Shown: positions 1-64,000 of the stretch, one piece after another
Position numbering within the stretch: position 1 is the stretch's first letter
How the letters are laid out: each line of letters begins with the position of its first letter
Assembly (NCBI RefSeq): GCF_900163645.1
Contig: NZ_FUKM01000057.1
Location: forward strand, 496,001 to 560,000
Length of the DNA: 64,000 nt
Source of the DNA: Halomonas citrativorans
GTDB taxonomy: Bacteria; Pseudomonadota; Gammaproteobacteria; Pseudomonadales; Halomonadaceae
Reading direction: 5' to 3'
The notes under the pieces: model-generated
Databases searched by the model: none
What the model was told of the DNA's origin: nothing
The model's input: the letters and a program-made list of their open reading frames with translations, nothing else
Position numbers and translations under genes: made by a program

Positions 1-431
1 GCAACGCGAGCGTTCAGATCGATGTCAAGACCCATGGCATCGGCGACTTCGCTTGCCTGCTGGCGGAGCTTTTTAGCGCTGACCCATAAGCCGTGCGCAC
101 CGGAGGCTAGTCTATCCAGCATCAGGTTGTTGGCTACGTCCAGGTCGGGGATGACGCCGTCATCGATGGATTGATGTACGGTCACCACGCCCTGGTGGAT
201 CGCCTCACGCGCATCGCGTGGGCAGTAGGGCGCATCGGCAAGCCGCATCTGGCCGTGGTCGGCCGCGTGGTAGCCGCTAAGCACCTTGACCAGAGTTGAC
301 TTGCCCGCCCCATTGGCGCCCATCAATACGACGACTTCGCCAGCACTGATACGCATATCAATGCCACGCAAGACCTGATTGTTGCCAAAGGATTTATGAA
401 TCCCCTGGATATCAAGCACGCTCGCTTGCAA
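1..431 (-). CDS. Sugar ABC transporter ATP-binding protein, N-terminal part (CUT2 type)
   Basis: ATPase subunit of a sugar importer, cut off by the window edge, so only about 143 residues are visible. The Walker A motif GANGAGKST lies near residues 38-46, preceded by an aromatic A-loop residue (F15). The text after it (LSGYHAADHG, then a VHQS Q-loop) resembles RbsA/XylG-type tandem ATPases. The start is a TTG at 431, chosen because AGGAG lies 7 nt upstream; the ATG just upstream is out of frame. Permease and binding protein should lie outside the window. The substrate cannot be told. Confidence 0.85.
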   Translation of the reverse strand, partial: MQASVLDIQGIHKSFGNNQVLRGIDMRISAGEVVVLMGANGAGKSTLVKVLSGYHAADHGQMRLADAPYCPRDAREAIHQGVVTVHQSIDDGVIPDLDVANNLMLDRLASGAHGLWVSAKKLRQQASEVADAMGLDIDLNARV

Positions 432-550
432 GACGTTTCTCCTTGGTAGGCATACGCTGTGAAGGGCGCAAGATCATCGGTAAAGGGGGTTGGAAAGTCA
501 ATCGCCGTGGCAGGGGATGTGGTAAGCACAAAAAGCCTGAGGCCAGCGCC

Positions 551-585
551 AAAAAGGACGCGGGAATTGAACCCGCGTCCTTTTT
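551..585 (-). terminator. Bidirectional rho-independent terminator with a tmRNA T-arm-like hairpin
   Basis: A perfect inverted repeat (GGACGCGGG, 7-nt loop, CCCGCGTCC) is flanked by AAAAA on one side and TTTTT on the other, so it can terminate in both directions. It lies 15 nt after the mtnD stop. Read on the minus strand, the inner stem and loop (GCGGG-TTCAATT-CCCGC) have the shape and loop consensus of a tRNA/tmRNA T-arm. Confidence 0.85.
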
Positions 586-599
586 GTTACTGCCGATAT

Positions 600-1148
600 T
601 TACAGCTGATCAATCCGGTCAAACTTGCCGGCGATATTGCTCTCGGTCCAGTGGGGTACCCAGCCTTCCACGTTGTCGAAGAAACGCAGCGCGGTAAATT
701 CAGGTGCCGGGCCCATATCGAACCAGTGCGGTGTATTGGCGGGTACGCTGATCAGGTCGTTGCGGGTGCACAGCACCTGGTACACCTTGTCGTCGATATG
801 CAGGCAGAAAAGCCCTTGGCCTTTCACGAAAAAGCGCACTTCGTCCTCAAAGTGGCGGTGCTCGTTTAAAAACTTTTGGCGCATGGCACCCTTTTCAGGA
901 TGCGTAGGCACCATGTGCAGCACATCCACCGTCTGGTAGCCGCCTTGGGTTTTCAAGCGTTCGATGTCGTCCTGGTAGAGCGCCAGAATATCGTCCTGGG
1001 TAGCGTCGTCGGCGATCTCGCCCGGCGTTGCCCAGCGCTCAAATAGCACGCCTACACGGTTGAGTTCGGCCTTGATCTGCTCTCCGTCGGTAATATCGAC
1101 CAGCGCGTTGTTCGGGTCTTGATCGGCAAATACTTTAAGTTGTGACAT
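600..1148 (-). CDS. mtnD: Acireductone dioxygenase
   Basis: Cytoplasmic metal-dependent cupin of the methionine salvage pathway. It cleaves 1,2-dihydroxy-5-(methylthio)pent-1-en-3-one with O2 to the keto acid precursor of methionine plus formate (Fe form). The 182-aa length is normal. The metal ligands are visible as H97, H99 and E103 in EHRHFEDEVRFF, with H141 in NTPHWFDMG. It is the last gene of mtnB-mtnC-mtnD, 48 nt after mtnC, and ends at a strong terminator. Identification is firm. Confidence 0.96.
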   Translation of the reverse strand: MSQLKVFADQDPNNALVDITDGEQIKAELNRVGVLFERWATPGEIADDATQDDILALYQDDIERLKTQGGYQTVDVLHMVPTHPEKGAMRQKFLNEHRHFEDEVRFFVKGQGLFCLHIDDKVYQVLCTRNDLISVPANTPHWFDMGPAPEFTALRFFDNVEGWVPHWTESNIAGKFDRIDQL

Positions 1149-1196
1149 TGAGGCGCTCTCCGCTAGCTAATACTTGAACTGTTAAAGGCTAAGTTG

Positions 1197-1925
1197 TTAG
1201 AGATTGATCTCATCGAAGCTTGTCACGCAAGCGTGCTGCGTACCAGCCTGAGTACCTTCACGCACCAGTTGTAGCGTTTGCATTCCCGCCTGCTTGGCGG
1301 CATCAAGCTCTTCTACCACATCGGATAGGAACAGGATTTCGTCGGCGGGAAGCTGTAGCTTGCTGACGATGTGCTGATACGCCAAGGCTTCGCGCTTATG
1401 ACCGATATGCGTATCGAAATAGCCGCTGAACAGCGGCGTTAAATCGCCCTCTGTGCTGTAGCCAAACAGCAGCTTTTGCGCCTGCACGGAGCCTGACGAG
1501 TAGACGTAAAGCTGCTTGCCGGCTTCTGCCCACTGACGAAGACGCGGGGCAACATCGCCATACAGATGCCCTTTAAAGGCGCCACGCTGGTAGCCATCAG
1601 CCCACATCATGCCCTGAAGCGCTTTGAGCGGTGTGACTTTTTGGTCAGTTTCGATCCAGTAGAGCAGCGTTTCGATCACTTTATCCAGCGAGGCGTCCGG
1701 CTCCTTGAGCTCATCGCGCACTGCGGCTATCTGCTCTTCCACATCAGGTTGGGCCGAGTGGGTGTACACGTACTCGGGCAACTGATCATGAGCGTAGGGG
1801 AACAGCACCTTATGCACAAAGCTGATATCGGTGGTGGTGCCTTCGATATCGGTGACCACGGCGCGAATGCTGGTGTTATCAAGATCTGGCTTATTAACAT
1901 CTGGATGATTGATCATTTGGACCAC
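1197..1925 (-). CDS. mtnC: Enolase-phosphatase E1 (2,3-diketo-5-methylthiopentyl-1-phosphate)
   Basis: HAD-superfamily bifunctional enolase/phosphatase that makes the acireductone used by MtnD. The HAD nucleophile motif is present as TDIEGTTTD near residue 26; SSGS and the LSDVVEELDAA acidic motif follow. The longest frame starts with GTG at 1925. An ATG at 1916 overlaps the mtnB stop (ATGA) and would give 239 aa by translational coupling. The GAGAG upstream is spaced better for the GTG, so the start is open between these two. Confidence 0.94.
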   Translation of the reverse strand: MVQMINHPDVNKPDLDNTSIRAVVTDIEGTTTDISFVHKVLFPYAHDQLPEYVYTHSAQPDVEEQIAAVRDELKEPDASLDKVIETLLYWIETDQKVTPLKALQGMMWADGYQRGAFKGHLYGDVAPRLRQWAEAGKQLYVYSSGSVQAQKLLFGYSTEGDLTPLFSGYFDTHIGHKREALAYQHIVSKLQLPADEILFLSDVVEELDAAKQAGMQTLQLVREGTQAGTQHACVTSFDEINL

Positions 1926-2500
1926 CGGCTCTCTTCAAGGACACAGGCAAGTAAAAACTCAATGGCTTCCAAATGGCGGCGACACTCGGCAATGCTGCTG
2001 CCCACGGCATAAATACCGTGGCCCGCGACTAGAAAGCCCCAAGGCATCGGCCAACCTGCCCGTACGTGGTCGGCCAGCTCGCTCATATCCTGGGAGTTGG
2101 GTACCACCGGCAAGTGAATGGTGGCGTCATGCGTGCTATTACCCTGTAGCGCCTTTTGCATTTCAAAGCCGCTTAGCGCAATGCCTTCAGGAAAACGACG
2201 CGAAAGGACGGTGCTTGCCACGGTGTGGGTGTGCAGTACGCAGCCAATCTGTTCGTCCATCCGATAAAGTGCCGCGTGAAGGTCACTTTCCGCACTGGGT
2301 TTGCCGTTGCCTTCAAGTACGCGCCCTTCAAGGTCGCAAAGCAATAAGTCATCGGCTTGAATGCGTGTTTTATCACGGCCCGAGGCGGTGACCAGATAAC
2401 CTTGCGGCACACGGGCAGAAAAATTACCGCCCGTGGCGGGCGTCCAGCCTTGCTGGGCCGCCCAAGAGATCGCTGCTAGCAGTTCGTCTTGTAATATCAT
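1913..2500 (-). CDS. mtnB: Methylthioribulose-1-phosphate dehydratase
   Basis: Class II aldolase/adducin-fold zinc enzyme that dehydrates 5-methylthioribulose-1-phosphate in methionine salvage. Signature segments are TGGNFSAR near the N-terminus, the catalytic acid region KPSAESDLH, the zinc-binding HTHT, and GHGIYAVG with a third histidine. The 195-aa length is typical. First gene of the leftward mtnBCD operon, overlapping mtnC; mtnA is divergent across a 126-bp gap. Confidence 0.95.
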   Translation of the reverse strand: MILQDELLAAISWAAQQGWTPATGGNFSARVPQGYLVTASGRDKTRIQADDLLLCDLEGRVLEGNGKPSAESDLHAALYRMDEQIGCVLHTHTVASTVLSRRFPEGIALSGFEMQKALQGNSTHDATIHLPVVPNSQDMSELADHVRAGWPMPWGFLVAGHGIYAVGSSIAECRRHLEAIEFLLACVLEESRWSK

Positions 2501-2626
2501 CGTAGGGTCAGTATCGCGTCGCTTTCAAAGGCCTTCATTCTATATGATATGCTCCGCGGCTGATAAGCCACGCGCCGTATTCGTTCTTTCCATACGTTCT
2601 TTATCGCAGTACTCAAGGAGCCCCTG
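2501..2626. promoter_or_regulatory. Divergent promoter region between mtnB and mtnA
   Basis: This gap must contain the promoters for both mtnBCD (leftward) and mtnA (rightward). A TATGAT at 2543-2548 is a plausible -10 for mtnA, but the -35 is weak. AAGGAG lies 7 nt before the mtnA ATG. I could not recognise a SAM riboswitch; the gap is too short for the longer classes on either strand. Confidence 0.4.
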
Positions 2627-3643
2627 ATGCCTCATCTTCAGTCACGCAGTTTACGGGTGTATACCGACTCGCTTGAGTATCTGGATCAGACTCGCCTGCC
2701 GCAGGCCGAAACGTGGGTGCGCTGTGCAAGCCCGGAAGATTGGCAGGTGGCGGTGAAAAGTCTGGCGATTCGCGGCGCGCCGCTGATTGGCCTGAGTGCG
2801 GCCTTTGTGCTGGCGCAGTATGCGGCGCAACATCCCGGTCAAGAAAACGAGTGGCAGTGGGTAAGTGACCGCTTACGTGCCACGCGCCCCACGGCGGTTA
2901 ATTTGATGTATTGCCTGGACGTCATGGAGGCCTGCTTTGCTCAAGGACCGGCTGCGCTTTCTGAGCGCGCCGCCGCGCTGTTTGAAGAGGACCGCGAGCT
3001 GTGTTTGCAGATGGCCGAGCGCGGCGCGGACTTACTGAATGACGGCGAGCGAGTGCTTACTCACTGCAATACCGGCGCCCTGGCCACGGCCGGGGTCGGC
3101 ACGGCGATTGGCGCGCTGGCGGTGGCCAAAAAGCGTGGTGTAGCGCTGCATGTCTACGTCAACGAAACCCGCCCGCTGCTTCAGGGTGGGCGGCTGACCG
3201 CTTGGGAAATGGCCGACCTGGATATTCCGTATCAGCTAATTGCGGACAGCATGGCCGCAAGCCTAATGGCCGCAGGCAAAGTGGATAAAGTGATGGTCGG
3301 TGCCGACCGCATCTGCGCCAACGGAGACTTCGCCAATAAAGTGGGCACTTACATGCTGGCAGTGGTCGCCAACTACCATAAGGTGCCGTTCTACGTAGTG
3401 GCGCCCTACACCACGGTAGACAAGGCCTGCGCCACCGGCGATGACATTCCGATTGAGCAGCGCGACGCCGCAGAAATACGCGGCGCCACCGGGGCATTCG
3501 GGGATGTCGTTTGGGCGCCGGAAAATGCGCCGGTGTGGAACCCGTCTTTTGATGTTACGCCCGCCGCGCTAGTCACCGGCTGGGTGCTGGATACCGGCGT
3601 GTTTGACCAAGCCGCTATCGTCCGTGGTGAACACTGCCGGTAA
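2627..3643 (+). CDS. mtnA: Methylthioribose-1-phosphate isomerase
   Basis: Converts 5-methylthioribose-1-phosphate to the ribulose form, upstream of MtnB. It belongs to the eIF2B-like isomerase family. Substrate-loop RGAP is at residues 50-53, the catalytic cysteine is C147 in HCNTGALAT, and the catalytic aspartate is D227 in VGADRI. The 338-aa length is normal. No mtnK or mtnP is in the window, so the 5-methylthioribose-1-phosphate must come from a distant gene. It converges on recQ with only 12 bp between stop codons. Confidence 0.96.
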   Translation: MPHLQSRSLRVYTDSLEYLDQTRLPQAETWVRCASPEDWQVAVKSLAIRGAPLIGLSAAFVLAQYAAQHPGQENEWQWVSDRLRATRPTAVNLMYCLDVMEACFAQGPAALSERAAALFEEDRELCLQMAERGADLLNDGERVLTHCNTGALATAGVGTAIGALAVAKKRGVALHVYVNETRPLLQGGRLTAWEMADLDIPYQLIADSMAASLMAAGKVDKVMVGADRICANGDFANKVGTYMLAVVANYHKVPFYVVAPYTTVDKACATGDDIPIEQRDAAEIRGATGAFGDVVWAPENAPVWNPSFDVTPAALVTGWVLDTGVFDQAAIVRGEHCR

Positions 3644-3655
3644 CGGCCTCTGTAC

Positions 3656-5476
3656 TTAAAGCGTGGCATCGCCGTGGGTTTGAATCACCGCCAGAAAACC
3701 TTCGCCGTAATCCTCAAGTTTGCGTGCGCCAATGCCGGAGATATCGCCAAGCGCCTGCAAATTCTGCGGCTTCTGCTCGACCATTTCGGCAAGCGTGGCA
3801 TCGTGGAAGATGACGTAAGCAGGCACGCCCTGGGCTTCGGCAAGCGCCTTTCGGTGCTGGCGTAGGGATTCCCACAGCGCGCCGTGGCCCGGCGCTGCCG
3901 AGGCGCCCTTGTTTCCGCGTCGGGCGGCCTTGGCTTTGCTGGGCTTGCGCAGGGTTAGCGGCTGCTCGCCGCGCAGCACCGGCTTGGCGTTTGCTGTTAA
4001 GTGAATCCCGCCATGACCTTCCATATCCACGCTTAGAAAGCCGCTGGCGATCAATTGGCGAAACAGCGCCTTCCATTCGTTGGCCGAGAGGTCCTTGCCG
4101 ATGCCAAAGGTGCTGATCTTGTCGTGACCAAAGCGGGTGATGCGCTCGTTGTTTTTTCCCAGCAGCACGTCCACCAGATAGGTGACGCCGAAGCGCTGCT
4201 CGGTGCGATAGACACACGACAGCGCCTTTTGCGCCGCCACCATGGCGTCCCAAGTCTCGGGCGGGGTCAGGCAGTTGTCGCAGTTACCGCAAGGCGCATC
4301 CAGGTGGTCGCCGAAGTAGTGCAAAAGCGCCTGACGGCGGCAGCTGATGATCTCGCAAAGCCCCAGCATGGCATCAAGCTTTTGCTGCTCAATGCGCTTT
4401 TGGTGATCATGAGCGCTGGAGTCCTGCTGCATTTGGCGCAGCGTGATGACATCCTGCAAGCCGTAGGACATCCACGCATCGGCAGGCAGGCCATCGCGCC
4501 CGGCGCGGCCGGTTTCCTGATAGTAGGCTTCAATGCTCTTGGGCAGATTGAGATGCGCGACAAAGCGCACGTCCGGCTTGTCGATGCCCATGCCAAAGGC
4601 GATGGTGGCCACTACCACCACGCCATCTTCGCGTAGAAAACGCGTCTGGTGATGCTGGCGCTGCTCGGGGGGAAGCCCCGCATGATAGGGCAGTGCTGTC
4701 AGCCCCTGGCGCTCAAGCCAGGCGGCGGTGTCGTCCACCTTGCGTCGGGATAGGCAGTAAATGATCCCGGCTTCGCCGTCGTGGTTGTCGCGGATAAAGC
4801 GCAGCAGCTGATCACGGGCGTTGCCCTGATTTTCAGCGATATGGTAGCGGATGTTGGGACGATCAAAGCCGCTGTTATAAAGCGCCGCATCTTGAAGCTG
4901 CAGATGCTCAACGATATCGCCCCGAGTGGGCACATCGGCGGTGGCAGTCAGCGCAATGCGCGGCACCTGGGGAAAGCGCTGATGCAGTTGGGAGAGCTGG
5001 CGGTACTCGGGGCGAAAGTCATGGCCCCACTGGGAAACACAGTGGGCCTCGTCAATGGCGAACAGGGCAATCCGGGCCTGCTCAAGAAGCGCCTGCATAC
5101 GCGGCATGGCGAGCCGCTCGGGCGCAACGTATAAAAGATCCAGCTCGCCTGAGCGCAGGCGATTCTCCACCTCGACCGCCTCATGATAGTCGAGGCTGGA
5201 GTTGAGATAGGCGGCGCGTACGCCGTTCTGAACGAGTGCCGCCACCTGATCCTGCATCAGCGCGATCAGCGGGGAAACCACGATGGCGGTGCCTTCGCGT
5301 AACAACGCGGGGATCTGGTAGCACAGCGATTTACCGCCGCCAGTGGGCATCAGTACCAGCGCATCGCCACCGGCAACCACATGATCAATAATTGCCTGCT
5401 GCGGGCCGCGAAAACTGTCGTAGCCAAAGACTTCCTGCAGCACCTTGAGGGCCGCCGGGTTGGGTTCGCCGTGCAT
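3656..5476 (-). CDS. recQ: ATP-dependent DNA helicase RecQ
   Basis: 3'-5' helicase for recombination and replication repair, 606 aa. Domains in order: superfamily 2 helicase with Walker A MPTGGGKS (residues 43-50) and [18 protein letters not shown]; second RecA domain with [10 protein letters not shown]; RecQ zinc motif (CEIISC, CGNCDNC); winged helix; C-terminal HRDC domain (about the last 75 residues). The frame runs upstream to 5590, but the ATG at 5476 is preceded by AAAGGAG and begins the family-typical N-terminus, so it is preferred. Confidence 0.95.
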
Positions 5477-5555
5477 CCTCGCTCTCCTTTTTGCCGAGCG
5501 GGGATTGTCGCACGAAAAGCCTCTTACGCGTTTGCTTAGGATTTTCGTAAAAAGC

Positions 5556-6416
5556 CTAGCGAATCCCCGCGCGCAAAAATGACTGCACAAACTGGCGCTG
5601 AAAAAGCAGAAACGCGACTAACAGCGGCGCGATACTGATTAACGTGGCCGCGCTGACCGTTGCCCAGTTAACGCCGGTTTCCGGAGCGGAAAATACGCCC
5701 AAACCAACGGTTAATGTGCGGCTTTCCACCGAGTTGGTGACCACCAGCGGCCATAAAAAGTTGTTCCAGTGGTGGCTGATGGAAACCAGTCCATAGGCCA
5801 GGTAGGTAGGCTTGGCCAACGGTACGTAGACCTTCCAGAGAATTTCCAGCCAACTGCAACCTTCTATGCGTGCGGCATCTTCAAGCTCGCGCGGAATGGT
5901 CTTGAACGTTTGGCGCAGCAGGAAAATCCCAAAGGCGCTGGCCACATAAGGCAGGCCAATACCGGTGATGGTATTGATTAACCCCAGCTCGCTGGCGATA
6001 CGGTAGTTCTCCACGATCAGCACTTCGGGAAAGACAAACAGCTGAATCAGCACCAGCATAAACAGCAGGTTTTTACCCGGAATGGGAAATCGTGCAAAGG
6101 CAAAAGCGGCCAGCGTACACACCACAAATTGGCCCAATACCACGCCGGTAACCAGAGCAAAGGTGTTGAAGTAATAGCGGGCGAAGGGCGCCTGGGACCA
6201 GGCGTTAACGAAGTTATCCAGCGTCAGCGGGGCGAACAGATCAAAGCGCACCATAAATTCGCTGGGGTGGAAGGCAGCCCAAAAAGCGTACAGCAGCGGA
6301 AAAATCCAAATCACTGCCAATAGCCACGCCGCCAGAGTTTCAAGCGATGGGATGGATAGTCGGCGAGATCGAGGCGCAGATTTTTTGGCGCTTGAGTATG
6401 TTGTGGTTGAACTCAT
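5556..6416 (-). CDS. ABC transporter permease, CUT1 (UgpE/MalG-like)
   Basis: Inner-membrane permease, 286 aa, about six transmembrane segments. The EAA-loop that docks on the ATPase is visible as [23 protein letters not shown]. Its ATG overlaps the stop of the upstream permease (ATGA), so the two are translationally coupled. It is the last gene of the operon ATPase, binding protein, permease, permease. The operon resembles ugp systems for sn-glycerol-3-phosphate, but the substrate is inferred only from the binding protein. Confidence 0.9.
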
Positions 6417-7297
6417 TGGTAGTGCGTCCTGCGGTCCAGAACCGTGAACTTCAGCGTAGCGACGACCGCGAGTACCAGCAGAATCACCACCGTAATGGTG
6501 GCCGCCGTAGTGCGATCAAAAAACGAGAAGGCATTTTCGTAGACGTAATACAGCAACAGGTTGGTCGCGTTATTGGGGCCGCCCTTGGTCAGAATAAACA
6601 GGTGATCAACCACGCGTACCGCATTGATTAATGCGTTGATCAGCACAAACAGGGTGGTCGGCATCAATAGCGGAAACGTCACTCGCCAGAAGAAGCTCCA
6701 GCGGCTGGTACCCTCAAGGTCGGAGGCTTCTTTTAGCTCAGGTGGAATGCCTTGAAGCGCCGCAAGATAGAAAATCATAAAAAAGCCGGCCTCTTTCCAA
6801 ACCGACATCACCATCACCGAGCCGAGCGCGACGCTTGGGTCGCCCAGCCAATTCACCCCGGAAAACCCCAGTGCCCCGAGCAGCTTGTTAAACAGGCCAA
6901 TTTGCGGGGCATAGAAAAACATCCAGATATTGGCCGCGGCAATCATGGGCAAAATAGTCGGTGTGAAGTAGGCCATACGCACAAGGCCACGCCCCGGCAG
7001 TTTGCCGTTAACGAATAGTGCCATGCCGAGCGCCAGGGCGATGGAGGCGGGGATTGTGCCCAACGCGTAGATCAAGTTATTGCGCGCCACCTTCCAGAAC
7101 TTGGCGTCATCGAACAAAAAACGATAATTCTCAAGCCCGACAAATTCCGGCGGGGCACCGCGAAAGCCGGGCAGAAACAGGCTTTGAATCACGGTCGTAA
7201 TCGTGGGTAGGTACGCAAAAGTGGCTAACAGCACGGCGGCGGGTAGTAACAGCAGCGCGCCATACATCTGCATTTTGTGGTGGGCGGTTAATGCCAT
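6413..7297 (-). CDS. ABC transporter permease, CUT1 (UgpA/MalF-like)
   Basis: Six-helix inner-membrane permease, 294 aa, partner of the following permease. The EAA-type loop reads ELKEASDLEGTSRWSFFWRVTFP. It lies 60 nt after the binding-protein gene; the gap holds a stable GC hairpin that probably separates high binding-protein expression from lower permease expression. The second permease overlaps it by 4 nt. Confidence 0.9.
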   Translation of the reverse strand: MALTAHHKMQMYGALLLLPAAVLLATFAYLPTITTVIQSLFLPGFRGAPPEFVGLENYRFLFDDAKFWKVARNNLIYALGTIPASIALALGMALFVNGKLPGRGLVRMAYFTPTILPMIAAANIWMFFYAPQIGLFNKLLGALGFSGVNWLGDPSVALGSVMVMSVWKEAGFFMIFYLAALQGIPPELKEASDLEGTSRWSFFWRVTFPLLMPTTLFVLINALINAVRVVDHLFILTKGGPNNATNLLLYYVYENAFSFFDRTTAATITVVILLVLAVVATLKFTVLDRRTHYQ

Positions 7298-7320
7298 GGG
7301 GAGCGGCCACTTATAGGAAA

Positions 7321-7340
7321 CGCCGGGGCGAACCCCGGCG
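7321..7340 (-). terminator. Attenuating hairpin between binding-protein and permease genes
   Basis: Perfect 8-bp GC stem (CGCCGGGG / CCCCGGCG). On the minus strand, which is the transcribed sense, the loop is TTCG. There is no long T-run. Its position just after the binding-protein stop resembles stabilising or attenuating hairpins of other ABC operons. Confidence 0.6.
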
Positions 7341-7357
7341 AATGGGTAAGAAAGGGC

Positions 7358-8638
7358 TTAACGTGCGTAACGCCGCAGTATGGCGTCCGCTTCCTGCTGG
7401 GCCTGGTTAAGCGCGGCTTCCGGTTCCATCTGGCCGGTTAACGCTGCCTGAACGGCGTTATCCAGCGTGCGACGAATGCGGCCGCCCTGGTAGGTGGAAA
7501 GCTCGGCAGTACCATATTCCAACTGGTCGCGGGCAACGGCAGCGGGCGGGAAACTCTCCACGTACTCGCGCAGCGCATCGGTTTCATACGCGGCGGGGCT
7601 AACGCCCATGTAGCCTGTCTCAATCGACCAGTCGGCGGCGCGCTCGGGTGCGGTCATCCAGCGGATAAACGTCATCGCAGCGCGCTGCTCTTCTTCAGAG
7701 GCATCTTTAAAGACGTAGAAGTTGCCGCCGCCAGTGGGGCTGCCGCGCTGGGTGTTCATGGGCAGCATGGCGACGCCAAAATCAAAATCGGCTTCATTGA
7801 GCACAGCGGTCAGGTTGCCGGTGGTGTGCCACATCATGGCGGTAGATTGTTCAAGGAAGTTCTGGCGCAGCGTGCCCCATTCGATGGTGCCATCCGGCAT
7901 GGCGTCATGTTCGGTTGTTAGCGACACCCAGTACTCAAGCGCTTCAACGGCGGCGGGATCATTAAAATAGACCTCGGTGCCATCTTCGCTCATCAGGCGG
8001 TGGCCGTTCTGAAATGCGAACGCCTGGAACATCCAGTAAGGGTACCCGGTAGAAGGCACCATCACCCCCCACTGCTCACCGTTGGAGGCTTCGCGAATCG
8101 TTGCCGCCATCTCGGCCATTTCCTGCCAGTTTTCTGGCGGGGTTTCAGGGTCTAAACCGGCCGCTTCAAAAGCGTCCTTGTTCCAAAACAGCACAATGGT
8201 GGAGCGCTGGAAAGGAATGCCGTAGGTGTTGCCATCCAGTTGGCCGTTTTCCATCAATCCTGGGTAGAAACTGTCGAGCCATTCGCGCTCTTCATCGGTT
8301 TCGACCAGATCATCGAACGCCACGATGGCGTCCTGCTCAACCAGTTCGTAAAGATCAATCGAGAACATGACCGATAGCTGCGGTGTATCGCCTGACTCAA
8401 TTGCCGACATGGTACGCACGCGGGTATCGTCGTAGTTGCCGGCGTAGATGGCTTCCACCGAGATATCGGGATGCTCACTCTCAAACTCGGCCACTAAGTC
8501 ATCAATGACATTAGTCAGCGCGCCGCCCACTGAAACCGGGTAGTACATGGTCAGGTCAACGGTATTAGCGTTGGCCTGGGTGGCGCTTAACATGCCAGCT
8601 ACAAGCGCGGTGGTAGCGAAGGGGATACGCAAACGCAT
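7358..8638 (-). CDS. ABC transporter substrate-binding protein, UgpB-like
   Basis: Exported binding protein of about 426 aa with an N-terminal signal peptide ending near ATQANA. The middle segment (QRSTIVLFWNKDAFEAAGLDPETPP) closely follows E. coli UgpB (sn-glycerol-3-phosphate binding), and the C-terminus ends ILRRYAR much as UgpB ends LLRRFEK. The chosen ATG at 8638 has GGAG 8 nt upstream and starts the signal peptide; the frame extends to 8656. Glycerol-3-phosphate or a glycerophosphodiester is the best guess, not proven. Confidence 0.85.
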   Translation of the reverse strand: MRLRIPFATTALVAGMLSATQANANTVDLTMYYPVSVGGALTNVIDDLVAEFESEHPDISVEAIYAGNYDDTRVRTMSAIESGDTPQLSVMFSIDLYELVEQDAIVAFDDLVETDEEREWLDSFYPGLMENGQLDGNTYGIPFQRSTIVLFWNKDAFEAAGLDPETPPENWQEMAEMAATIREASNGEQWGVMVPSTGYPYWMFQAFAFQNGHRLMSEDGTEVYFNDPAAVEALEYWVSLTTEHDAMPDGTIEWGTLRQNFLEQSTAMMWHTTGNLTAVLNEADFDFGVAMLPMNTQRGSPTGGGNFYVFKDASEEEQRAAMTFIRWMTAPERAADWSIETGYMGVSPAAYETDALREYVESFPPAAVARDQLEYGTAELSTYQGGRIRRTLDNAVQAALTGQMEPEAALNQAQQEADAILRRYAR

Positions 8639-8655
8639 AAAAGACTCCACGAACA

Positions 8656-9783
<1,128 letters not shown>

Positions 9784-9948
9784 ACACACAGGCTCATGTC
9801 TTCACCACCAGCGGTTGATTATTGTTGGCCAGCTTGCGGTGAAAATGTTGCTGTTGTGTGACGTTTGTATGGCGAAGTTGTGTCAGGTAATAGTTATATA
9901 GCTCTTTTAGCTAAAGATCTCAATGTAGCCCGAGAATAGTACCGTTCA

Positions 9949-10893
9949 TTATTGAATAGCTGATACTGGCATCGGATAACGCCGGGTCGATTTACCCGCT
10001 TTCACCACCTGCCCCGGTACCTCATGGCTGATAAGCTCTGGGAGAGTAGCGGCGACGTTAAGCAGGGCGTCCAGGTCAACGCCGGTGTCCACACCCATGG
10101 CTTCAAACATATGCACTAGATCCTCGGTGCATACGTTGCCGGTGGCGCCGGGGGCAAAGGGGCAGCCGCCCAGGCCGCCAAGTGCTGAGTCGAAGCGGGT
10201 AATCCCTGCCTGCCAGGCTGCCAGGGCATTGGCCAGGCCCATGCCGCGGGTGTTGTGAACATGTAGGGTAAACGGCGTTTCGGGCCAGCGTTCAAGCACC
10301 GCTTCACACAGGCGTTTGACTTGGGTCGGGTTGGCCATGCCGGTGGTGTCGCACAGCGTTACTCCTTGAATACCCAGCGCAATCAGCCTTTCAACCAGTT
10401 CCAGTACCCGCGCTTCGGGCACTTCGCCTTCAAAGGGGCAGCCAAACGTGGTGGAGAGCGAGGCGTTGATAAACACGCCGCTGCCCTGAGTCACGTCCAA
10501 AATAGCCGCAAATTGTTCAAGGGATTGCTCGGGCGTCATGCGCAGGTTGGCCAGGCCGTGGCTGTCGCTTGCTGACATCACCAGGTTGATCTCATCGACG
10601 TTGCAGGCAAGCGCGCGTTCGGCACCTTTTATGTTGGGCACCAGCGCGGTGATGTCCACGGCTCCACGGCGCTGAATGCCGGTAACAACGTCGGCGGCAT
10701 CGCGCAGGTTGGGAATCGCCTTGGGGGAAGTAAACGACGTCGCTTCGATGCGCTTGAGGCCTGTCGTGGAGAGTGCGTCAATCCAGCGAATTTTGTCCTG
10801 TGTGGGTACAAAACGCGCTTCAATTTGCAGGCCGTCACGGGGGGCGACTTCATTGATTTCGATTCTCAAAGGGCAGGGTGATAACTGGCTCAT
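9949..10893 (-). CDS. Hydroxymethylglutaryl-CoA lyase family protein (HMG-CoA or citramalyl-CoA lyase)
   Basis: TIM-barrel lyase of 314 aa that splits a 3-hydroxyacyl-CoA by retro-Claisen cleavage. The family signature is complete: R19-D20 in APRDGLQ, the metal site HVHNTRGMG, and the catalytic-cysteine loop GGLGGCPFAPGATGN. The ATG at 10893 has AAGGAG 6 nt upstream, overlapping the stop of the CoA-transferase gene. Pairing with a class III CoA transferase fits either 3-hydroxy-3-methylglutarate or citramalate breakdown to acetyl-CoA plus acetoacetate or pyruvate (inference). Confidence 0.88.
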   Translation of the reverse strand: MSQLSPCPLRIEINEVAPRDGLQIEARFVPTQDKIRWIDALSTTGLKRIEATSFTSPKAIPNLRDAADVVTGIQRRGAVDITALVPNIKGAERALACNVDEINLVMSASDSHGLANLRMTPEQSLEQFAAILDVTQGSGVFINASLSTTFGCPFEGEVPEARVLELVERLIALGIQGVTLCDTTGMANPTQVKRLCEAVLERWPETPFTLHVHNTRGMGLANALAAWQAGITRFDSALGGLGGCPFAPGATGNVCTEDLVHMFEAMGVDTGVDLDALLNVAATLPELISHEVPGQVVKAGKSTRRYPMPVSAIQ

Positions 10894-10903
10894 AACAAAC
10901 TCC

Positions 10904-12109
10904 TTAAATGATGCCTGCTTGGCGCAGTTTGGTGCGGGTTTCCTGATCGATACCAAGCTCGTCCAGTACGGCGTCGGTATGCTGACCGAGGCTCGGGCCG
11001 CCATTGCCCAAACGCCCAGGCGTGGCGCTTAGCTTGGGCAGTACGCCGGGCACTTTGAGTGGTTGGCCATTGGGGCGGGTAAAGGTTTGAATCATCTCCC
11101 GCGCTAGGTAATGGGGATCAAAGGCGATATCTTCAGCGGTATAGGGGTAGCCGGCGGGCACCCGGGCATCGTCCAGGGCTTGTAGAATGACATCGCGCGG
11201 GCGTTCTAGCGTCCAGGCTTCAATGGCTGCGTCAATCATGGTGGCTTGCCGGCTGCGCCCATCGTTATGGGCAAGCGCTGGGTCGCTTCCTAAATCCTCG
11301 CGGCCAATCACGCCCATCAAGCGCTTAAAAATGCTGTCGCCATTGCCGGCGATGAGCACGTAGTCGCCGTTCAGGCAGCGGTAGGCGTTTGAAGGCGTAA
11401 TGCCGGGAAGGGCGCTGCCGCTGGGCTCGCGGATCTGGCCGCTTGCATCAAACTCCGGCAGCAGGCTTTCCATCATGGCAAACACTGATTCATACAGCGC
11501 TACATCAATTTCCTGGCCCAGGCCGCTGCGGTCGCGCTCTTGAAGAGCCAACAAGGTGCCGATCACCGCGTAAAGGGCGGAAAGCGAGTCGCCGATGCTC
11601 ACGCCCACCCGCACGGAGGGTTCGTCCGGCTGGCCGGTAAGGTAGCGCAGCCCACCCATTGCTTCGCCAATTACGCCAAAACCGGGCTTGTCGCGGTAGG
11701 GGCCGGTCTGCCCGTAACCCGAAATATGCACCATGATCAGCCGTGGGTTGAGGGCTGATAACGCTTCCCAACCTAGCCCCCAACTTTCAAGCGTGCCGGG
11801 GCGAAAGTTCTCCACGACCACGTCTGCCTCGGCGGCAAGCTGGCGCACCAGGGCCTGGCCCTCTTCGCTGCGTAAGTCCAGCGCCACTGAGCGCTTATTG
11901 CGGGTCTGCACGTGCCACCAAAGCGAGGTGCCGTCTTCAATCATTCGCCATTTGCGAAGCGGGTCGCCGGTGCCGGGCGGCTCAATCTTGATCACGTCAG
12001 CGCCAAACTCACCCAGCAGTTTGGTGGCGAAGGGGCCTGCAATCAGCTGGCCTAGCTCAAGTACTTTTAGGTCCTGTAAGGGAAGCTTGCGCGCTTCAGG
12101 AGCGTTCAT
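10904..12109 (-). CDS. CaiB/BaiF (class III) CoA transferase
   Basis: Moves CoA from a donor such as succinyl-CoA to a carboxylic acid. The 401-aa length and the fold signatures (LELGQLIAGPFATKLLGEFGADVIKIEPP; NFRPGTLESWGLGW) are typical. The expected catalytic aspartate is D174 in SIGDSLSALYA. AGGAG precedes the ATG. It is transcribed with the HMG-CoA-lyase-like gene (10 nt apart) and divergently from a LysR regulator. The acid it activates is probably imported by the TRAP system at 13463-16338 (inference). Confidence 0.88.
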   Translation of the reverse strand: MNAPEARKLPLQDLKVLELGQLIAGPFATKLLGEFGADVIKIEPPGTGDPLRKWRMIEDGTSLWWHVQTRNKRSVALDLRSEEGQALVRQLAAEADVVVENFRPGTLESWGLGWEALSALNPRLIMVHISGYGQTGPYRDKPGFGVIGEAMGGLRYLTGQPDEPSVRVGVSIGDSLSALYAVIGTLLALQERDRSGLGQEIDVALYESVFAMMESLLPEFDASGQIREPSGSALPGITPSNAYRCLNGDYVLIAGNGDSIFKRLMGVIGREDLGSDPALAHNDGRSRQATMIDAAIEAWTLERPRDVILQALDDARVPAGYPYTAEDIAFDPHYLAREMIQTFTRPNGQPLKVPGVLPKLSATPGRLGNGGPSLGQHTDAVLDELGIDQETRTKLRQAGII

Positions 12110-12259
12110 TAAGGCTCTCCTCTACTTGTCGTTATTCGCGGTGATCGCCAGCATGGGGCAGCCGTTTAGGGTCGACAATTAGGCAATGGGTAACAAAGGG
12201 TTCGTGGCTGGCGAAGGTATGCGCTAGCATGGGCAGACTGTTAGTTAAGAGATATCACC

Positions 12260-13162
12260 ATGCGCCGCTTCGACTTTGTCACCCTTAAACTGTTTATTTC
12301 TGTGGCAGATGAAGGACGCCTGACGGCAGCGGCCGAACGCGAGCATTTAGCGCTCGCTGCGGTGAGTAAGCGGATTAGCGACCTTGAGGCGCTGGTAGGG
12401 ACCACGCTGCTGTATCGCCGCCCTAGAGGCGTTGAGCTAACCCCCGCAGGCCAGGCGTTTCTGCACCACGCCCGGCGCATTATGGATAATATCGAGCGCC
12501 TGGAAGCGGAGCTAAGTGAATATGGCGAAGGGGTGCGCGGCCATGTGCGCATCCACTCCAACACCTCGGCCATTATTGCGTTTCTTCCCCAGGATCTCAG
12601 CACTTTCTCTCACCACTACCCCGATATTAAAATCGACCTGCAGGAGCGGGTGAGTAGTGAAATTGTGGCCGCCGTGCGCGATGGATTGACCGATATCGGC
12701 ATCTTCGCGGGGCATGTCGCGGCACCTGACCTTCAACAACTTTCGTACCGGAATGACCGGCTGGTATTGGTAACGCCTGGCAATCACCCGCTGGCGGCGC
12801 GTGAAAGTATTGCCTTCAATGAGGCGCTCGACTTCGATTTTATCGGCCTCCAGCAGGATGCCTCGCTGCAAGCACTACTGCATGAACAAGCCAATATTGC
12901 TGGCAAGGCGTTACGGATGCGCATTCAGGTGCGTAGCTTCGATGCCATTTGCCGCATGATTCATCATGGGATGGGCGTGGGCATACTGCCTGAAAAGACC
13001 ATCTATCGTGAATTGGGGGATCTGGAGTTGAAAAGCATTCCGCTTAGCGACCCTTGGGCGCAGCGCGAACTGGTGATCGGTATGCGCCGTTACGCCACCC
13101 TGCCGGCCACTGCCCGTCATTTAGTGGATCATCTGATTAAGGCTGAAACGACGTCTTCTTAA
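12260..13162 (+). CDS. LysR-family transcriptional regulator
   Basis: 300-aa regulator with an N-terminal winged helix-turn-helix (TAAAEREHLALAAVSKRISDLEALVGTTLLYRRPRG) and a periplasmic-binding-like effector domain. It is divergent from the CoA-transferase/lyase operon across 150 bp and lies upstream of the TRAP genes. By the usual LysR arrangement it should control one or both in response to the transported acid. No clear T-N11-A operator was assigned. Confidence 0.88.
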   Translation: MRRFDFVTLKLFISVADEGRLTAAAEREHLALAAVSKRISDLEALVGTTLLYRRPRGVELTPAGQAFLHHARRIMDNIERLEAELSEYGEGVRGHVRIHSNTSAIIAFLPQDLSTFSHHYPDIKIDLQERVSSEIVAAVRDGLTDIGIFAGHVAAPDLQQLSYRNDRLVLVTPGNHPLAARESIAFNEALDFDFIGLQQDASLQALLHEQANIAGKALRMRIQVRSFDAICRMIHHGMGVGILPEKTIYRELGDLELKSIPLSDPWAQRELVIGMRRYATLPATARHLVDHLIKAETTSS

Positions 13163-13462
13163 ATGCCACGCATCCCCCTTCGGGTTCGCGTTTGGAGAAA
13201 GCTCATTAGCATTCTGAGCCCTCCCTTATAGGCTGGCCCCTGAATAAACATGGCTAACGACTGCCAACGCCTCTCCATCTTTAGTCGTATGCTGTTTTAC
13301 GAGAGCCCTCAAACGCCCGCTGCCATGGGGTCTCCAGCCATCGTATTTTGCGAAGTCAGCCTTCTTGAACGTCGATTTGAGCGTACCGGCGGCTTGTTTC
13401 AAGATCGATAGAACAACATCGCACCATTCTGCCTATAACGACAAATTGAGAGAGTACATCTC
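13163..13462. other. Intergenic region upstream of the TRAP operon
   Basis: 300 bp with no convincing gene, terminator or repeat. It should hold the TRAP-operon promoter. A 40-codon open frame at 13289-13411 has no ribosome-binding site and no recognisable content. Confidence 0.6.
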
Positions 13463-14449
13463 ATGCAAAAATCACTGTTTGCCACGCTCACCGCGTTAGG
13501 CATTTTAGCGGTTGCTCCCTTCGCGCTGGCCAACCCGATTGAAATTCAAGTTAACAACACCATGAGTGAAGGCGGCTCTGAAAGTGCAGCGGTTGAACGC
13601 TTTGCGGAGTATCTGGAAGAGCAGGCGCCGGGGCGCTTCAACGTACGGCCTTTCCTCGCGGGCTCCTTGGGCGGTGAAGATTCCGTACTGGAGCTGCTCA
13701 ACCTGGGCCAGACCCAGCTTTCACTCACCGGTGGCAACTGGCGCCAGCAATATGCGCCGGAGTACGACGCCATTACCGTGCCCTTCCTGTTCACGACCTG
13801 GGATGAGGTAGACAGCTATATCGATAGCCCATCGGGCCAGACGCTGATCGAACAGGCAGAACAGCAGGGCGGTCTCAAGTTTCTGGGTGTTCAGCACCGT
13901 GGCCCGCGTCATATGACCGCCAATAAAGAAATCCATACGCCAGAAGATTTGCAAGGCTTCCGGCTACGCCTGCCGTCATTACCGATCTGGCTAGAGGTCT
14001 GGGAGGAACTGGGCGCGCAGGTAGTGAACGTGCCCGCGCCGGAAATCTATCTCGCCATGCAGACCCGCCAGGTTGATGGCCACGAAAACTCCCTCTCTTC
14101 GCCCTACACGCGGCGCTTGTGGGAAGTGCAGGACTATCTCATTACCACCAGCCACGTGCAGTTCCCCTGGAGCTGGGTTGCCAGCGCGCGTTGGTGGGAC
14201 GGCTTGGAGGAAGAGGATCAGGCGCTGATTTCTGAGGCGGTTGATGTCGCTCGTGCCTACGGCACCGAGCAGGAGCTCGAACTGGATGATTTTTATCTGG
14301 ATGCCCTTCAGGAAGAGGGTATGACGGTTGTCCAGCCGGATACTGAAGCCTTCCGTGAAGCGGCCATGCCCGCCATTGATCGTGTGCTGTCAGAAATGGC
14401 CGACGGTGTACGCGACGACGCTATCAGCGCGAGCCAAGCAAGCGACTGA
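13463..14449 (+). CDS. TRAP transporter substrate-binding protein (DctP family)
   Basis: Periplasmic binding protein, 328 aa, with a signal peptide ending near FALANP. DctP features include the FRLRLPSLPIW segment, whose arginine is expected to hold the ligand carboxylate, and the helix starting EIYLAMQTRQVDG. Followed by the small and large membrane subunits, giving a complete system. A strong hairpin lies directly after the stop. The ligand is unknown; context suggests the acid processed by the neighbouring CoA transferase and lyase. Confidence 0.92.
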   Translation: MQKSLFATLTALGILAVAPFALANPIEIQVNNTMSEGGSESAAVERFAEYLEEQAPGRFNVRPFLAGSLGGEDSVLELLNLGQTQLSLTGGNWRQQYAPEYDAITVPFLFTTWDEVDSYIDSPSGQTLIEQAEQQGGLKFLGVQHRGPRHMTANKEIHTPEDLQGFRLRLPSLPIWLEVWEELGAQVVNVPAPEIYLAMQTRQVDGHENSLSSPYTRRLWEVQDYLITTSHVQFPWSWVASARWWDGLEEEDQALISEAVDVARAYGTEQELELDDFYLDALQEEGMTVVQPDTEAFREAAMPAIDRVLSEMADGVRDDAISASQASD

Positions 14450-14458
14450 TCATCACCA

Positions 14459-14484
14459 GGTGGCGGCATGATGATGCCGCCACC
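14459..14484 (+). terminator. Hairpin between TRAP dctP and dctQ
   Basis: Perfect 11-bp stem (GGTGGCGGCAT / ATGCCGCCACC) with a GATG loop, starting 9 nt after the binding-protein stop and not followed by a T-run. It probably limits read-through or protects the 3' end of the binding-protein message. Confidence 0.65.
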
Positions 14485-14506
14485 GTCTTAGGTAAGGAGT
14501 TATCTT

Positions 14507-15046
14507 GTGGATGGAGCACTGCCACCCGCAAACGGAGCCGATCGTTTGGCTTTTTATACCCTGCGCTATGTCACCCGCCTATGCGATGCCGTGGGTGTAG
14601 CGCTATTAGTCGGCATTTTAGGCTTGATCGTGGCCGCCGTGGTTGCCCGCGATTTGCTCAACTGGGGCATGCCCTGGAGCGAGGAAGTCGTCTCGCTGCT
14701 GGCTATTTACGCCATTGGTTTTGGCTCGATCTCCGCTTGGGTGCGCAGCGACCATCTGGTCGTGGACCTGTTTAGTCACCGGCTGAGTGCGCTGGGTCAT
14801 CAGGTGCAGTATCGGCTGACGGCCATTATCTCCGTCGGTTTTTTCGTGCTGGCGAGCTGGGGCGCCTGGATCATGTCCGATATGAGCGCTAACAATAAAA
14901 CGGTCTCGTTGAGTATCAGCTTCTCCTATCTCTATTACGGCTTGTTATTCAGTTTTGTGGCCATGGCGCTGATCGCCACTTGGCAAACCTTACGTGGCCC
15001 CGTCACGTGGTTGAATAAACCTGCCCACGAGGAGATAACGCCATGA
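14507..15046 (+). CDS. TRAP transporter small permease (DctQ family)
   Basis: 179-aa membrane protein with four predicted helices and the GMPWSEEVVSLLAIYAIGFGS region typical of DctQ. The start is a GTG at 14507 with AAGGAG 7 nt upstream. Its end overlaps the start of the large permease (ATGA), so the membrane pair is translationally coupled. Confidence 0.9.
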   Translation: MDGALPPANGADRLAFYTLRYVTRLCDAVGVALLVGILGLIVAAVVARDLLNWGMPWSEEVVSLLAIYAIGFGSISAWVRSDHLVVDLFSHRLSALGHQVQYRLTAIISVGFFVLASWGAWIMSDMSANNKTVSLSISFSYLYYGLLFSFVAMALIATWQTLRGPVTWLNKPAHEEITP

Positions 15047-16338
15047 TGGAACTTGCGATATTCGTCGGCGGGTTGCTGCTGTTAATGATGATTGGCCTGC
15101 CCGTGGTGGTGTCGATTGGGGTTACCTCGTTTATTGCGCTGGCGGTAACCGGGGCCGGCGGTTTGCCGGTTGAGCTGCTTTCTCTGCGCATGGTGCAAAC
15201 GCTTAATAATTTCACCTTGATGGCGATTCCGCTGTTTATCCTGGCGGCCAACATCATGAACTTGGGGTCGACCACCACCCGGATATTTGATTTTGCGACG
15301 GCTTTGGTGGGCTTTACCAAAGGCGGGCTGGGTCACGCCAACGTAGTGGCGAGTTCTATCTTTGCCACCATGTCCGGCACGGCGGTGGCCGATGCCGCGG
15401 GGCTTGGCAGTATCGAAATCAAGGCGATGAAAGAGCGCGGCTATGCCTTGGACTATACGACTGGAATTACCGCAGCTTCGAGTGTAGTCGGCCCGATTTT
15501 ACCGCCTAGTATCGCGCTGGTGGTTTACGGCTGGCTCGCCAATGTAAGCATCGGTGGGCTCTTTATGGCGGGGCTTGTGCCGGGTATTTTAATGGCGCTG
15601 CTGCTGATGGGCATGACCGTTTTACTCGGCGCTACGGGAAAAGTCGTGATGCCCGCTCCCGTGCCTTTTGATGCAGGCGAAGTCGTACGAACCGGCAAGC
15701 GGGCCATTTTACCCTTGATGATGCCTGCGATCATCGTTGGCGGTATTTGGGGCGGCTTTTTCACACCGACAGAAGCCGGCGCGATTGCCTCGCTGTATGC
15801 GGTGATACTGGGTGGGGTGATCTATCGTGACTTGAGTTTGAAGAGCCTGTACGACGCGTTTCGGCGCACGCTGATGTTCAGCGCGGTCATCCTGCTGATC
15901 ATTGCGGTATCAAGCTTTTATGGCTGGATTCTGGTGCGTATGGGTATTCCCCAGGCGCTGGCCGGTCAAGTGGCCAGTGTCGATATGCCCACTATTGCGC
16001 TGTTGATTTGCTTTGCGCTGTTCTTCTTGCTGATCGGCTGCTTTATGTCGGTGATAGAAAGCATCCTGATCTTTACACCCATTGTGGTACCGGCGGCGTT
16101 GAGTGCCGGTTTGGACCCGGTGCATTTCGGTATCGTGATGGTAATTACCCTATCGGTTGGGGTGATTACGCCGCCGTTCGGTACGGTGCTGTTCATGATG
16201 GTAGGCATTACACGACTGCGTTACGGCCAGGTGGTCAAGGCGGTACTGCCGTTTTTGCTGCCTATTATAGCGACCATTCTGTTGTTGATTGCTGTACCAG
16301 GATTGGCCACTTGGCTGCCTAGGGTGATGGGCTATTGA
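15043..16338 (+). CDS. TRAP transporter large permease (DctM family)
   Basis: 431-aa Na+-coupled membrane subunit with about a dozen helices. Family motifs are visible: SGTAVADAAGLGSIEIKAM, ILPPSIALVVYGWLANVSI and FTPTEAGAIASLYAV. Last gene of dctPQM, ending at a convergent hairpin against the ALDH gene. Confidence 0.93.
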   Translation: MMELAIFVGGLLLLMMIGLPVVVSIGVTSFIALAVTGAGGLPVELLSLRMVQTLNNFTLMAIPLFILAANIMNLGSTTTRIFDFATALVGFTKGGLGHANVVASSIFATMSGTAVADAAGLGSIEIKAMKERGYALDYTTGITAASSVVGPILPPSIALVVYGWLANVSIGGLFMAGLVPGILMALLLMGMTVLLGATGKVVMPAPVPFDAGEVVRTGKRAILPLMMPAIIVGGIWGGFFTPTEAGAIASLYAVILGGVIYRDLSLKSLYDAFRRTLMFSAVILLIIAVSSFYGWILVRMGIPQALAGQVASVDMPTIALLICFALFFLLIGCFMSVIESILIFTPIVVPAALSAGLDPVHFGIVMVITLSVGVITPPFGTVLFMMVGITRLRYGQVVKAVLPFLLPIIATILLLIAVPGLATWLPRVMGY

Positions 16339-16345
16339 TATAAGA

Positions 16346-16376
16346 ATTGCCTCGCTGGTTTAACCAGCGAGGCAAT
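16346..16376. terminator. Convergent hairpin after the TRAP operon
   Basis: Perfect 15-bp inverted repeat (ATTGCCTCGCTGGTT / AACCAGCGAGGCAAT) with a 1-nt centre, between the convergent stops of dctM and the ALDH gene. No T-tract on the plus side, so termination there may be partial. Confidence 0.65.
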
Positions 16377-16395
16377 GGTATGAACAGGCAGGCTG

Positions 16396-17973
16396 TTAGC
16401 CCTCGCGCTTACCATCCACCAGTCGCGAAACCTTAAAAGGATTATCGTCGCGCAATACTTCTGGCAGTAAACCAGCAGGCAAGTCCTGATAGCAAACCGG
16501 GCGCAGGAAGCGATAAATCGCAGCGCTGCCGACAGACGTGGTGCGGCTGTCGGACGTTGCCGGGAACGGTCCGCCATGCACCATCGCGTGACCCACTTCG
16601 ACCCCGGTCGGCCAGCCATTGGCCAGGAGTCGACCGGCGCGCTGCTCAAGCGTGGGTAGAAGTGATTTTGCGGCCTCCAGGTCGCCATCGTCCATTTGCA
16701 GGGTAATGGTCAGCTGACCTTCGAGCTGGTCGGCAACACGCTGCATCTCCTGCGCGTCAGCGCACTCAATGACCAGCGAGGCAGCGCCGAAGATTTCGCC
16801 CTGAAGCGCGTCATTGTTAAGGAAATTCTGAGCGCTGGCTACAAATAGCCCTGTCTGGCAGCTATGCGGTCCGTCGCCGGCTTTGCCGCGCGCTACTTCC
16901 TTGACGCTGGATTGGCCCGAAAGGGCGGAGACACCGCTTTGATACGCCTCATGGATGCCGGGCGTCAGCATCGTTTGGGCGCCGCTGGCTTTAACGGCTT
17001 CCTCTGCGGTAGTGATAAACGCATCCAGGTCAGCGCCTTTAAGGCCAATGACCAGACCAGGGTTGGTGCAGAACTGACCCGCACCCATGTTCAGCGAAGC
17101 GACAAAACCTTCGGCAATCTTGTTGCCGCGCGCTTGCAGTGCCTCGGGGAACAGAAATACCGGGTTGATGCTGCTCATCTCGGCATAAACGGGAATCGGC
17201 TCGGGACGCGCCTGGGCAGTCGCCATCAAGGCCATGCCGCCGCTGCGTGAGCCGGTAAAACCAACCGCTTTAATACGCGGGTCTGAGACCAGCGCTTGGC
17301 CAATATCGCGACCTGAGCCGAACAGCAGCGAAAACACCCCTTCCGGCATGTTGCACTTGGCCGCAGCGCGTTGAATAGCGCGGCCTACCAGCTCAGAAGT
17401 GCCGGGGTGGGCAGAGTGGCCCTTGACCACCACCGGGCAGCCTGCTGCCAGCGCCGAGGCGGTATCGCCCCCTGCTACGCTGAAGGCCAGCGGAAAGATG
17501 CTGGCGCCGCACACGGCCACGGGGCCAAGCGGAATATGGCGCTGACGTAAGTCGGCGCGAGGCATGGGTTGGCGATCAGGCTGGGCCGGGTCGTGGCGTA
17601 AATCCAGCCATTCGCCCGCACGTACTACCGAGGCGAACAGCCGCAGCTGGCCGCAGGTCCGGCCTCGCTCGCCTTCAAGGCGCGCTTCAGGCAGGCCCGT
17701 TTCGGCCACGCCGCGCTGGGTCAGGTCAGCACCAATGGCCTCAATTTCTTCGGCAATGGTTTCCAGGAAGTGAGCGCGCGCTTCAAGTGACGTTTCGCGG
17801 TATTGATCAAATGCCGCTTCGGCAAGCTGGCAGGCTTTTTCAACCTCGGCGCGGCTACCACCGGGGTAGCGCGGCTCCAGTGTCTCGCCGGTGGCCGGGT
17901 TAACGGCAACAATATCGGCTTGAGTACCGGTGACGGCCTGTTGACCGATAAGCAGTGTACCTTGCAGTGTCAT
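16396..17973 (-). CDS. 2-oxoglutarate-semialdehyde (2,5-dioxovalerate) dehydrogenase, copy 1, probably inactive
   Basis: NAD(P)+-dependent aldehyde dehydrogenase of 525 aa, close to enzymes oxidising 2-oxoglutarate semialdehyde to 2-oxoglutarate. The nucleophile C302 ([10 protein letters not shown]), general base region (YAEMSS, E265) and K184 are kept. However, the conserved asparagine that stabilises the oxyanion (N159 in the second copy, GASNFP) is I159 here, and F155 is C155. It is almost identical to the gene at 33505-35082. The ATG at 17973 is preceded by AGGAGG; the frame extends to 18003. Likely a decaying or altered duplicate. Confidence 0.9.
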
Positions 17974-17985
17974 AAAACCTCCTGT
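16406..17985 (-). repeat. Long direct repeat, left copy (ALDH gene)
   Basis: About 1,580 bp repeated in the same orientation at 33515-35094. By eye the stretch 16709-17497 is identical to the other copy for 789 bp, while both flanks carry scattered differences (roughly 9 in the first 300 bp and about 20 in the last 480 bp). Confidence 0.93.
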
Positions 17986-18009
17986 GTGGATATATTCATA
18001 CATCTGTAT

Positions 18010-18930
18010 TCAGTTAGTTAACCGATACCAATGCAAAGCGTTATCGTGAAGTATGTTTTGACGATAATCGGGGGCGGAAAAGGAAATGGCAGCTTCGACC
18101 AGTCCTAGCCAGTCTGCATAGCTTATTGCGAGGCTAGAAACAGGAAAGTTACTAGCAAAGAGGCAGCGATTTGGCCCGAATAGATCGATGGTTTCGCAGA
18201 GAAGCTCAAGGTTGGCTTTATAGTCCCATTCATGCCAAGGGCTACCTAGCTCTGATAGCTTGACTGCAACATTGGGATTATCCGCTAGCGCGCGCATCCC
18301 CGTACGCCAAGTGCCGATCCCAAGAGAAGTTCGATCCCAAGGCAGCCCTGTGTGATTGAGGATAACTCGTAGTTTAGGGCGCGCTTCCAGCGTTTTTGCC
18401 GCGTCACTCAAGTGCCAAGCGGGAACACGCAGATCCCAGGAAAGATTGCGCTCTTCTAGCATGATTAATCCGTCACACCACTGGCGATCTTGTAGGCTCC
18501 CGGCATTGCCTTTAACTTGATTGATTTGTGCTGATGTTACGGCTGTGACAGGCTTGGCTCTTACGCCCCGGAAAAGTGGCGAATTCATCTGGGCATCAAG
18601 TTGCTCAGAACATTTTGGGGTTCCGAATTCAGCCCAGCCAACATGAGCTGTGGGGAGCTTATGGTCTGTATAGACTGAGTTAATCCATTCCGTTTCTTTT
18701 AGAGGTTGAGAGCGATGTGCTTCGGCTTCGCAATGTACGCTGCCTGCCAAGTGATAGCCCTTAGGAATATGGTGCTTCAAATCCTCAACCAGGAAGGGTC
18801 GCTTTATTGATGTATAGTCGCCTAGAAAGAAGCCTCTTACTGGTTTCTCTTCAAGCCAAGGATAACTAACACTGCCATCAAGAGCCCAGAGATGATGATG
18901 AGCATCTATGAGTAGCTGTTTGGCATCCAT
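18010..18930 (-). CDS. Amidohydrolase-family protein (COG3618, sugar lactonase-like)
   Basis: 306-aa TIM-barrel hydrolase. The HxH metal motif sits at the N-terminus (IDAHHHLWALDG), and the later segments FRGVRAKP, LRVILNHTGLP and LFASNFPVSSL match COG3618 proteins. That family includes L-fuconolactonase, L-rhamnono-lactonase and galactarolactone isomerase. AGGAG precedes the ATG. Together with the neighbouring sugar-acid genes it suggests hydrolysis or isomerisation of an aldonolactone; the exact substrate is unknown. A paralogue is at 24022-25032. Confidence 0.82.
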   Translation of the reverse strand: MDAKQLLIDAHHHLWALDGSVSYPWLEEKPVRGFFLGDYTSIKRPFLVEDLKHHIPKGYHLAGSVHCEAEAHRSQPLKETEWINSVYTDHKLPTAHVGWAEFGTPKCSEQLDAQMNSPLFRGVRAKPVTAVTSAQINQVKGNAGSLQDRQWCDGLIMLEERNLSWDLRVPAWHLSDAAKTLEARPKLRVILNHTGLPWDRTSLGIGTWRTGMRALADNPNVAVKLSELGSPWHEWDYKANLELLCETIDLFGPNRCLFASNFPVSSLAISYADWLGLVEAAISFSAPDYRQNILHDNALHWYRLTN

Positions 18931-18975
18931 TGCGGCATCTCCTCTCTAGAAGTCTGTGTATACAATGGCCAGTCC

Positions 18976-19908
18976 TTAATTACGCACGAGAAGTTGAGAT
19001 ACATCAGGTTCAGAGCGGCAATTGAAGCTATTTACTACATGCCCAGATTCCAAGTTCAAAATATCAACCCGGTCGCCTTTCATGGAAACAAAAGCATGCT
19101 GTCCATCGGGATGAAAGCTCATGGCAATAGGGATGCTGTCTAACTCAATAAGCCCAAGAGAATTGAGTTCCTGGTCAAAAACTGACAGTGAACTCTCTCC
19201 ATAATTTGTAGTAATTAAACGGTTAAATGGATCAGAGTAGATGCGATTGGGATCGCGGCCTGTCGTTGCGCTGTTTTCTATAGTCATCGACTCAGTATTA
19301 ATGGCAACGATAGTGTCATCATCACGGTTGCTAATGAAAAGCTTGCCTTCATCAACGGATAAAGCATTGCCTTCTGGCCTACGCCCTGGAATCATTGCGA
19401 TAGGCATGAATGTAGCGTCATGGGGCTTAAATTTGGTGATAGTGTTGCTGAGAAGATTAACTCCATAAGCCCAATCGCCTTTACGGGTAAGAGCAAACAA
19501 GTGGGTCTTATAACCACCTGAAGATACGGCAAGATTTGGAGCTGTAGCAGTGAGAGGATTATTGAACATTAATAAAGTATTGTGCCCCTCACTCATAGCG
19601 TAAAGCCGATCTTGATCGTCTATACCTAGCCCATGAATACGATAATAAGGCCACGTACTGAGGGTGTTGACGAGCTCAAAGGTATTAAGGTCAATTACAA
19701 ATACAGAACATCCTCCTTGGTCACCAATGCAGTCAGCTCCTAAAATACCATAATGACCAACATAGGCATGCTTGCCTTGAGAATCGACAACAAACTCATG
19801 AGGATAGTCAGGAAGCCGAATACTTTTGAGTTCTTTTCCGCTTTGAACGTCATAAAGGCTTAAAGTGTGGGCGCATTTTTGATTAAGAAGCAAGTGTTCA
19901 CTAGCCAT
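18976..19908 (-). CDS. Seven-bladed beta-propeller protein of unknown function (possible lactonase)
   Basis: 310 aa without a signal peptide, made of repeated blades (for example YDVQSGKELKSI, VFVIDLNTFELV, DDTIVAINTESMTI, DRVDILNLESGHVV) as in YVTN/lactonase-like propellers. GGAG lies 8 nt before the ATG. It is embedded between a lactonase-like amidohydrolase and a TRAP binding protein, so a cytoplasmic sugar-lactonase role is reasonable but unproven. It does not look like SMP-30/gluconolactonase. Confidence 0.7.
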   Translation of the reverse strand: MASEHLLLNQKCAHTLSLYDVQSGKELKSIRLPDYPHEFVVDSQGKHAYVGHYGILGADCIGDQGGCSVFVIDLNTFELVNTLSTWPYYRIHGLGIDDQDRLYAMSEGHNTLLMFNNPLTATAPNLAVSSGGYKTHLFALTRKGDWAYGVNLLSNTITKFKPHDATFMPIAMIPGRRPEGNALSVDEGKLFISNRDDDTIVAINTESMTIENSATTGRDPNRIYSDPFNRLITTNYGESSLSVFDQELNSLGLIELDSIPIAMSFHPDGQHAFVSMKGDRVDILNLESGHVVNSFNCRSEPDVSQLLVRN

Positions 19909-19929
19909 CTATACATCTCCAAATGTTAA

Positions 19930-19958
19930 ATAGGCATCCAGTTAAGTCGGATGCCTAT
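19930..19958 (-). terminator. Hairpin after a TRAP binding-protein gene
   Basis: Perfect 10-bp stem (ATAGGCATCC / GGATGCCTAT), loop of 9 nt, between the binding-protein stop (19987) and the propeller gene. On the minus strand it is followed by TTTAACATTT, a weak T-rich tail. Confidence 0.65.
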
Positions 19959-19986
19959 GGTATTAATTAAATTATAAATTTAAAGA

Positions 19987-20964
19987 TTACTGAAGTACCT
20001 CTTGAATAGCATCCGTCCACTCGCTACCGTTATTATTTATATAACTATCCCAAGTAGGGAGAACAATGGTTTGAAAGGCGGAAGTGTCGACCTCCTCTTC
20101 AATTTGCACGCCGTTAGCACGCATTTCATTGAGAATTTCTTGCTCGCTCTCAATGTTTAATTCGCGCTGGTAATTCCCTGCATCACGTGCGGAAGTTAGC
20201 AGGATTTCCTGATGTTCAGGTGATAGGCTGTCGAATTTTTCTTGATTCATTACCATTATGAGTGATGTATAGGCCTGGTTAGTTAATGAAAGATAGTCTT
20301 GAACCTCATGAAAACCAGCCGACCAAACAATCCCGACTGGGTGGTCTTGTGCGTCAACAGTACCGGTCTCAAGTGCTGTATAAAGTTCACCTATTGGCAT
20401 TGGAACGGGATTCGCACCAAGTAATGAAAATGCCTCAATAAGTGATTCATTAGAGTTGGTTCGCATGACAAGCCCCCGAACATCCTCGGGAGTTTTAATG
20501 GGACGTTTGGAGTTTGTCATCGCACGAAAGCCAACTTCCCAAAACGCTAGTCCTTTCAGGTTTTTATCTGTCAAAAGATTCAGTGCTCGCTGGCCAATAT
20601 CACCGTCAAGCACTTGATAAGCCTCTTCTCGATTAGCGAATATATAAGGCAAATCGAAAGCACCAAGGGCCGGTTCAAGGCCAGTAAAATTTGGATTTCC
20701 CGATAGTTCAATGTCGATCAGTCCGTTGCGTACAGCCGCAATCATTTGCTGATCACCTCCTAGCAAGCCATTACCGAAAATATTAATGGTAATGTCGCCG
20801 TTGGTGCGTTCATCAACCAGCTCAGCAAAGCGTTCCGCAGCGGCTTGTTGGGTGTCGCTATCAGGTGCCGCATGTGCCAGCTTTAAGACTGTGCTCGCCT
20901 GTACCTGAGTTAATGATCCAGCGATTATTAGAGCAGATGCCGATACTTTAATTAGAGGTTTCAT
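19987..20964 (-). CDS. TRAP transporter substrate-binding protein (DctP family), A
   Basis: 325-aa periplasmic binding protein; the signal peptide starts MKPLIKVSASA and ends near QVQA. DctP landmarks: GNGLLGGDQQMI, GLAFWEVGFR, the ligand-arginine segment LVMRTNSN, and ELYTALETGTVDAQ. The frame extends to 20997, but the ATG at 20964 starts the signal peptide. It lies downstream of the dctQ-dctM pair at 21069-22959 and is probably its main binding protein. Aspartate replaces the usual glycine in VDAQDHP. Confidence 0.9.
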   Translation of the reverse strand: MKPLIKVSASALIIAGSLTQVQASTVLKLAHAAPDSDTQQAAAERFAELVDERTNGDITINIFGNGLLGGDQQMIAAVRNGLIDIELSGNPNFTGLEPALGAFDLPYIFANREEAYQVLDGDIGQRALNLLTDKNLKGLAFWEVGFRAMTNSKRPIKTPEDVRGLVMRTNSNESLIEAFSLLGANPVPMPIGELYTALETGTVDAQDHPVGIVWSAGFHEVQDYLSLTNQAYTSLIMVMNQEKFDSLSPEHQEILLTSARDAGNYQRELNIESEQEILNEMRANGVQIEEEVDTSAFQTIVLPTWDSYINNNGSEWTDAIQEVLQ

Positions 20965-21068
20965 AGTGTCTCGCTTGTTATTGATTTTAATTCTCATTCA
21001 CATTGGTTTTATGTATGTGAACATGATTTAAGCCTGCAAAGCAGACATGTTTTACATTGATTAAAGAA

Positions 21069-22349
21069 TTATCCAGCTAGCCAATAAAGGGGTACGGTAA
21101 TGATTTGTGGGAAGGCGACGAACAGCAAAAGAATAACCATATATGCCAAGGCAAATGGCATAACACCTGAAACTGCTTTTTCGAATTTTAGATTGCCAAT
21201 ACTAGTGATTACATTAAGAACATTGCCGACCGGCGGAGTGATTAAACCAATAGCACAGTTAAGAACAAACATAATGCCAAAGTAGACTGGGTCAATGCCT
21301 GCAAGCTTAACGATTGGCATTAGTATAGGCGTGAGCACCAGAATAGTGGGCGTCAGATCCATGACCATACCAACGATTAGCACTATCCCCATAATTGCTA
21401 GCATTAATAATCGCGGATTATCAACTAACGGGGAAAGTAGATCAGCAACCATCATCGGTAATTGAGCAATACTAATGAGCCATGAAGCTACCATGGCAGC
21501 TGCTACCAGAAACATTACAATAGCAGTGCTACGTGCGGCTTGCGTTAAAACGCTGTAAAGTTCAGCTATATTTAATTCTCTATAAATAACAGTAGCAACA
21601 AAGATTGCATATACAGCAGCTACTACGCCAGCTTCCGTTGGGGTAAAAATCCCTGTTTTAATACCACCGATAATAATGACTGGTAGTAGTATAGCCCAAA
21701 AGCTCTTTTTTAAAGCTTCCCACCGTTCTGCACGGGTTGCCTTTTTTGCAACAACCAAATCCTCTTTACGAGTCATAAATAGCCACATTAGCACTAATGT
21801 GGCTCCCATAATGAGTCCAGGTACGATACCTGCCAAAAAAAGTTTACTAATGGAAATGCCGCCTGCCACACCAATAATAATAAGAGGAATAGACGGAGGG
21901 ATAATGGGAGCAATAATACCACCTGCTGCCATTAATCCGGAGGAACGACCAAGCGGATAACCTGCTTGACGCATCATCGGTAGAAGCATACTGGCCAATG
22001 CGGCAGTATCTGCTACCGCAGAACCAGATAAGCTAGCCATGATAATAGCTGCAAAAATGGCTACAAAGCCTAGGCCGCCTTTACGATGGCCCACTAATGT
22101 CATCGCTAACGCAACTATGCGCTTTGACAGGCCGCCTCGTGACATTACCTCTCCGGCAACCAGAAAGAAGGGGATTGCTAATAACGTGTAACTATCTGCT
22201 CCATTGACCAAATTTTGAGCCAATATTTGAGAGTTAAAAAGATCAAGGTGTAACATTAATACGACAGCACTTACTAGCAATGCGAAAGCAATCGGGATGC
22301 TCAAGCCTATAGATGCAAGTAAAGAGCCAAGAAAAAGCGTAATTGTCAT
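21069..22349 (-). CDS. TRAP transporter large permease (DctM family)
   Basis: 426-aa membrane subunit. Motifs: SGSAVADTAALASMLLPMM, IIPPSIPLIIIGVAGGISI, IFTPTEAGVVAAVYA. The AAGGAT ribosome-binding site lies inside the end of the dctQ gene, 2 bp from it, so expression is coupled. The usable binding proteins are A (next gene), B (23010) and C (25078). Confidence 0.93.
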   Translation of the reverse strand: MTITLFLGSLLASIGLSIPIAFALLVSAVVLMLHLDLFNSQILAQNLVNGADSYTLLAIPFFLVAGEVMSRGGLSKRIVALAMTLVGHRKGGLGFVAIFAAIIMASLSGSAVADTAALASMLLPMMRQAGYPLGRSSGLMAAGGIIAPIIPPSIPLIIIGVAGGISISKLFLAGIVPGLIMGATLVLMWLFMTRKEDLVVAKKATRAERWEALKKSFWAILLPVIIIGGIKTGIFTPTEAGVVAAVYAIFVATVIYRELNIAELYSVLTQAARSTAIVMFLVAAAMVASWLISIAQLPMMVADLLSPLVDNPRLLMLAIMGIVLIVGMVMDLTPTILVLTPILMPIVKLAGIDPVYFGIMFVLNCAIGLITPPVGNVLNVITSIGNLKFEKAVSGVMPFALAYMVILLLFVAFPQIITVPLYWLAG

Positions 22350-22350
22350 G

Positions 22351-22959
22351 CTAAATATCCTTTTCTTTATCTAGCTTGTGGGTGCCCTGAAAGGTTGATG
22401 GCATGATAAGTCGATAAAAAAGTATAATTGACATTAGTAGCCCAGCTATTAAGCCTGCCAAGTAAAAAACACCCACTGGAATGCCGCTAATTGGAGAAAT
22501 GTTGTCCCAATTTAGCAGTGTCTGATAATAACTTCCGTTTAATAACATCAAACAGCATCCCAGCATGACAAGTGTTACCAGTCGATTAAGTACAGCCTGC
22601 ACAAGCACAGGAAAACGTTCTGACAGCGTTGTAACGCGTAAATGTTCGTGACGCAGTAAAGCCGTAACGGCACCCAGAAAAGTTATCCAGACAAAGAGAA
22701 ATCGAGACAACTCAACACTGACTGAAATGCCACTATTAAAACCATAGCGCAATACCACGTTGGTAAATACAAGGGTGATCATGCTGATCAGTGCCAAGAC
22801 CATTAGAAAGTTGAGCAAACGCTCCACTCCTTTAGCCAAAAATGCAACTTGTATAGCAATACCAAGTGCTTTTTTATGTACTGGTCCCTCTGAGGAAGGA
22901 ACAGTGGTTCTATCGTGTTTATACATGAGCGATTGCCCCCAAGAGACATGTAAAAACAT
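22351..22959 (-). CDS. TRAP transporter small permease (DctQ family)
   Basis: Up to 202 aa, four helices, with the WITFLGAVTALLRHEHLRV segment typical of DctQ. The start is uncertain: the longest form begins at 22959, while an ATG at 22926 (preceded by GGGGG) gives 191 aa. Membrane partner of the following large permease. Confidence 0.88.
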   Translation of the reverse strand: MFLHVSWGQSLMYKHDRTTVPSSEGPVHKKALGIAIQVAFLAKGVERLLNFLMVLALISMITLVFTNVVLRYGFNSGISVSVELSRFLFVWITFLGAVTALLRHEHLRVTTLSERFPVLVQAVLNRLVTLVMLGCCLMLLNGSYYQTLLNWDNISPISGIPVGVFYLAGLIAGLLMSIILFYRLIMPSTFQGTHKLDKEKDI

Positions 22960-22975
22960 GCCTCTTTACTATCGT

Positions 22976-22991
22976 AATGATCAGAATCATT
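22976..22991 (-). promoter_or_regulatory. Fur-box-like palindrome
   Basis: AATGAT-CAGA-ATCATT, perfect 6-bp arms, in the gap between binding protein B and dctQ. It resembles half of the Fur consensus (GATAATGATAATCATTATC) but the centre is one base longer, so it may simply be a weak post-binding-protein hairpin. Confidence 0.25.
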
Positions 22992-23009
22992 CTCGAAAAT
23001 CCGATAATG

Positions 23010-24011
23010 CTAACGACTGTTGCTAATTGCGTTATCGAAATCAGCTACGAACTCTGGGCTTAGTACTTCACGATGTTGTTCAAGCATGCTATTAAGTTGC
23101 TGATGCATGTGTTGACGTTCGACGAGAGGTACTTCATTAATTTGCATTTTTTTACTCAATTCTGACAATAATTCTTGATTTAATTCTCTACTAATGCTGC
23201 GCTGGTAAAGAGTTGCTTCTCGTGCAGCTTCTTTAATAGCTTCCCTCTGGGTATCACTTAGTTTATTCATAAACCGATCTGATGTAAGTAAAACCAGTGC
23301 ATCATACGCATGCGATGTCTGAGATAAGTAATCTTGAACTTCATAAAAGCGTTTGGTATCTATGACAGTGTAAGGGTTTTCCTGACCATCAACGGTATTA
23401 GTTTCAAGTGCGGTAAATAGTTCGTTAACCGGCATTGGGACAGCATTAGCGTCGAGTCCATTAAAAAGGTCTATATATAAAGCATTTTGCATTGTGCGAA
23501 TTTTTAGGCCGCTTAAATCTTCCAGGTTCTCGATAGGGCGCTTTGAGTTAGTAATATGCCTAAAGCCGTTCTCCCAAAAGCCAAGCCCTACTAATCCTTT
23601 ATCGTTAAGGCTGGCAAGAAGAGCTGCCCCGACAGGGCTATCCAATACCGCATCTGCATGCGCTTCGTCATCGAATTGGAATGGTAAACTGATAATACTA
23701 AAGTCTGGGTTTAGGCTTGACAGGGTGGCTGTTGAAGGAACAGTGAGATCCAGCGTTCCAGCCTGAACCATTGATGTCATATTGACATCACTACCAAGAA
23801 TCCCGTTACTGAATACTTGTACATCAACATCGCCATTGGTTTTCTGCTCGACTAGCTCGGCAAAATGATGAGCTCCTAAGGTTTGAGGATGTGAATCCGG
23901 AAGGCTGGTCCCGAGACGGGCACTAATATCTGCCGCAAAGATTTGTGGTGAAATACAGCTAAGACCTGCAACCAAAACGGCAATGGAGAAAATATGATTA
24001 TGGCGTGTCAT
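23010..24011 (-). CDS. TRAP transporter substrate-binding protein (DctP family), B
   Basis: 333 aa with a signal peptide ending near ISPQIFAA. Landmarks: SNGILGSDVNM, GLGFWENGFRHITNSKRPI, LKIRTMQN, ELFTALETNTVDGQENP. AAGGAC lies upstream of the ATG. It is paralogous to A and C but more diverged around the ligand helix. It sits directly upstream of the dctQ-dctM pair and directly downstream of an amidohydrolase gene. Confidence 0.9.
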   Translation of the reverse strand: MTRHNHIFSIAVLVAGLSCISPQIFAADISARLGTSLPDSHPQTLGAHHFAELVEQKTNGDVDVQVFSNGILGSDVNMTSMVQAGTLDLTVPSTATLSSLNPDFSIISLPFQFDDEAHADAVLDSPVGAALLASLNDKGLVGLGFWENGFRHITNSKRPIENLEDLSGLKIRTMQNALYIDLFNGLDANAVPMPVNELFTALETNTVDGQENPYTVIDTKRFYEVQDYLSQTSHAYDALVLLTSDRFMNKLSDTQREAIKEAAREATLYQRSISRELNQELLSELSKKMQINEVPLVERQHMHQQLNSMLEQHREVLSPEFVADFDNAISNSR

Positions 24012-24021
24012 AATGAAGTCC

Positions 24022-25032
24022 TTAGTTTATTAATGGTTTTATAGCTCTTGTGGAGTTATGGCCAAGGGGTTCCTGGGCGGGCGGTGCTAGTAAATAACTT
24101 CGTAATGCGTTGTCACAAAATACGGATAATTTTTCACTACGAGTAAGTTTTGAGCTAAGTTGTTTGAAGTGGCCCCATAATGCTTCAAGATCGGTTACTA
24201 AACCGTCAACAGGAAAGTTGCTGGCAAACATACAACGTTCTGCTCCAAAAGTTTCTAAAGCAGTATGAATTAGCCAAGTATTGTCCTTTAGCCGCCAAGG
24301 CTGATCTTTTAGGCCTATACCAGAAAGTTTAAGCATGACGTGTGGATAAGCGGCAACTTGTTCTAATGCCTCTTTCCATCCTGCTAGTGTTTCATGTGTG
24401 CGATCATTGGGAACGCCAGCATGATTTATGACTACTGGTACATCTGGGTAACGCTCTAATAAATAAACTAATTCGTTTAGATGCCACCATGGAACTTGTA
24501 GCTCGAAGATGAATTTATACTGAGCCAGTAGCGCATAGCCGCGTTGAAATCGAGGGCATTTGAGAGAGCCGGGCATGCTGTGATTGGCTTTGTACTTATC
24601 GCGAGGCATGGTGGTTGGTTTATGCCGGACTCCGCGAACTAGCGGCCAAGCCGATAGCTTTTCTAGTTGAGCATCAATGTTATCCGCATCTAACCAAGCC
24701 TGAGCAATCATGGCATTTGGCCAGCAGGTTCTACCGTTAAGGGCATCTATCCAGCGAGCCTCTTTTAGCGCATCCCCATGCTGCCATTCAGCTTCCATGT
24801 AAACGCATCCAAGTACGTTGTGATGTCCACACTGCTGCTGATAGTCCTGTGGAAAAAAAGGTATGCGAATACTGCTATAGTCTCCATATCGAAAAGGGAT
24901 CATTGGCTCATCACACAGCCATGGATGGTAATTAGATTGAGGATCCCAGAAATGAAGATGTGCATCTATAATGGGAAGATCTTGATCTTCTCCACTATCA
25001 AGGTAACGTTGTCGATGTTCATTTATCTGCAT
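24022..25032 (-). CDS. Amidohydrolase-family protein (COG3618, sugar lactonase-like), second copy
   Basis: 336-aa TIM-barrel hydrolase, paralogue of 18010-18930. HxH motif H25/H27 in IDAHLHFWDP; other shared segments are VRGVRHKP, VPVVINHAGVPNDR and CMFASNFPVDGL. It lies between two TRAP binding-protein genes. A sugar lactonase or lactone isomerase is the likely role. Two such enzymes in one cluster may act on different lactones or successive steps. Confidence 0.82.
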   Translation of the reverse strand: MQINEHRQRYLDSGEDQDLPIIDAHLHFWDPQSNYHPWLCDEPMIPFRYGDYSSIRIPFFPQDYQQQCGHHNVLGCVYMEAEWQHGDALKEARWIDALNGRTCWPNAMIAQAWLDADNIDAQLEKLSAWPLVRGVRHKPTTMPRDKYKANHSMPGSLKCPRFQRGYALLAQYKFIFELQVPWWHLNELVYLLERYPDVPVVINHAGVPNDRTHETLAGWKEALEQVAAYPHVMLKLSGIGLKDQPWRLKDNTWLIHTALETFGAERCMFASNFPVDGLVTDLEALWGHFKQLSSKLTRSEKLSVFCDNALRSYLLAPPAQEPLGHNSTRAIKPLIN

Positions 25033-25077
25033 GCTCTTATAGCCTCATCGATAAACCGCAATGTGACGATTCACGGA

Positions 25078-26082
25078 TTAATTCGTGTACTTCGTACGCT
25101 CAACTGCATCAAGTAATTCGCTACCGTGCTGAGCAGTAAATTCGTTACGAACTAATTCAGCTACCCTGCCATGCATAGATGCACGATCAGGCTGTTCTGC
25201 GACTTGCATCCCCTTGTTCTTAAGAAATTCCAAGTCGCTAGATATCCTCTCTTGATTAATTTGGCGCTGGTATTGAGCAGCGCTTTGTGCTTCATCACGC
25301 AATATGAGCTGTTGCTCTTCCGATAGCTCACTAAAGCGATTTTTATTCATAACCAATGGCGCTGCGGTATAGGCATGTGCCGTTAGTGAAAGATGTTTTT
25401 GAACATCATATAAGCTCGCCGAGCGAATTAAGCTAACGGGATTTTCTTGACCGTCTACTGTTCTGGTTTCTAATGCAGTGAAAAGCTCTGCGAAAGGCAT
25501 GGGGACTGGATTGGCACCCAATGCCTCAAATGCAGCGATATGCACTGGATTAGGTGTCGTTCTTAATTTCAGCCCTTTGATATCATTAGCTGACTCGATT
25601 GCACGGCGCGAGTTGATTAAATTACGAAATCCAATTTCCCAGAATGCGAGGCCTTCAAGGTTTTTCTCTCGCATGCTTGTAAGTAAGTTCAGTCCGATCT
25701 CTCCATCTAGCACTCGATATGCTTGATCGTAGTTATCAAAAAGAAATGGCAGATCAAGCAAGCTAAGTTGGCTAGCTAATCCACTAAAATAAGGATTGCC
25801 AGATAATTCGATATCAATTGTTCCACTACGGACACCAGTGATCATGGCTTGATCATTTCCGAGTTGGCCATTTGGAAAAATACGAATATTAATTTCGTCG
25901 CCGCTACGTTCTTTTACTCTCTCGGCGAAGCGTAACGCGGCCAAATGTTGAGAGTCATCTACTGGGTGTGCATGGGCCAGTGTTAATGTTGTAGCCGCTT
26001 GGGTGTAGGCAAATGGAGCAAAGAGAGCCACCGATAACGTTGTAGCTATAACTTTTTTTAATAAATAGAACTTGGTTATCAT
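25078..26082 (-). CDS. TRAP transporter substrate-binding protein (DctP family), C
   Basis: 334 aa, signal peptide ending near AYTQA. Landmarks: PNGQLGNDQAM, GLAFWEIGFRNLINSRRAI, LKLRTTPNPVH, ELFTALETRTVDGQENP. It is closest to protein A. It has no membrane genes of its own next to it, so it probably shares the dctQ-dctM pair at 21069-22959. Confidence 0.9.
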   Translation of the reverse strand: MITKFYLLKKVIATTLSVALFAPFAYTQAATTLTLAHAHPVDDSQHLAALRFAERVKERSGDEINIRIFPNGQLGNDQAMITGVRSGTIDIELSGNPYFSGLASQLSLLDLPFLFDNYDQAYRVLDGEIGLNLLTSMREKNLEGLAFWEIGFRNLINSRRAIESANDIKGLKLRTTPNPVHIAAFEALGANPVPMPFAELFTALETRTVDGQENPVSLIRSASLYDVQKHLSLTAHAYTAAPLVMNKNRFSELSEEQQLILRDEAQSAAQYQRQINQERISSDLEFLKNKGMQVAEQPDRASMHGRVAELVRNEFTAQHGSELLDAVERTKYTN

Positions 26083-26112
26083 TATGGTGGCCTCGAAGTT
26101 AGCGCGGTAATT

Positions 26113-27111
26113 CTAGATAGATTGCACTTTTTTCATTGCAGGATTCTCTTCTGGCATGAATTTGACTGGATTACATAACTTGCGGCCAAGAAGAGGTAGG
26201 TCAATCTCAAAACGGTCACCGTCACGCACAGAAATATTGTCAGCAAAACTGAGCGTTGCAGTGCCAAAGTAATGCACATGTACATCGCCTGGGCGTCGAA
26301 ACTGGGCGTACTTGAAATGGTGGTATTCTAGATTGGCTAGGCTATGCGCCATATTTGCCTCTCCGGTAAGAAAGGTTTTTTCCCATAGAATTTTGTCCTC
26401 GCGAACAATTCGGCTAGTGCCCTCTAAATAATCAGGGAGCTCACCCAGGAATAATTCAGGGCCAAAGCTGCAAGCGCGTAGTTTAGAGTGCGCCAACCAT
26501 AAGTAATTAGCACGCTCAGTGATATGGTCGGAGAATTCGTTCCCAACGGCATAGCCCACCCTATATGGAGTACCGTCAGTAGCATTTATGTAAAGGCCAA
26601 CTAACTCAGGCTCTTCACCCGCATCTTCGGCGAAAAATGGCACCGTAAATGGGCTTTCTGGGGGAACGACGATGCTGCCATCACCTTTATAGAACCATTC
26701 GGGTTGAGCTCCCATTGTGCCTGCAAGAGGTTTACCTCCCTCAACTCCAAGCTTGAACATACGCATGGAATCAGTAAGTTCCTCATTGTTAGCTTGTACA
26801 CTTGCATGCATTGCAGAGCGGGTATCGGCGCTGCCCAGATGGGTTAAACCAGTGCCGGTAACAAAGCAGTGGGCTGGGTCAGGATGTGTAAGCGGAGGCA
26901 GCAGTAAACCTAAATCTATTGCCTGATTGTAATCCAACAAATCATGGCTACGATGAGATTCAATGAATGCAGTAAGAGAGGTGCCCTCGTCGAGAGCGGC
27001 CTTTGCTAACGCATAGGTCCCTCCGGGGTAATCAATCACACGAAGCTGAATTGAACTTTCAACCACCGCGGCACGAATGCCGCGAGAAGTTTTCACTTGT
27101 ACGATTCGCAT
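26113..27111 (-). CDS. FAH-family protein, GguC/AraD1-like, island copy
   Basis: 332-aa protein of the fumarylacetoacetate hydrolase superfamily. Conserved acidic metal-site region: [14 protein letters not shown], with [11 protein letters not shown] and [17 protein letters not shown]. Relatives catalyse dehydration or hydrolysis of 2-keto-3-deoxy or 2,4-diketo sugar acids. It is paralogous to 35094-36092 (long identical stretches such as [12 protein letters not shown] and [11 protein letters not shown]) but AT-richer. It follows the dehydratase gene, so it should act on that enzyme's 2-keto-3-deoxy product. Confidence 0.82.
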   Translation of the reverse strand: MRIVQVKTSRGIRAAVVESSIQLRVIDYPGGTYALAKAALDEGTSLTAFIESHRSHDLLDYNQAIDLGLLLPPLTHPDPAHCFVTGTGLTHLGSADTRSAMHASVQANNEELTDSMRMFKLGVEGGKPLAGTMGAQPEWFYKGDGSIVVPPESPFTVPFFAEDAGEEPELVGLYINATDGTPYRVGYAVGNEFSDHITERANYLWLAHSKLRACSFGPELFLGELPDYLEGTSRIVREDKILWEKTFLTGEANMAHSLANLEYHHFKYAQFRRPGDVHVHYFGTATLSFADNISVRDGDRFEIDLPLLGRKLCNPVKFMPEENPAMKKVQSI

Positions 27112-27122
27112 TAGTAAGACTC

Positions 27123-28295
27123 TTATTCGATGATATGGAACTGATCAAAATAACGTTCGTTGAGCTTTAAGCCGAGGCCGGGCGTATTATCGTCAAGATC
27201 GATAAACCCATTGACTGGCTCAGGATCACCTTCAAACAGGTAATAAAACAGCTCGTTACCAATCTCTACATCGTGTACTGGGAAGAATTCGGACATAGGA
27301 GATGCAAGCGTAGACATTGTTAAATGATAGTTATGCATCTGACCTGCATGAGGGATGACAGGTACGCTAAACGATTCAGCAAGAGCATTGATCTTATGCG
27401 CGGCGGTAATGCCGCCAACCCGATTAGTATCGTATTGGATAACAGAAACTGCACGTTTTTCAAGCAGTTGGCGGAAGCCATAAGAAGTGAACTCGTGCTC
27501 GCCGCCTGAAATAGGGATACTGGTAAGTTGGTTGAGCTCTGCGTAGCCATCAATATCATCAGCAATCACTGGCTCTTCAAGCCATCGTGGCTGAAAGCGT
27601 TCCAATCGAGGTAACATGCGTTTGGCATACTCGAGGTTCCAGCCCATATAGCATTCAAGCATTAAGTCGATATCATCGCCGATTACTTCACGCACTGCCG
27701 CAACGCTATTCAGGTTTTCGCGCATGCCCGAAGGGCCGTCTTTGGGACCATAGCCAAAGCGCATCTTCATCGCTTGGAAACCTTGATCAAGATAAGACTG
27801 TGCTTCTTCCTGCATGCCTTTTAGATCAGTGCGATAAAGTTTGGATGCGTAGCAAGGAATTTTCTCTTTTGTGCGACCTCCTAATAATTTAAAAACAGGC
27901 TTGTTTACGGCTTTACCCATGATGTCCCAAATAGCAATATCGACTCCAGATATTGCCGCCATACCGATGCCTTTACGACCCCATGCATGCGTGGAGCGAT
28001 ACATCCGTTGCCAGAGATATTCGTAGTCAAAAGGATCTTGGCCAATTACTAGCGGGGCAAGATACTGATCGATAATTGCTTTAGCGATACGTGGTGCTAA
28101 CGCCACATTGCCAAGCCCTACAATGCCGTTGTCGGTTTCAATTTCAACCACCGTCCATCCATGGAAGCGGAAGGTGCCCATGGAATCTCCTTTATCCCAA
28201 AGCTCATCCATTGCGTTGGAGCAAAAGTGAGGGGTCGGCGTTACAGTATGGCCTTTCCATTCAAATACGCGGGTGCGGACATTAGTGATTTTCAT
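27123..28295 (-). CDS. Enolase-superfamily sugar-acid dehydratase (L-rhamnonate dehydratase-like)
   Basis: 390-aa MR/MLE-type enzyme that would dehydrate an aldonate to a 2-keto-3-deoxy acid. Expected Mg2+ ligands: E214 (LMLECYMG), E240 (WLEEPV) and E266 (SGGEHEF). The catalytic histidine is H316 ([12 protein letters not shown]), with D289 nearby. SGGEHEF and the PHAG segment point to the rhamnonate-dehydratase subgroup rather than mannonate or galactarate dehydratases. AAGGAA precedes the ATG. L-rhamnonate, L-lyxonate or another aldonate are possible. Confidence 0.82.
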
Positions 28296-28322
28296 TAAGG
28301 TTTTCCTTAAGTGAGTATTTGG

Positions 28323-29348
28323 TTAAATATTGGTGTTCAGTCGCTGTTGACGAAGGTTCTTGCCCATCCGACAAGCGATGATGAAGGCGTTACGAGTTGG
28401 ACTAACATTAGCTTTTCCTTGGCCAGCGATATCAAATGCCGTGCCATGGGCAGGAGTAGTAATGGGGATGGGAAGGCCTCCTTGTACAGTTACGCCCTCC
28501 ATAAAGCCCATTAGTTTGATCGCAATTTGGCCTTGGTCGTGGTACATGGTGACCACTGCATCAAACTCGCCATCACGAGCCTTAATAAATAGGGTGTCGG
28601 CGGGGAGGGGGCCACTAATTGGATAGCCTTGGGCTCTGCACGCCTCAACCGCAGGCGTAATGATCTCGATTTCTTCGCGTCCACAAGTGCCGCCTTCCCC
28701 TGCATGAGGATTAAAGGCTGCTACTACAACGCGTGGCTCTGGATTGCCTGCCAGTTGCAGTGCGTCGTACATCAATCGGCTAGCCGCGACAATACGCTCT
28801 TCAGTGATATATTCGGCCGCATCTTTAAGTGGAATATGCGAGGAAATTCGGGCCGTCCACAGATTGCCCAAAGTATTAAACTCACAAAAATAGTTCTTAA
28901 CATTTAAATAGTTAGCGAAGAAATGTAACTCGTCTTCATACTCAAGCCCGCCTTTTTTCATGGAGTATTTATTTAAAGGCGCAAAGCAAATCGCATCTAC
29001 CTCATTGTCTAGCGCTGCACTCATACAGCGTTTTAACAATGCGAGTACGGAAGCACCGCCAGCAGCTGTTTCTTGTGCATAGCTAATGTCACTTTCAGCA
29101 ACACTCTCTGTTGGTAAAAATACTGGGGTGGAGTGTAAACGTGCTTGGCTAAATTCGCTTATTTCAACCAAATTATGGTGAATGCCTGCAACACGTTGTC
29201 CTTCTTGCCACAGCCAGCGATCACCCAGCAATACGGTATGTACATCTTTAAAAAGGTCGGCTTCATTGAATAGCTTAGCGATTAGCTCTGGGCCAACACC
29301 AGCAGGGTCACCTAGGATTACCGCGATTACAGGTTTTGAATCTTTCAT
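28323..29348 (-). CDS. PdxA-like (4-hydroxythreonine-4-phosphate dehydrogenase family) oxidoreductase
   Basis: 341-aa NAD(P)+-dependent dehydrogenase/decarboxylase-type enzyme. All three metal-binding histidines of PdxA are kept: H171 (SSHIPLKD), H215 (NPHAGEGG) and H270 (MYHDQGQ). The GEGG loop is followed by TC where biosynthetic PdxA usually has HF/HM. Lying between a TRAP operon and a sugar-acid dehydratase, it is a catabolic PdxA2-like enzyme rather than the vitamin B6 enzyme. The DUF1537 kinase that normally partners catabolic PdxA2 is absent from the window. Confidence 0.85.
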   Translation of the reverse strand: MKDSKPVIAVILGDPAGVGPELIAKLFNEADLFKDVHTVLLGDRWLWQEGQRVAGIHHNLVEISEFSQARLHSTPVFLPTESVAESDISYAQETAAGGASVLALLKRCMSAALDNEVDAICFAPLNKYSMKKGGLEYEDELHFFANYLNVKNYFCEFNTLGNLWTARISSHIPLKDAAEYITEERIVAASRLMYDALQLAGNPEPRVVVAAFNPHAGEGGTCGREEIEIITPAVEACRAQGYPISGPLPADTLFIKARDGEFDAVVTMYHDQGQIAIKLMGFMEGVTVQGGLPIPITTPAHGTAFDIAGQGKANVSPTRNAFIIACRMGKNLRQQRLNTNI

Positions 29349-29370
29349 ATAGAACTCCTGTTAAACGATT

Positions 29371-30651
29371 TTAATAAAACAGATCAACTAAATAGAGAGA
29401 AACTTCAGGAATATAGGTTACTAATAGTAATACGATAAACAATACACCGATCATAGGGAGGTTAACCCGGGTAGTATTCCACATATCGGTTTTAGCAATT
29501 GAACAGGCGGTGGCAAGTACAGACGCGACAGGAGGCGTTTGCTGGCCAATGGCTAAGTTAAGCGTCAGGATTAAGCCAAAGTGAATTGGATCAATGCCGA
29601 TTTGAGTGACTAGCGGCATTACTATTGGCACTACTAGAATGATTGCTGCTGCCCCATGCAGGAACATACCTAATAAAAGTAGTAAAATATTGAGTAGTGC
29701 TAATACCGCAATAGGATTCTCAGTTAAAGTAGTGATTTGTTGCGCCAGTTGTTGCGGGAGTTGCATTTCTGTAAGAAATAGCCCTAGTACTGCTGATGTT
29801 GCGACTAGTAACATAACAACGGCCGTTTGTATAACGCCATCTGTTACCGCACGATAAAGAACTTTTAAGTTAAGTTCTCTATATATAAGTCCGCCAATAA
29901 TTAAGGCAGCCAGTACGGCTATGCCCGCTCCTTCAGTTGCAGTAACCAAGCCACCAAATATGCCACCTAGAATTATAATTGGTAGTAATAAGGCCCAGGC
30001 AGCTTCCTTGAAAGCTTTACCTAAGCGGCGAAGAGAAAAGGCTTCTTCGCGAGGCAAGTTATACTTAACTGCATAGTAGTAACAGAAACATGCAAGGCCG
30101 ATGCCGCCAAGAATCCCTGGGATAATGCCTGCTACGAATAACTGAACAATAGAAACCTCGGCGATCGCTCCGTAAAGAATCATTGATAAAGAAGGAGGGA
30201 TAATGACAGCCAAGGATGCAGACGAAGACGTGATAGCTGCAGAAAACTCGGGGTTGTAGTTTTTACGTTTCATTTCTGGAATTAAAATAGAGCCTGTCGC
30301 TGCTACGTCTGCAACAGCGGAGCCAGAAATTTCAGCAAAAAACATTGATACACCAACATTAACCATCGCCAGGCCTCCTCTTACAAATCCCACCATAGCT
30401 GTCACTAAATTGATCAGTCGGGTAGAAATGCCAGAGGTGTTCATCAGTGCGCCAGCAAAGATGAATAACGGAATAGCAATTAACGGAAAGTTAGTAGCAC
30501 CATTAAAAAGTGTTAAGGGAACATTAAGAAGATGCTGAGGCCCCATGTTTATAAAAACACCAATAACACCTACAGCTCCAATTGCGACTGCAATAGGTAC
30601 ATTGATAAGCACCAAAGAAAATAAGGCTGCGATAACTACTAGTAAAATCAT
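29371..30651 (-). CDS. TRAP transporter large permease (DctM family), second island system
   Basis: 426-aa membrane subunit. Motifs: SGSAVADVAATGSILIPEM, IIPPSLSMILYGAIAEVSI, LVTATEGAGIAVLAAL; here the usual TPTEAG is TATEGAG. Its ATG overlaps the dctQ stop (ATGA). Followed after 22 bp by the pdxA-like gene, so probably one operon. Confidence 0.92.
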   Translation of the reverse strand: MILLVVIAALFSLVLINVPIAVAIGAVGVIGVFINMGPQHLLNVPLTLFNGATNFPLIAIPLFIFAGALMNTSGISTRLINLVTAMVGFVRGGLAMVNVGVSMFFAEISGSAVADVAATGSILIPEMKRKNYNPEFSAAITSSSASLAVIIPPSLSMILYGAIAEVSIVQLFVAGIIPGILGGIGLACFCYYYAVKYNLPREEAFSLRRLGKAFKEAAWALLLPIIILGGIFGGLVTATEGAGIAVLAALIIGGLIYRELNLKVLYRAVTDGVIQTAVVMLLVATSAVLGLFLTEMQLPQQLAQQITTLTENPIAVLALLNILLLLLGMFLHGAAAIILVVPIVMPLVTQIGIDPIHFGLILTLNLAIGQQTPPVASVLATACSIAKTDMWNTTRVNLPMIGVLFIVLLLVTYIPEVSLYLVDLFY

Positions 30652-31202
30652 GGCCGACTCTCCCTTAAATCTTCCTCGGCTAAACGAATTGCTTCTTCGA
30701 TAGCTTCATGCTCGCTGTCGACGCCATTTTTCATCTTTTTCCAAGCGCCAGGTAGAGATAACAGTTCACAAAGAATAAACAATGCCGCGCTAATAGGGAC
30801 TGCCGATTGGGTAATCGTAAGGCTAATACTAGGAAGAGAAACCAAGCGATCCCATGCCAGTATGTCCAAGACTCGGTAGCCGTAATAAGCAATTATCAAG
30901 AAGAAACCAATCACAATAGCTTCGCTTAAAACAAATAAGCTAGCTCTGACAGCTGAGGGAGCATTGCTTACAAGCCCTGGAAATCCCATATGCGCACGTT
31001 TAATGGCTGCCAGGTTGGCACCGTAAAAAGTTAACCAGGCAAGTCCTATAGATGCTACCTCATCGTACCAGGTAATAGAGCTTCCAAAGGTTCTAAATGC
31101 CACAGCTGCAAGTACTATGAAAGTAAGAGCAAGTAGCAAAGTAACGGTAAAGATTTCTAATAACTTTTCGATTAGAAACCGCAGCTTTTCAATTAGTGCC
31201 AT
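30648..31202 (-). CDS. TRAP transporter small permease (DctQ family), second island system
   Basis: 184 aa, four helices, with SITWYDEVASIGLAWLTFYGA and KRAHMGFPG as in DctQ proteins. The C-terminus is charged and cytoplasmic. The ribosome-binding site is weak (AT-rich leader), and a hairpin separates it from the binding-protein gene. Confidence 0.88.
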   Translation of the reverse strand: MALIEKLRFLIEKLLEIFTVTLLLALTFIVLAAVAFRTFGSSITWYDEVASIGLAWLTFYGANLAAIKRAHMGFPGLVSNAPSAVRASLFVLSEAIVIGFFLIIAYYGYRVLDILAWDRLVSLPSISLTITQSAVPISAALFILCELLSLPGAWKKMKNGVDSEHEAIEEAIRLAEEDLRESRP

Positions 31203-31226
31203 TTTTTATACCCGTTGCTGGACGCA

Positions 31227-31248
31227 TGGGCGTCTGTAATGACGCCCA
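31227..31248 (-). terminator. Hairpin between TRAP dctP and dctQ
   Basis: Perfect 8-bp stem (TGGGCGTC / GACGCCCA), 6-nt loop, 16 nt after the binding-protein stop. Same position as the hairpin at 14459 in the other dctPQM operon. No adequate T-run on the minus strand. Confidence 0.6.
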
Positions 31249-31263
31249 AAAGGTAAATACTTT

Positions 31264-32244
31264 TTAATCGTTGGCTAGGCTCATGGCGCGATCTATTAAT
31301 GCTTGACCATTTTCAACTTGCTCAGCAAACGCCTCATATACAGGAACACTGGCACTGATAAATGCTTCTCGGTCCACTTCGTTAATTTCAACGCCGGAAT
31401 CTCGCATCGTATCTAGCAGCTCTTGATCCAATTCAGCGCCTCTTGCAAAAGCCCATAATTGAGTTTCAGCAGCCGCCTCGCTAATTGCATCACGAACCTC
31501 ATCTGAGAATTGATCCCACTTGCCTAAACCGGCGGTTAGCCATATAGGTGTATAAACATGGTTCGTTAGCGATAAATATTCTTGAACTTCGTGAAGCCGA
31601 GCGCCGTAAATATTACTGAGAGGGTTTTCTTGTCCGTCGATTACACCTGTTTGGAGCCCAACAAATACTTCTGAAAAAGCCATGGGAGTAGGGTTGGCGC
31701 CCCACGTTGAGAACATACGGGTTCGCCAGTCACTTTGAGGAGTGCGAATTCTTAGTCCTTCTAGATCAGTGGGAGTAGTGATAGCTCGGCGACTGTTGGT
31801 AATTTGACGAAAACCGTTTTCCCATGTAGAGATAATTTTTAAGCCTTGCTCCTCTGCTCCTTCAGCAAGATCCTGCATAACAATTTCATCATCTATTTTC
31901 TTTAAATGGTCACGATCGCTGACCAAGTAAGGAAGATCGAAAAGAGCAAAATTTGGCGCTACAGATGACATGATCGATGAAATTGCAGCTAAGTCGACGG
32001 TGCCCATGCGTAGGCGTTGGATAAGTTGGCGCTCATCTCCCAACTGGCCACTATCGTAATATTCAATTTGGATATCGTCGCCTAATCTCTCTTGGAGTTG
32101 GCGTTTAAACTCCAATGCGGTTTGGCCTTGCAAGCTTTGGGATGATCCACCAATAGCGAATACAATTTTTTCTTGGTTAGCTTGGGCTTGCGAAGAACAC
32201 AAGACCAAAGCTAAAGCCGTAGCGCTGAGAGAGAGTTTGAACAT
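31264..32244 (-). CDS. TRAP transporter substrate-binding protein (DctP family), D
   Basis: 326-aa periplasmic binding protein with a signal peptide ending near SSQAQA. Landmarks: YDSGQLGDERQLIQ, STWENGFRQITNSRRAI, the ligand arginine in LRIRTPQSDW, and EVFVGLQTGVIDGQENP. AAGGGG precedes the ATG at 32244; the frame extends to 32319 without support. First gene of the second TRAP operon, divergent from the GntR regulator. Confidence 0.91.
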   Translation of the reverse strand: MFKLSLSATALALVLCSSQAQANQEKIVFAIGGSSQSLQGQTALEFKRQLQERLGDDIQIEYYDSGQLGDERQLIQRLRMGTVDLAAISSIMSSVAPNFALFDLPYLVSDRDHLKKIDDEIVMQDLAEGAEEQGLKIISTWENGFRQITNSRRAITTPTDLEGLRIRTPQSDWRTRMFSTWGANPTPMAFSEVFVGLQTGVIDGQENPLSNIYGARLHEVQEYLSLTNHVYTPIWLTAGLGKWDQFSDEVRDAISEAAAETQLWAFARGAELDQELLDTMRDSGVEINEVDREAFISASVPVYEAFAEQVENGQALIDRAMSLAND

Positions 32245-32412
32245 GACGAGCCCCTTCTTTTTAGGCTTATTGTGTTTGTCTGGTATGCTGGTTGGATTAC
32301 CGGACCAGTCGGTAGGCAATTTAGATTCCTATGGCCTTGTTAGTCAATAGGGGGTCGGTAAATATATACCTTTGTCTAAAGGGTGATCATATGTGGAAAT
32401 CATGGTCGTTTT

Positions 32413-32431
32413 TGGTCTAGTATATAGACCA
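32413..32431. promoter_or_regulatory. Palindromic operator at the island GntR gene
   Basis: TGGTCTA-GTATA-TAGACCA, a perfect 7-bp inverted repeat ending 19 bp before the regulator ATG. The TGGTC/GACCA arms are typical of FadR-subfamily GntR sites. Autoregulation and control of the divergent TRAP operon are likely. Confidence 0.6.
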
Positions 32432-32450
32432 GTTGAGATGGGAAAATTTT

Positions 32451-33200
32451 ATGTCTAATTCAGCATTTGCTTTTGAAAAAGCTCTCAAAAATAAAACTAA
32501 AAAGGAAGTACTGGTTGAAAAACTAATTGATATGCTTAAAACAGGACTGCTAAGAGAGGGAGATTTATTGCCTAGCGAGCGCGAGTTGGCACAGCTTTTT
32601 GAAGTTAGTAGAGAGACAGTACGAGGTGCTCTTGCTCAAATGGCTGCCTATGATTTGATAAGCGTTTCTCAAGGCAGTAAAACACGTATAAGTGCAGATG
32701 AGCATGCTCTATCACGTTTTACAGATACCCAAGAGGCTTGCCGGGTAAGCGAGATGGAGAGCTTCGATTTGGACTGTGTTTTCGAGAGCCGGATTATTGT
32801 CGAAGCTGCTATTGCTAGGCGAGCTGCTATTAGAATAGATATGGAAGGCATTCAAAAGCTGGAGCGATTGCTTGACGCACAGAGCAAGCTATTCGATTCG
32901 CCTGTCTATTTTCAGCTATCTGATCAGAGCTTTCATAAACTTATCTCTGAGTATGCTAATAATTCCTTGTTGTTGCGTTATGCTCAAGAACTCTACGGGT
33001 ATGGGCTTAGTATACGCCGCCAAGTAATGGTTGAGGACGGTGCGATTGAGCGGAGTTATGGGGAGCATGCTCGCATTGTTGATGCTTTGAAACGCGGTGA
33101 TCCCGATGCGGCCGAGCGAGCGATGCTTGCTCACTTGGATAGTGTTTATCGCACGACGAAAGAGAAATCAGCCTGTGAAATAGATAAATCCGTAAATTAG
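32451..33200 (+). CDS. GntR-family regulator (FadR/FCD subfamily) of the island
   Basis: 249 aa. N-terminal winged helix (LPSERELAQLFEVSRETVRGALAQM) and C-terminal all-helical FCD ligand domain (ending HARIVDALKRGDPDAAERAMLAHL). The ATG at 32451 is preferred; the frame begins at a TTG (32433) inside the operator flank. Divergent from the second TRAP operon and probably controls the island genes in response to a sugar acid. Confidence 0.88.
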   Translation: MSNSAFAFEKALKNKTKKEVLVEKLIDMLKTGLLREGDLLPSERELAQLFEVSRETVRGALAQMAAYDLISVSQGSKTRISADEHALSRFTDTQEACRVSEMESFDLDCVFESRIIVEAAIARRAAIRIDMEGIQKLERLLDAQSKLFDSPVYFQLSDQSFHKLISEYANNSLLLRYAQELYGYGLSIRRQVMVEDGAIERSYGEHARIVDALKRGDPDAAERAMLAHLDSVYRTTKEKSACEIDKSVN

Positions 33201-33504
33201 CATTTCGGGCATATGTGCAGGATGTTTACGGTTGAATAACAGGCGCCGCTAGTCAAAATTCGTCTTGGACAGGGCTGTCCTCAGTAGGCTATAGGAGGTT
33301 AATGCCTGGGATGAATTAACGTTTAAGTGGTGACCGTCGTACCGCGCTCCGTTCCATAAAATAATTCGTTTTTTCGCTAAAATATTCCACGTTTAACATG
33401 GGATATAGCCCCCTGTCGGGGGCTTGGTGCGGCGAGGTCTTTAGCATGTTAATAAAAGGTCTCAGGCAGTATATGTCCTGATGAGTTGCTATTTACCGTC
33501 TTGT
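33201..33504. other. Intergenic region at the right edge of the island
   Basis: No gene is visible. A perfect 7-bp hairpin (AGCCCCC-TGTC-GGGGGCT, 33407-33424) lies between the convergent regulator and ALDH genes; it has no T-run on either strand. Composition shifts from AT-rich back towards the flanking GC-rich pattern here. Confidence 0.5.
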
Positions 33505-35082
33505 TTAATATTCCCGCTTACCATCCACCAGTCGCGAAACCTTAAAAGGATTATCGTCGCGCAATGCTTCTGGCAGTAAACCAGCAGGCAAGTCCTGATA
33601 GCAAACCGGGCGCAGGAAGCGATAAATCGCGGCGCTGCCGACAGACGTAGTGCGGCTGTCGGACGTTGCCGGGAACGGTCCTCCATGCACCATCGCGTGG
33701 CCCACTTCGACCCCGGTCGGCCAGCCATTGGCCAGGAGTCGACCGGCGCGCTGCTCAAGCGTGGGCAGAAGTGATTGTGCGGCCTCCAGGTCGCCATCGT
33801 CCATTTGCAGAGTAATCGTCAGCTGACCTTCGAGCTGGTCGGCAACACGCTGCATCTCCTGCGCGTCAGCGCACTCAATGACCAGCGAGGCAGCGCCGAA
33901 GATTTCGCCCTGAAGCGCGTCATTGTTAAGGAAATTCTGAGCGCTGGCTACAAATAGCCCTGTCTGGCAGCTATGCGGTCCGTCGCCGGCTTTGCCGCGC
34001 GCTACTTCCTTGACGCTGGATTGGCCCGAAAGGGCGGAGACACCGCTTTGATACGCCTCATGGATGCCGGGCGTCAGCATCGTTTGGGCGCCGCTGGCTT
34101 TAACGGCTTCCTCTGCGGTAGTGATAAACGCATCCAGGTCAGCGCCTTTAAGGCCAATGACCAGACCAGGGTTGGTGCAGAACTGACCCGCACCCATGTT
34201 CAGCGAAGCGACAAAACCTTCGGCAATCTTGTTGCCGCGCGCTTGCAGTGCCTCGGGGAACAGAAATACCGGGTTGATGCTGCTCATCTCGGCATAAACG
34301 GGAATCGGCTCGGGACGCGCCTGGGCAGTCGCCATCAAGGCCATGCCGCCGCTGCGTGAGCCGGTAAAACCAACCGCTTTAATACGCGGGTCTGAGACCA
34401 GCGCTTGGCCAATATCGCGACCTGAGCCGAACAGCAGCGAAAACACCCCTTCCGGCATGTTGCACTTGGCCGCAGCGCGTTGAATAGCGCGGCCTACCAG
34501 CTCAGAAGTGCCGGGGTGGGCAGAGTGGCCCTTGACCACCACCGGGCAGCCTGCTGCCAGCGCCGAGGCGGTATCGCCCCCTGCTACGCTGAAGGCCAGC
34601 GGAAAGTTGCTGGCACCGAACACGGCCACGGGGCCAAGCGGAATATGGCGCTGACGTAAGTCGGCGCGCGGCATGGGTTGGCGATCAGGCTGGGCCGGGT
34701 CGTGGCGTAAATCCAGCCATTCGCCCGCACGTACTACCGAGGCGAACAGCCGCAGCTGACCGCAGGTCCGGCCCCGTTCGCCTTCAAGGCGCGCTTCAGG
34801 AAGGCCGGTTTCGGCCACGCCGCGTTGAGTCAAATCAGCACCAATGGCCTCAATTTCTTCGGCAATGGTTTCCAGGAAGTGAGCGCGCGTTTCAAGTGAG
34901 GTTTCGCGGTATTGATCAAACGCTGCTTCGGCAAGCTGGCAGGCTTTTTCAACCTCGGCGCGGCTACCACCGGGATAGCGCGGCTCCAGAGTTTCGCCGG
35001 TGGCCGGGTTAACGGCAACAATATCGGCTTGAGTACCGGTGACGGCCTGTTGACCGATAAGCAGTGTACCTTGCAGTGTCAT
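33505..35082 (-). CDS. 2-oxoglutarate-semialdehyde (2,5-dioxovalerate) dehydrogenase, copy 2, intact
   Basis: 525-aa aldehyde dehydrogenase that oxidises 2-oxoglutarate semialdehyde to 2-oxoglutarate, the last step of non-phosphorylative pentose breakdown. All catalytic elements are present: N159 in [11 protein letters not shown]184, E265 and C302 ([10 protein letters not shown]). AGGAGG precedes the ATG. It lies 11 bp downstream of the FAH-family gene, so both form a leftward operon opposite the arabinose regulator and L-arabinose dehydrogenase genes. Only six residues differ from copy 1. Confidence 0.94.
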
Positions 35083-35094
35083 GTAGCCTCCTGT
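33515..35094 (-). repeat. Long direct repeat, right copy (ALDH gene)
   Basis: Partner of 16406-17985. Similarity starts at CGCTTACC just inside the 3' end of the gene and ends in the ribosome-binding region (CCTCCTGT on the plus strand). Beyond these points the sequences are unrelated. Confidence 0.93.
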
Positions 35095-36092
35095 TAAAGC
35101 GCGTTGACGATGGTTGTTTCGTGCTTGTGATTCGTTGGCATGCGTAGCGTGTTGCGTAGTGAGCGGCCAAAATCGTTAAGCGTGATCTCGAAACGATCAC
35201 CATCGCGGGTTTGAATCTGGTCAGCAAAGCTAAGAGTAGCTGTGCCGAAGAAGTGGACGTGGACATCGCCCGGGCGGCGAAAGCCTGCGTATTTGAAGTG
35301 GTGGTGCTCAAGATTGGCGAGGCTGTGGGCCATATTGGACTCACCGGTTAAAAACGGCTTTTCCCACAACGTTTGGCCATCGCGCACAATGCGGCTGGTG
35401 CCTTCAAGGTGGGCAGGTAACTCTCCGATCAACAGCTCTGGGCCAACGCTACAGGCGCGCAATTTAGAGTGCGCCAGCCATAGGTAGTTAAAGCGCTCAG
35501 TAACATGGTCGGAAAATTCGTTACCCACAGCGTAGCCAATCCGGCATGGAGTGCCATCGTCAGCAATAATATAGAGCCCCGCAAGCTCTGGTTCTTCACC
35601 AGCATCCTGGGCAAACGCGGGAGAAGGCATGTCTGCTTCCGGCGCGACGATGCAGTCGCCATCGCCTTTATAGAACCATTCCGGCTGCGACCCTTCGGCG
35701 TTATCGGAAGGCTTTCCGCCTTCAACGCCGAGTTTGAACATGCGCATGGAGTCGGTCAGTTCCTCCTCGGCCACTTGAGTTTTGGCATGCATGGCGGACC
35801 GGGTATCGGCGCTGCCCAAGTGGGTGAGGCCGGTGCCGGTCACCAGGCAGTGGGCGGGGTCGGGATGCGTGAGCGGCGGTAGCAGGCGCTGCTCGTCGAT
35901 TAACGTTTGGTAATCAACCTGCGTGTCGCCAAGCCGTGATTTAATGGCTTGTTCAAGCGACTCCCCAGCGGCAATAGCGGCGTTGGCTAGCGCGTAAGTG
36001 CCGCCCTCTATGGCGATGGGGCGAACTTTCTCAGCGCTCTCTACCAATGCGACTTTTAGTGTTTCTTGTTCGGTGTACTGAATCAACCGCAT
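35094..36092 (-). CDS. FAH-family protein, GguC/AraD1-like; candidate 2-keto-3-deoxy-L-arabonate dehydratase
   Basis: 332-aa fumarylacetoacetate-hydrolase-superfamily protein with [37 protein letters not shown] (in part) and [19 protein letters not shown]. The Caulobacter enzyme XylX, also FAH-type, dehydrates 2-keto-3-deoxyxylonate to 2-oxoglutarate semialdehyde. Since this gene is coupled to the semialdehyde dehydrogenase and no DHDPS-type AraD is present, it is the best candidate for the equivalent arabinose step. Paralogue at 26113. Confidence 0.83.
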
Positions 36093-36519
36093 AGCGACAT
36101 GTCCTTGTTAATACATCAAGCGCTTGCTCATTTGCATGGCAAACAGCAGGCAACCCAATGGTGTCTTGAATGGCATGAGGCGGTGTCATGTCACCCCAAG
36201 CGGGCTATCCGGGAGAATGCTAGCGCTGCTTGTTAGAGGTGGCTGACGCCATTATTTGGAAAGTGCTATTCATCGTAGACGAACTGTTGAGCTTATTGCC
36301 AGTATGTTCAACATATACTTTTGTATGTGTCGACGTTATCACAAAGAAAGCGTAACGTCATAGCGACTCCCTGGATTTAAAGGGAGTTGCCAATATCACG
36401 ATGTCGCCATGAGCATTAATCAAGGGGAAATCATCAGTACCATCCGCTTGTATTACGCCCATGCTTGGAGAGGTTGATTACGTTATGATTGAGAAGAATT
36501 GTAATAGGGTTGAATCATA
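36093..36519. promoter_or_regulatory. Divergent control region of the FAH-ALDH operon and the arabinose GntR gene
   Basis: 427 bp without a gene. It contains one ATGTTCAACAT palindrome (36304-36314) followed by an imperfect ACATATAC-TTTT-GTATGTGT repeat, and a hairpin ACTCCCT/AGGGAGT (36366-36387) in the leader of the GntR gene. Promoters for both directions must be here. Confidence 0.55.
36304..36314. promoter_or_regulatory. Putative GntR operator ATGTTCAACAT
   Basis: 11-bp near-perfect palindrome around a central C, extended by GT and ATAC flanks. The same core occurs twice before the GPH symporter operon (40942 and 40962). FadR-type regulators bind short palindromes of this kind. Confidence 0.55.
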
Positions 36520-37293
36520 GTGACGTCATCTCTCAGTAAGCCTGTTGCTCGGCCCAGTATTGCCGAACATCTCGCCGAAGCTATCTTCGCAGGGCGTTAT
36601 CAGCCCGGCGATTTTGTGCCTCGGGAGCTGGATCTGTGCGAACGCTTTGCTATTAATCGCTCGGCGGTACGTAGCGACCTTCGCCAGTTGGTGGATGCGG
36701 GTATTATTGAGCGTATTTCAGGACATGGCTCCAAGGTTCGTGAGTATTCTGAGTGGCATATCCTTGATCCCCAGGTGACCCATTGGTTAACGCGGTATGC
36801 TGCGCCAAACCCTGATATCCAGCGTGAAATACTGGCTTTTCGTTTGGATGTGGAACCTTATGTGGCGATGACCGCTGCCAAGCGTGCCACGGCGCACGAT
36901 TTGGTGGCTATCGAAGAAGCATTTGAAGGGTTGGGCCAGAACCTGCGTAATGCCACCTGTCTTGAAGAGCGGCGTCTGCATAGTGAATGCGATGTTGCTT
37001 TTCATGAAGCGATCTTCAAGGCGACTCACAACATCGTTTGGGCACAGCTTTCCCATATCTTGCGTCCTTCCATTTACATGTTGGTGTCAATGTCCAATGA
37101 GAGCGCCCCGGACCCTGATGAGAGTTTGGAGCAGCATCGCCAGCTAATGGAAAGTATTCGCCTGCGCCGCCCTCGGGAGGCGTTTTTGGCGGCTCAGGCC
37201 GTGTTGGCGGGTACCGCAAAGGCGCTGGGGCTTGAGAACAGTGCCAGCACCCTGGAGCCCAGCTCTTTGGGACTTAACATCGAGCGCCGCTGA
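36520..37293 (+). CDS. GntR-family regulator (FadR/FCD subfamily) of arabinose genes
   Basis: 257 aa. Winged helix FVPRELDLCERFAINRSAVRSDL and a C-terminal FCD domain with the metal-site pattern DVAFHEAIFKATHN. The start is a GTG at 36520; an in-frame stop 9 nt upstream rules out a longer form. It is followed after 39 bp by L-arabinose dehydrogenase. Likely a repressor released by arabinose or a pathway acid, acting at the ATGTTSAACAT sites (inference). Confidence 0.88.
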   Translation: MTSSLSKPVARPSIAEHLAEAIFAGRYQPGDFVPRELDLCERFAINRSAVRSDLRQLVDAGIIERISGHGSKVREYSEWHILDPQVTHWLTRYAAPNPDIQREILAFRLDVEPYVAMTAAKRATAHDLVAIEEAFEGLGQNLRNATCLEERRLHSECDVAFHEAIFKATHNIVWAQLSHILRPSIYMLVSMSNESAPDPDESLEQHRQLMESIRLRRPREAFLAAQAVLAGTAKALGLENSASTLEPSSLGLNIERR

Positions 37294-37332
37294 GCCTTAC
37301 ATTGATCCCACTTTTGCTAACAAGGCAAACGT

Positions 37333-38259
37333 ATGTCTCACGTAATGATTGGCCTGGTCGGGGTGGGTAAAATTGCCCGCGATCAGCATATTCCTGCAAT
37401 GGCAGCGGTCACTAACTGCCAGTTTGTCGCCACAGCTGATCCTAATGCAGCCCTGCCGGGCACTCCTGGCTATGCCTCGCTAGAGGCTATGTTGGATGCT
37501 CACCCTGAGATAACCGCCGTGGCCATTTGCACGCCTACTCACCTGCGCTACTCTCAAGCGCGCCTTGCGTTAATGCGTGGCAAGCATGTGCTTCTGGAAA
37601 AGCCGCCAGGAGCCACGTTAAGTGAAGTAGAGGACTTAATCGCGGTGGCTGACCAGCAAGGCGTTAGCCTGTTTGCTGCCTGGCATTCACGCTTTGCACC
37701 GGGCGTTGCCCATGCCAAACGGTGGTTAGCAGAGCGCAGTGTTCAGCGAGTTAGTATTGAGTGGAAGGAGGATGTAAGGGTATGGCATCCAGGCCAAGCG
37801 TGGATCTGGCAACCCGGTGGAATGGGCGTATTCGACCCGGGTATTAACGCGCTTTCCATTGTCACGGCCATCCTGCCTCAACCGTTTTTCCTGCGTCAGG
37901 CGCGGCTGCAGGTGCCAGAGAATTGCCAGACACCGATTGCCGCTGAGCTCTCGTTTACTGATCACTTGGATACGGCTATTGAAGCGGTGTTTGATTTTCG
38001 TCAGACCGGCCCGCAAACCTGGGATATTCACATTGATACTGATGGCGGACGCATAAGCCTGACCGACGGTGGCTGCCGCTTAACGATTGAAGGTCAGCAG
38101 GTAGTCGACGCTGAAGAGAAGGAGTATGAAGGTCTTTATACTTACTTCGCCGAGCTTATCGCAGCGGGGCGTAGCGAAGTAGATGTCGCGCCACTGCGGC
38201 AGGTGGCAGACGCTTTCATGTACGGTCATCGTGACGTAACGGATGCGTTTATCGAGTGA
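37333..38259 (+). CDS. L-arabinose 1-dehydrogenase (Gfo/Idh/MocA family)
   Basis: 308-aa NAD(P)+-dependent enzyme oxidising L-arabinose (and probably D-galactose) to the lactone. It follows the Azospirillum brasilense L-arabinose 1-dehydrogenase closely: VGKIARDQHIPA at the Rossmann start, HVLLEKPPGATL, and WKEDVRVWHPGQAWIWQPGGMGVFDPGINALSIVT (in part) around the active site. AAGG precedes the ATG. First enzyme of the non-phosphorylative pathway. Confidence 0.9.
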   Translation: MSHVMIGLVGVGKIARDQHIPAMAAVTNCQFVATADPNAALPGTPGYASLEAMLDAHPEITAVAICTPTHLRYSQARLALMRGKHVLLEKPPGATLSEVEDLIAVADQQGVSLFAAWHSRFAPGVAHAKRWLAERSVQRVSIEWKEDVRVWHPGQAWIWQPGGMGVFDPGINALSIVTAILPQPFFLRQARLQVPENCQTPIAAELSFTDHLDTAIEAVFDFRQTGPQTWDIHIDTDGGRISLTDGGCRLTIEGQQVVDAEEKEYEGLYTYFAELIAAGRSEVDVAPLRQVADAFMYGHRDVTDAFIE

Positions 38260-38376
38260 TGGCCGTTCACGCTATAGAGGGATGCCATCAACGACTCAAG
38301 CTAAACGAAAGGGTATATGGAGTCGTTGGTGGCGGGTTAACGCGGAACGTTAAAGCATTCGCATGAAAATAAACCA

Positions 38377-39324
38377 TTAATCAGGTGATGAGGGTTTTCC
38401 GAAAAGAGGGAATCCCTCTGTGTCCCATTGGATGCGTTTGACGTACGTATGCCGGTTCGGATCCCAAAGGGGGTCACCCTCAATCTCGGTATACGTGCGC
38501 GCGTGATACACCAGTAGATCCGTTTGGCCGTCATCGGAAACGGTAAAGCTATTGTGCCCTGGCCCGAAGAGCTTATTGGGCGAGTCGCTCTGGAAGACAG
38601 GGTTTGGCAGCTTCGTCCAGCTGGAAGGGTCAAGCAAGTCGTCGTCGGTATTGGCCCACAGCAAGCCCATGCAATAGTTTTCATCGGTAGCGCTTGCCGA
38701 GTAGGTTAGAAACACTCGGCCATGTCGGCACAGGACCGCGGGCCCTTCATTGACACTGAAGCCACGCGTCTCCCACTCGAACTCAGGAATACTCAAACGA
38801 ACCGGCGGCCCTGATAGCGTGTCGGGCGTCTCCATGGGCGCAATATAGAGATTGGAATTGCCGGGGATGTCAGGCGACTTCTGCGCCCATAGGTAATAGA
38901 GCTTTTCATGATGAGAGAACATCGTAGCGTCGAGGCAGAAGCTATCAATGCCTGTCTCTATCTGAACGGGCGCGCTCCATGTGCCGATCAAGGGGTTAGC
39001 CGCATCAGTACTAATCGCGTACATGCGGTGCTGGAATAAACCGTCTTTAATCTCTCGGCTGGGAGCAGCCGCAAAATAGATAGTCCAACGCCCTGCATGA
39101 AAGTGCAGTTCCGGTGCCCAAATCAGTTCGCTCAAAGGGCCTGTATCTGGTTTGTGCCATACGCTGACGGCACTGGCATCGGCTAGTGTTTCGATACTTG
39201 ACGCACGGCGTAACTCTAAACGGTCATATTCAGGCACGGAGGCAGTGAAGTAGTAAAAGCCGTCGGTATGCTTATGAATAAACGGGTCTGCGCGTTGCTC
39301 TATCAAGGGCTTTATCGTCATCAT
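38377..39324 (-). CDS. GH43 arabinofuranosidase, cytoplasmic
   Basis: 315-aa five-bladed propeller glycosidase without a signal peptide. Expected catalytic triad: base D13 (ADPFIHK), pKa modulator D132 (CLDATMF) and acid E193 (VNEGPAV). WAPELHF and FGPGHNSF are typical of the exo-arabinofuranosidase branch. It lies 11 bp downstream of a GPH symporter and would release arabinose from imported oligosaccharides. The second of two tandem ATGs is better spaced from GAGG. Confidence 0.88.
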   Translation of the reverse strand: MMTIKPLIEQRADPFIHKHTDGFYYFTASVPEYDRLELRRASSIETLADASAVSVWHKPDTGPLSELIWAPELHFHAGRWTIYFAAAPSREIKDGLFQHRMYAISTDAANPLIGTWSAPVQIETGIDSFCLDATMFSHHEKLYYLWAQKSPDIPGNSNLYIAPMETPDTLSGPPVRLSIPEFEWETRGFSVNEGPAVLCRHGRVFLTYSASATDENYCMGLLWANTDDDLLDPSSWTKLPNPVFQSDSPNKLFGPGHNSFTVSDDGQTDLLVYHARTYTEIEGDPLWDPNRHTYVKRIQWDTEGFPLFGKPSSPD

Positions 39325-39335
39325 GGCCTCACTTC

Positions 39336-40736
39336 TTATAGGTTTGTTGCACGATAGATGGGCGGCTGTGGCTGCTTTTTTAGCGTTTCTGGCAGCGGGA
39401 AGCCATTGGAAAGGTTTTCTTTCATCTCTTCATAGTAGCGATCGGTAATATGATACTTGAACATTAAACTCCCCATCAGCGTATGAAAGACGCCAGGAAT
39501 GATAGAAAGCATCAACGCGATACCGGTTAGCGTAAACGCACTCTGTTCAGTATTAGGCTCATAGTTAAAATAGGTTAACAAGATGCCTACCAGGAAACCG
39601 GCTGCCCCCATGCCTGCTTTTTGAAAAAATGAAATGCCACCGAACGCCAGTCCTGAGACACGCCGCCCAGTCTTGGCTTCTCCGTAATCCACTGACTCGG
39701 CGATAGCCGACCAGAAAACCGGAGCATGCAGGTCAACGGCAAAGGAAATAAGGAAATACAGAATAAAGGCCAACACGATATCGCCTGGAGAAACGGCAAA
39801 GAACATGATAACGCTCAGCACCCCGACGGCGAGTTGGCTCCAGCGGAAGAGGTTGAGTTTACAGTAGCGTTTGGTGATCCAGGTTGAAGCCACCATGGCC
39901 AAGATGGCTGCGCTAACGCCCACGGTTAAGAATGCTGACAGCATTGTCGCGTTAGCGCCGAGATAATATTTGGCATAATAGGCCGCCACCGAGCTACGAA
40001 TCACATAACCCAGCGTGCCTGTAAAGCAGACCGCACACAGTACTATCCACTGATCGTTTTTAATTAATAGGCGAAACTGCTCTTTCAGCGGTTTTGTATC
40101 AATGGTGTGCTGGACGCGCTCGGTGGTCGTAAAATAACAGAACAGAAACAATAAGGTAGCGAGCCCTCCCATTAAGCCCATGGATACCTGGTATCCCAAG
40201 GCAAGGTTATCTCCACCCACAAATTCGGCAAGTATCGGCACTATGATCGTCACCAGAAAGGCGGCAATCTTGGCAAAGAACAAACGGTACCCATTGGCGG
40301 ATAGCCGGTCTTTCGGGTCTGGTGATAATACTCCGATCAAGGAAATATAGGGAATGGTCACCGCCGTGAACATGAGCGTGACAAACAGATAAGTTGAGTA
40401 TGCCCACACCAGTTTTGCGTTATAGCTCCAGTCGGGTGTAGTAAAAAGCAGCAGTACCGAGATTCCAAAAGGCACTGAGAATATTAAGAAGTAAGGGCGG
40501 TAACGGCCATAACGGGTATTGAATTTATCCGTGATGATACCCATAAGCGGATCAGTGATGGCATCCATTAACCGCGCTACCAGAAATAGAATCCCCATAT
40601 GGCTGGGTTTTAGGCCAAAAATATCGGTATAGAAGTAAGAGATAATCAGAAACATCGAAGATATAACGACATTAATCGCCATATCGCCGCTGCCGAATCC
40701 GACCTTTTCCAGATACGTTAGCTTTGGAGTTTTCAT
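39336..40736 (-). CDS. GPH-family glycoside:cation symporter
   Basis: 466-aa transporter with about 12 membrane helices, of the glycoside-pentoside-hexuronide family (YicJ/XylP-like). Signature parts: KVGFGSGDMAINV at the N-terminus, RLMDAITDPLMGIITDKFNTRYGRYRPY (in part) and ESVDYGEAKTGRR. Upstream are two putative GntR operators. Co-transcribed with a cytoplasmic GH43 enzyme, so probably imports arabino-oligosaccharides with Na+ or H+. Confidence 0.92.
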   Translation of the reverse strand: MKTPKLTYLEKVGFGSGDMAINVVISSMFLIISYFYTDIFGLKPSHMGILFLVARLMDAITDPLMGIITDKFNTRYGRYRPYFLIFSVPFGISVLLLFTTPDWSYNAKLVWAYSTYLFVTLMFTAVTIPYISLIGVLSPDPKDRLSANGYRLFFAKIAAFLVTIIVPILAEFVGGDNLALGYQVSMGLMGGLATLLFLFCYFTTTERVQHTIDTKPLKEQFRLLIKNDQWIVLCAVCFTGTLGYVIRSSVAAYYAKYYLGANATMLSAFLTVGVSAAILAMVASTWITKRYCKLNLFRWSQLAVGVLSVIMFFAVSPGDIVLAFILYFLISFAVDLHAPVFWSAIAESVDYGEAKTGRRVSGLAFGGISFFQKAGMGAAGFLVGILLTYFNYEPNTEQSAFTLTGIALMLSIIPGVFHTLMGSLMFKYHITDRYYEEMKENLSNGFPLPETLKKQPQPPIYRATNL

Positions 40737-40941
40737 GGGTAGGGCCTTAAATGATAGACATGACGACTAAGAAATTAGTGACCGCCTCTATAGAAACCAA
40801 ACGAGCAAATCACCAGGCGTACATGGCAATTCACTTTCGATAGGCCCTGAAACACGGCATGCGATGTAGCGTTACACGTAGAAATACGGCGATGTTCGTC
40901 ATAGGGACTCCAGTCGATTATTCTTTATTAGGATCCTCTAT

Positions 40942-40952
40942 ATGTTGAACAT
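40942..40952. promoter_or_regulatory. Putative GntR operator 1 of the GPH symporter operon
   Basis: ATGTTGAACAT, the complement form of the site at 36304. Its centre is exactly 20 bp from the centre of the second site, about two helical turns, so two dimers could bind side by side. Confidence 0.6.
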
Positions 40953-40961
40953 ATGGAGGAA

Positions 40962-40972
40962 ATGTTCAACAT
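40962..40972. promoter_or_regulatory. Putative GntR operator 2 of the GPH symporter operon
   Basis: ATGTTCAACAT, identical to the site at 36304 upstream of the GntR gene, about 230 bp before the symporter start codon. Confidence 0.6.
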
Positions 40973-41160
40973 GGACTTTAGTCTGGTAGCTTATTTCAGA
41001 GGCTTTAGAGGGAAGTTTTTCTCAAGCACTGAGCAGGTCAAACCAAGCCAAGGCGAGCGACGATGCCGACCGCTTGGCAATGTCTGACCTGCCGGCTGTG
41101 TTCATAGGACAGCCGCCACGCATCTTTCGACAAGGAGCGTGGTATTGATGTTGGCAAGGG

Positions 41161-41202
41161 TGCTGTGAGGAGGTTGCTGTGAGGATGTTTCTGTGAGATA
41201 GC
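41161..41202. repeat. Three tandem 14-bp repeats
   Basis: TGCTGTGAGGAGGT, TGCTGTGAGGATGT and TTCTGTGAGATAGC follow one another without gap, decaying rightward into the hairpin at 41197. They lie downstream of the LysR gene. Confidence 0.75.
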
Positions 41203-41226
41203 AGCAGTGAAAGGCCTGCTGCTATC
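41197..41226 (-). terminator. Hairpin after the LysR gene
   Basis: Perfect 11-bp stem (GATAGCAGCAG / CTGCTGCTATC) with an 8-nt loop, 33 nt after the regulator's stop. No T-run, so the terminator assignment is tentative. Confidence 0.5.
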
Positions 41227-41258
41227 GGGCTGGCCATGCTTGTTGTGCGGCTGCCTCG

Positions 41259-42227
41259 TTACGTTTCACTGCGCCCATCTTCGCGTTGCGCGTTCTGAGC
41301 GATAATCTCGCGGAGGGTGCTCATTAATAGCGCAGCCCCCGGTGAAAGTCGTTGGTGGCGTAAGCTGACCAGGCCGTAGGGCTGCACGCTAAGCGCTTCG
41401 ACGAAGGGCAACTGGTGGAAGCGTTGGGGGGTACAGAGTAGATCGGCAGTTTCGCGCGTGGTCACGGTGATGGTGTCAGATTTATCGACCAGCGCTAGTG
41501 ACACCAGTAAGTCAGCAGTATCGACGACTTGTCGAGGTGGCGCGACCTGATGATGCAGAAACAGGCTGTCAACAAGCTGTCGCATGAGTGCGCCGGGTGG
41601 CTGCAGTGACCACGGATAGACGGCCATGTCCGCCAGTTTTAACGAAGTTTTGCCTACCAGCGGATGCCCTTCACGACACACAAAGCACAACTCCTCCTCG
41701 CCAATTTCTTCAAAGACAAAGCGCTCAAGATCGCTTCCAGGCGGGAGGCGTGTAATCGCAAAATCCAGCTCACCTTCCAGCAAACGTGGCACCAGCGCTT
41801 TGCTGACATCCACATCCACGCTGATTTTAAGCTCCGGGCGGTCTCTGTGGACCCGTTCAATAGCGCTGGTTAGAAGCGTAACGGCGGGTGCCATAACGGT
41901 GCCGATAGCCACGGTGCCCGCATTGCCGTTGCGCAGCGCGGTCAGCTCTTCAGCGGTGTGGCGTAGTGTCGACAGCACACTATGCGCATGACGAATCATG
42001 ACCTCCCCATACCAGTTAGGGGTTAGCCCACGCGACTGGCGATCAAACAGACGTATACCCAGGTTGGCTTCCAGGTCGCTGAGCAGTTTTGAGGCTGCGG
42101 GCTGGCTCATGTTGAGTTGGGCAGCGGCACGATGCAGGTTGCGGTGTTCGTCAAGCGCCAAAAATAGCTGAAAATGACGCAACTTTAGTCGAGCGTTGAG
42201 AAACCAGTTACTGTCAAGAACGCTCAT
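41259..42227 (-). CDS. LysR-family regulator (GbpR-like)
   Basis: 322 aa. Helix-turn-helix NLHRAAAQLNMSQPAASKLLSDLEANLGIRLFDR (in part) near residues 30-60, then an effector domain. The N-terminus LKLRHFQLFLALDE and the TVAIGTVMAPAV segment resemble GbpR, the LysR regulator of sugar-binding-protein genes in Agrobacterium and Azospirillum. It is divergent from the mutarotase and AraFGH-like genes, which it probably activates. Confidence 0.88.
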   Translation of the reverse strand: MSVLDSNWFLNARLKLRHFQLFLALDEHRNLHRAAAQLNMSQPAASKLLSDLEANLGIRLFDRQSRGLTPNWYGEVMIRHAHSVLSTLRHTAEELTALRNGNAGTVAIGTVMAPAVTLLTSAIERVHRDRPELKISVDVDVSKALVPRLLEGELDFAITRLPPGSDLERFVFEEIGEEELCFVCREGHPLVGKTSLKLADMAVYPWSLQPPGALMRQLVDSLFLHHQVAPPRQVVDTADLLVSLALVDKSDTITVTTRETADLLCTPQRFHQLPFVEALSVQPYGLVSLRHQRLSPGAALLMSTLREIIAQNAQREDGRSET

Positions 42228-42326
42228 GGAATAAGCCTTTCAGTGCTTTTGATAGCAATAAGTGTATCGGAATTAACGTGTTCCTATATTGGTTAGTTAT
42301 CTAAGAGCTGTCTAGTGTAGGGCGTG

Positions 42327-42362
42327 TAGTGGAGAACCTAGTAGTGAACCTGGTAGTGAACC
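42327..42362 (+). repeat. Three tandem 12-bp repeats upstream of the mutarotase gene
   Basis: TAGTGGAGAACC, TAGTAGTGAACC and TGGTAGTGAACC are contiguous, in the 180-bp gap between the divergent LysR gene and the mutarotase/araFGH genes. Candidate multi-site activator binding region or replication-slippage product. Confidence 0.7.
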
Positions 42363-42407
42363 GCATACCGCACGAATAACAATAACGATGTTAACAGGAG
42401 GAACACC

Positions 42408-43628
42408 ATGCCCTCTCATACAGGTAGCGTTGGCTCAAGATTGTTACTGAGCGCAGGCGTCATCGCGCTGATGACAAATGTAGCCCAGGCCCAAAGTGAT
42501 AAGGAACCCATGGCGAACAGTAAATCAGAGAGCGCCGTCGAACAATCGACGTTCGGCCAGTTGCCGGACGGCCGTGAGGTGCAAAGCTACCGGCTAACGA
42601 ACGCCAATGGCGTTGAGCTTCAGGTCATTAATTACGGGGGCACAATCGTATCCCTGAAAGTACCTGACGTAGACGGAAACATTGACGATATTGCGCTGGG
42701 TTTTGAATCGCTGGATGGTTATCTGTCTGACACTTACCAGCAAGCTAATCCCTACTTTGGTGCACTCATCGGCCGCTACGGCAACCGTATCGCCGAAGGT
42801 CAGTTTGCGCTGGAGGGTGAAACCTACTCGTTAGCCACCAATGATGGTGATAACCACCTGCACGGCGGCGAGCAAGGGTTTGATCGTGTGCTCTGGCAGG
42901 CCGAGCCTTTTGAAAATGATAAAGGGACGGGGCTGGTGCTGAGCTATGTCAGTGAGGATGGCGAAGAGGGCTATCCTGGAGAACTGACGGTTGAAGTGAC
43001 GTACACCCTTACCGATCAAAATGAACTGATTGTCGATTACCAGGCCGAGACCGACAAGGCAACGCCCGTCAATCTTACCCAGCACAGTTACTTCAACCTT
43101 AAGGGTGAGGGGAACGACTCCATCCTTGATCATCAGCTTATGCTCAATGCCGATGCTTTTACCCCGGTGAGTGAATCATTGATTCCGACGGGTGAGCTGC
43201 AGCCTGTTGAAGGCACGCCGTTCGATTTCACCCAGGCCACGTCGATTGGCGAGCGTATTGAGCAAGACAACGATCAACTGCGCTTTGGGCAGGGCTACGA
43301 CCATAACTTTGTGCTTAACCGAGATAACGCCGAGCAAGGCGATCTGGTGATGGCCGCCAGGGTGTGGGAGCCACAAAGTGGACGGCTGCTGGAAATTAAA
43401 ACCACTGAGCCTGGTATTCAATTTTATTCGGGGAATTTTTTGGCCGGTGATTTAACGGGCAAAAGTGGCAATGCCTATCCACAGCGCTCTGGCTTTGCAC
43501 TGGAAACGCAGCACTTTCCCGATTCGCCTAATCAGGACGCCTTTCCCAGCACGGTTCTACAGCCAGGAGAGACCTACCGTTCACGCACCATCTTCCGCTT
43601 CTCTGCCCAGGACGATATGGGCGTCTAG
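42408..43628 (+). CDS. Periplasmic aldose 1-epimerase (mutarotase)
   Basis: 406 aa with a signal peptide ending near NVAQAQ, unusual because most GalM proteins are cytoplasmic. Catalytic residues: the acid histidine in TQHSYFNL and the base glutamate in TTEPGIQFYSGN; NRIAEGQF and NDGDNHLHGG are further family motifs. Strong AGGAGG. First gene before the AraFGH-like importer, so it may interconvert arabinose anomers for the binding protein. Confidence 0.92.
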   Translation: MPSHTGSVGSRLLLSAGVIALMTNVAQAQSDKEPMANSKSESAVEQSTFGQLPDGREVQSYRLTNANGVELQVINYGGTIVSLKVPDVDGNIDDIALGFESLDGYLSDTYQQANPYFGALIGRYGNRIAEGQFALEGETYSLATNDGDNHLHGGEQGFDRVLWQAEPFENDKGTGLVLSYVSEDGEEGYPGELTVEVTYTLTDQNELIVDYQAETDKATPVNLTQHSYFNLKGEGNDSILDHQLMLNADAFTPVSESLIPTGELQPVEGTPFDFTQATSIGERIEQDNDQLRFGQGYDHNFVLNRDNAEQGDLVMAARVWEPQSGRLLEIKTTEPGIQFYSGNFLAGDLTGKSGNAYPQRSGFALETQHFPDSPNQDAFPSTVLQPGETYRSRTIFRFSAQDDMGV

Positions 43629-43703
43629 CCATGTGCCTGACGAGCAGCAGACGGTGATTGCAGCAATAACATCAATAATAATTGGAATATCAGGAGCACA
43701 ACA

Positions 43704-44696
43704 ATGAGCATCGTAACCACGTTTACGCGCCTGGCGCTGGGTAGCGCCGTCATGCTGGCCTCGCTAGGTTCTGTGCAGGCACAGGACGACGTGAAGATTG
43801 GCTTTATCGTCAAAAAGCCGGAACAAGCCTGGTTTATTAACGAACAGCGCGCCGCTACAGAGGCGGGCGAGGAACTCGGATTCCAGGTTGTTCGTCTGGG
43901 CGGTGAAGATGGTCAAGAGGTGCTTAGCGCGATTGATAACCTTTACTCACAAGGCGCTCAAGGGTTTGTCATTTGCCCGCCAGATGTACGTCTTGGGCCT
44001 GCGATCATGAATCGCGCCGAACAGTACGGCATGAAAGTGGTTACCGTCGATGACCAGTTTGTTAACGCCAGTGGTGAGCCTATGGAAGGCGTACCGCATC
44101 TAGGTATGTCCGGCACCAAAATTGGTCAGCAGGTCGGTGAGGCAATTGCCGCCGAAATGGAAGCCCGTGGCTGGGATGTTGAGAACGTAGGTGCGTTGCG
44201 TATTACCAATAACGAGCTACCGACTGCCGTTGAGCGTACGGATGGAGCGACCCAAGCGCTGCTTGCTTCTGGCTTCCCCGAAGAGAACATCTTCGATGCG
44301 CCTCAACAAAGTACGGATACGAGCGGCGCATTTTCCGCTGCGTCACCGGTGCTGTCTCAGCGCGGTGATTATGAGCACTGGGTAATCTACGCGCTGAATG
44401 AAGAGAGTGTGCTGGGTGGCGTTAGGGCGACCGAACAGTACGGCTTGGCTGCTGAGGATGTCATTGGAGTGGGCATCAATGGTTCAGGCGCGGCATTTGC
44501 TGAGTTTTCCCGCGACAATCCCACTGGCTTCCACGGCACCGTTGCGGTGAGTTCTACCATGCACGGTCGACAAACGGCTGAAGACCTTTACCGCTGGATC
44601 AGCGAAGACCAGGAGCCTCAGGCGATTACAGAAACGTCTGGTACGTTAATGACGCGTGATAACTGGGAAGAAGTGCGCGATGCGCTCGGTCTGTAA
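43704..44696 (+). CDS. araF: L-arabinose-binding periplasmic protein
   Basis: 330 aa, signal peptide ending near SVQAQ. It aligns with E. coli AraF along its whole length: IGFIVKKPEQAWF, GAQGFVICPPD, MKVVTVDDQFVNA, MEARGWDV, ITNNELPTAVERT and GVRATEQYG. This makes arabinose (or galactose/fucose, which AraF also accepts) the likely ligand. AGGAGC upstream. First of three importer genes. Confidence 0.92.
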   Translation: MSIVTTFTRLALGSAVMLASLGSVQAQDDVKIGFIVKKPEQAWFINEQRAATEAGEELGFQVVRLGGEDGQEVLSAIDNLYSQGAQGFVICPPDVRLGPAIMNRAEQYGMKVVTVDDQFVNASGEPMEGVPHLGMSGTKIGQQVGEAIAAEMEARGWDVENVGALRITNNELPTAVERTDGATQALLASGFPEENIFDAPQQSTDTSGAFSAASPVLSQRGDYEHWVIYALNEESVLGGVRATEQYGLAAEDVIGVGINGSGAAFAEFSRDNPTGFHGTVAVSSTMHGRQTAEDLYRWISEDQEPQAITETSGTLMTRDNWEEVRDALGL

Positions 44697-44737
44697 CTGA
44701 CTTTTTTGTGACGGGCTATTTGGTGGAGTGCTCACGT

Positions 44738-46231
44738 ATGTCTGATCCATATCTTCGCTTTGACAATATCAGTGTTGTATTCCCTGGGGTGCGCGCGCTG
44801 GATGGGGTGAGTTTTTCTGCTCATACCGGTCAGGTGCATGCGCTGATGGGCGAAAACGGCGCGGGTAAGTCGACGCTGCTGAAAGTGCTTAGCGGGGTGA
44901 ACCGCGCTGCAGAGGGGGCTCTCTGGATCGATGGGCAGCGCCACGTGTTCAGCAACGCCCGTGAAGCATTGCGCGAAGGGATCGCCATTATCTACCAGGA
45001 GCTAACGCTCTCGCCCAATATGTCGGTCGCTGAAAACCTGCTGCTGGGCCAGCTGCCTACGCGTCAGGGGTTTGTGAACCGGCGAAAGATGCGGGAAAGG
45101 GCGCTGGCGATTCTGGCTGACCTTGGCGAGGGTGACATTCATCCCTCGACCAAGGTGCGTGATCTCTCTATCGGCCAGCAGCAGATGATTGAGATTGGCC
45201 GTGCATTGCTGCGTGATGCCCGCGTTATCGCTTTCGATGAACCTACCAGTAGCCTTTCCATTCAGGAAATCCGTCAGCTTAAACGCATCGTCAAACGCCT
45301 GCGTGACGAGGGGCGGGTGGTGCTCTACGTGACCCATCGCATGGAAGAAGTGTTTGAGATGTGCGATGCGGTCACTATCTTTCGCGACGGCCAGCATATT
45401 CGTACCCACGAAGATATGTCGCAGCTGACGCATGATCTATTGGTTAGCGAGATGGTAGGGCGGGACATCGATGACGTATACGGCTATCGCGCCCGCGAGC
45501 ACGGCGATGTGGTGCTGTCTGTTGACGAGATTCAAGGGCGCGGCCTGAATGCGCCGGTTAGCTTCTCCGTGAAGCGTGGCGAGGTATTCGGCTTGTTTGG
45601 CCTGGTAGGCGCCGGTCGCAGTGAGCTATTGCGGCTGGTATGCGGGGTGGAAGCGCCTAAAGCGGGTAGCGTGACGTTCCAGGGCGAATCGCGACGCTTT
45701 AAAAGCCCCGCAGAGGCGATTCGCGCCGGTATCGCCATGTGCCCAGAGGATCGTAAATCTCAAGGGATTTTCCCAGTAGCGAGCGTTGCCGACAATCTCA
45801 ATATCAGCTGCCGGCGGTTTTTTAAGCGCTGGGGCGTTTTCCGTCACCCTGGCCGCGAACGACGCAATGCTGAAGCCTATATTCAGCAGCTTAGCGTTAA
45901 AACCCCTAGCTATCGGGCACCGATAGGCAAGCTATCCGGGGGCAATCAGCAAAAGGTAATTTTGGCCCGCTGGCTCGCGGAAGAGATCGACCTTTTCGTG
46001 ATGGACGAGCCCACGCGCGGGATTGATGTGGGCGCGCGTAGAGACATTTATAGCCTGCTTTACGACTTGGCCGAGCAGGGGAAAAGCATTGTCGTGATTT
46101 CCAGCGACCTTGCCGAAGTTAGCTCCATCTGTGACCGCATCGCAGTGATGCGCGACGGTGAGCTGGTCGACGTGGTGCCAAGAGACGCCGCCACGCCCGA
46201 ACGACTATTAGGCCTGGCACTACCCGCCTAA
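44738..46231 (+). CDS. araG: L-arabinose ABC transporter ATP-binding protein
   Basis: 497-aa tandem ATPase of the CUT2 class. The first domain has Walker A GENGAGKST and DEPTSSLS; the second has GLVGAGRSE (degenerate Walker A, normal for this class), LSGGNQQK and MDEPTRGIDVGA. The ATG at 44738 has GGTGGAG upstream; an in-frame GTG at 44708 would add ten residues. Energises the araH permease. Confidence 0.92.
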   Translation: MSDPYLRFDNISVVFPGVRALDGVSFSAHTGQVHALMGENGAGKSTLLKVLSGVNRAAEGALWIDGQRHVFSNAREALREGIAIIYQELTLSPNMSVAENLLLGQLPTRQGFVNRRKMRERALAILADLGEGDIHPSTKVRDLSIGQQQMIEIGRALLRDARVIAFDEPTSSLSIQEIRQLKRIVKRLRDEGRVVLYVTHRMEEVFEMCDAVTIFRDGQHIRTHEDMSQLTHDLLVSEMVGRDIDDVYGYRAREHGDVVLSVDEIQGRGLNAPVSFSVKRGEVFGLFGLVGAGRSELLRLVCGVEAPKAGSVTFQGESRRFKSPAEAIRAGIAMCPEDRKSQGIFPVASVADNLNISCRRFFKRWGVFRHPGRERRNAEAYIQQLSVKTPSYRAPIGKLSGGNQQKVILARWLAEEIDLFVMDEPTRGIDVGARRDIYSLLYDLAEQGKSIVVISSDLAEVSSICDRIAVMRDGELVDVVPRDAATPERLLGLALPA

Positions 46232-46268
46232 GCGGTACCCATTATCGAACACGTTCAGGACACCTGTG

Positions 46269-47279
46269 ATGACATCGAACAAATTAACCCAGGAAGGTGT
46301 TGAGCCAACGCGCCCTGCGGGGCGCCAAGGGCTCATTAAACCACTGCGCACGCTGTTGGACACCTCTGGGCTGATCGCCGTTTTTATGCTGCTCTTTATC
46401 GCCCTGGCGGTGTTTATCCCCGACTTTCTTACCGGGCGAAACATGGTGGGGCTGCTGCTTTCGATCACCCTGATAGGCAGTCTGGCGACCACGATGATGC
46501 TGGTGTTGGCGCTGGGTGAGGTGGATCTTTCGGTGGCCTCAATCGTGGCGTTTGCGGGGGTAGTGGCAGCTGTTGTGACCTCTAGCTCCGGTAGCGTTTT
46601 TATCGGCGTTATAGGTGGCATTGTTGCCGGGGGCGCGGTGGGGGCCTTTAACGGGTTTGTGATTGCCAGGTTTGGTATTAACTCGCTGATTGCCACGCTG
46701 GCGGCGATGGAGTTTGTACGCGGGCTGGCTTATATCACGTCGGGTGGCGACGCGGTGATGATTACCGTGCCGGGTTTCTTTGATCTGGGTAGCGCTTCAT
46801 TTCTAGGCCTGACGCTGCCGGTGTGGACCATGTTGGCCTGCTTTGTCATCTTCGGTGTGGTGCTCAATATGACCGCCTTCGGACGCAATGTCCTTGCCAC
46901 GGGTGGTAACTCGGAGGCCGCGTCGCTCGCGGGGGTCAATGTCCGCCGCCTCAAGATTATTGTCTTTGGTTTACAAGGCGTTGTTGCGGGCGTCGTGGGC
47001 GTGTTACTGGCCTCACGGATGGGCTTGGGCGACCCCAATACCTCCATGGGGCTAGAGCTTGCGGTGATTTCTGCCTGTGTACTGGGTGGGGTGGCGCTAT
47101 CGGGCGGCGTTGCCACTATTACCGGCGTAGTTGTCGGCGTGCTGATCATGGGCTGTGTGCAGAACGCCATGGGGCTACTCAACGTACCAACGTTCTACCA
47201 GTACCTGGTACGTGGGGCAATTCTGCTGCTGGCGGTAATGTTTGACCGCTGGAAACAGACGCGACGCCAGCGCGCCTAA
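46269..47279 (+). CDS. araH: L-arabinose ABC transporter permease
   Basis: 336-aa CUT2 permease with about ten helices; the family loop GVNVRRLKIIVFGLQGVVAG (residues near 220) is present, as is ALGEVDLSVASIVAF. The ATG at 46269 follows a GTG at 46266; spacing from AGGA favours the ATG. Completes araFGH. Confidence 0.92.
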   Translation: MTSNKLTQEGVEPTRPAGRQGLIKPLRTLLDTSGLIAVFMLLFIALAVFIPDFLTGRNMVGLLLSITLIGSLATTMMLVLALGEVDLSVASIVAFAGVVAAVVTSSSGSVFIGVIGGIVAGGAVGAFNGFVIARFGINSLIATLAAMEFVRGLAYITSGGDAVMITVPGFFDLGSASFLGLTLPVWTMLACFVIFGVVLNMTAFGRNVLATGGNSEAASLAGVNVRRLKIIVFGLQGVVAGVVGVLLASRMGLGDPNTSMGLELAVISACVLGGVALSGGVATITGVVVGVLIMGCVQNAMGLLNVPTFYQYLVRGAILLLAVMFDRWKQTRRQRA

Positions 47280-47335
47280 CGACACTTTTTCCTGTTTTGT
47301 TTCTATCTTTTACCGAATTGTACGGAGAGACGTCC

Positions 47336-49081
47336 ATGTCTGAACGAAAGCCGCCCCTACGCTCTGCCCAGTGGTTTGGAACCGCCGATAAAAACGGCTT
47401 TATGTACCGCAGCTGGATGAAAAATCAGGGCATTCCCGACCATGAATTCCAGGGCAAGCCGATTATCGGGATCTGTAACACCTGGTCGGAACTAACGCCT
47501 TGCAACGCTCACTTTCGCAAGCTGGCGGAGCACGTAAAGCAAGGCATACTGGAAGCGGGCGGCTACCCGGTGGAATTCCCGGTCTTCTCCAGCGGTGAAT
47601 CCAACCTCCGCCCGACCGCAATGTTTACTCGTAACCTTGCCAGCATGGATGTTGAAGAGGCGATTCGCGGCAACCCGATTGATGCGGTGGTGCTGCTGGT
47701 AGGTTGCGATAAAACGACCCCGGCGCTGTTAATGGGCGCGGCGAGTTGTGATATTCCCACCATCGTCGTGACCGGCGGGCCCATGCTTAACGGCAAGCAC
47801 AAGGGCAAGGACATCGGTTCGGGTACCGTGGTCTGGCAGCTTTCTGAGCAGGTCAAAGCGGGCGAGATTTCACTGCACGACTTTATGGCCGCTGAAGCGG
47901 GCATGTCGCGCTCAGCGGGCACCTGTAACACCATGGGCACCGCGTCCACCATGGCCTGCATGGCGGAGTCATTGGGCACCTCGTTACCCCACAATGCGGC
48001 AATTCCTGCGGTGGATTCGCGTCGTTATGTGCTCGCACACCTTTCCGGTAATCGCATTGTCGAGATGGTTAACGAAGACCTCAAACTCTCCAAAATTCTC
48101 ACGAAAGAAGCGTTTGAGAATGCCATTCGTACCAACGCAGCGATTGGCGGCTCCACCAACGCGGTGATCCACCTGAAAGCGATTGCCGGGCGCATGGGGG
48201 TAGACCTTAAGCTGGACGACTGGAGCCGGGTGGGGCGCGGTACGCCCACGGTGGTAGATTTACAGCCCTCCGGGCGTTATTTGATGGAAGAGTTCTACTA
48301 CGCTGGCGGCCTGCCCGCCGTGCTAAAGCGCTTGGGGGACGCCGACCGCCTGCCCTTTAAAGACGCACTCACCGTTAACGGTAAAACCCTGTGGGAGAAC
48401 GTCAAGGATGCCCCGCTGTATAACGACGATGTTATTCGTCCGCTGGATAACCCGCTGACAGCGGATGGCGGTATCTGTGTGCTGCGCGGCAATCTTGCAC
48501 CCAATGGCGCGGTGTTAAAACCCTCGGCAGCGACCGCCGAACTGATGCAACACCGTGGTCGTGCCGTCGTGTTTGAAGACTTCGACGATTATAAAGCGCG
48601 CATCAATGACCCGGACCTGGACGTTGAAGCCAACGATATCCTGGTGATGAAACACTGCGGGCCTCGCGGTTATCACGGCATGGCGGAAGTTGGCAATATG
48701 GGGCTGCCGCCCAAGGTCCTTGCTCAGGGCGTCACCGATATGGTGCGTATCTCTGATGCGCGCATGAGCGGGACCGCTTACGGCACCGTGGTGCTGCACG
48801 TGGCACCCGAAGCTGCTGCGGGTGGCCCCTTGGCCGCGGTGCGTAACGGCGACTGGATTGAATTGGACTGCGCCAGCGGCCGGCTGCACCTGGACGTCAG
48901 TGAAGAGGAGATTCAGGCACGCCTCGCCGCGTTTGATGCCACGGCGGCCTCGACCCTCATCGCAAGCCAAGGCGGCTATCGCCAGCTCTATATTGAGCGA
49001 GTGCTGCAAGCCGATGAAGGCTGTGACTTTGACTTCCTGATCGGCTGTCGAGGCTCTGACGTGCCGCGTCATTCGCACTAG
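47336..49081 (+). CDS. L-arabonate dehydratase (IlvD/EDD family)
   Basis: 581-aa Fe-S dehydratase converting L-arabonate to 2-keto-3-deoxy-L-arabonate. The three cluster cysteines are C47 (IGICNTWSE), C124 (VGCDKTTP) and C197 (GTCNTMG), the pattern of [2Fe-2S] sugar-acid dehydratases. SGESNLRPTAM and the MLNGKHKG segment favour pentonate dehydratases over IlvD. GGAG lies 8 nt before the ATG at 47336; the frame extends to 47297. Between araH and the GH51 gene. Confidence 0.9.
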   Translation: MSERKPPLRSAQWFGTADKNGFMYRSWMKNQGIPDHEFQGKPIIGICNTWSELTPCNAHFRKLAEHVKQGILEAGGYPVEFPVFSSGESNLRPTAMFTRNLASMDVEEAIRGNPIDAVVLLVGCDKTTPALLMGAASCDIPTIVVTGGPMLNGKHKGKDIGSGTVVWQLSEQVKAGEISLHDFMAAEAGMSRSAGTCNTMGTASTMACMAESLGTSLPHNAAIPAVDSRRYVLAHLSGNRIVEMVNEDLKLSKILTKEAFENAIRTNAAIGGSTNAVIHLKAIAGRMGVDLKLDDWSRVGRGTPTVVDLQPSGRYLMEEFYYAGGLPAVLKRLGDADRLPFKDALTVNGKTLWENVKDAPLYNDDVIRPLDNPLTADGGICVLRGNLAPNGAVLKPSAATAELMQHRGRAVVFEDFDDYKARINDPDLDVEANDILVMKHCGPRGYHGMAEVGNMGLPPKVLAQGVTDMVRISDARMSGTAYGTVVLHVAPEAAAGGPLAAVRNGDWIELDCASGRLHLDVSEEEIQARLAAFDATAASTLIASQGGYRQLYIERVLQADEGCDFDFLIGCRGSDVPRHSH

Positions 49082-49147
49082 CCCAGCCCCTGAGCTGATT
49101 AATAAATAATCAACTCCATCAAAAAAAACAACAGGAGAAATGTGTTT

Positions 49148-50674
49148 ATGCGCGTACGTGCATCGTTACACCGCGATTTCATCATTAGCCAGATTGATGA
49201 TCGTCTCTATTCGGCGTTCATTGAGCATATGGGGCGAGCGATCTACTCCGGGATCTATGAGCCAGGGCATCCGCAAGCGGACCTTAATGGCTTCCGCAAG
49301 GATGTACTGGCACTGGTACGTGACCTTAACATTCCTGCTATTCGCTACCCTGGCGGCAACTTTGTGTCCGCCTATAACTGGGAAGATGGCATTGGCCCCA
49401 AGGAACAGCGTCCTGTAAGGCTGGATCTCGCCTGGCGCTCAAAAGAGACCAATCAGGTGGGCATTAATGAGTTTGCCCAGTGGGCCGAGATGGCCGGCAT
49501 TGAAATGATGCTTGCCGTCAATCTTGGTTCACGCAGCCTTGAAGATGCGCGCAATTTTGCCGAATACGCGATTCATCCCGAGGGCACCTACTGGTCAGAC
49601 CTTCGCCGTAGCCATGGTGTTCAGGAACCCTATAACGTCAAGATGTGGTGCCTGGGTAACGAGATGGACGGCCCTTGGCAAATAGGCCAGAAGGAGGCCA
49701 AGGAGTATGGTCAACTGGCGAATCAAACGGCCAAAGCGCTCAAGGCACTCGATGGTAATATCGAGGCGATCGTATGCGGCTCCTCCAATGATCAAATGCC
49801 AACCTATCCTGACTGGGAGCGTGAAGTTCTCGAAGAGTGTTACGAGAATGTCGACTATATCTCGCTACATAAATACTTCGGTAATTCGAGCCGCGATACG
49901 CTGAATTACTTTGCCAAAATTGAGGAAACCGGTCGGTATATCCAGGCCATCGGTGGCGTGATCGATTTTGTGAAAGCCAAGAAGCGCGCCAAAAACGATG
50001 TCTATATCTGCTTTGATGAGTGGAATGTCTGGTATCACCGCCGTGAAGAGGATTCCAAGCGTTGGCGTGAATGGAACTGGCCGGAAGCCCCCGAGCTACT
50101 TGAGGAAGATTATAACTTTGAGGATGCACTGTTCGTTGCAGGGTTGATCAACGAATTTATCCGGCGCAGTGACCGCGTGCGAATTGCCTGTATTGCCCAA
50201 CTGGTGAATGTCATCGCTCCTATTCGGGCCGAAAAAGGTGGCCCCGCCTGGCGTCAAACCATCTATTACCCCTACCAGTTTGCATCACTTTATGGCCGTG
50301 GCACGGCGCTTAACGTAGCGGTCGATGGCCCTACCTACGACTGCAACGTGGCCAGCGATGTGAACTACCTGGATGCCGCAGCGGTGCATGATGAAAAGGC
50401 CGGCATGGTGACGCTGTTTCTGGTTAACCGTCATCTTGAGGAAGACGTTGACCTTGATATGACGCTAACCGGGTTTGCTAATGCACGTTTGGTTGAGCAC
50501 AACGTCATGGCAGGGTTTGGCCTACGTGATACCAATGGGGCGAATAACCCGGATGCCGTAGCACCGTGTAAGGGCTCCGGAATAGGTGTCGAAAATAGCC
50601 GTGTTAAGGGTAAATTGGCAGCGCTCTCTTATCACGTCATCCGCCTTGATGTGTCAACGGGAGCCAGCGCATGA
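49148..50674 (+). CDS. abfA: Alpha-L-arabinofuranosidase, GH51
   Basis: 508-aa cytoplasmic glycosidase releasing arabinose from arabino-oligosaccharides. The acid/base glutamate is about E172 (CLGNEMDGPW) and the nucleophile about E291 (ICFDEWNVWYH). RYPGGNFVSAYNWEDGIGP is the typical N-terminal substrate loop. The ATG at 49148 is preferred over the GTG at 49142 by spacing from AGGAG. Its stop overlaps the next gene's start (ATGA), tying it to the ABC importer. Confidence 0.94.
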   Translation: MRVRASLHRDFIISQIDDRLYSAFIEHMGRAIYSGIYEPGHPQADLNGFRKDVLALVRDLNIPAIRYPGGNFVSAYNWEDGIGPKEQRPVRLDLAWRSKETNQVGINEFAQWAEMAGIEMMLAVNLGSRSLEDARNFAEYAIHPEGTYWSDLRRSHGVQEPYNVKMWCLGNEMDGPWQIGQKEAKEYGQLANQTAKALKALDGNIEAIVCGSSNDQMPTYPDWEREVLEECYENVDYISLHKYFGNSSRDTLNYFAKIEETGRYIQAIGGVIDFVKAKKRAKNDVYICFDEWNVWYHRREEDSKRWREWNWPEAPELLEEDYNFEDALFVAGLINEFIRRSDRVRIACIAQLVNVIAPIRAEKGGPAWRQTIYYPYQFASLYGRGTALNVAVDGPTYDCNVASDVNYLDAAAVHDEKAGMVTLFLVNRHLEEDVDLDMTLTGFANARLVEHNVMAGFGLRDTNGANNPDAVAPCKGSGIGVENSRVKGKLAALSYHVIRLDVSTGASA

Positions 50675-51750
50675 CAGGGGTTACGCTATCATCTGTCGAT
50701 AAAGTCTTTGGCTCGACCAACATTATCGACAATGTGTCGATGGAGATTGCCAAGGGCGAGTTTGCGGTTTTTGTCGGCCCTTCGGGCTGCGGTAAGTCGA
50801 CGCTGCTACGTATGATAGCGGGGCTTGAGGAAACCAGCGCAGGCACTGTCGAAATCGAAGGCCGAGATGTTACTCAGGTTGAGCCTGCTCAGCGAGAAGT
50901 AGCGATGGTTTTCCAATCCTATGCCTTGTATCCGCACTTGAGTGTGTTTGACAACATGGCGTTCAGTTTGCGGCTGGCCAAGACCCCCAAGCAGCAGATT
51001 ACGGCCCAGGTCAATGAGGCAGCGCGCATCCTCAAAATCGAGGAGCAACTGGACAAAAAACCCTCCAAACTTTCGGGCGGGCAGCGCCAGCGAGTGGCGA
51101 TTGGACGGGCCATTGTGCGTCAGCCCAAGGTGTTCCTGTTTGATGAGCCGCTTTCCAACCTGGATGCCGAGTTGCGCGTCCAAATGCGCCTTGAGCTTTC
51201 TCAGTTACACCGGCAGCTTGGCTCAACCATGATTTATGTGACGCACGATCAGGTCGAGGCAATGACGCTAGCCGACAAGATATTTGTCCTGCGCGGGGGC
51301 GTCGTTCAGCAATCCGGCACGCCATTGGAACTGTATGACAATCCCGCCAATCAGTTTGTCGCCGGATTTATTGGTTCGCCTGCAATGAACTTTCTGACGG
51401 CAACGGTTAGCGCTGTCACTCCCGACGGCTTGGCAGCCATCATCGAAGGCAGTGAGGGTCAGACAATAGAAGCCCAACTGCAAAACAGTGCTCTTGAAAT
51501 AGGCCAAACCGTGGTGTTGGGCATACGTCCGGAGCATTTGCATATTCGCGAGGAAGGGTTTAGCTCCACGGTTGAGATGACCGAAAATCTTGGCGGCGTT
51601 GCCTACCTACACGCCCGCTTGGCAGATGGGCAAAAAGTCGTGATTGAGCGCCGTGGCGAACGTCAGTCATATCAGTCCGAGCGTATTTCCACTTGGGCTG
51701 ATGCCAAGCATGTGTTGGTCTTTGACCAGGATGGCCAGCGTTTGCGCTAG
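50671..51750 (+). CDS. ABC transporter ATP-binding protein, MsmK/UgpC type
   Basis: 359-aa ATPase for the CUT1 importer that follows. Walker A VGPSGCGKST, signature LSGGQRQR, Walker [19 protein letters not shown] region at the C-terminus. It is distinct from the ATPase at 8656-9783. Translationally coupled to the GH51 gene. Confidence 0.92.
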   Translation: MTGVTLSSVDKVFGSTNIIDNVSMEIAKGEFAVFVGPSGCGKSTLLRMIAGLEETSAGTVEIEGRDVTQVEPAQREVAMVFQSYALYPHLSVFDNMAFSLRLAKTPKQQITAQVNEAARILKIEEQLDKKPSKLSGGQRQRVAIGRAIVRQPKVFLFDEPLSNLDAELRVQMRLELSQLHRQLGSTMIYVTHDQVEAMTLADKIFVLRGGVVQQSGTPLELYDNPANQFVAGFIGSPAMNFLTATVSAVTPDGLAAIIEGSEGQTIEAQLQNSALEIGQTVVLGIRPEHLHIREEGFSSTVEMTENLGGVAYLHARLADGQKVVIERRGERQSYQSERISTWADAKHVLVFDQDGQRLR

Positions 51751-51804
51751 CGCAGGGGCATTAGCATGCAGAGTTTGAAAATAGCGCTGAAAGCTAAAAC
51801 AAGA

Positions 51805-51833
51805 GCGAGCCATTAGCGCAAATTCTGGCTCGC
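51805..51833 (+). other. Hairpin in the leader of the CUT1 binding-protein gene
   Basis: Perfect 8-bp stem (GCGAGCCA / TGGCTCGC), 13-nt loop, in the 116-bp gap between ATPase and binding-protein genes. Likely an mRNA-stabilising or processing element; no T-run. Confidence 0.45.
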
Positions 51834-51866
51834 CAGATAAGCATTCGTCTTTAGGAGACAATAATA

Positions 51867-53144
51867 ATGAAATTACTAAAATCAATTGTACTGGCCACCG
51901 CAACCTGCGCCACCGCAACTTCAGCAATGGCCCAGACCGACGTCGTCTGGTGGGACTTCTTTGTGGGCGGTGATGGGCAGCGCATGAAGGCGTTGATTAG
52001 CCAGTTTAACGACGAACACCCGGATATTAATATCGATGCCACTTCGTCAGAGTGGGGTGTGCCGTTCTACACGCGGGTGCGCACGGCTGCTGCGGTAGGC
52101 CAAGGTCCCGATATGGTTAGCTACCACCTGTCCCGAGTGCCGCTGGCGCTATCAGAAGGCATATTACTGCCCATTAGTGAAAGTGACTTGGAGAATGCAG
52201 GTCTTGCTCGTACTGACTTTTACGAGCGCTCAATAGAAGCCGCTTCTGATGATGAAGGGACGCTATATGCGGTGCCCTTTGATATCCATTCGATCATTCT
52301 TTATTACAACAAAAGCTATTTAGAGGGTAGCGAGTATCTTGATGAAGAAGGCAATTTGGTCGGTATTGAGAGTCTGGATGATCTTAATGCCGCGCTAGCG
52401 CTTGCTCAGGAAAATGGCTCCCAAACACCACTCTCCTATCAAACGGGCGGCCCCGGTGGTATCTGGCGCATCTTCCATACGTTGCTTAGTCAGCAAGGTG
52501 GAACGCTGATCGAAGATGGCGAAGTGTTGCCTGGCGACAACTTCGACAAGGCCGTACGGGCCATCTCGATCATGCAAGAGTGGGGCGATAACGACTATCA
52601 ACCCGAGCATGCCGAATACGAAGCATCGGTTGCCCTGTTCACCTCGGGTCGTTCGGCTTTCTTCATCAACGGTGTGTGGGAGGTTCCAACGCTGGTCGAT
52701 ATGCAAGAGGCGGGCACACTCGGTTTTGAATGGGGTGCGGTCAAGGTGCCGACCTTGCTAGAAGAAGACGCTATCTGGGCCGATAGCCACGCGTTCGCCA
52801 TCCCGGTCCAGGGAGATGACGAAATGTCGGACGAAAAGCGTGAAGCGGTAATGACCGTTATTGGCTGGATGCAAAATCACTCTATTGACTGGGCAGCTGC
52901 CGGTCATATTCCCGCCTATCTTCCTACCGCCGAAAGCGAAGAGTTCGCGCAAATGGAACCCAACGCGACCTATGCATCGCTTGCCGATAACGCCGTATAT
53001 GACGCGCGTTCAACCATCGCGGGTGTCGCCTCTCCTGTCTACGATGCAGCGCTGAATGTGATTGCACCCGCCATCCATGGTTTTCTGGAGCCAGAGCAGG
53101 CTGCGGAGCAAATGCGTCAAGAGCTGCAGGCGCTCATTAATTAA
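51867..53144 (+). CDS. ABC transporter sugar-binding protein (CUT1), probably arabino-oligosaccharide
   Basis: 425 aa with a signal peptide ending near TSAMAQT. The start of the mature protein (VVWWDFFVGGDGQRMKALI) and GIWRIFHTLLSQQGG are typical of cluster 1 oligosaccharide-binding proteins. Strong AGGAG. Its position between GH51 and GH43 genes suggests alpha-1,5-arabino-oligosaccharides; the sequence alone does not prove the ligand. Confidence 0.88.
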   Translation: MKLLKSIVLATATCATATSAMAQTDVVWWDFFVGGDGQRMKALISQFNDEHPDINIDATSSEWGVPFYTRVRTAAAVGQGPDMVSYHLSRVPLALSEGILLPISESDLENAGLARTDFYERSIEAASDDEGTLYAVPFDIHSIILYYNKSYLEGSEYLDEEGNLVGIESLDDLNAALALAQENGSQTPLSYQTGGPGGIWRIFHTLLSQQGGTLIEDGEVLPGDNFDKAVRAISIMQEWGDNDYQPEHAEYEASVALFTSGRSAFFINGVWEVPTLVDMQEAGTLGFEWGAVKVPTLLEEDAIWADSHAFAIPVQGDDEMSDEKREAVMTVIGWMQNHSIDWAAAGHIPAYLPTAESEEFAQMEPNATYASLADNAVYDARSTIAGVASPVYDAALNVIAPAIHGFLEPEQAAEQMRQELQALIN

Positions 53145-53177
53145 GCGCCTAAAGGGCTAAAAACACTATGGTTGCTC

Positions 53178-53216
53178 GCACTGCTGATACACGAAAGATG
53201 GGCGCATCTGCAGTGC
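53178..53216 (+). terminator. Bulged hairpin between binding-protein and permease genes
   Basis: Outer arms GCACTGC / GCAGTGC and inner stem AGATG-GGCG-CATCT, with an unpaired stretch on the left side. Position matches the hairpin at 7321 in the other CUT1 operon. Confidence 0.4.
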
Positions 53217-53238
53217 AGTACTTAAGGGAGTTCCGCCA

Positions 53239-54123
53239 TTGGCTATGATCACAAATCGGCGTAAGCATGTTGTGGTGGCGATGACATTGATTGCGCCCTT
53301 CGTGTTTATCTTTGCACTGGTATTTCTCTACCCGACGGTGCAAATGATAGGAATGAGCTTTACCAACGCGCCACTCATTGGCTCGGGGGAGTGGGTAGGG
53401 CTGGATAACTATCGACGCCTGCTAAGCGATAACCTGTTTTATACCTCGCTCAAAAATAACGGCTATTTTGTACTGCTGACGGTTGTGCCGACCACGGTGA
53501 TTGCTCTGGCCATTGCGCTGGCGGTTAATCGTCTTTCAGGACGCATGCAGGCGTTGGTCCTGGCGATCTTTTTTCTGCCCTATATTCTGCCTGTCTCGGT
53601 GGTCACTCAGATTTGGGCCTGGATGCTCGATTTCCAGTTCGGCATACTCCAGCCGCTACTTGAATGGGTAACCGGAAAGCCAGTCGCCGTCTTTAATAAT
53701 CCTTATTGGGTCATGCCGACGGTTGCCGCTATTACCATCTGGTGGACGAACGGGTTCAATGTTCTGCTGTTTATTGCGGGGCTGCGCAATATTTCCACTG
53801 ACTTGTATGAAGCGGCAGCGTTGGACGGTGCCTCTCGGCGTCAGCTGTTTATGAAGATTACGTGGCCATTGTTATGGCCGGTTACTGCGCTTGTGTTGAC
53901 GCTGCAGCTTATTCTCCAACTTAAACTGTTCGACCAGGTGTACCTACTGAGCGGAGGCGGCCCTTTCAACTCCTCTTACGTACTGTTGATGATGGTTTAC
54001 CGTGAGGCTTTCCAGCTTAACCATGGCGGCTATGCCTCAGCAGTAGCACTGGTGCTATTTGTTCTGATCATGGTCGTCTCGGTACTGCAATTCCAACTGC
54101 TGAGAATCGGAGGACGCAAGTGA
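53239..54123 (+). CDS. ABC transporter permease, CUT1 (MalF-like)
   Basis: 294 aa, six helices, EAA loop DLYEAAALDGASRRQLFMKI. The start is a TTG at 53239, 8 nt after GGGAG; an ATG two codons later is too far from it. Pairs with the next permease. Confidence 0.9.
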   Translation: MAMITNRRKHVVVAMTLIAPFVFIFALVFLYPTVQMIGMSFTNAPLIGSGEWVGLDNYRRLLSDNLFYTSLKNNGYFVLLTVVPTTVIALAIALAVNRLSGRMQALVLAIFFLPYILPVSVVTQIWAWMLDFQFGILQPLLEWVTGKPVAVFNNPYWVMPTVAAITIWWTNGFNVLLFIAGLRNISTDLYEAAALDGASRRQLFMKITWPLLWPVTALVLTLQLILQLKLFDQVYLLSGGGPFNSSYVLLMMVYREAFQLNHGGYASAVALVLFVLIMVVSVLQFQLLRIGGRK

Positions 54124-55019
54124 GAGTTCAAAGAGTTTCCAATCCGCGTTGGAAAGCCGCTTCACACGCTGCCAAACCGCGAGGGACGAAAATCGGCACC
54201 CGAAAAGTAGAGAATACCGTGCTGCTGGTCATTACCCTGACGGCTGCCGCTATCTGGATATTTCCGCTTTACTGGGCCTTTGTTACCTCAATCCGCAGTG
54301 AGGGTCACGTAGTTAGCGAGGCGGCAGGGCTGCTGCCCGATATGTTCAGTATGGCCGCCTATCATGATGCACTGTTCAACTCCAATTTGCTGACGTGGTA
54401 TGTCAACTCCATTGGAACCTCGGTCATTATCACTGTGCTGGTGCTGATAACCGGCATGATGTGCGCTTATGCGTTATCGCAAATGCGCTTTCCGGGCCGA
54501 AGAGTGCTGTATGCCGTTGTGCTGGCCAGTTTTATGATTCCCACTCAGGCGCTAGTGGTCACTCAATTCGTACTGATGAGCGACCTTGGACTGGTGAATA
54601 CCTGGGCGGGGATTATTCTGCCGCAACTCATCGTCCCTGTAGTGATTATTGTCTACAAGCAGTTTTTTGATGCGGTACCTCAGGAGATGCGCGAGGCCGT
54701 GTTACTGGATGGAGGTGGAGAATATACGCTGCTGTTTAAAGTGTACTTGCCGCTCAATTGGGGAATCACCACGGCGCTTGCGATTATTACCTTCATTATG
54801 GCGTGGAACCAATTCTTCTGGCCTTTCCTGGTCATTACATCAGAAAACATGATGACGATCCCCGTCGGGATCACCCAAGTGCGGGATACTTTCGGCGTTA
54901 ATTACGCACGGGTGATGGCGGTGGCGCTATTAGGAGCAGCTCCCGTAGCGATTGCCTACCTAATCTTCCAGAAGAAAGTAACGGAAGCGGTAATGATTTC
55001 CTCGGGGGTTAAGGGATGA
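54120..55019 (+). CDS. ABC transporter permease, CUT1 (MalG-like)
   Basis: 299 aa, six helices after a basic N-terminal tail of about 30 residues. EAA loop EMREAVLLDGGGEYTLLFKVYLP; here the usual alanines are partly replaced. GTG start overlapping the upstream stop (GTGA). The downstream arabinanase gene overlaps its stop. Confidence 0.9.
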   Translation: MRVQRVSNPRWKAASHAAKPRGTKIGTRKVENTVLLVITLTAAAIWIFPLYWAFVTSIRSEGHVVSEAAGLLPDMFSMAAYHDALFNSNLLTWYVNSIGTSVIITVLVLITGMMCAYALSQMRFPGRRVLYAVVLASFMIPTQALVVTQFVLMSDLGLVNTWAGIILPQLIVPVVIIVYKQFFDAVPQEMREAVLLDGGGEYTLLFKVYLPLNWGITTALAIITFIMAWNQFFWPFLVITSENMMTIPVGITQVRDTFGVNYARVMAVALLGAAPVAIAYLIFQKKVTEAVMISSGVKG

Positions 55020-56104
55020 TAGCTGCTCACGATAAGGCACGCCCAACAATGCCAAGCAGGCGGCGTTTGACCAAGCTAACAAAAGCGTTACACGTATCCT
55101 TGTGCGCACTGCTGGGCGCCGTGCCGGTCAGCATGGTGGCAGCTGCGGATACTCAAGTGAGTATTCACGACCCCGTGATGGCTCGGGAAGATGGAACTTA
55201 TTATCTGTTTTCTACCGGGCCTGGAATTACCTTCTATAGCTCTCAGGATATGCAGACATGGAAGCATGAAGGACCGGTTTTTGAGCCCGAACCCACGTGG
55301 GCGCGTGAGGTAGTGCCGGAGTTTGCAGGCCATCTCTGGGCGCCCGATATTATTGAGCGCGATGGACAGTACTACTTGTTCTATTCGGTGTCTGCCTTTG
55401 GTCTCAATACGTCGGCGATTGGCGTGACGATCAACCAGACGCTGGATCCTGATAGCCCTGATTATCATTGGGTTGATCAGGGCGTCGTAGTGCAGTCGTT
55501 GCCTAATCGTGACCTATGGAATGCCATTGATCCCAATATCGTCATCGATGCAGACGGCGATGCCTGGATGAGCTTTGGTTCTTTCTGGGGAGGCATCAAG
55601 CTGGTACGTCTTGCCGACAACCTGATAGAAGTGGCGCAGCCTGAAGAATGGTACACCTTGGCCAAGCTCGAACGCCCGGCTTTTGTACTTGATAGCCAGG
55701 CAGGCCCCGCTGAAATTGAGGCACCGTTCATCTTCCAACGTGGTGATTATTATTACCTGTTCGTTTCCTATGGTAAGTGTTGCCGTGGTGAAGAGAGCAC
55801 TTACCATCTGGCTGTTGGCCGTTCGGCGGATGTGCAAGGACCGTACCTGGATAAAGACGGTATCGATATGGCAGTTGGAGGGGGCTCCGTCATCCTTGAA
55901 GGCAACGATCAGTGGTATGGCGTTGGCCATAACAGTATCTACACATTCGATGATCAGGATTATCTGATTTTCCACGCCTACGAAGCGGCCGATGAAGGTC
56001 TGCAAAAACTAAAGATTGCACAGGTTGAATGGCCTGATGGGTGGCCAGAAGTGAAAACAGCCGTGCTTGAGGAGTATCAAAGTCAGCTCCAGCCGGTTGA
56101 ATAG
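55016..56104 (+). CDS. abnA: Exported endo-1,5-alpha-L-arabinanase, GH43
   Basis: 362 aa. A basic N-terminus and hydrophobic stretch ending near VAAAD form a signal peptide. GH43 catalytic residues: D52 (IHDPVM), D172 (NAIDPN) and E235 (IEAPF). GHLWAPDI and VSYGKCCRGEESTYH match the endo-arabinanase branch. It would cut arabinan outside the cytoplasm into fragments for the ABC importer it is coupled to (ATG overlaps the permease stop). Confidence 0.9.
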   Translation: MIAAHDKARPTMPSRRRLTKLTKALHVSLCALLGAVPVSMVAAADTQVSIHDPVMAREDGTYYLFSTGPGITFYSSQDMQTWKHEGPVFEPEPTWAREVVPEFAGHLWAPDIIERDGQYYLFYSVSAFGLNTSAIGVTINQTLDPDSPDYHWVDQGVVVQSLPNRDLWNAIDPNIVIDADGDAWMSFGSFWGGIKLVRLADNLIEVAQPEEWYTLAKLERPAFVLDSQAGPAEIEAPFIFQRGDYYYLFVSYGKCCRGEESTYHLAVGRSADVQGPYLDKDGIDMAVGGGSVILEGNDQWYGVGHNSIYTFDDQDYLIFHAYEAADEGLQKLKIAQVEWPDGWPEVKTAVLEEYQSQLQPVE

Positions 56105-56434
56105 CACCGTGGGTAAACTGTCCAAGAGAGGAGAAGCCTATGTAACAATCTTATCGTTATAGCCTTCCATTAATAGTCATTTAAATAATGTTGTTAATGG
56201 CTTAAAGAGTATCAGACGTTATCTGACTTGCTTGGGTGTGGAGTGCTTATAGCACTCTACAGGGGACGTTTTGCCCATTTGTAAGATTAGGGCGGCTGAT
56301 ACTGATGAAATAATTACTGCTGGTAAGAGTGGGTGGTTAAACCTGTCCATAAAACACTTCTAATAAGAGTGTGGGAGTAAGGGCGCTTCGCTCCTGTTTG
56401 AACTAACTAAAACAATCAATAAGGATAAATAAAT
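56105..56434. other. Intergenic region upstream of the porin gene
   Basis: 330 bp without a gene, AT-rich. A perfect GAGTGC-TTATA-GCACTC hairpin at 56241-56257 may be a weak terminator of the arabinan operon. The porin promoter should be in the last 150 bp. No ATGTTSAACAT operator core is present. Confidence 0.5.
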
Positions 56435-57592
56435 ATGCTGTTTTCTCGATATAAAAAACTACCTTTGGTAGTCGCTATCTCTTTGGGAACCACGACATCA
56501 GCAATGGCTGCTGTGACTTATGAAGATGAGAGGGGATCAATAAGTTTTGGTGGTGATGTAGAGTTAGATATCAATGCTTATAACGAGCATGAAGGTGGTG
56601 TTTCGCTATTCCGAGGCCAAACCAATGAGCCACTTAATCGCGATGACCGCTTTAATCAAGATGGCCGTATCCTGTTGGATATTAGCGGTGAACGCCATCA
56701 TGGCGATAACTATGCCAGGTTCAAGTTACAGCCGCTTTGGGGAACCAGCGGTAATGCGGGGTTAGACGATGCCTGGTTGGCGATTGGTAGTGAGCAAGGA
56801 ACCGAAATCAAGGTCGGTCGCTTCGAAGCCTATGACCTGTTTCCGCTAGGACACGATATTTTTATTCAGTATAGTGGAACAACCTCGGACGAACTATACA
56901 GCGATGGTCAGAGCTATGTTTATCAAACCAGAGAAGGTCGAGGGCGTGGCGATTCAGGGCAAATTGCGCTGAGCCACCGCTTTGATAATGGCTTCTACGC
57001 TGAAGTAGCCACACTGCTGGGTAATCGCTCAGGCCTTTTTGATGGTGATACCTATCATGGCTATCGTATTGCCGACGATACCAAAAGCGCTGCGATCGTT
57101 CGCCCGGTTATTGCTTGGCAACCCGGCGACTGGTCATTTGCGTTAGGCATGGAAACCAATGTCGTAAAAGACTCGGTGGTAGATATACGGGGAGAAGACA
57201 TTGGTGATCGTACGGGGTACGGTGCTACAGCCTCTTATAACGGAAACGACCTGATTCTTAATTTCAGTTTGGCCCATTTGGACGCCCATAAAGAGACTAA
57301 TAGCTCAGCGGGTGTTAACACCATCTGGAATAATATCGGGCTGGGGTATATTTATGCTCGTAACCAAATTGACGAGATCAATCCAGCCGCTGAAATGGAT
57401 TTTATGACCCCTGAAGGGCGTAATGAGTCGAACACGGTTTACACATCGTATCGCTTTGCCGATACGCTGGGATTGAAGGATTTTGATACTTATATTGGGG
57501 CTTACTATAGCTACGTTGATCATGAGAGTGATGCTAATAGCGACGACACCAACCGCTATGGTGCTCGGATACGCCTCAAGTACTTCTTCTGA
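56435..57592 (+). CDS. Outer-membrane porin, probably carbohydrate-related
   Basis: 385 aa with a signal peptide ending near SAMAAV and a beta-barrel pattern of alternating strands, ending in phenylalanine (RIRLKYFF) as outer-membrane barrels do. Acidic loops fit a halophile. Segments WLAIGSEQGTEIKVGRFEAYDLFPLG resemble sugar porins of the RafY/ScrY type, but I cannot place it in a family with certainty. Its position after the arabinan genes suggests uptake of arabino-oligosaccharides. Confidence 0.78.
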   Translation: MLFSRYKKLPLVVAISLGTTTSAMAAVTYEDERGSISFGGDVELDINAYNEHEGGVSLFRGQTNEPLNRDDRFNQDGRILLDISGERHHGDNYARFKLQPLWGTSGNAGLDDAWLAIGSEQGTEIKVGRFEAYDLFPLGHDIFIQYSGTTSDELYSDGQSYVYQTREGRGRGDSGQIALSHRFDNGFYAEVATLLGNRSGLFDGDTYHGYRIADDTKSAAIVRPVIAWQPGDWSFALGMETNVVKDSVVDIRGEDIGDRTGYGATASYNGNDLILNFSLAHLDAHKETNSSAGVNTIWNNIGLGYIYARNQIDEINPAAEMDFMTPEGRNESNTVYTSYRFADTLGLKDFDTYIGAYYSYVDHESDANSDDTNRYGARIRLKYFF

Positions 57593-57646
57593 TAACGATA
57601 GCCTGCCCCAAGGAGGGGGTGGTTGCTTTTGCTGATTTGATCCTTT

Positions 57647-57673
57647 GCGCCTAGTGATCCTGGGCGCTTTTTT
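57647..57673 (+). terminator. Rho-independent terminator of the porin gene
   Basis: GCGCCTA / TGGGCGC stem (one G-T pair), 7-nt loop, followed by TTTTTT at 57668-57673. Confidence 0.8.
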
Positions 57674-57980
57674 AGTTATCAGCGCAGCTAACGGTTGTAG
57701 CATTAACCGCACCTGGCATGACCAAAGCGGGCTCATGTGCCACAGTTAAACAGTAAATTATTAAATATATTTCATAAAATCAATAGGTTGGCATGCTATT
57801 GTTGAGCTTAAGTTTTTGACTTTATATATGTTTTTTGTTTTTTAGAAAAACCTGGTACGACGCGTGCAGTAACCAGGACAAGAACGCAGCATCAGGATGA
57901 TGGTTGGTTCTTGGCTAGATGTTCCTTGTTTGATTTATTTTTACGAAGCAACAGAAAGCAGATTACTTAGGAGGCACGAC
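57674..57980. other. AT-rich leader of the acidic-protein gene
   Basis: About 300 bp with A/T runs, no gene. A CCTGGT ... ACCAGG inverted repeat (57851-57877, 15-nt spacer containing ACGCGT) lies about 100 bp before the start codon and could be a regulator site or leader hairpin. Confidence 0.45.
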
Positions 57981-58274
57981 ATGAAAATGGAAGCTCTGAA
58001 AAAACTAGGTATTTTAGGCGTATCGTTTGGTCTGATCGCAAGCCCTCTTGCGTTTGCTGAAATGGAAAGTGGCGCTGAGCAAGAGCCAGTGCCGCAAGAA
58101 GAGCCGACGCAGGACGAGCAAGGCAGCTTTAATTCGTATGACACTGAACAGCAAGATCAAGATGTAACCACTGAGTATGAAGAGGAAGAGCAAGAATTCA
58201 CCTATGAAGAAGAGGAAGAGGAAGAGGAGCAGGAGTACGAAACCACTGATGGCGATGACGACACCCAGTGGTAA
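57981..58274 (+). CDS. Small, extremely acidic exported protein of unknown function
   Basis: 97 aa. The signal peptide runs to A26 (SPLAFA), leaving a mature chain of about 71 residues with 24 Glu and 8 Asp and no Lys, Arg or His. A run of eight Glu is encoded by a GAA/GAG-rich stretch near 58205. Strong AGGAGG before the ATG; the frame extends back to 57897 without support. No domain is recognised. Possibly a cation or Ca2+ buffer, or a halophilic periplasmic polyanion. It is a monocistronic gene ended by a strong terminator. Confidence 0.8.
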   Translation: MKMEALKKLGILGVSFGLIASPLAFAEMESGAEQEPVPQEEPTQDEQGSFNSYDTEQQDQDVTTEYEEEEQEFTYEEEEEEEEQEYETTDGDDDTQW

Positions 58275-58323
58275 TTAACCCGCTAATGGAATAACGCTTG
58301 CTCTGGCTTACGGATGAGCCACA

Positions 58324-58352
58324 AAATGCCCCGCCGCCTGCGGGGCATTTTT
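58324..58352 (+). terminator. Rho-independent terminator of the acidic-protein gene
   Basis: Perfect 9-bp stem ATGCCCCGC / GCGGGGCAT with a 5-nt loop, extended by AAA/TTT and ending in a T-run. Confidence 0.9.
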
Positions 58353-58446
58353 GCGTTTAAAGCCCAAAGAAAAAGTTGTTGCCTTATCGTCTATTGTTAA
58401 CATTACGTACCCCTTGGCCCGTTATGACTATAAGGAAGCCTGTATC

Positions 58447-59553
58447 GTGGTGAACTGGAAAGAGGCGCCGCAGCTTCCTAAAGCGGAAGGGCGAATCGCG
58501 GCTATCGATTTGGCGCGAGGCATTGCGATTGGCTTAATGATTGTCAGCCACACGGTTAGCGGGCTGATAGGCATACGTAATGTGCCTGACTGGGGCATGG
58601 TGCCTATTCATCTATTGACCAAATTTTCCTCATCACTGTTTATTTTGGTATTCGGCATTGCCCTGGCAGTGGCCTTTCTTTCTCACACCCAAAGCGATGA
58701 TTGGCCTAAACGACGCCTTAAGCTATGGCTACGCGCGATTGAAGTGTGGTTCTGGTACAAGGCGCTCATTATTATCGAGATGCTGCCGTTTAGTAGCCCT
58801 GGCGATATTGTCGATACGCTGCTTTATGGGCGCTTTGGAATCTGGGTCGAGATTTTAGGCTTTTATGCCATTGCCCTGCTTTGGGTGCCGCTTATTCTAC
58901 CGCTATGGGCACGGGCGCCTCTTTGGAGCCGGATTGCCACACTGGTTGGCTTAACCGCACTTTCTGCCTGGTTACAAGGGCTGAGCTTTGGCGGTAACGA
59001 TATCCTGAAAGCCTTACTGGTCGACCACCCCGACCACTACGCCTGGGGGCAGATTAGCCGGGCGCCCCTTATCCTGGCGGGATTGTTGGTAGGCGAAGCG
59101 CTATTGCGCTGTTACTTTACGGCTCACTTGCGCCGCCGCTTGGTGTTAATACTGCTGGCGGTAGGCGCGTTAATGGTAATGGCATTTTATGGTCTCGCGT
59201 TGGCGGATGGCCGTGTTTATGCCGCCATGATGGCCGTTGCCAATAACGCAGGCAAACATCCGCCTGGCCTGGAATTCATGCTGTTTAGTGTAGGTGGCGC
59301 GCTTATTTTGCTCGCATTGGCACTGGCCGGTGGAGCAGCTGCCGCCAAGGCACTTTTGCCGCTCACCGTGGTCGGCAGCGATGCGCTAAAAGCGTTTATT
59401 TTTCATATTGTGATGATCTTTCTCGTGCTGCGCTTTTTGCTGCAAGGCGAGGGCATGTATACCTACCCACAGGCGCTGGCGATTAGCGGCGTGTTGATAC
59501 TGGGCGCCGCCGTGTGGATTTGGGTGACACGTTGGATCGCAGCTCACCGCTAA
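58447..59553 (+). CDS. Integral membrane acyltransferase-like protein
   Basis: About 368 aa with roughly ten helices. The N-terminus RIAAIDLARGIAIGLMIVSH (residues near 15-34) matches the start of acyltransferase-3/DUF1624 proteins, in which the arginine and histidine are conserved. These move acyl groups onto envelope glycans or lipids. The frame opens at 58351 inside the terminator, so a GTG at 58447 or 58450 is taken; GGA lies 9 nt upstream. The next gene starts 11 nt after its stop. Confidence 0.75.
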   Translation: MVNWKEAPQLPKAEGRIAAIDLARGIAIGLMIVSHTVSGLIGIRNVPDWGMVPIHLLTKFSSSLFILVFGIALAVAFLSHTQSDDWPKRRLKLWLRAIEVWFWYKALIIIEMLPFSSPGDIVDTLLYGRFGIWVEILGFYAIALLWVPLILPLWARAPLWSRIATLVGLTALSAWLQGLSFGGNDILKALLVDHPDHYAWGQISRAPLILAGLLVGEALLRCYFTAHLRRRLVLILLAVGALMVMAFYGLALADGRVYAAMMAVANNAGKHPPGLEFMLFSVGGALILLALALAGGAAAAKALLPLTVVGSDALKAFIFHIVMIFLVLRFLLQGEGMYTYPQALAISGVLILGAAVWIWVTRWIAAHR

Positions 59554-59564
59554 GAGGACATGGT

Positions 59565-60707
59565 TTGCAACGACAGCAACAATGGCAACGCTGGCTGCTA
59601 GCCATAGTGTGTTTAATGGCACTGCCAGCCTATGCCGACGGTGCTCAAACACAGGAACTTGAAACACAGGCTTTTGAGACGAACTGGTACTACGAGGTCG
59701 ATAAACAGAGTACATGGCAGGCTGACTTGAATGCCCGAGTCGCCGCTATTGAGGGCATCTTTGAAGGCACGTTAGGGGTGTATGTACAAAACCTGGCCAC
59801 CGGAGAGGCCTACTCGTGGCACGCGGACAGGCCCTGGTATTTGGCCTCGTTGGTAAAAGTGCCTATTGCCGCCCAAGTGCTTGCTGAACGTCAAGCAGGC
59901 ACGCTGTCACTGGATGAGCGCTTAACGCTTTCTCGCAGTGACTTTGTGGATGGCGCGGGCCCCGTGATCTGGCACGACCCGGGGACGCCGATCTCGATTC
60001 GCTACTTGCTTGAACAGATGATTACCGTCAGTGATAACACGGCATCCGATATGTTGATTGACCGCGTGGGCCTTGCTGACGTCAATGCTCGGGCGAGAAC
60101 AATGATTGCGGATAGTGGAGGCAACCCTGACGATATCGGTCCGATTACCAAGCTGGTCGGCGTTCGTCAGGGCGTTTATGGGCAGTTACACCCTGACGCG
60201 CGAACGCTGGGCGGCATGGATTTTATCGCCTTGCGCCAGCACCGGTTAGGCCAACGTGCGGCTGCGCTGGCTCGGCGGCTGGATATTGACCCATCCACGC
60301 TCAAGCAACCTGACTATGATCACGCGTTTGATGCCTATGAGGCGACCGGTGAAAACGTCGGCACGCTGCGTGCCTACGGCGACCTGTTGGCAAGTGTGTA
60401 TAAAGAGGCAGCGAGCGGTGGTTTAGGTGCCCAGGCGAGCCAGGCACTTCTGGAGGTAATGCAGCGAACAACATCGGGCGACAATCGATTGACGGCCGGG
60501 ATGAGCGACACCACCCGTTTTGCGCATAAAACCGGTACTCAGCATCGGCGCAGTTGCGATGCGGGCATTGCTATGCATGAAGAAGCTAATGGCCCTTGGG
60601 TGATCGTTGCTTGCAGCCGGGGGCCGGTAGCGGTGAATGACCATGAACGTGCGCTGGCGCGAGTAGGCGATGCGTTACGCTATAGCGGTGCGCTCGGGAA
60701 GCCTTGA
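59565..60707 (+). CDS. Exported serine hydrolase of the class A beta-lactamase fold
   Basis: 380 aa with a signal peptide ending near PAYADG. The three active-site motifs are in order: S-x-x-K as SLVK, SDN as SDNTAS, and KTG as KTGTQHRR. It is longer than class A beta-lactamases (about 290 aa) and the region before the KTG motif is expanded, so a peptidoglycan-related or uncharacterised hydrolase is as likely as resistance. The start is a TTG at 59565, 6 nt after AGAGGA. Possibly co-transcribed with the acyltransferase. Confidence 0.82.
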   Translation: MQRQQQWQRWLLAIVCLMALPAYADGAQTQELETQAFETNWYYEVDKQSTWQADLNARVAAIEGIFEGTLGVYVQNLATGEAYSWHADRPWYLASLVKVPIAAQVLAERQAGTLSLDERLTLSRSDFVDGAGPVIWHDPGTPISIRYLLEQMITVSDNTASDMLIDRVGLADVNARARTMIADSGGNPDDIGPITKLVGVRQGVYGQLHPDARTLGGMDFIALRQHRLGQRAAALARRLDIDPSTLKQPDYDHAFDAYEATGENVGTLRAYGDLLASVYKEAASGGLGAQASQALLEVMQRTTSGDNRLTAGMSDTTRFAHKTGTQHRRSCDAGIAMHEEANGPWVIVACSRGPVAVNDHERALARVGDALRYSGALGKP

Positions 60708-60793
60708 GTATGCTGTGTCGCAGGTACACACGCTGCCAAGGCGAGCGTGATAAACTAGCGGCTTCATTTCATTGATACATGCAGGAGGTTGTT

Positions 60794-61072
60794 ATGGCAA
60801 ACGCCAGCGCCCGTCATATTTTGGTTAGCAGTGAAGAGCAGTGTTTAGCGCTTAAACAGGAAATCGAAAACGGCCGTGATTTTGCCGATGTCGCCAAGCA
60901 GCACTCTAGCTGCCCTTCTGGCCGCCAGGGCGGCGACTTGGGTAGCTTCGGCCCCGGCCAAATGGTGCCTGAGTTCGACAAGGTGGTGTTCAGCGGTGAG
61001 CTGGGTCAGGTACACGGCCCGGTGAAAACTCAGTTTGGTTATCACCTGCTCGAAATCACTGACCGCACCTAA
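60794..61072 (+). CDS. ppiC: Parvulin-type peptidyl-prolyl isomerase
   Basis: 92-aa single-domain cytoplasmic isomerase. Parvulin motifs: ARHILV, FADVAKQHSSCPSGRQGGDLG (in part), FGPGQMVPEFDKVVF and TQFGYHLLEI. Same size as E. coli PpiC (93 aa). GGAGG precedes the ATG at 60794; the frame extends to 60779. Confidence 0.95.
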   Translation: MANASARHILVSSEEQCLALKQEIENGRDFADVAKQHSSCPSGRQGGDLGSFGPGQMVPEFDKVVFSGELGQVHGPVKTQFGYHLLEITDRT

Positions 61073-61085
61073 ACGTTGCGTCTCT

Positions 61086-61122
61086 ATAGCCGTGCAATAC
61101 GATAAGACGTCTGCACGGCTAT
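61086..61122 (+). terminator. Hairpin after ppiC
   Basis: Perfect 11-bp stem ATAGCCGTGCA / TGCACGGCTAT with a 15-nt loop, 14 nt after the stop. Followed by TGTCGCTTT, so termination may be incomplete. Confidence 0.65.
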
Positions 61123-61255
61123 TGTCGCTTTGGCATTCGGTCCTGCCTGAAAAGCGCTTATGCTCGGTCACTTTTCAGACAGAATCGCATGTTTAATCAC
61201 GCGTTAAATCGCCTCCAGCGTCGTGGCGTTTACGTTGCGGTGTGAGGAGAAAGCC

Positions 61256-62191
61256 ATGAACGACCCTATTATTTCAATTAACGGCCTGAATAAAACCTAC
61301 GAAGGCGGCTTTCAAGCGCTCTCGCGGGTGGACCTCACCATTCAGCGTGGTGAGATTTTTGCGCTGCTTGGCCCCAATGGGGCAGGCAAAACCACGCTGA
61401 TCAGCGTGGTGTGTGGGCTGGTAAACCCGACCCAGGGTGAGGTGGTGATTGACGGCTTTAATAGCGTTAGCCAGTACCGCCAGGCGCGTGAGCGTATCGG
61501 CCTGGTGCCTCAGGAATTGACTAACGAAGCCTTTGAAACGGTGTGGAATACGGTTAGTTTTAGCCGCGGCCTGTTCGGTAAAGCGCCTGCCCCTGTCCAT
61601 ATTGAAAAAGTGCTTAAGTCCTTGGCGTTATGGGATAAACGTCATAACCGCTTAATGACCCTTTCCGGCGGAATGAAGCGCCGTGTGTTGATTGCTAAAG
61701 CGCTTTCTCACGAGCCGCGCATTCTGTTTTTGGATGAGCCAACAGCGGGTGTCGATGTTGAGCTGCGCCGGGATATGTGGGAAGTGGTTCGCGGGCTGCG
61801 CGAAAGTGGCGTCACGATTATTCTCACCACCCACTATATTGAAGAAGCCGAAGAGATGGCCGACCGCATCGGGGTGATTAATCGAGGTGAAATCGTGCTG
61901 GTGGAAGAGAAAGCGGCCTTGATGCAAAAGTTGGGTAGCAAGCAGTTAATCCTTCAACTGCAAACGCCGTTAAAGGCGCTACCAGCCGCCTTACAGCAAA
62001 CGGCGTTAAGCCTGACCGCCGATGGGCATGAGTTGGTGTACACCTATGATGGCCGTCAGGATCAAGAGGGCCACAAAATATCAGCGCTGTTAGCTAATCT
62101 TGAGCGTGAAGGCATCGCCTTTAGGGACCTGCATACACGGCAGAGTTCGCTTGAGGATATTTTCGTCGACTTGGTTAAGGAGCGTGCATGA
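61256..62191 (+). CDS. ABC transporter ATP-binding protein, YadG-like
   Basis: 311-aa ATPase of an ABC-2 type exporter. Walker [10 protein letters not shown], signature LSGGMKRR, Walker [17 protein letters not shown]. Same length class as E. coli YadG (308 aa). The ATG at 61256 follows AGGAG; the frame extends to 61223. Overlaps the permease start (ATGA). Substrate unknown. Confidence 0.92.
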
Positions 62192-62949
62192 ACCTGTATC
62201 CTGTTCGCGCCATTTATATGGCAGAAATGGCGCGTACGCGGCGCACGTTATTGCAAAGCATTGTGTCGCCGGTTATTTCAACCTCGCTCTACTTTGTGGT
62301 GTTCGGCGCGGCCATCGGTTCGCGTATCAGTGAGATTGATGGGGTCAGTTACGGCGCCTTTATCGTGCCTGGGCTGATTATGCTCATGCTGCTGACCCAA
62401 AGCGTGTCCAACGCCTCCTTCGGGATTTTCTTTCCCAAGTTTTCGGGCAGTATCTATGAAATTTTATCGGCGCCCATTTCCTATCTTGAAATAGTGATTG
62501 GCTACGTAGGAGCGGCAGCCTCGAAGTCGATTCTATTGGGGCTGATCATTCTTGGGACATCGAGTTTTTTTGTGCCGCTGGAAATTGCACACCCCTTCTG
62601 GATGCTGACGTTTCTAGTGCTAACCGCCGTCACGTTTAGTTTGCTGGGGTTCATTATCGGCATTTGGGCGGATGGCTTCGACAAGCTGCAGCTTGTGCCC
62701 TTGCTGATCATTACGCCGCTGACCTTTCTGGGCGGCAGTTTCTACTCGATAGATATGTTGCCCCCTTTCTGGCAGACCGTCACGCTTGCCAACCCCGTGG
62801 TGTATCTGGTCAGCGGCTTTCGGTGGAGCTTCTACGGGATTAGCGATGTCAGTGTGGTGGCCAGTGTGGCCATGATCAGCCTGTTTTTACTAGCGAGCCT
62901 GGCCACTATCGCGTGGATATTTCGTACCGGCTATCGCCTGAAACCCTAA
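62188..62949 (+). CDS. ABC-2 type transporter permease, YadH-like
   Basis: 253 aa, six helices. Segments [32 protein letters not shown] and [12 protein letters not shown] follow E. coli YadH closely. Forms an exporter with the preceding ATPase. Confidence 0.92.
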
Positions 62950-63009
62950 CGCGCACTATGTCTTTGGTACAGCGCCTCTTTTTATCTACGCCAGGAGCCA
63001 AGGCCCCTT

Positions 63010-64000
63010 ATGCCACTACTGCAAAGCATTGTTCACCGCCTGGACCCTTCGCTTGACGGTGAACGCTTAACGCTAACCGCCGCGCCATCGCTTGCCCAAA
63101 GTGATGACCCGGCCATGACAAGCCTGGTGAATACGCTTAACGACACGTATAACACCAAGGCTAAAGGTTGGGGGCGCTTTGCTGAAGAGGGCGAGCAGGC
63201 TGGCCCACTACTTGCCTGGCTGCGCGATTATATGGCGGGTGCCCAGGACTTTACCCAGCTTTCGACCGCAATTGCTGAGCGCCTGGCGCGTGAGCTACAA
63301 GAGCAGCTATCCGTCAGCGGCTATTTGCTGCTTGCGCACATACGCCAAGGGGACACCGAAACGCTATTTATCGCGTTGGTACATCAGCGTGAAGGTATTG
63401 GCATTAACCAGGCTCACCAGGCCGTGCCTGCCGCGCAGCTGAATACCAGCCAGCTTACCTTGGCGGCACGGGTCAATTTAACCCAGTGGCAGAGCGAGTC
63501 GCCTGGCGCGCAGTACGTCTCTTTCTTGAAAGATCGTGGTGGTAAAAAGCTTGCCGAAGGCATGGTAGCCCTGTTGGGCATGGAAGAAGGGATTGATGCG
63601 CCCGCTGAAACCCGCACGCTGCTCAAAGCCTTCAGCGACTATGTGGAAAAAGAGGATTTCGACGACGAGGTGAGTCGAGAAAAAACCGACACGCTGGTGG
63701 ACTACGCCAATGAACAGCTTCGCCGTGGCGAGCCAATGACCTTGGAAGAGCTTTCTGGGCTGGTGGACGAACAGCAGCCGAAAGCCTTTTATGACCATAT
63801 TCGCAACGCCGATTACGGGCTTTCGCCGGAGATTCCCCCCGATAAGCGTACCTTAAGCCAGTTCCGCCGCTTTACCGGCCGAGCGGGCGGTGTCTCGATT
63901 AGTTTTGACTCCCATCTGCTGGGCTCAAGCATCGAGTACGACGCCACTCAAGATCGCCTGATTATCAAGCAAGTGCCCAAGCAGTTAAGAGAGCAGCTTA
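63010..64000 (+). CDS. yejK: Nucleoid-associated protein YejK/NdpA, N-terminal part
   Basis: First 330 residues of a 37-kDa nucleoid-associated protein that continues past the window. It begins MPLLQSIVHRLDP. Family segments: AKGWGRF, GGKKLAEGMVALLGMEEG, SLDSL-type replaced by SREKTDTLVDYANEQLRRGEP (in part), and FRRFTGRAGGVSISFD near the C-terminus. ATG at 63010 preceded by AAGG. Binds chromosomal DNA; function poorly known. Confidence 0.92.
   Translation, partial: MPLLQSIVHRLDPSLDGERLTLTAAPSLAQSDDPAMTSLVNTLNDTYNTKAKGWGRFAEEGEQAGPLLAWLRDYMAGAQDFTQLSTAIAERLARELQEQLSVSGYLLLAHIRQGDTETLFIALVHQREGIGINQAHQAVPAAQLNTSQLTLAARVNLTQWQSESPGAQYVSFLKDRGGKKLAEGMVALLGMEEGIDAPAETRTLLKAFSDYVEKEDFDDEVSREKTDTLVDYANEQLRRGEPMTLEELSGLVDEQQPKAFYDHIRNADYGLSPEIPPDKRTLSQFRRFTGRAGGVSISFDSHLLGSSIEYDATQDRLIIKQVPKQLREQL

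Follow-up and report, generated by a model that had tools for sequence, protein, structure and literature searches.

The oxyanion hole of aldehyde dehydrogenases (ALDHs) consists of an asparagine side chain and the backbone amide of a cysteine, as described in the passages available from one paper (PMC10599462). In 2-aminomuconate-6-semialdehyde dehydrogenase (AMSDH), mutants of the corresponding Asn169 are stated in the available part of a review to have lost dehydrogenase activity, and the same part rates the asparagine as 'not heavily involved in catalysis' save at rate-limiting steps (PMC10143591). These changes were engineered, to Ala, Ser, Asp and Gln, in another ALDH subfamily, and Ile is not listed among them in that part of the review. 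No Asn-to-Ile change at the oxyanion-hole site was found in the partly available literature searched on ALDH mutants, and a literature search on inactive gene-converted ALDH paralogues gave nothing relevant. The N159V mutant of an alpha-ketoglutaric semialdehyde dehydrogenase (KGSADH; PMC5719400, in the portion available) was set aside as an example of the same site, since its spacing to E253 and C287 indicates that it is probably another residue sharing only the number.

The window analyzed here, a stretch of 64,000 nucleotides from Halomonas citrativorans, carries two ALDH genes, referred to as the left and right copies. Among solved structures the right copy is closest to the NADP-ALDH of Vibrio harveyi (PDB 1EYY/1EZ0) and to 3V4C, an aldehyde dehydrogenase (NADP+), with E values of 1.7e-153 and 3.7e-155, and the solved KGSADH (5X5T/5X5U) is no more than a distant match (E 1.2e-12). 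The alignment of 1EYY to the right copy is almost full length, and counting residues off this pairwise alignment equates N159 with Asn147, F155 with Phe143, C302 with Cys289, E265 with Glu253, K184 with Lys172 and H466 with His450. The phenylalanine and asparagine of the motif are present in both 1EYY and 3V4C, whereas the left copy has a cysteine and an isoleucine instead. We take Cys289, Glu253, Lys172 and His450 of the V. harveyi enzyme to have catalytic roles, and hence C302 would presumably be the nucleophile and E265 the base in the window copies. That the motif asparagine is the oxyanion-hole residue, as a sequence-only reading of this DNA had proposed, agrees with the 1EYY alignment and with the available passages on other ALDHs; the left copy thus resembles the AMSDH Asn169 mutants in being altered at this asparagine.

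The two ALDH copies

The genes and codons concerned are as follows.

16396..17973, minus strand: left ALDH gene, 525 aa, with C155 and I159; end gene of the left cluster
33505..35082, minus strand: right ALDH gene, the resident copy, 525 aa, motif VFGASNFP intact
17509..17511, minus strand: codon 155 of the left ALDH, TGC (Cys); Phe in the right copy and in 103/103 homologue rows
17497..17499, minus strand: codon 159 of the left ALDH, ATC (Ile), the oxyanion-hole position; Asn in the right copy and in 103/103 homologue rows
17179..17181, minus strand: codon 265 of the left ALDH, catalytic Glu, intact, aligned to 1EYY
17068..17070, minus strand: codon 302 of the left ALDH, catalytic Cys, intact, aligned to 1EYY

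The two copies are 99% identical, with 34 base differences and six residue differences (65, 155, 159, 436, 506 and 525). The motif reads VCGASIFP in the left copy and VFGASNFP in the right, and the other four residue differences, given as left/right, are A65T, K436Q, V506A and G525Y. Coding positions p in the left gene convert to window coordinates as 17974-p; the cysteine therefore arises from a T>G change on the coding strand at p464 (window 17510, TTC>TGC) and the isoleucine from an A>T change at p476 (window 17498, AAC>ATC), with a silent GGT/GGC difference between them at p468 (window 17506). The sequence-only reading had described both substitutions as single-base changes, AAC to ATC and TTC to TGC, in an otherwise intact reading frame, and all of this was recovered in our comparison; the range it gave, 17497-17509, is one base short (17510 falls outside), and the silent difference had been missed.

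The left gene starts at 17973 with ACAGGAGG before it, and most relatives found by homology search align with the ALDH from residue 1. Its reading frame of 525 aa is open and thus not broken as in a pseudogene. Apart from codons 155 and 159 we did not observe any decay in this gene in the form of a stop or a frameshift, and the amino-acid changes are few. Cys302, Glu265, Lys184 and His466 are all intact, with C302 and E265 located inside a tract that is identical to the right copy. Of the residues expected in a competent ALDH, the left copy therefore retains the nucleophilic cysteine and the general-base glutamate and lacks the oxyanion-hole asparagine, which is replaced by I159.

Both copies score well above the gathering cut-off of 23 for the Pfam profile PF00171 (left 155.8 bits, right 165.2 bits), and similarity to the V. 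harveyi-type ALDH group extends near full length, the query being the right copy, to which the left is 99% identical. The NCBIfam models of KGSADH type remain far under their cut-offs, with 81.9 bits for the left and 86.4 bits for the right copy against 770 for NF042993, and 99.2 and 104 bits against 750 for NF052305.

Gene neighborhoods and origin of the left copy

A long minus-strand series of genes, headed by a plus-strand GntR regulator, ends with the left ALDH; several of the gene names in it rest on matches under the curated cut-off. The right ALDH is preceded by a GguC/AraD1 gene, and its neighborhood also holds an MFS sugar transporter, a GH43 glycosidase, a GntR regulator and an oxidoreductase of Gfo/Idh-like type that gave weak matches only.

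18010..18930, minus strand: amidohydrolase, fuconolactonase-like (80.2 bits, cut-off 400), the next gene upstream of the left ALDH
18976..33200, mixed strands: remainder of the left cluster, with a beta-propeller protein, two TRAP systems and extra binding proteins, a second amidohydrolase, GguC, an enolase-superfamily dehydratase-like protein, a PdxA-like protein and the plus-strand GntR; collinear with the cluster of genome G013
26113..27111, minus strand: second GguC/AraD1 family protein, belonging to the left cluster and scoring 506.4 bits where the curated cut-off is 340
35094..36092, minus strand: GguC/AraD1 family protein adjoining the right ALDH, scoring 534.7 bits where the curated cut-off is 340 and giving no match to Pfam at E 1e-5

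This gene context fits the oxidation of pentoses or sugar acids to 2-oxoglutarate through its semialdehyde. FAH-superfamily dehydratases yielding 2-oxoglutarate semialdehyde are described in the available part of one paper (PMC6336799), and the locus resembles those of the KGSADHs of non-phosphorylative pentose and sugar-acid pathways in its GguC/AraD1 and enolase-superfamily dehydratase-like partners. From the GguC/AraD1 cluster context, 2-oxoglutarate semialdehyde is a plausible putative substrate of the ALDH. The GH43 glycosidase and the MFS_2 sugar transporter (38380-40736) adjoin the right module, a hint that the sugar comes from arabino- or xylo-oligosaccharides.

The GguC-ALDH neighborhood of the right copy is conserved in all six relatives fetched for comparison. 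In the same number of relatives (6/6; L122-L127), TRAP genes (DctM- and DctP-like; about 43% and 34% against the window's own) separate the GguC gene from the GntR regulator of the right module. The window has only 427 bp (36093-36519) between these two genes, which looks like a loss of the resident transporter next to a second cluster with TRAP systems of its own.

At its end position the collinear cluster of G013 has an ALDH with 79% identity to the right copy. At E 1e-60, the amidohydrolase next to the left ALDH was found in two of 82 genus genomes and in 35 of 275 family genomes, many of the matches in the latter being at 38-42% and probably other genes. The 20 best-scoring of the 38 places listed were read, namely the window's own locus and 19 others. 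In ten of these 19 the ALDH beside the amidohydrolase could be read through the motif, and all ten have the phenylalanine and the asparagine, with 66-78% identity to the right copy across the stretch they cover; a further locus ends before the motif and eight have no ALDH within 1.5 kb. Since the cluster's own ALDHs elsewhere are 66-78% identical to the right copy and the left copy is 99% identical to it, the left ALDH was most likely overwritten by the resident type, as far as can be judged from sequence comparison. The two GguC/AraD1 genes (26113-27111 and 35094-36092) contain repeat stretches of 74% and 77% identity; they are far less alike than the ALDH pair, which fits a replacement of the ALDH alone.

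Rarity, polarity and the identical tract

F155 and N159 are both present in 103 of 103 distinct homologue rows, these rows being the closest relatives found and not a random sample. They consist of 102 rows from other genomes and a third ALDH copy of the window's own genome (73%, motif intact), and were drawn from 110 loci: 29 of a larger number of matches in a genus search, the best 80 of 491 from a wider contig search, and the third copy itself. A degenerate DNA pattern of the motif with any codon at position 159 was found in 180 of 275 family genomes, and among the matches listed for it, which lie outside the genus, the rows looked over have AAC or AAT at this codon. The isoleucine version was found in one of the 275 family genomes and in one of 390 in a sample of the order, in both cases only the window's own; the order sample takes in 17 other family genomes already counted, and the control with any residue was counted at the family level only. 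An ancestral shared variant or an isoleucine subfamily was rejected on these counts for the genomes searched. Because the homologues all have F155 and N159 and the isoleucine motif is confined to one genome, the comparison places both F155C and N159I as derived in the left copy, and the direction of change that the sequence-only reading had assumed, a loss on the left, is borne out by these relatives.

Five near relatives polarize 17 of the 34 differences between the copies, five as derived in the left copy and 12 as derived in the right, with 17 unclear. Outside the identical tract the intact right copy (33505-35082) is therefore the more derived of the two (12 against 5 of the 17 polarized differences), with A65T and K436Q among its derived sites along with the C-terminal residue. 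At least one private break of an otherwise invariant site was found in 27 of the 103 rows and at least two in nine, a few of the breaks involving the C-terminus or unresolved residues, and in none of the nine do the breaks fall at 155 or 159; the unusual feature of the left copy is thus the catalytic position and not the number of changes. The clustering of three differences within 13 bp was rejected as evidence in its own right, as it is common by chance (18731 of 20000 random placements, outside the tract, of the 34 differences, which include three of codon 525).

16709..17497, minus strand: left side of the 789-bp tract identical between the copies (p477-1265), beginning one base past the N159I change
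33818-34606, minus strand: right side of the identical tract, the counterpart of 16709..17497

Runs as long as 789 bp were not obtained in any of 20000 placements, whether these were uniform or limited to variable sites (370 sites variable among the five near relatives, 191 of them inside the tract). The flanks of the tract differ by about 4% between the copies, which are sisters in the flank tree (FastTree support 1.000). The identity exceeds the expectation from this divergence, as in a gene-converted paralogue, and a collapsed consensus would look alike; the tract suggests a recent gene conversion, with the collapsed consensus being the less likely source. With the tract and codon 525 omitted, dS is 0.139 and dN 0.0086 (0.0052 without codons 155 and 159). 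The copies were thus constrained for most of their separate history and the damage, if real, would probably be late. A long-standing pseudogene was rejected given the intact frame and the low dN/dS.

Explanations for the altered motif

We consider it moderately probable that the left ALDH, as a redundant paralogue, lost the oxyanion asparagine recently and, with it, most of its dehydrogenase activity. The genome carries a catabolic cluster (16396-33200) that, on comparison, appears to end in an ALDH of its own in several other family genomes. Here this ALDH would have been overwritten or replaced by a copy of the resident gene, over a stretch beginning near the ribosome-binding site and reaching the gene end, after which the copies may have diverged under purifying selection until further conversion made 789 bp identical. 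F155C and N159I would have been gained by the left copy either before or after this conversion. Losing the side chain of Asn159 would leave the hemithioacetal oxyanion with a single hydrogen-bond donor instead of two, and the isoleucine would fill the space, so that hydride transfer is predicted to be strongly impaired despite the intact nucleophile and base. Since the oxyanion asparagine is lost, most of the activity would be lost too, and we infer with good reason that the left protein is nearly inactive. The right copy would cover its function. The case is ordinary in kind and nothing in it is categorically new.

An error of sequencing or assembly, in which wrong bases were placed at the edge of the 789-bp repeat, the left copy really has F155 and N159 and the tract is perhaps partly a collapsed consensus, is unlikely on balance, with a chance large enough to be kept in view. 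The genome is a draft of 65 contigs and the left sequence is known from one assembly of one strain, which makes a consensus error possible; neither amino-acid change is more than 13 bp from the start of the identical tract, and each is a transversion at a residue that does not vary among the 103 homologue rows. However, the silent p468 difference (GGC) that lies between them also occurs in other species, for example in G012 and G034, so the local sequence looks like that of a true separate copy. The flank differences between the copies are mostly silent, as in real genes, and there is no N in the window. The left variant string was found only once in its own genome at up to two mismatches, on which ground a misplaced read or a chimera derived from a different ALDH in the assembly was rejected.

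Retention of a function by the left protein is improbable where this function is a useful dehydrogenase activity, with the oxyanion stabilized by the Cys302 backbone amide alone, or an activity on a different aldehyde. Such a variant would account for the intact frame, the intact Cys302, Glu265, Lys184 and His466 and the low dN/dS of the flanks, but the latter may chiefly reflect the time before F155C and N159I, N159 is invariant in the homologues examined, and the AMSDH mutants at the equivalent residue lose activity according to the available part of the review (PMC10143591). The suggestion of the sequence-only reading that the protein is 'kept for another activity' found no support in our analysis. 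Far less probable still is a non-catalytic partner that joins the right subunit in mixed oligomers, lowering the flux to 2-oxoglutarate, or that acts as a buffer for cofactor or aldehyde. Subunits that are 99% identical would be expected to co-assemble and the reading frame is intact, yet this variant was found in no other genome among the 275 of the family and the 390 of the order that were searched, no sign of selection for such a partner was found, and the simpler explanation by redundancy suffices. There is likewise only a very slight chance that a selected silent left subunit tunes or buffers the oxidation of 2-oxoglutarate semialdehyde, with conversion having kept the rest near-identical and spared the two active-site changes only.

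If the changes are an artefact, they would illustrate that the edges of identical repeats can give false active-site changes. Annotation based on similarity would label both ALDH copies as active. If real, as in the redundant paralogue that we favor, the left gene would be a natural case of a duplicate enzyme soon after the loss of one catalytic residue, with a near-identical intact control 17 kb off in the same genome, and the contribution of the asparagine would be measurable in this ALDH group.
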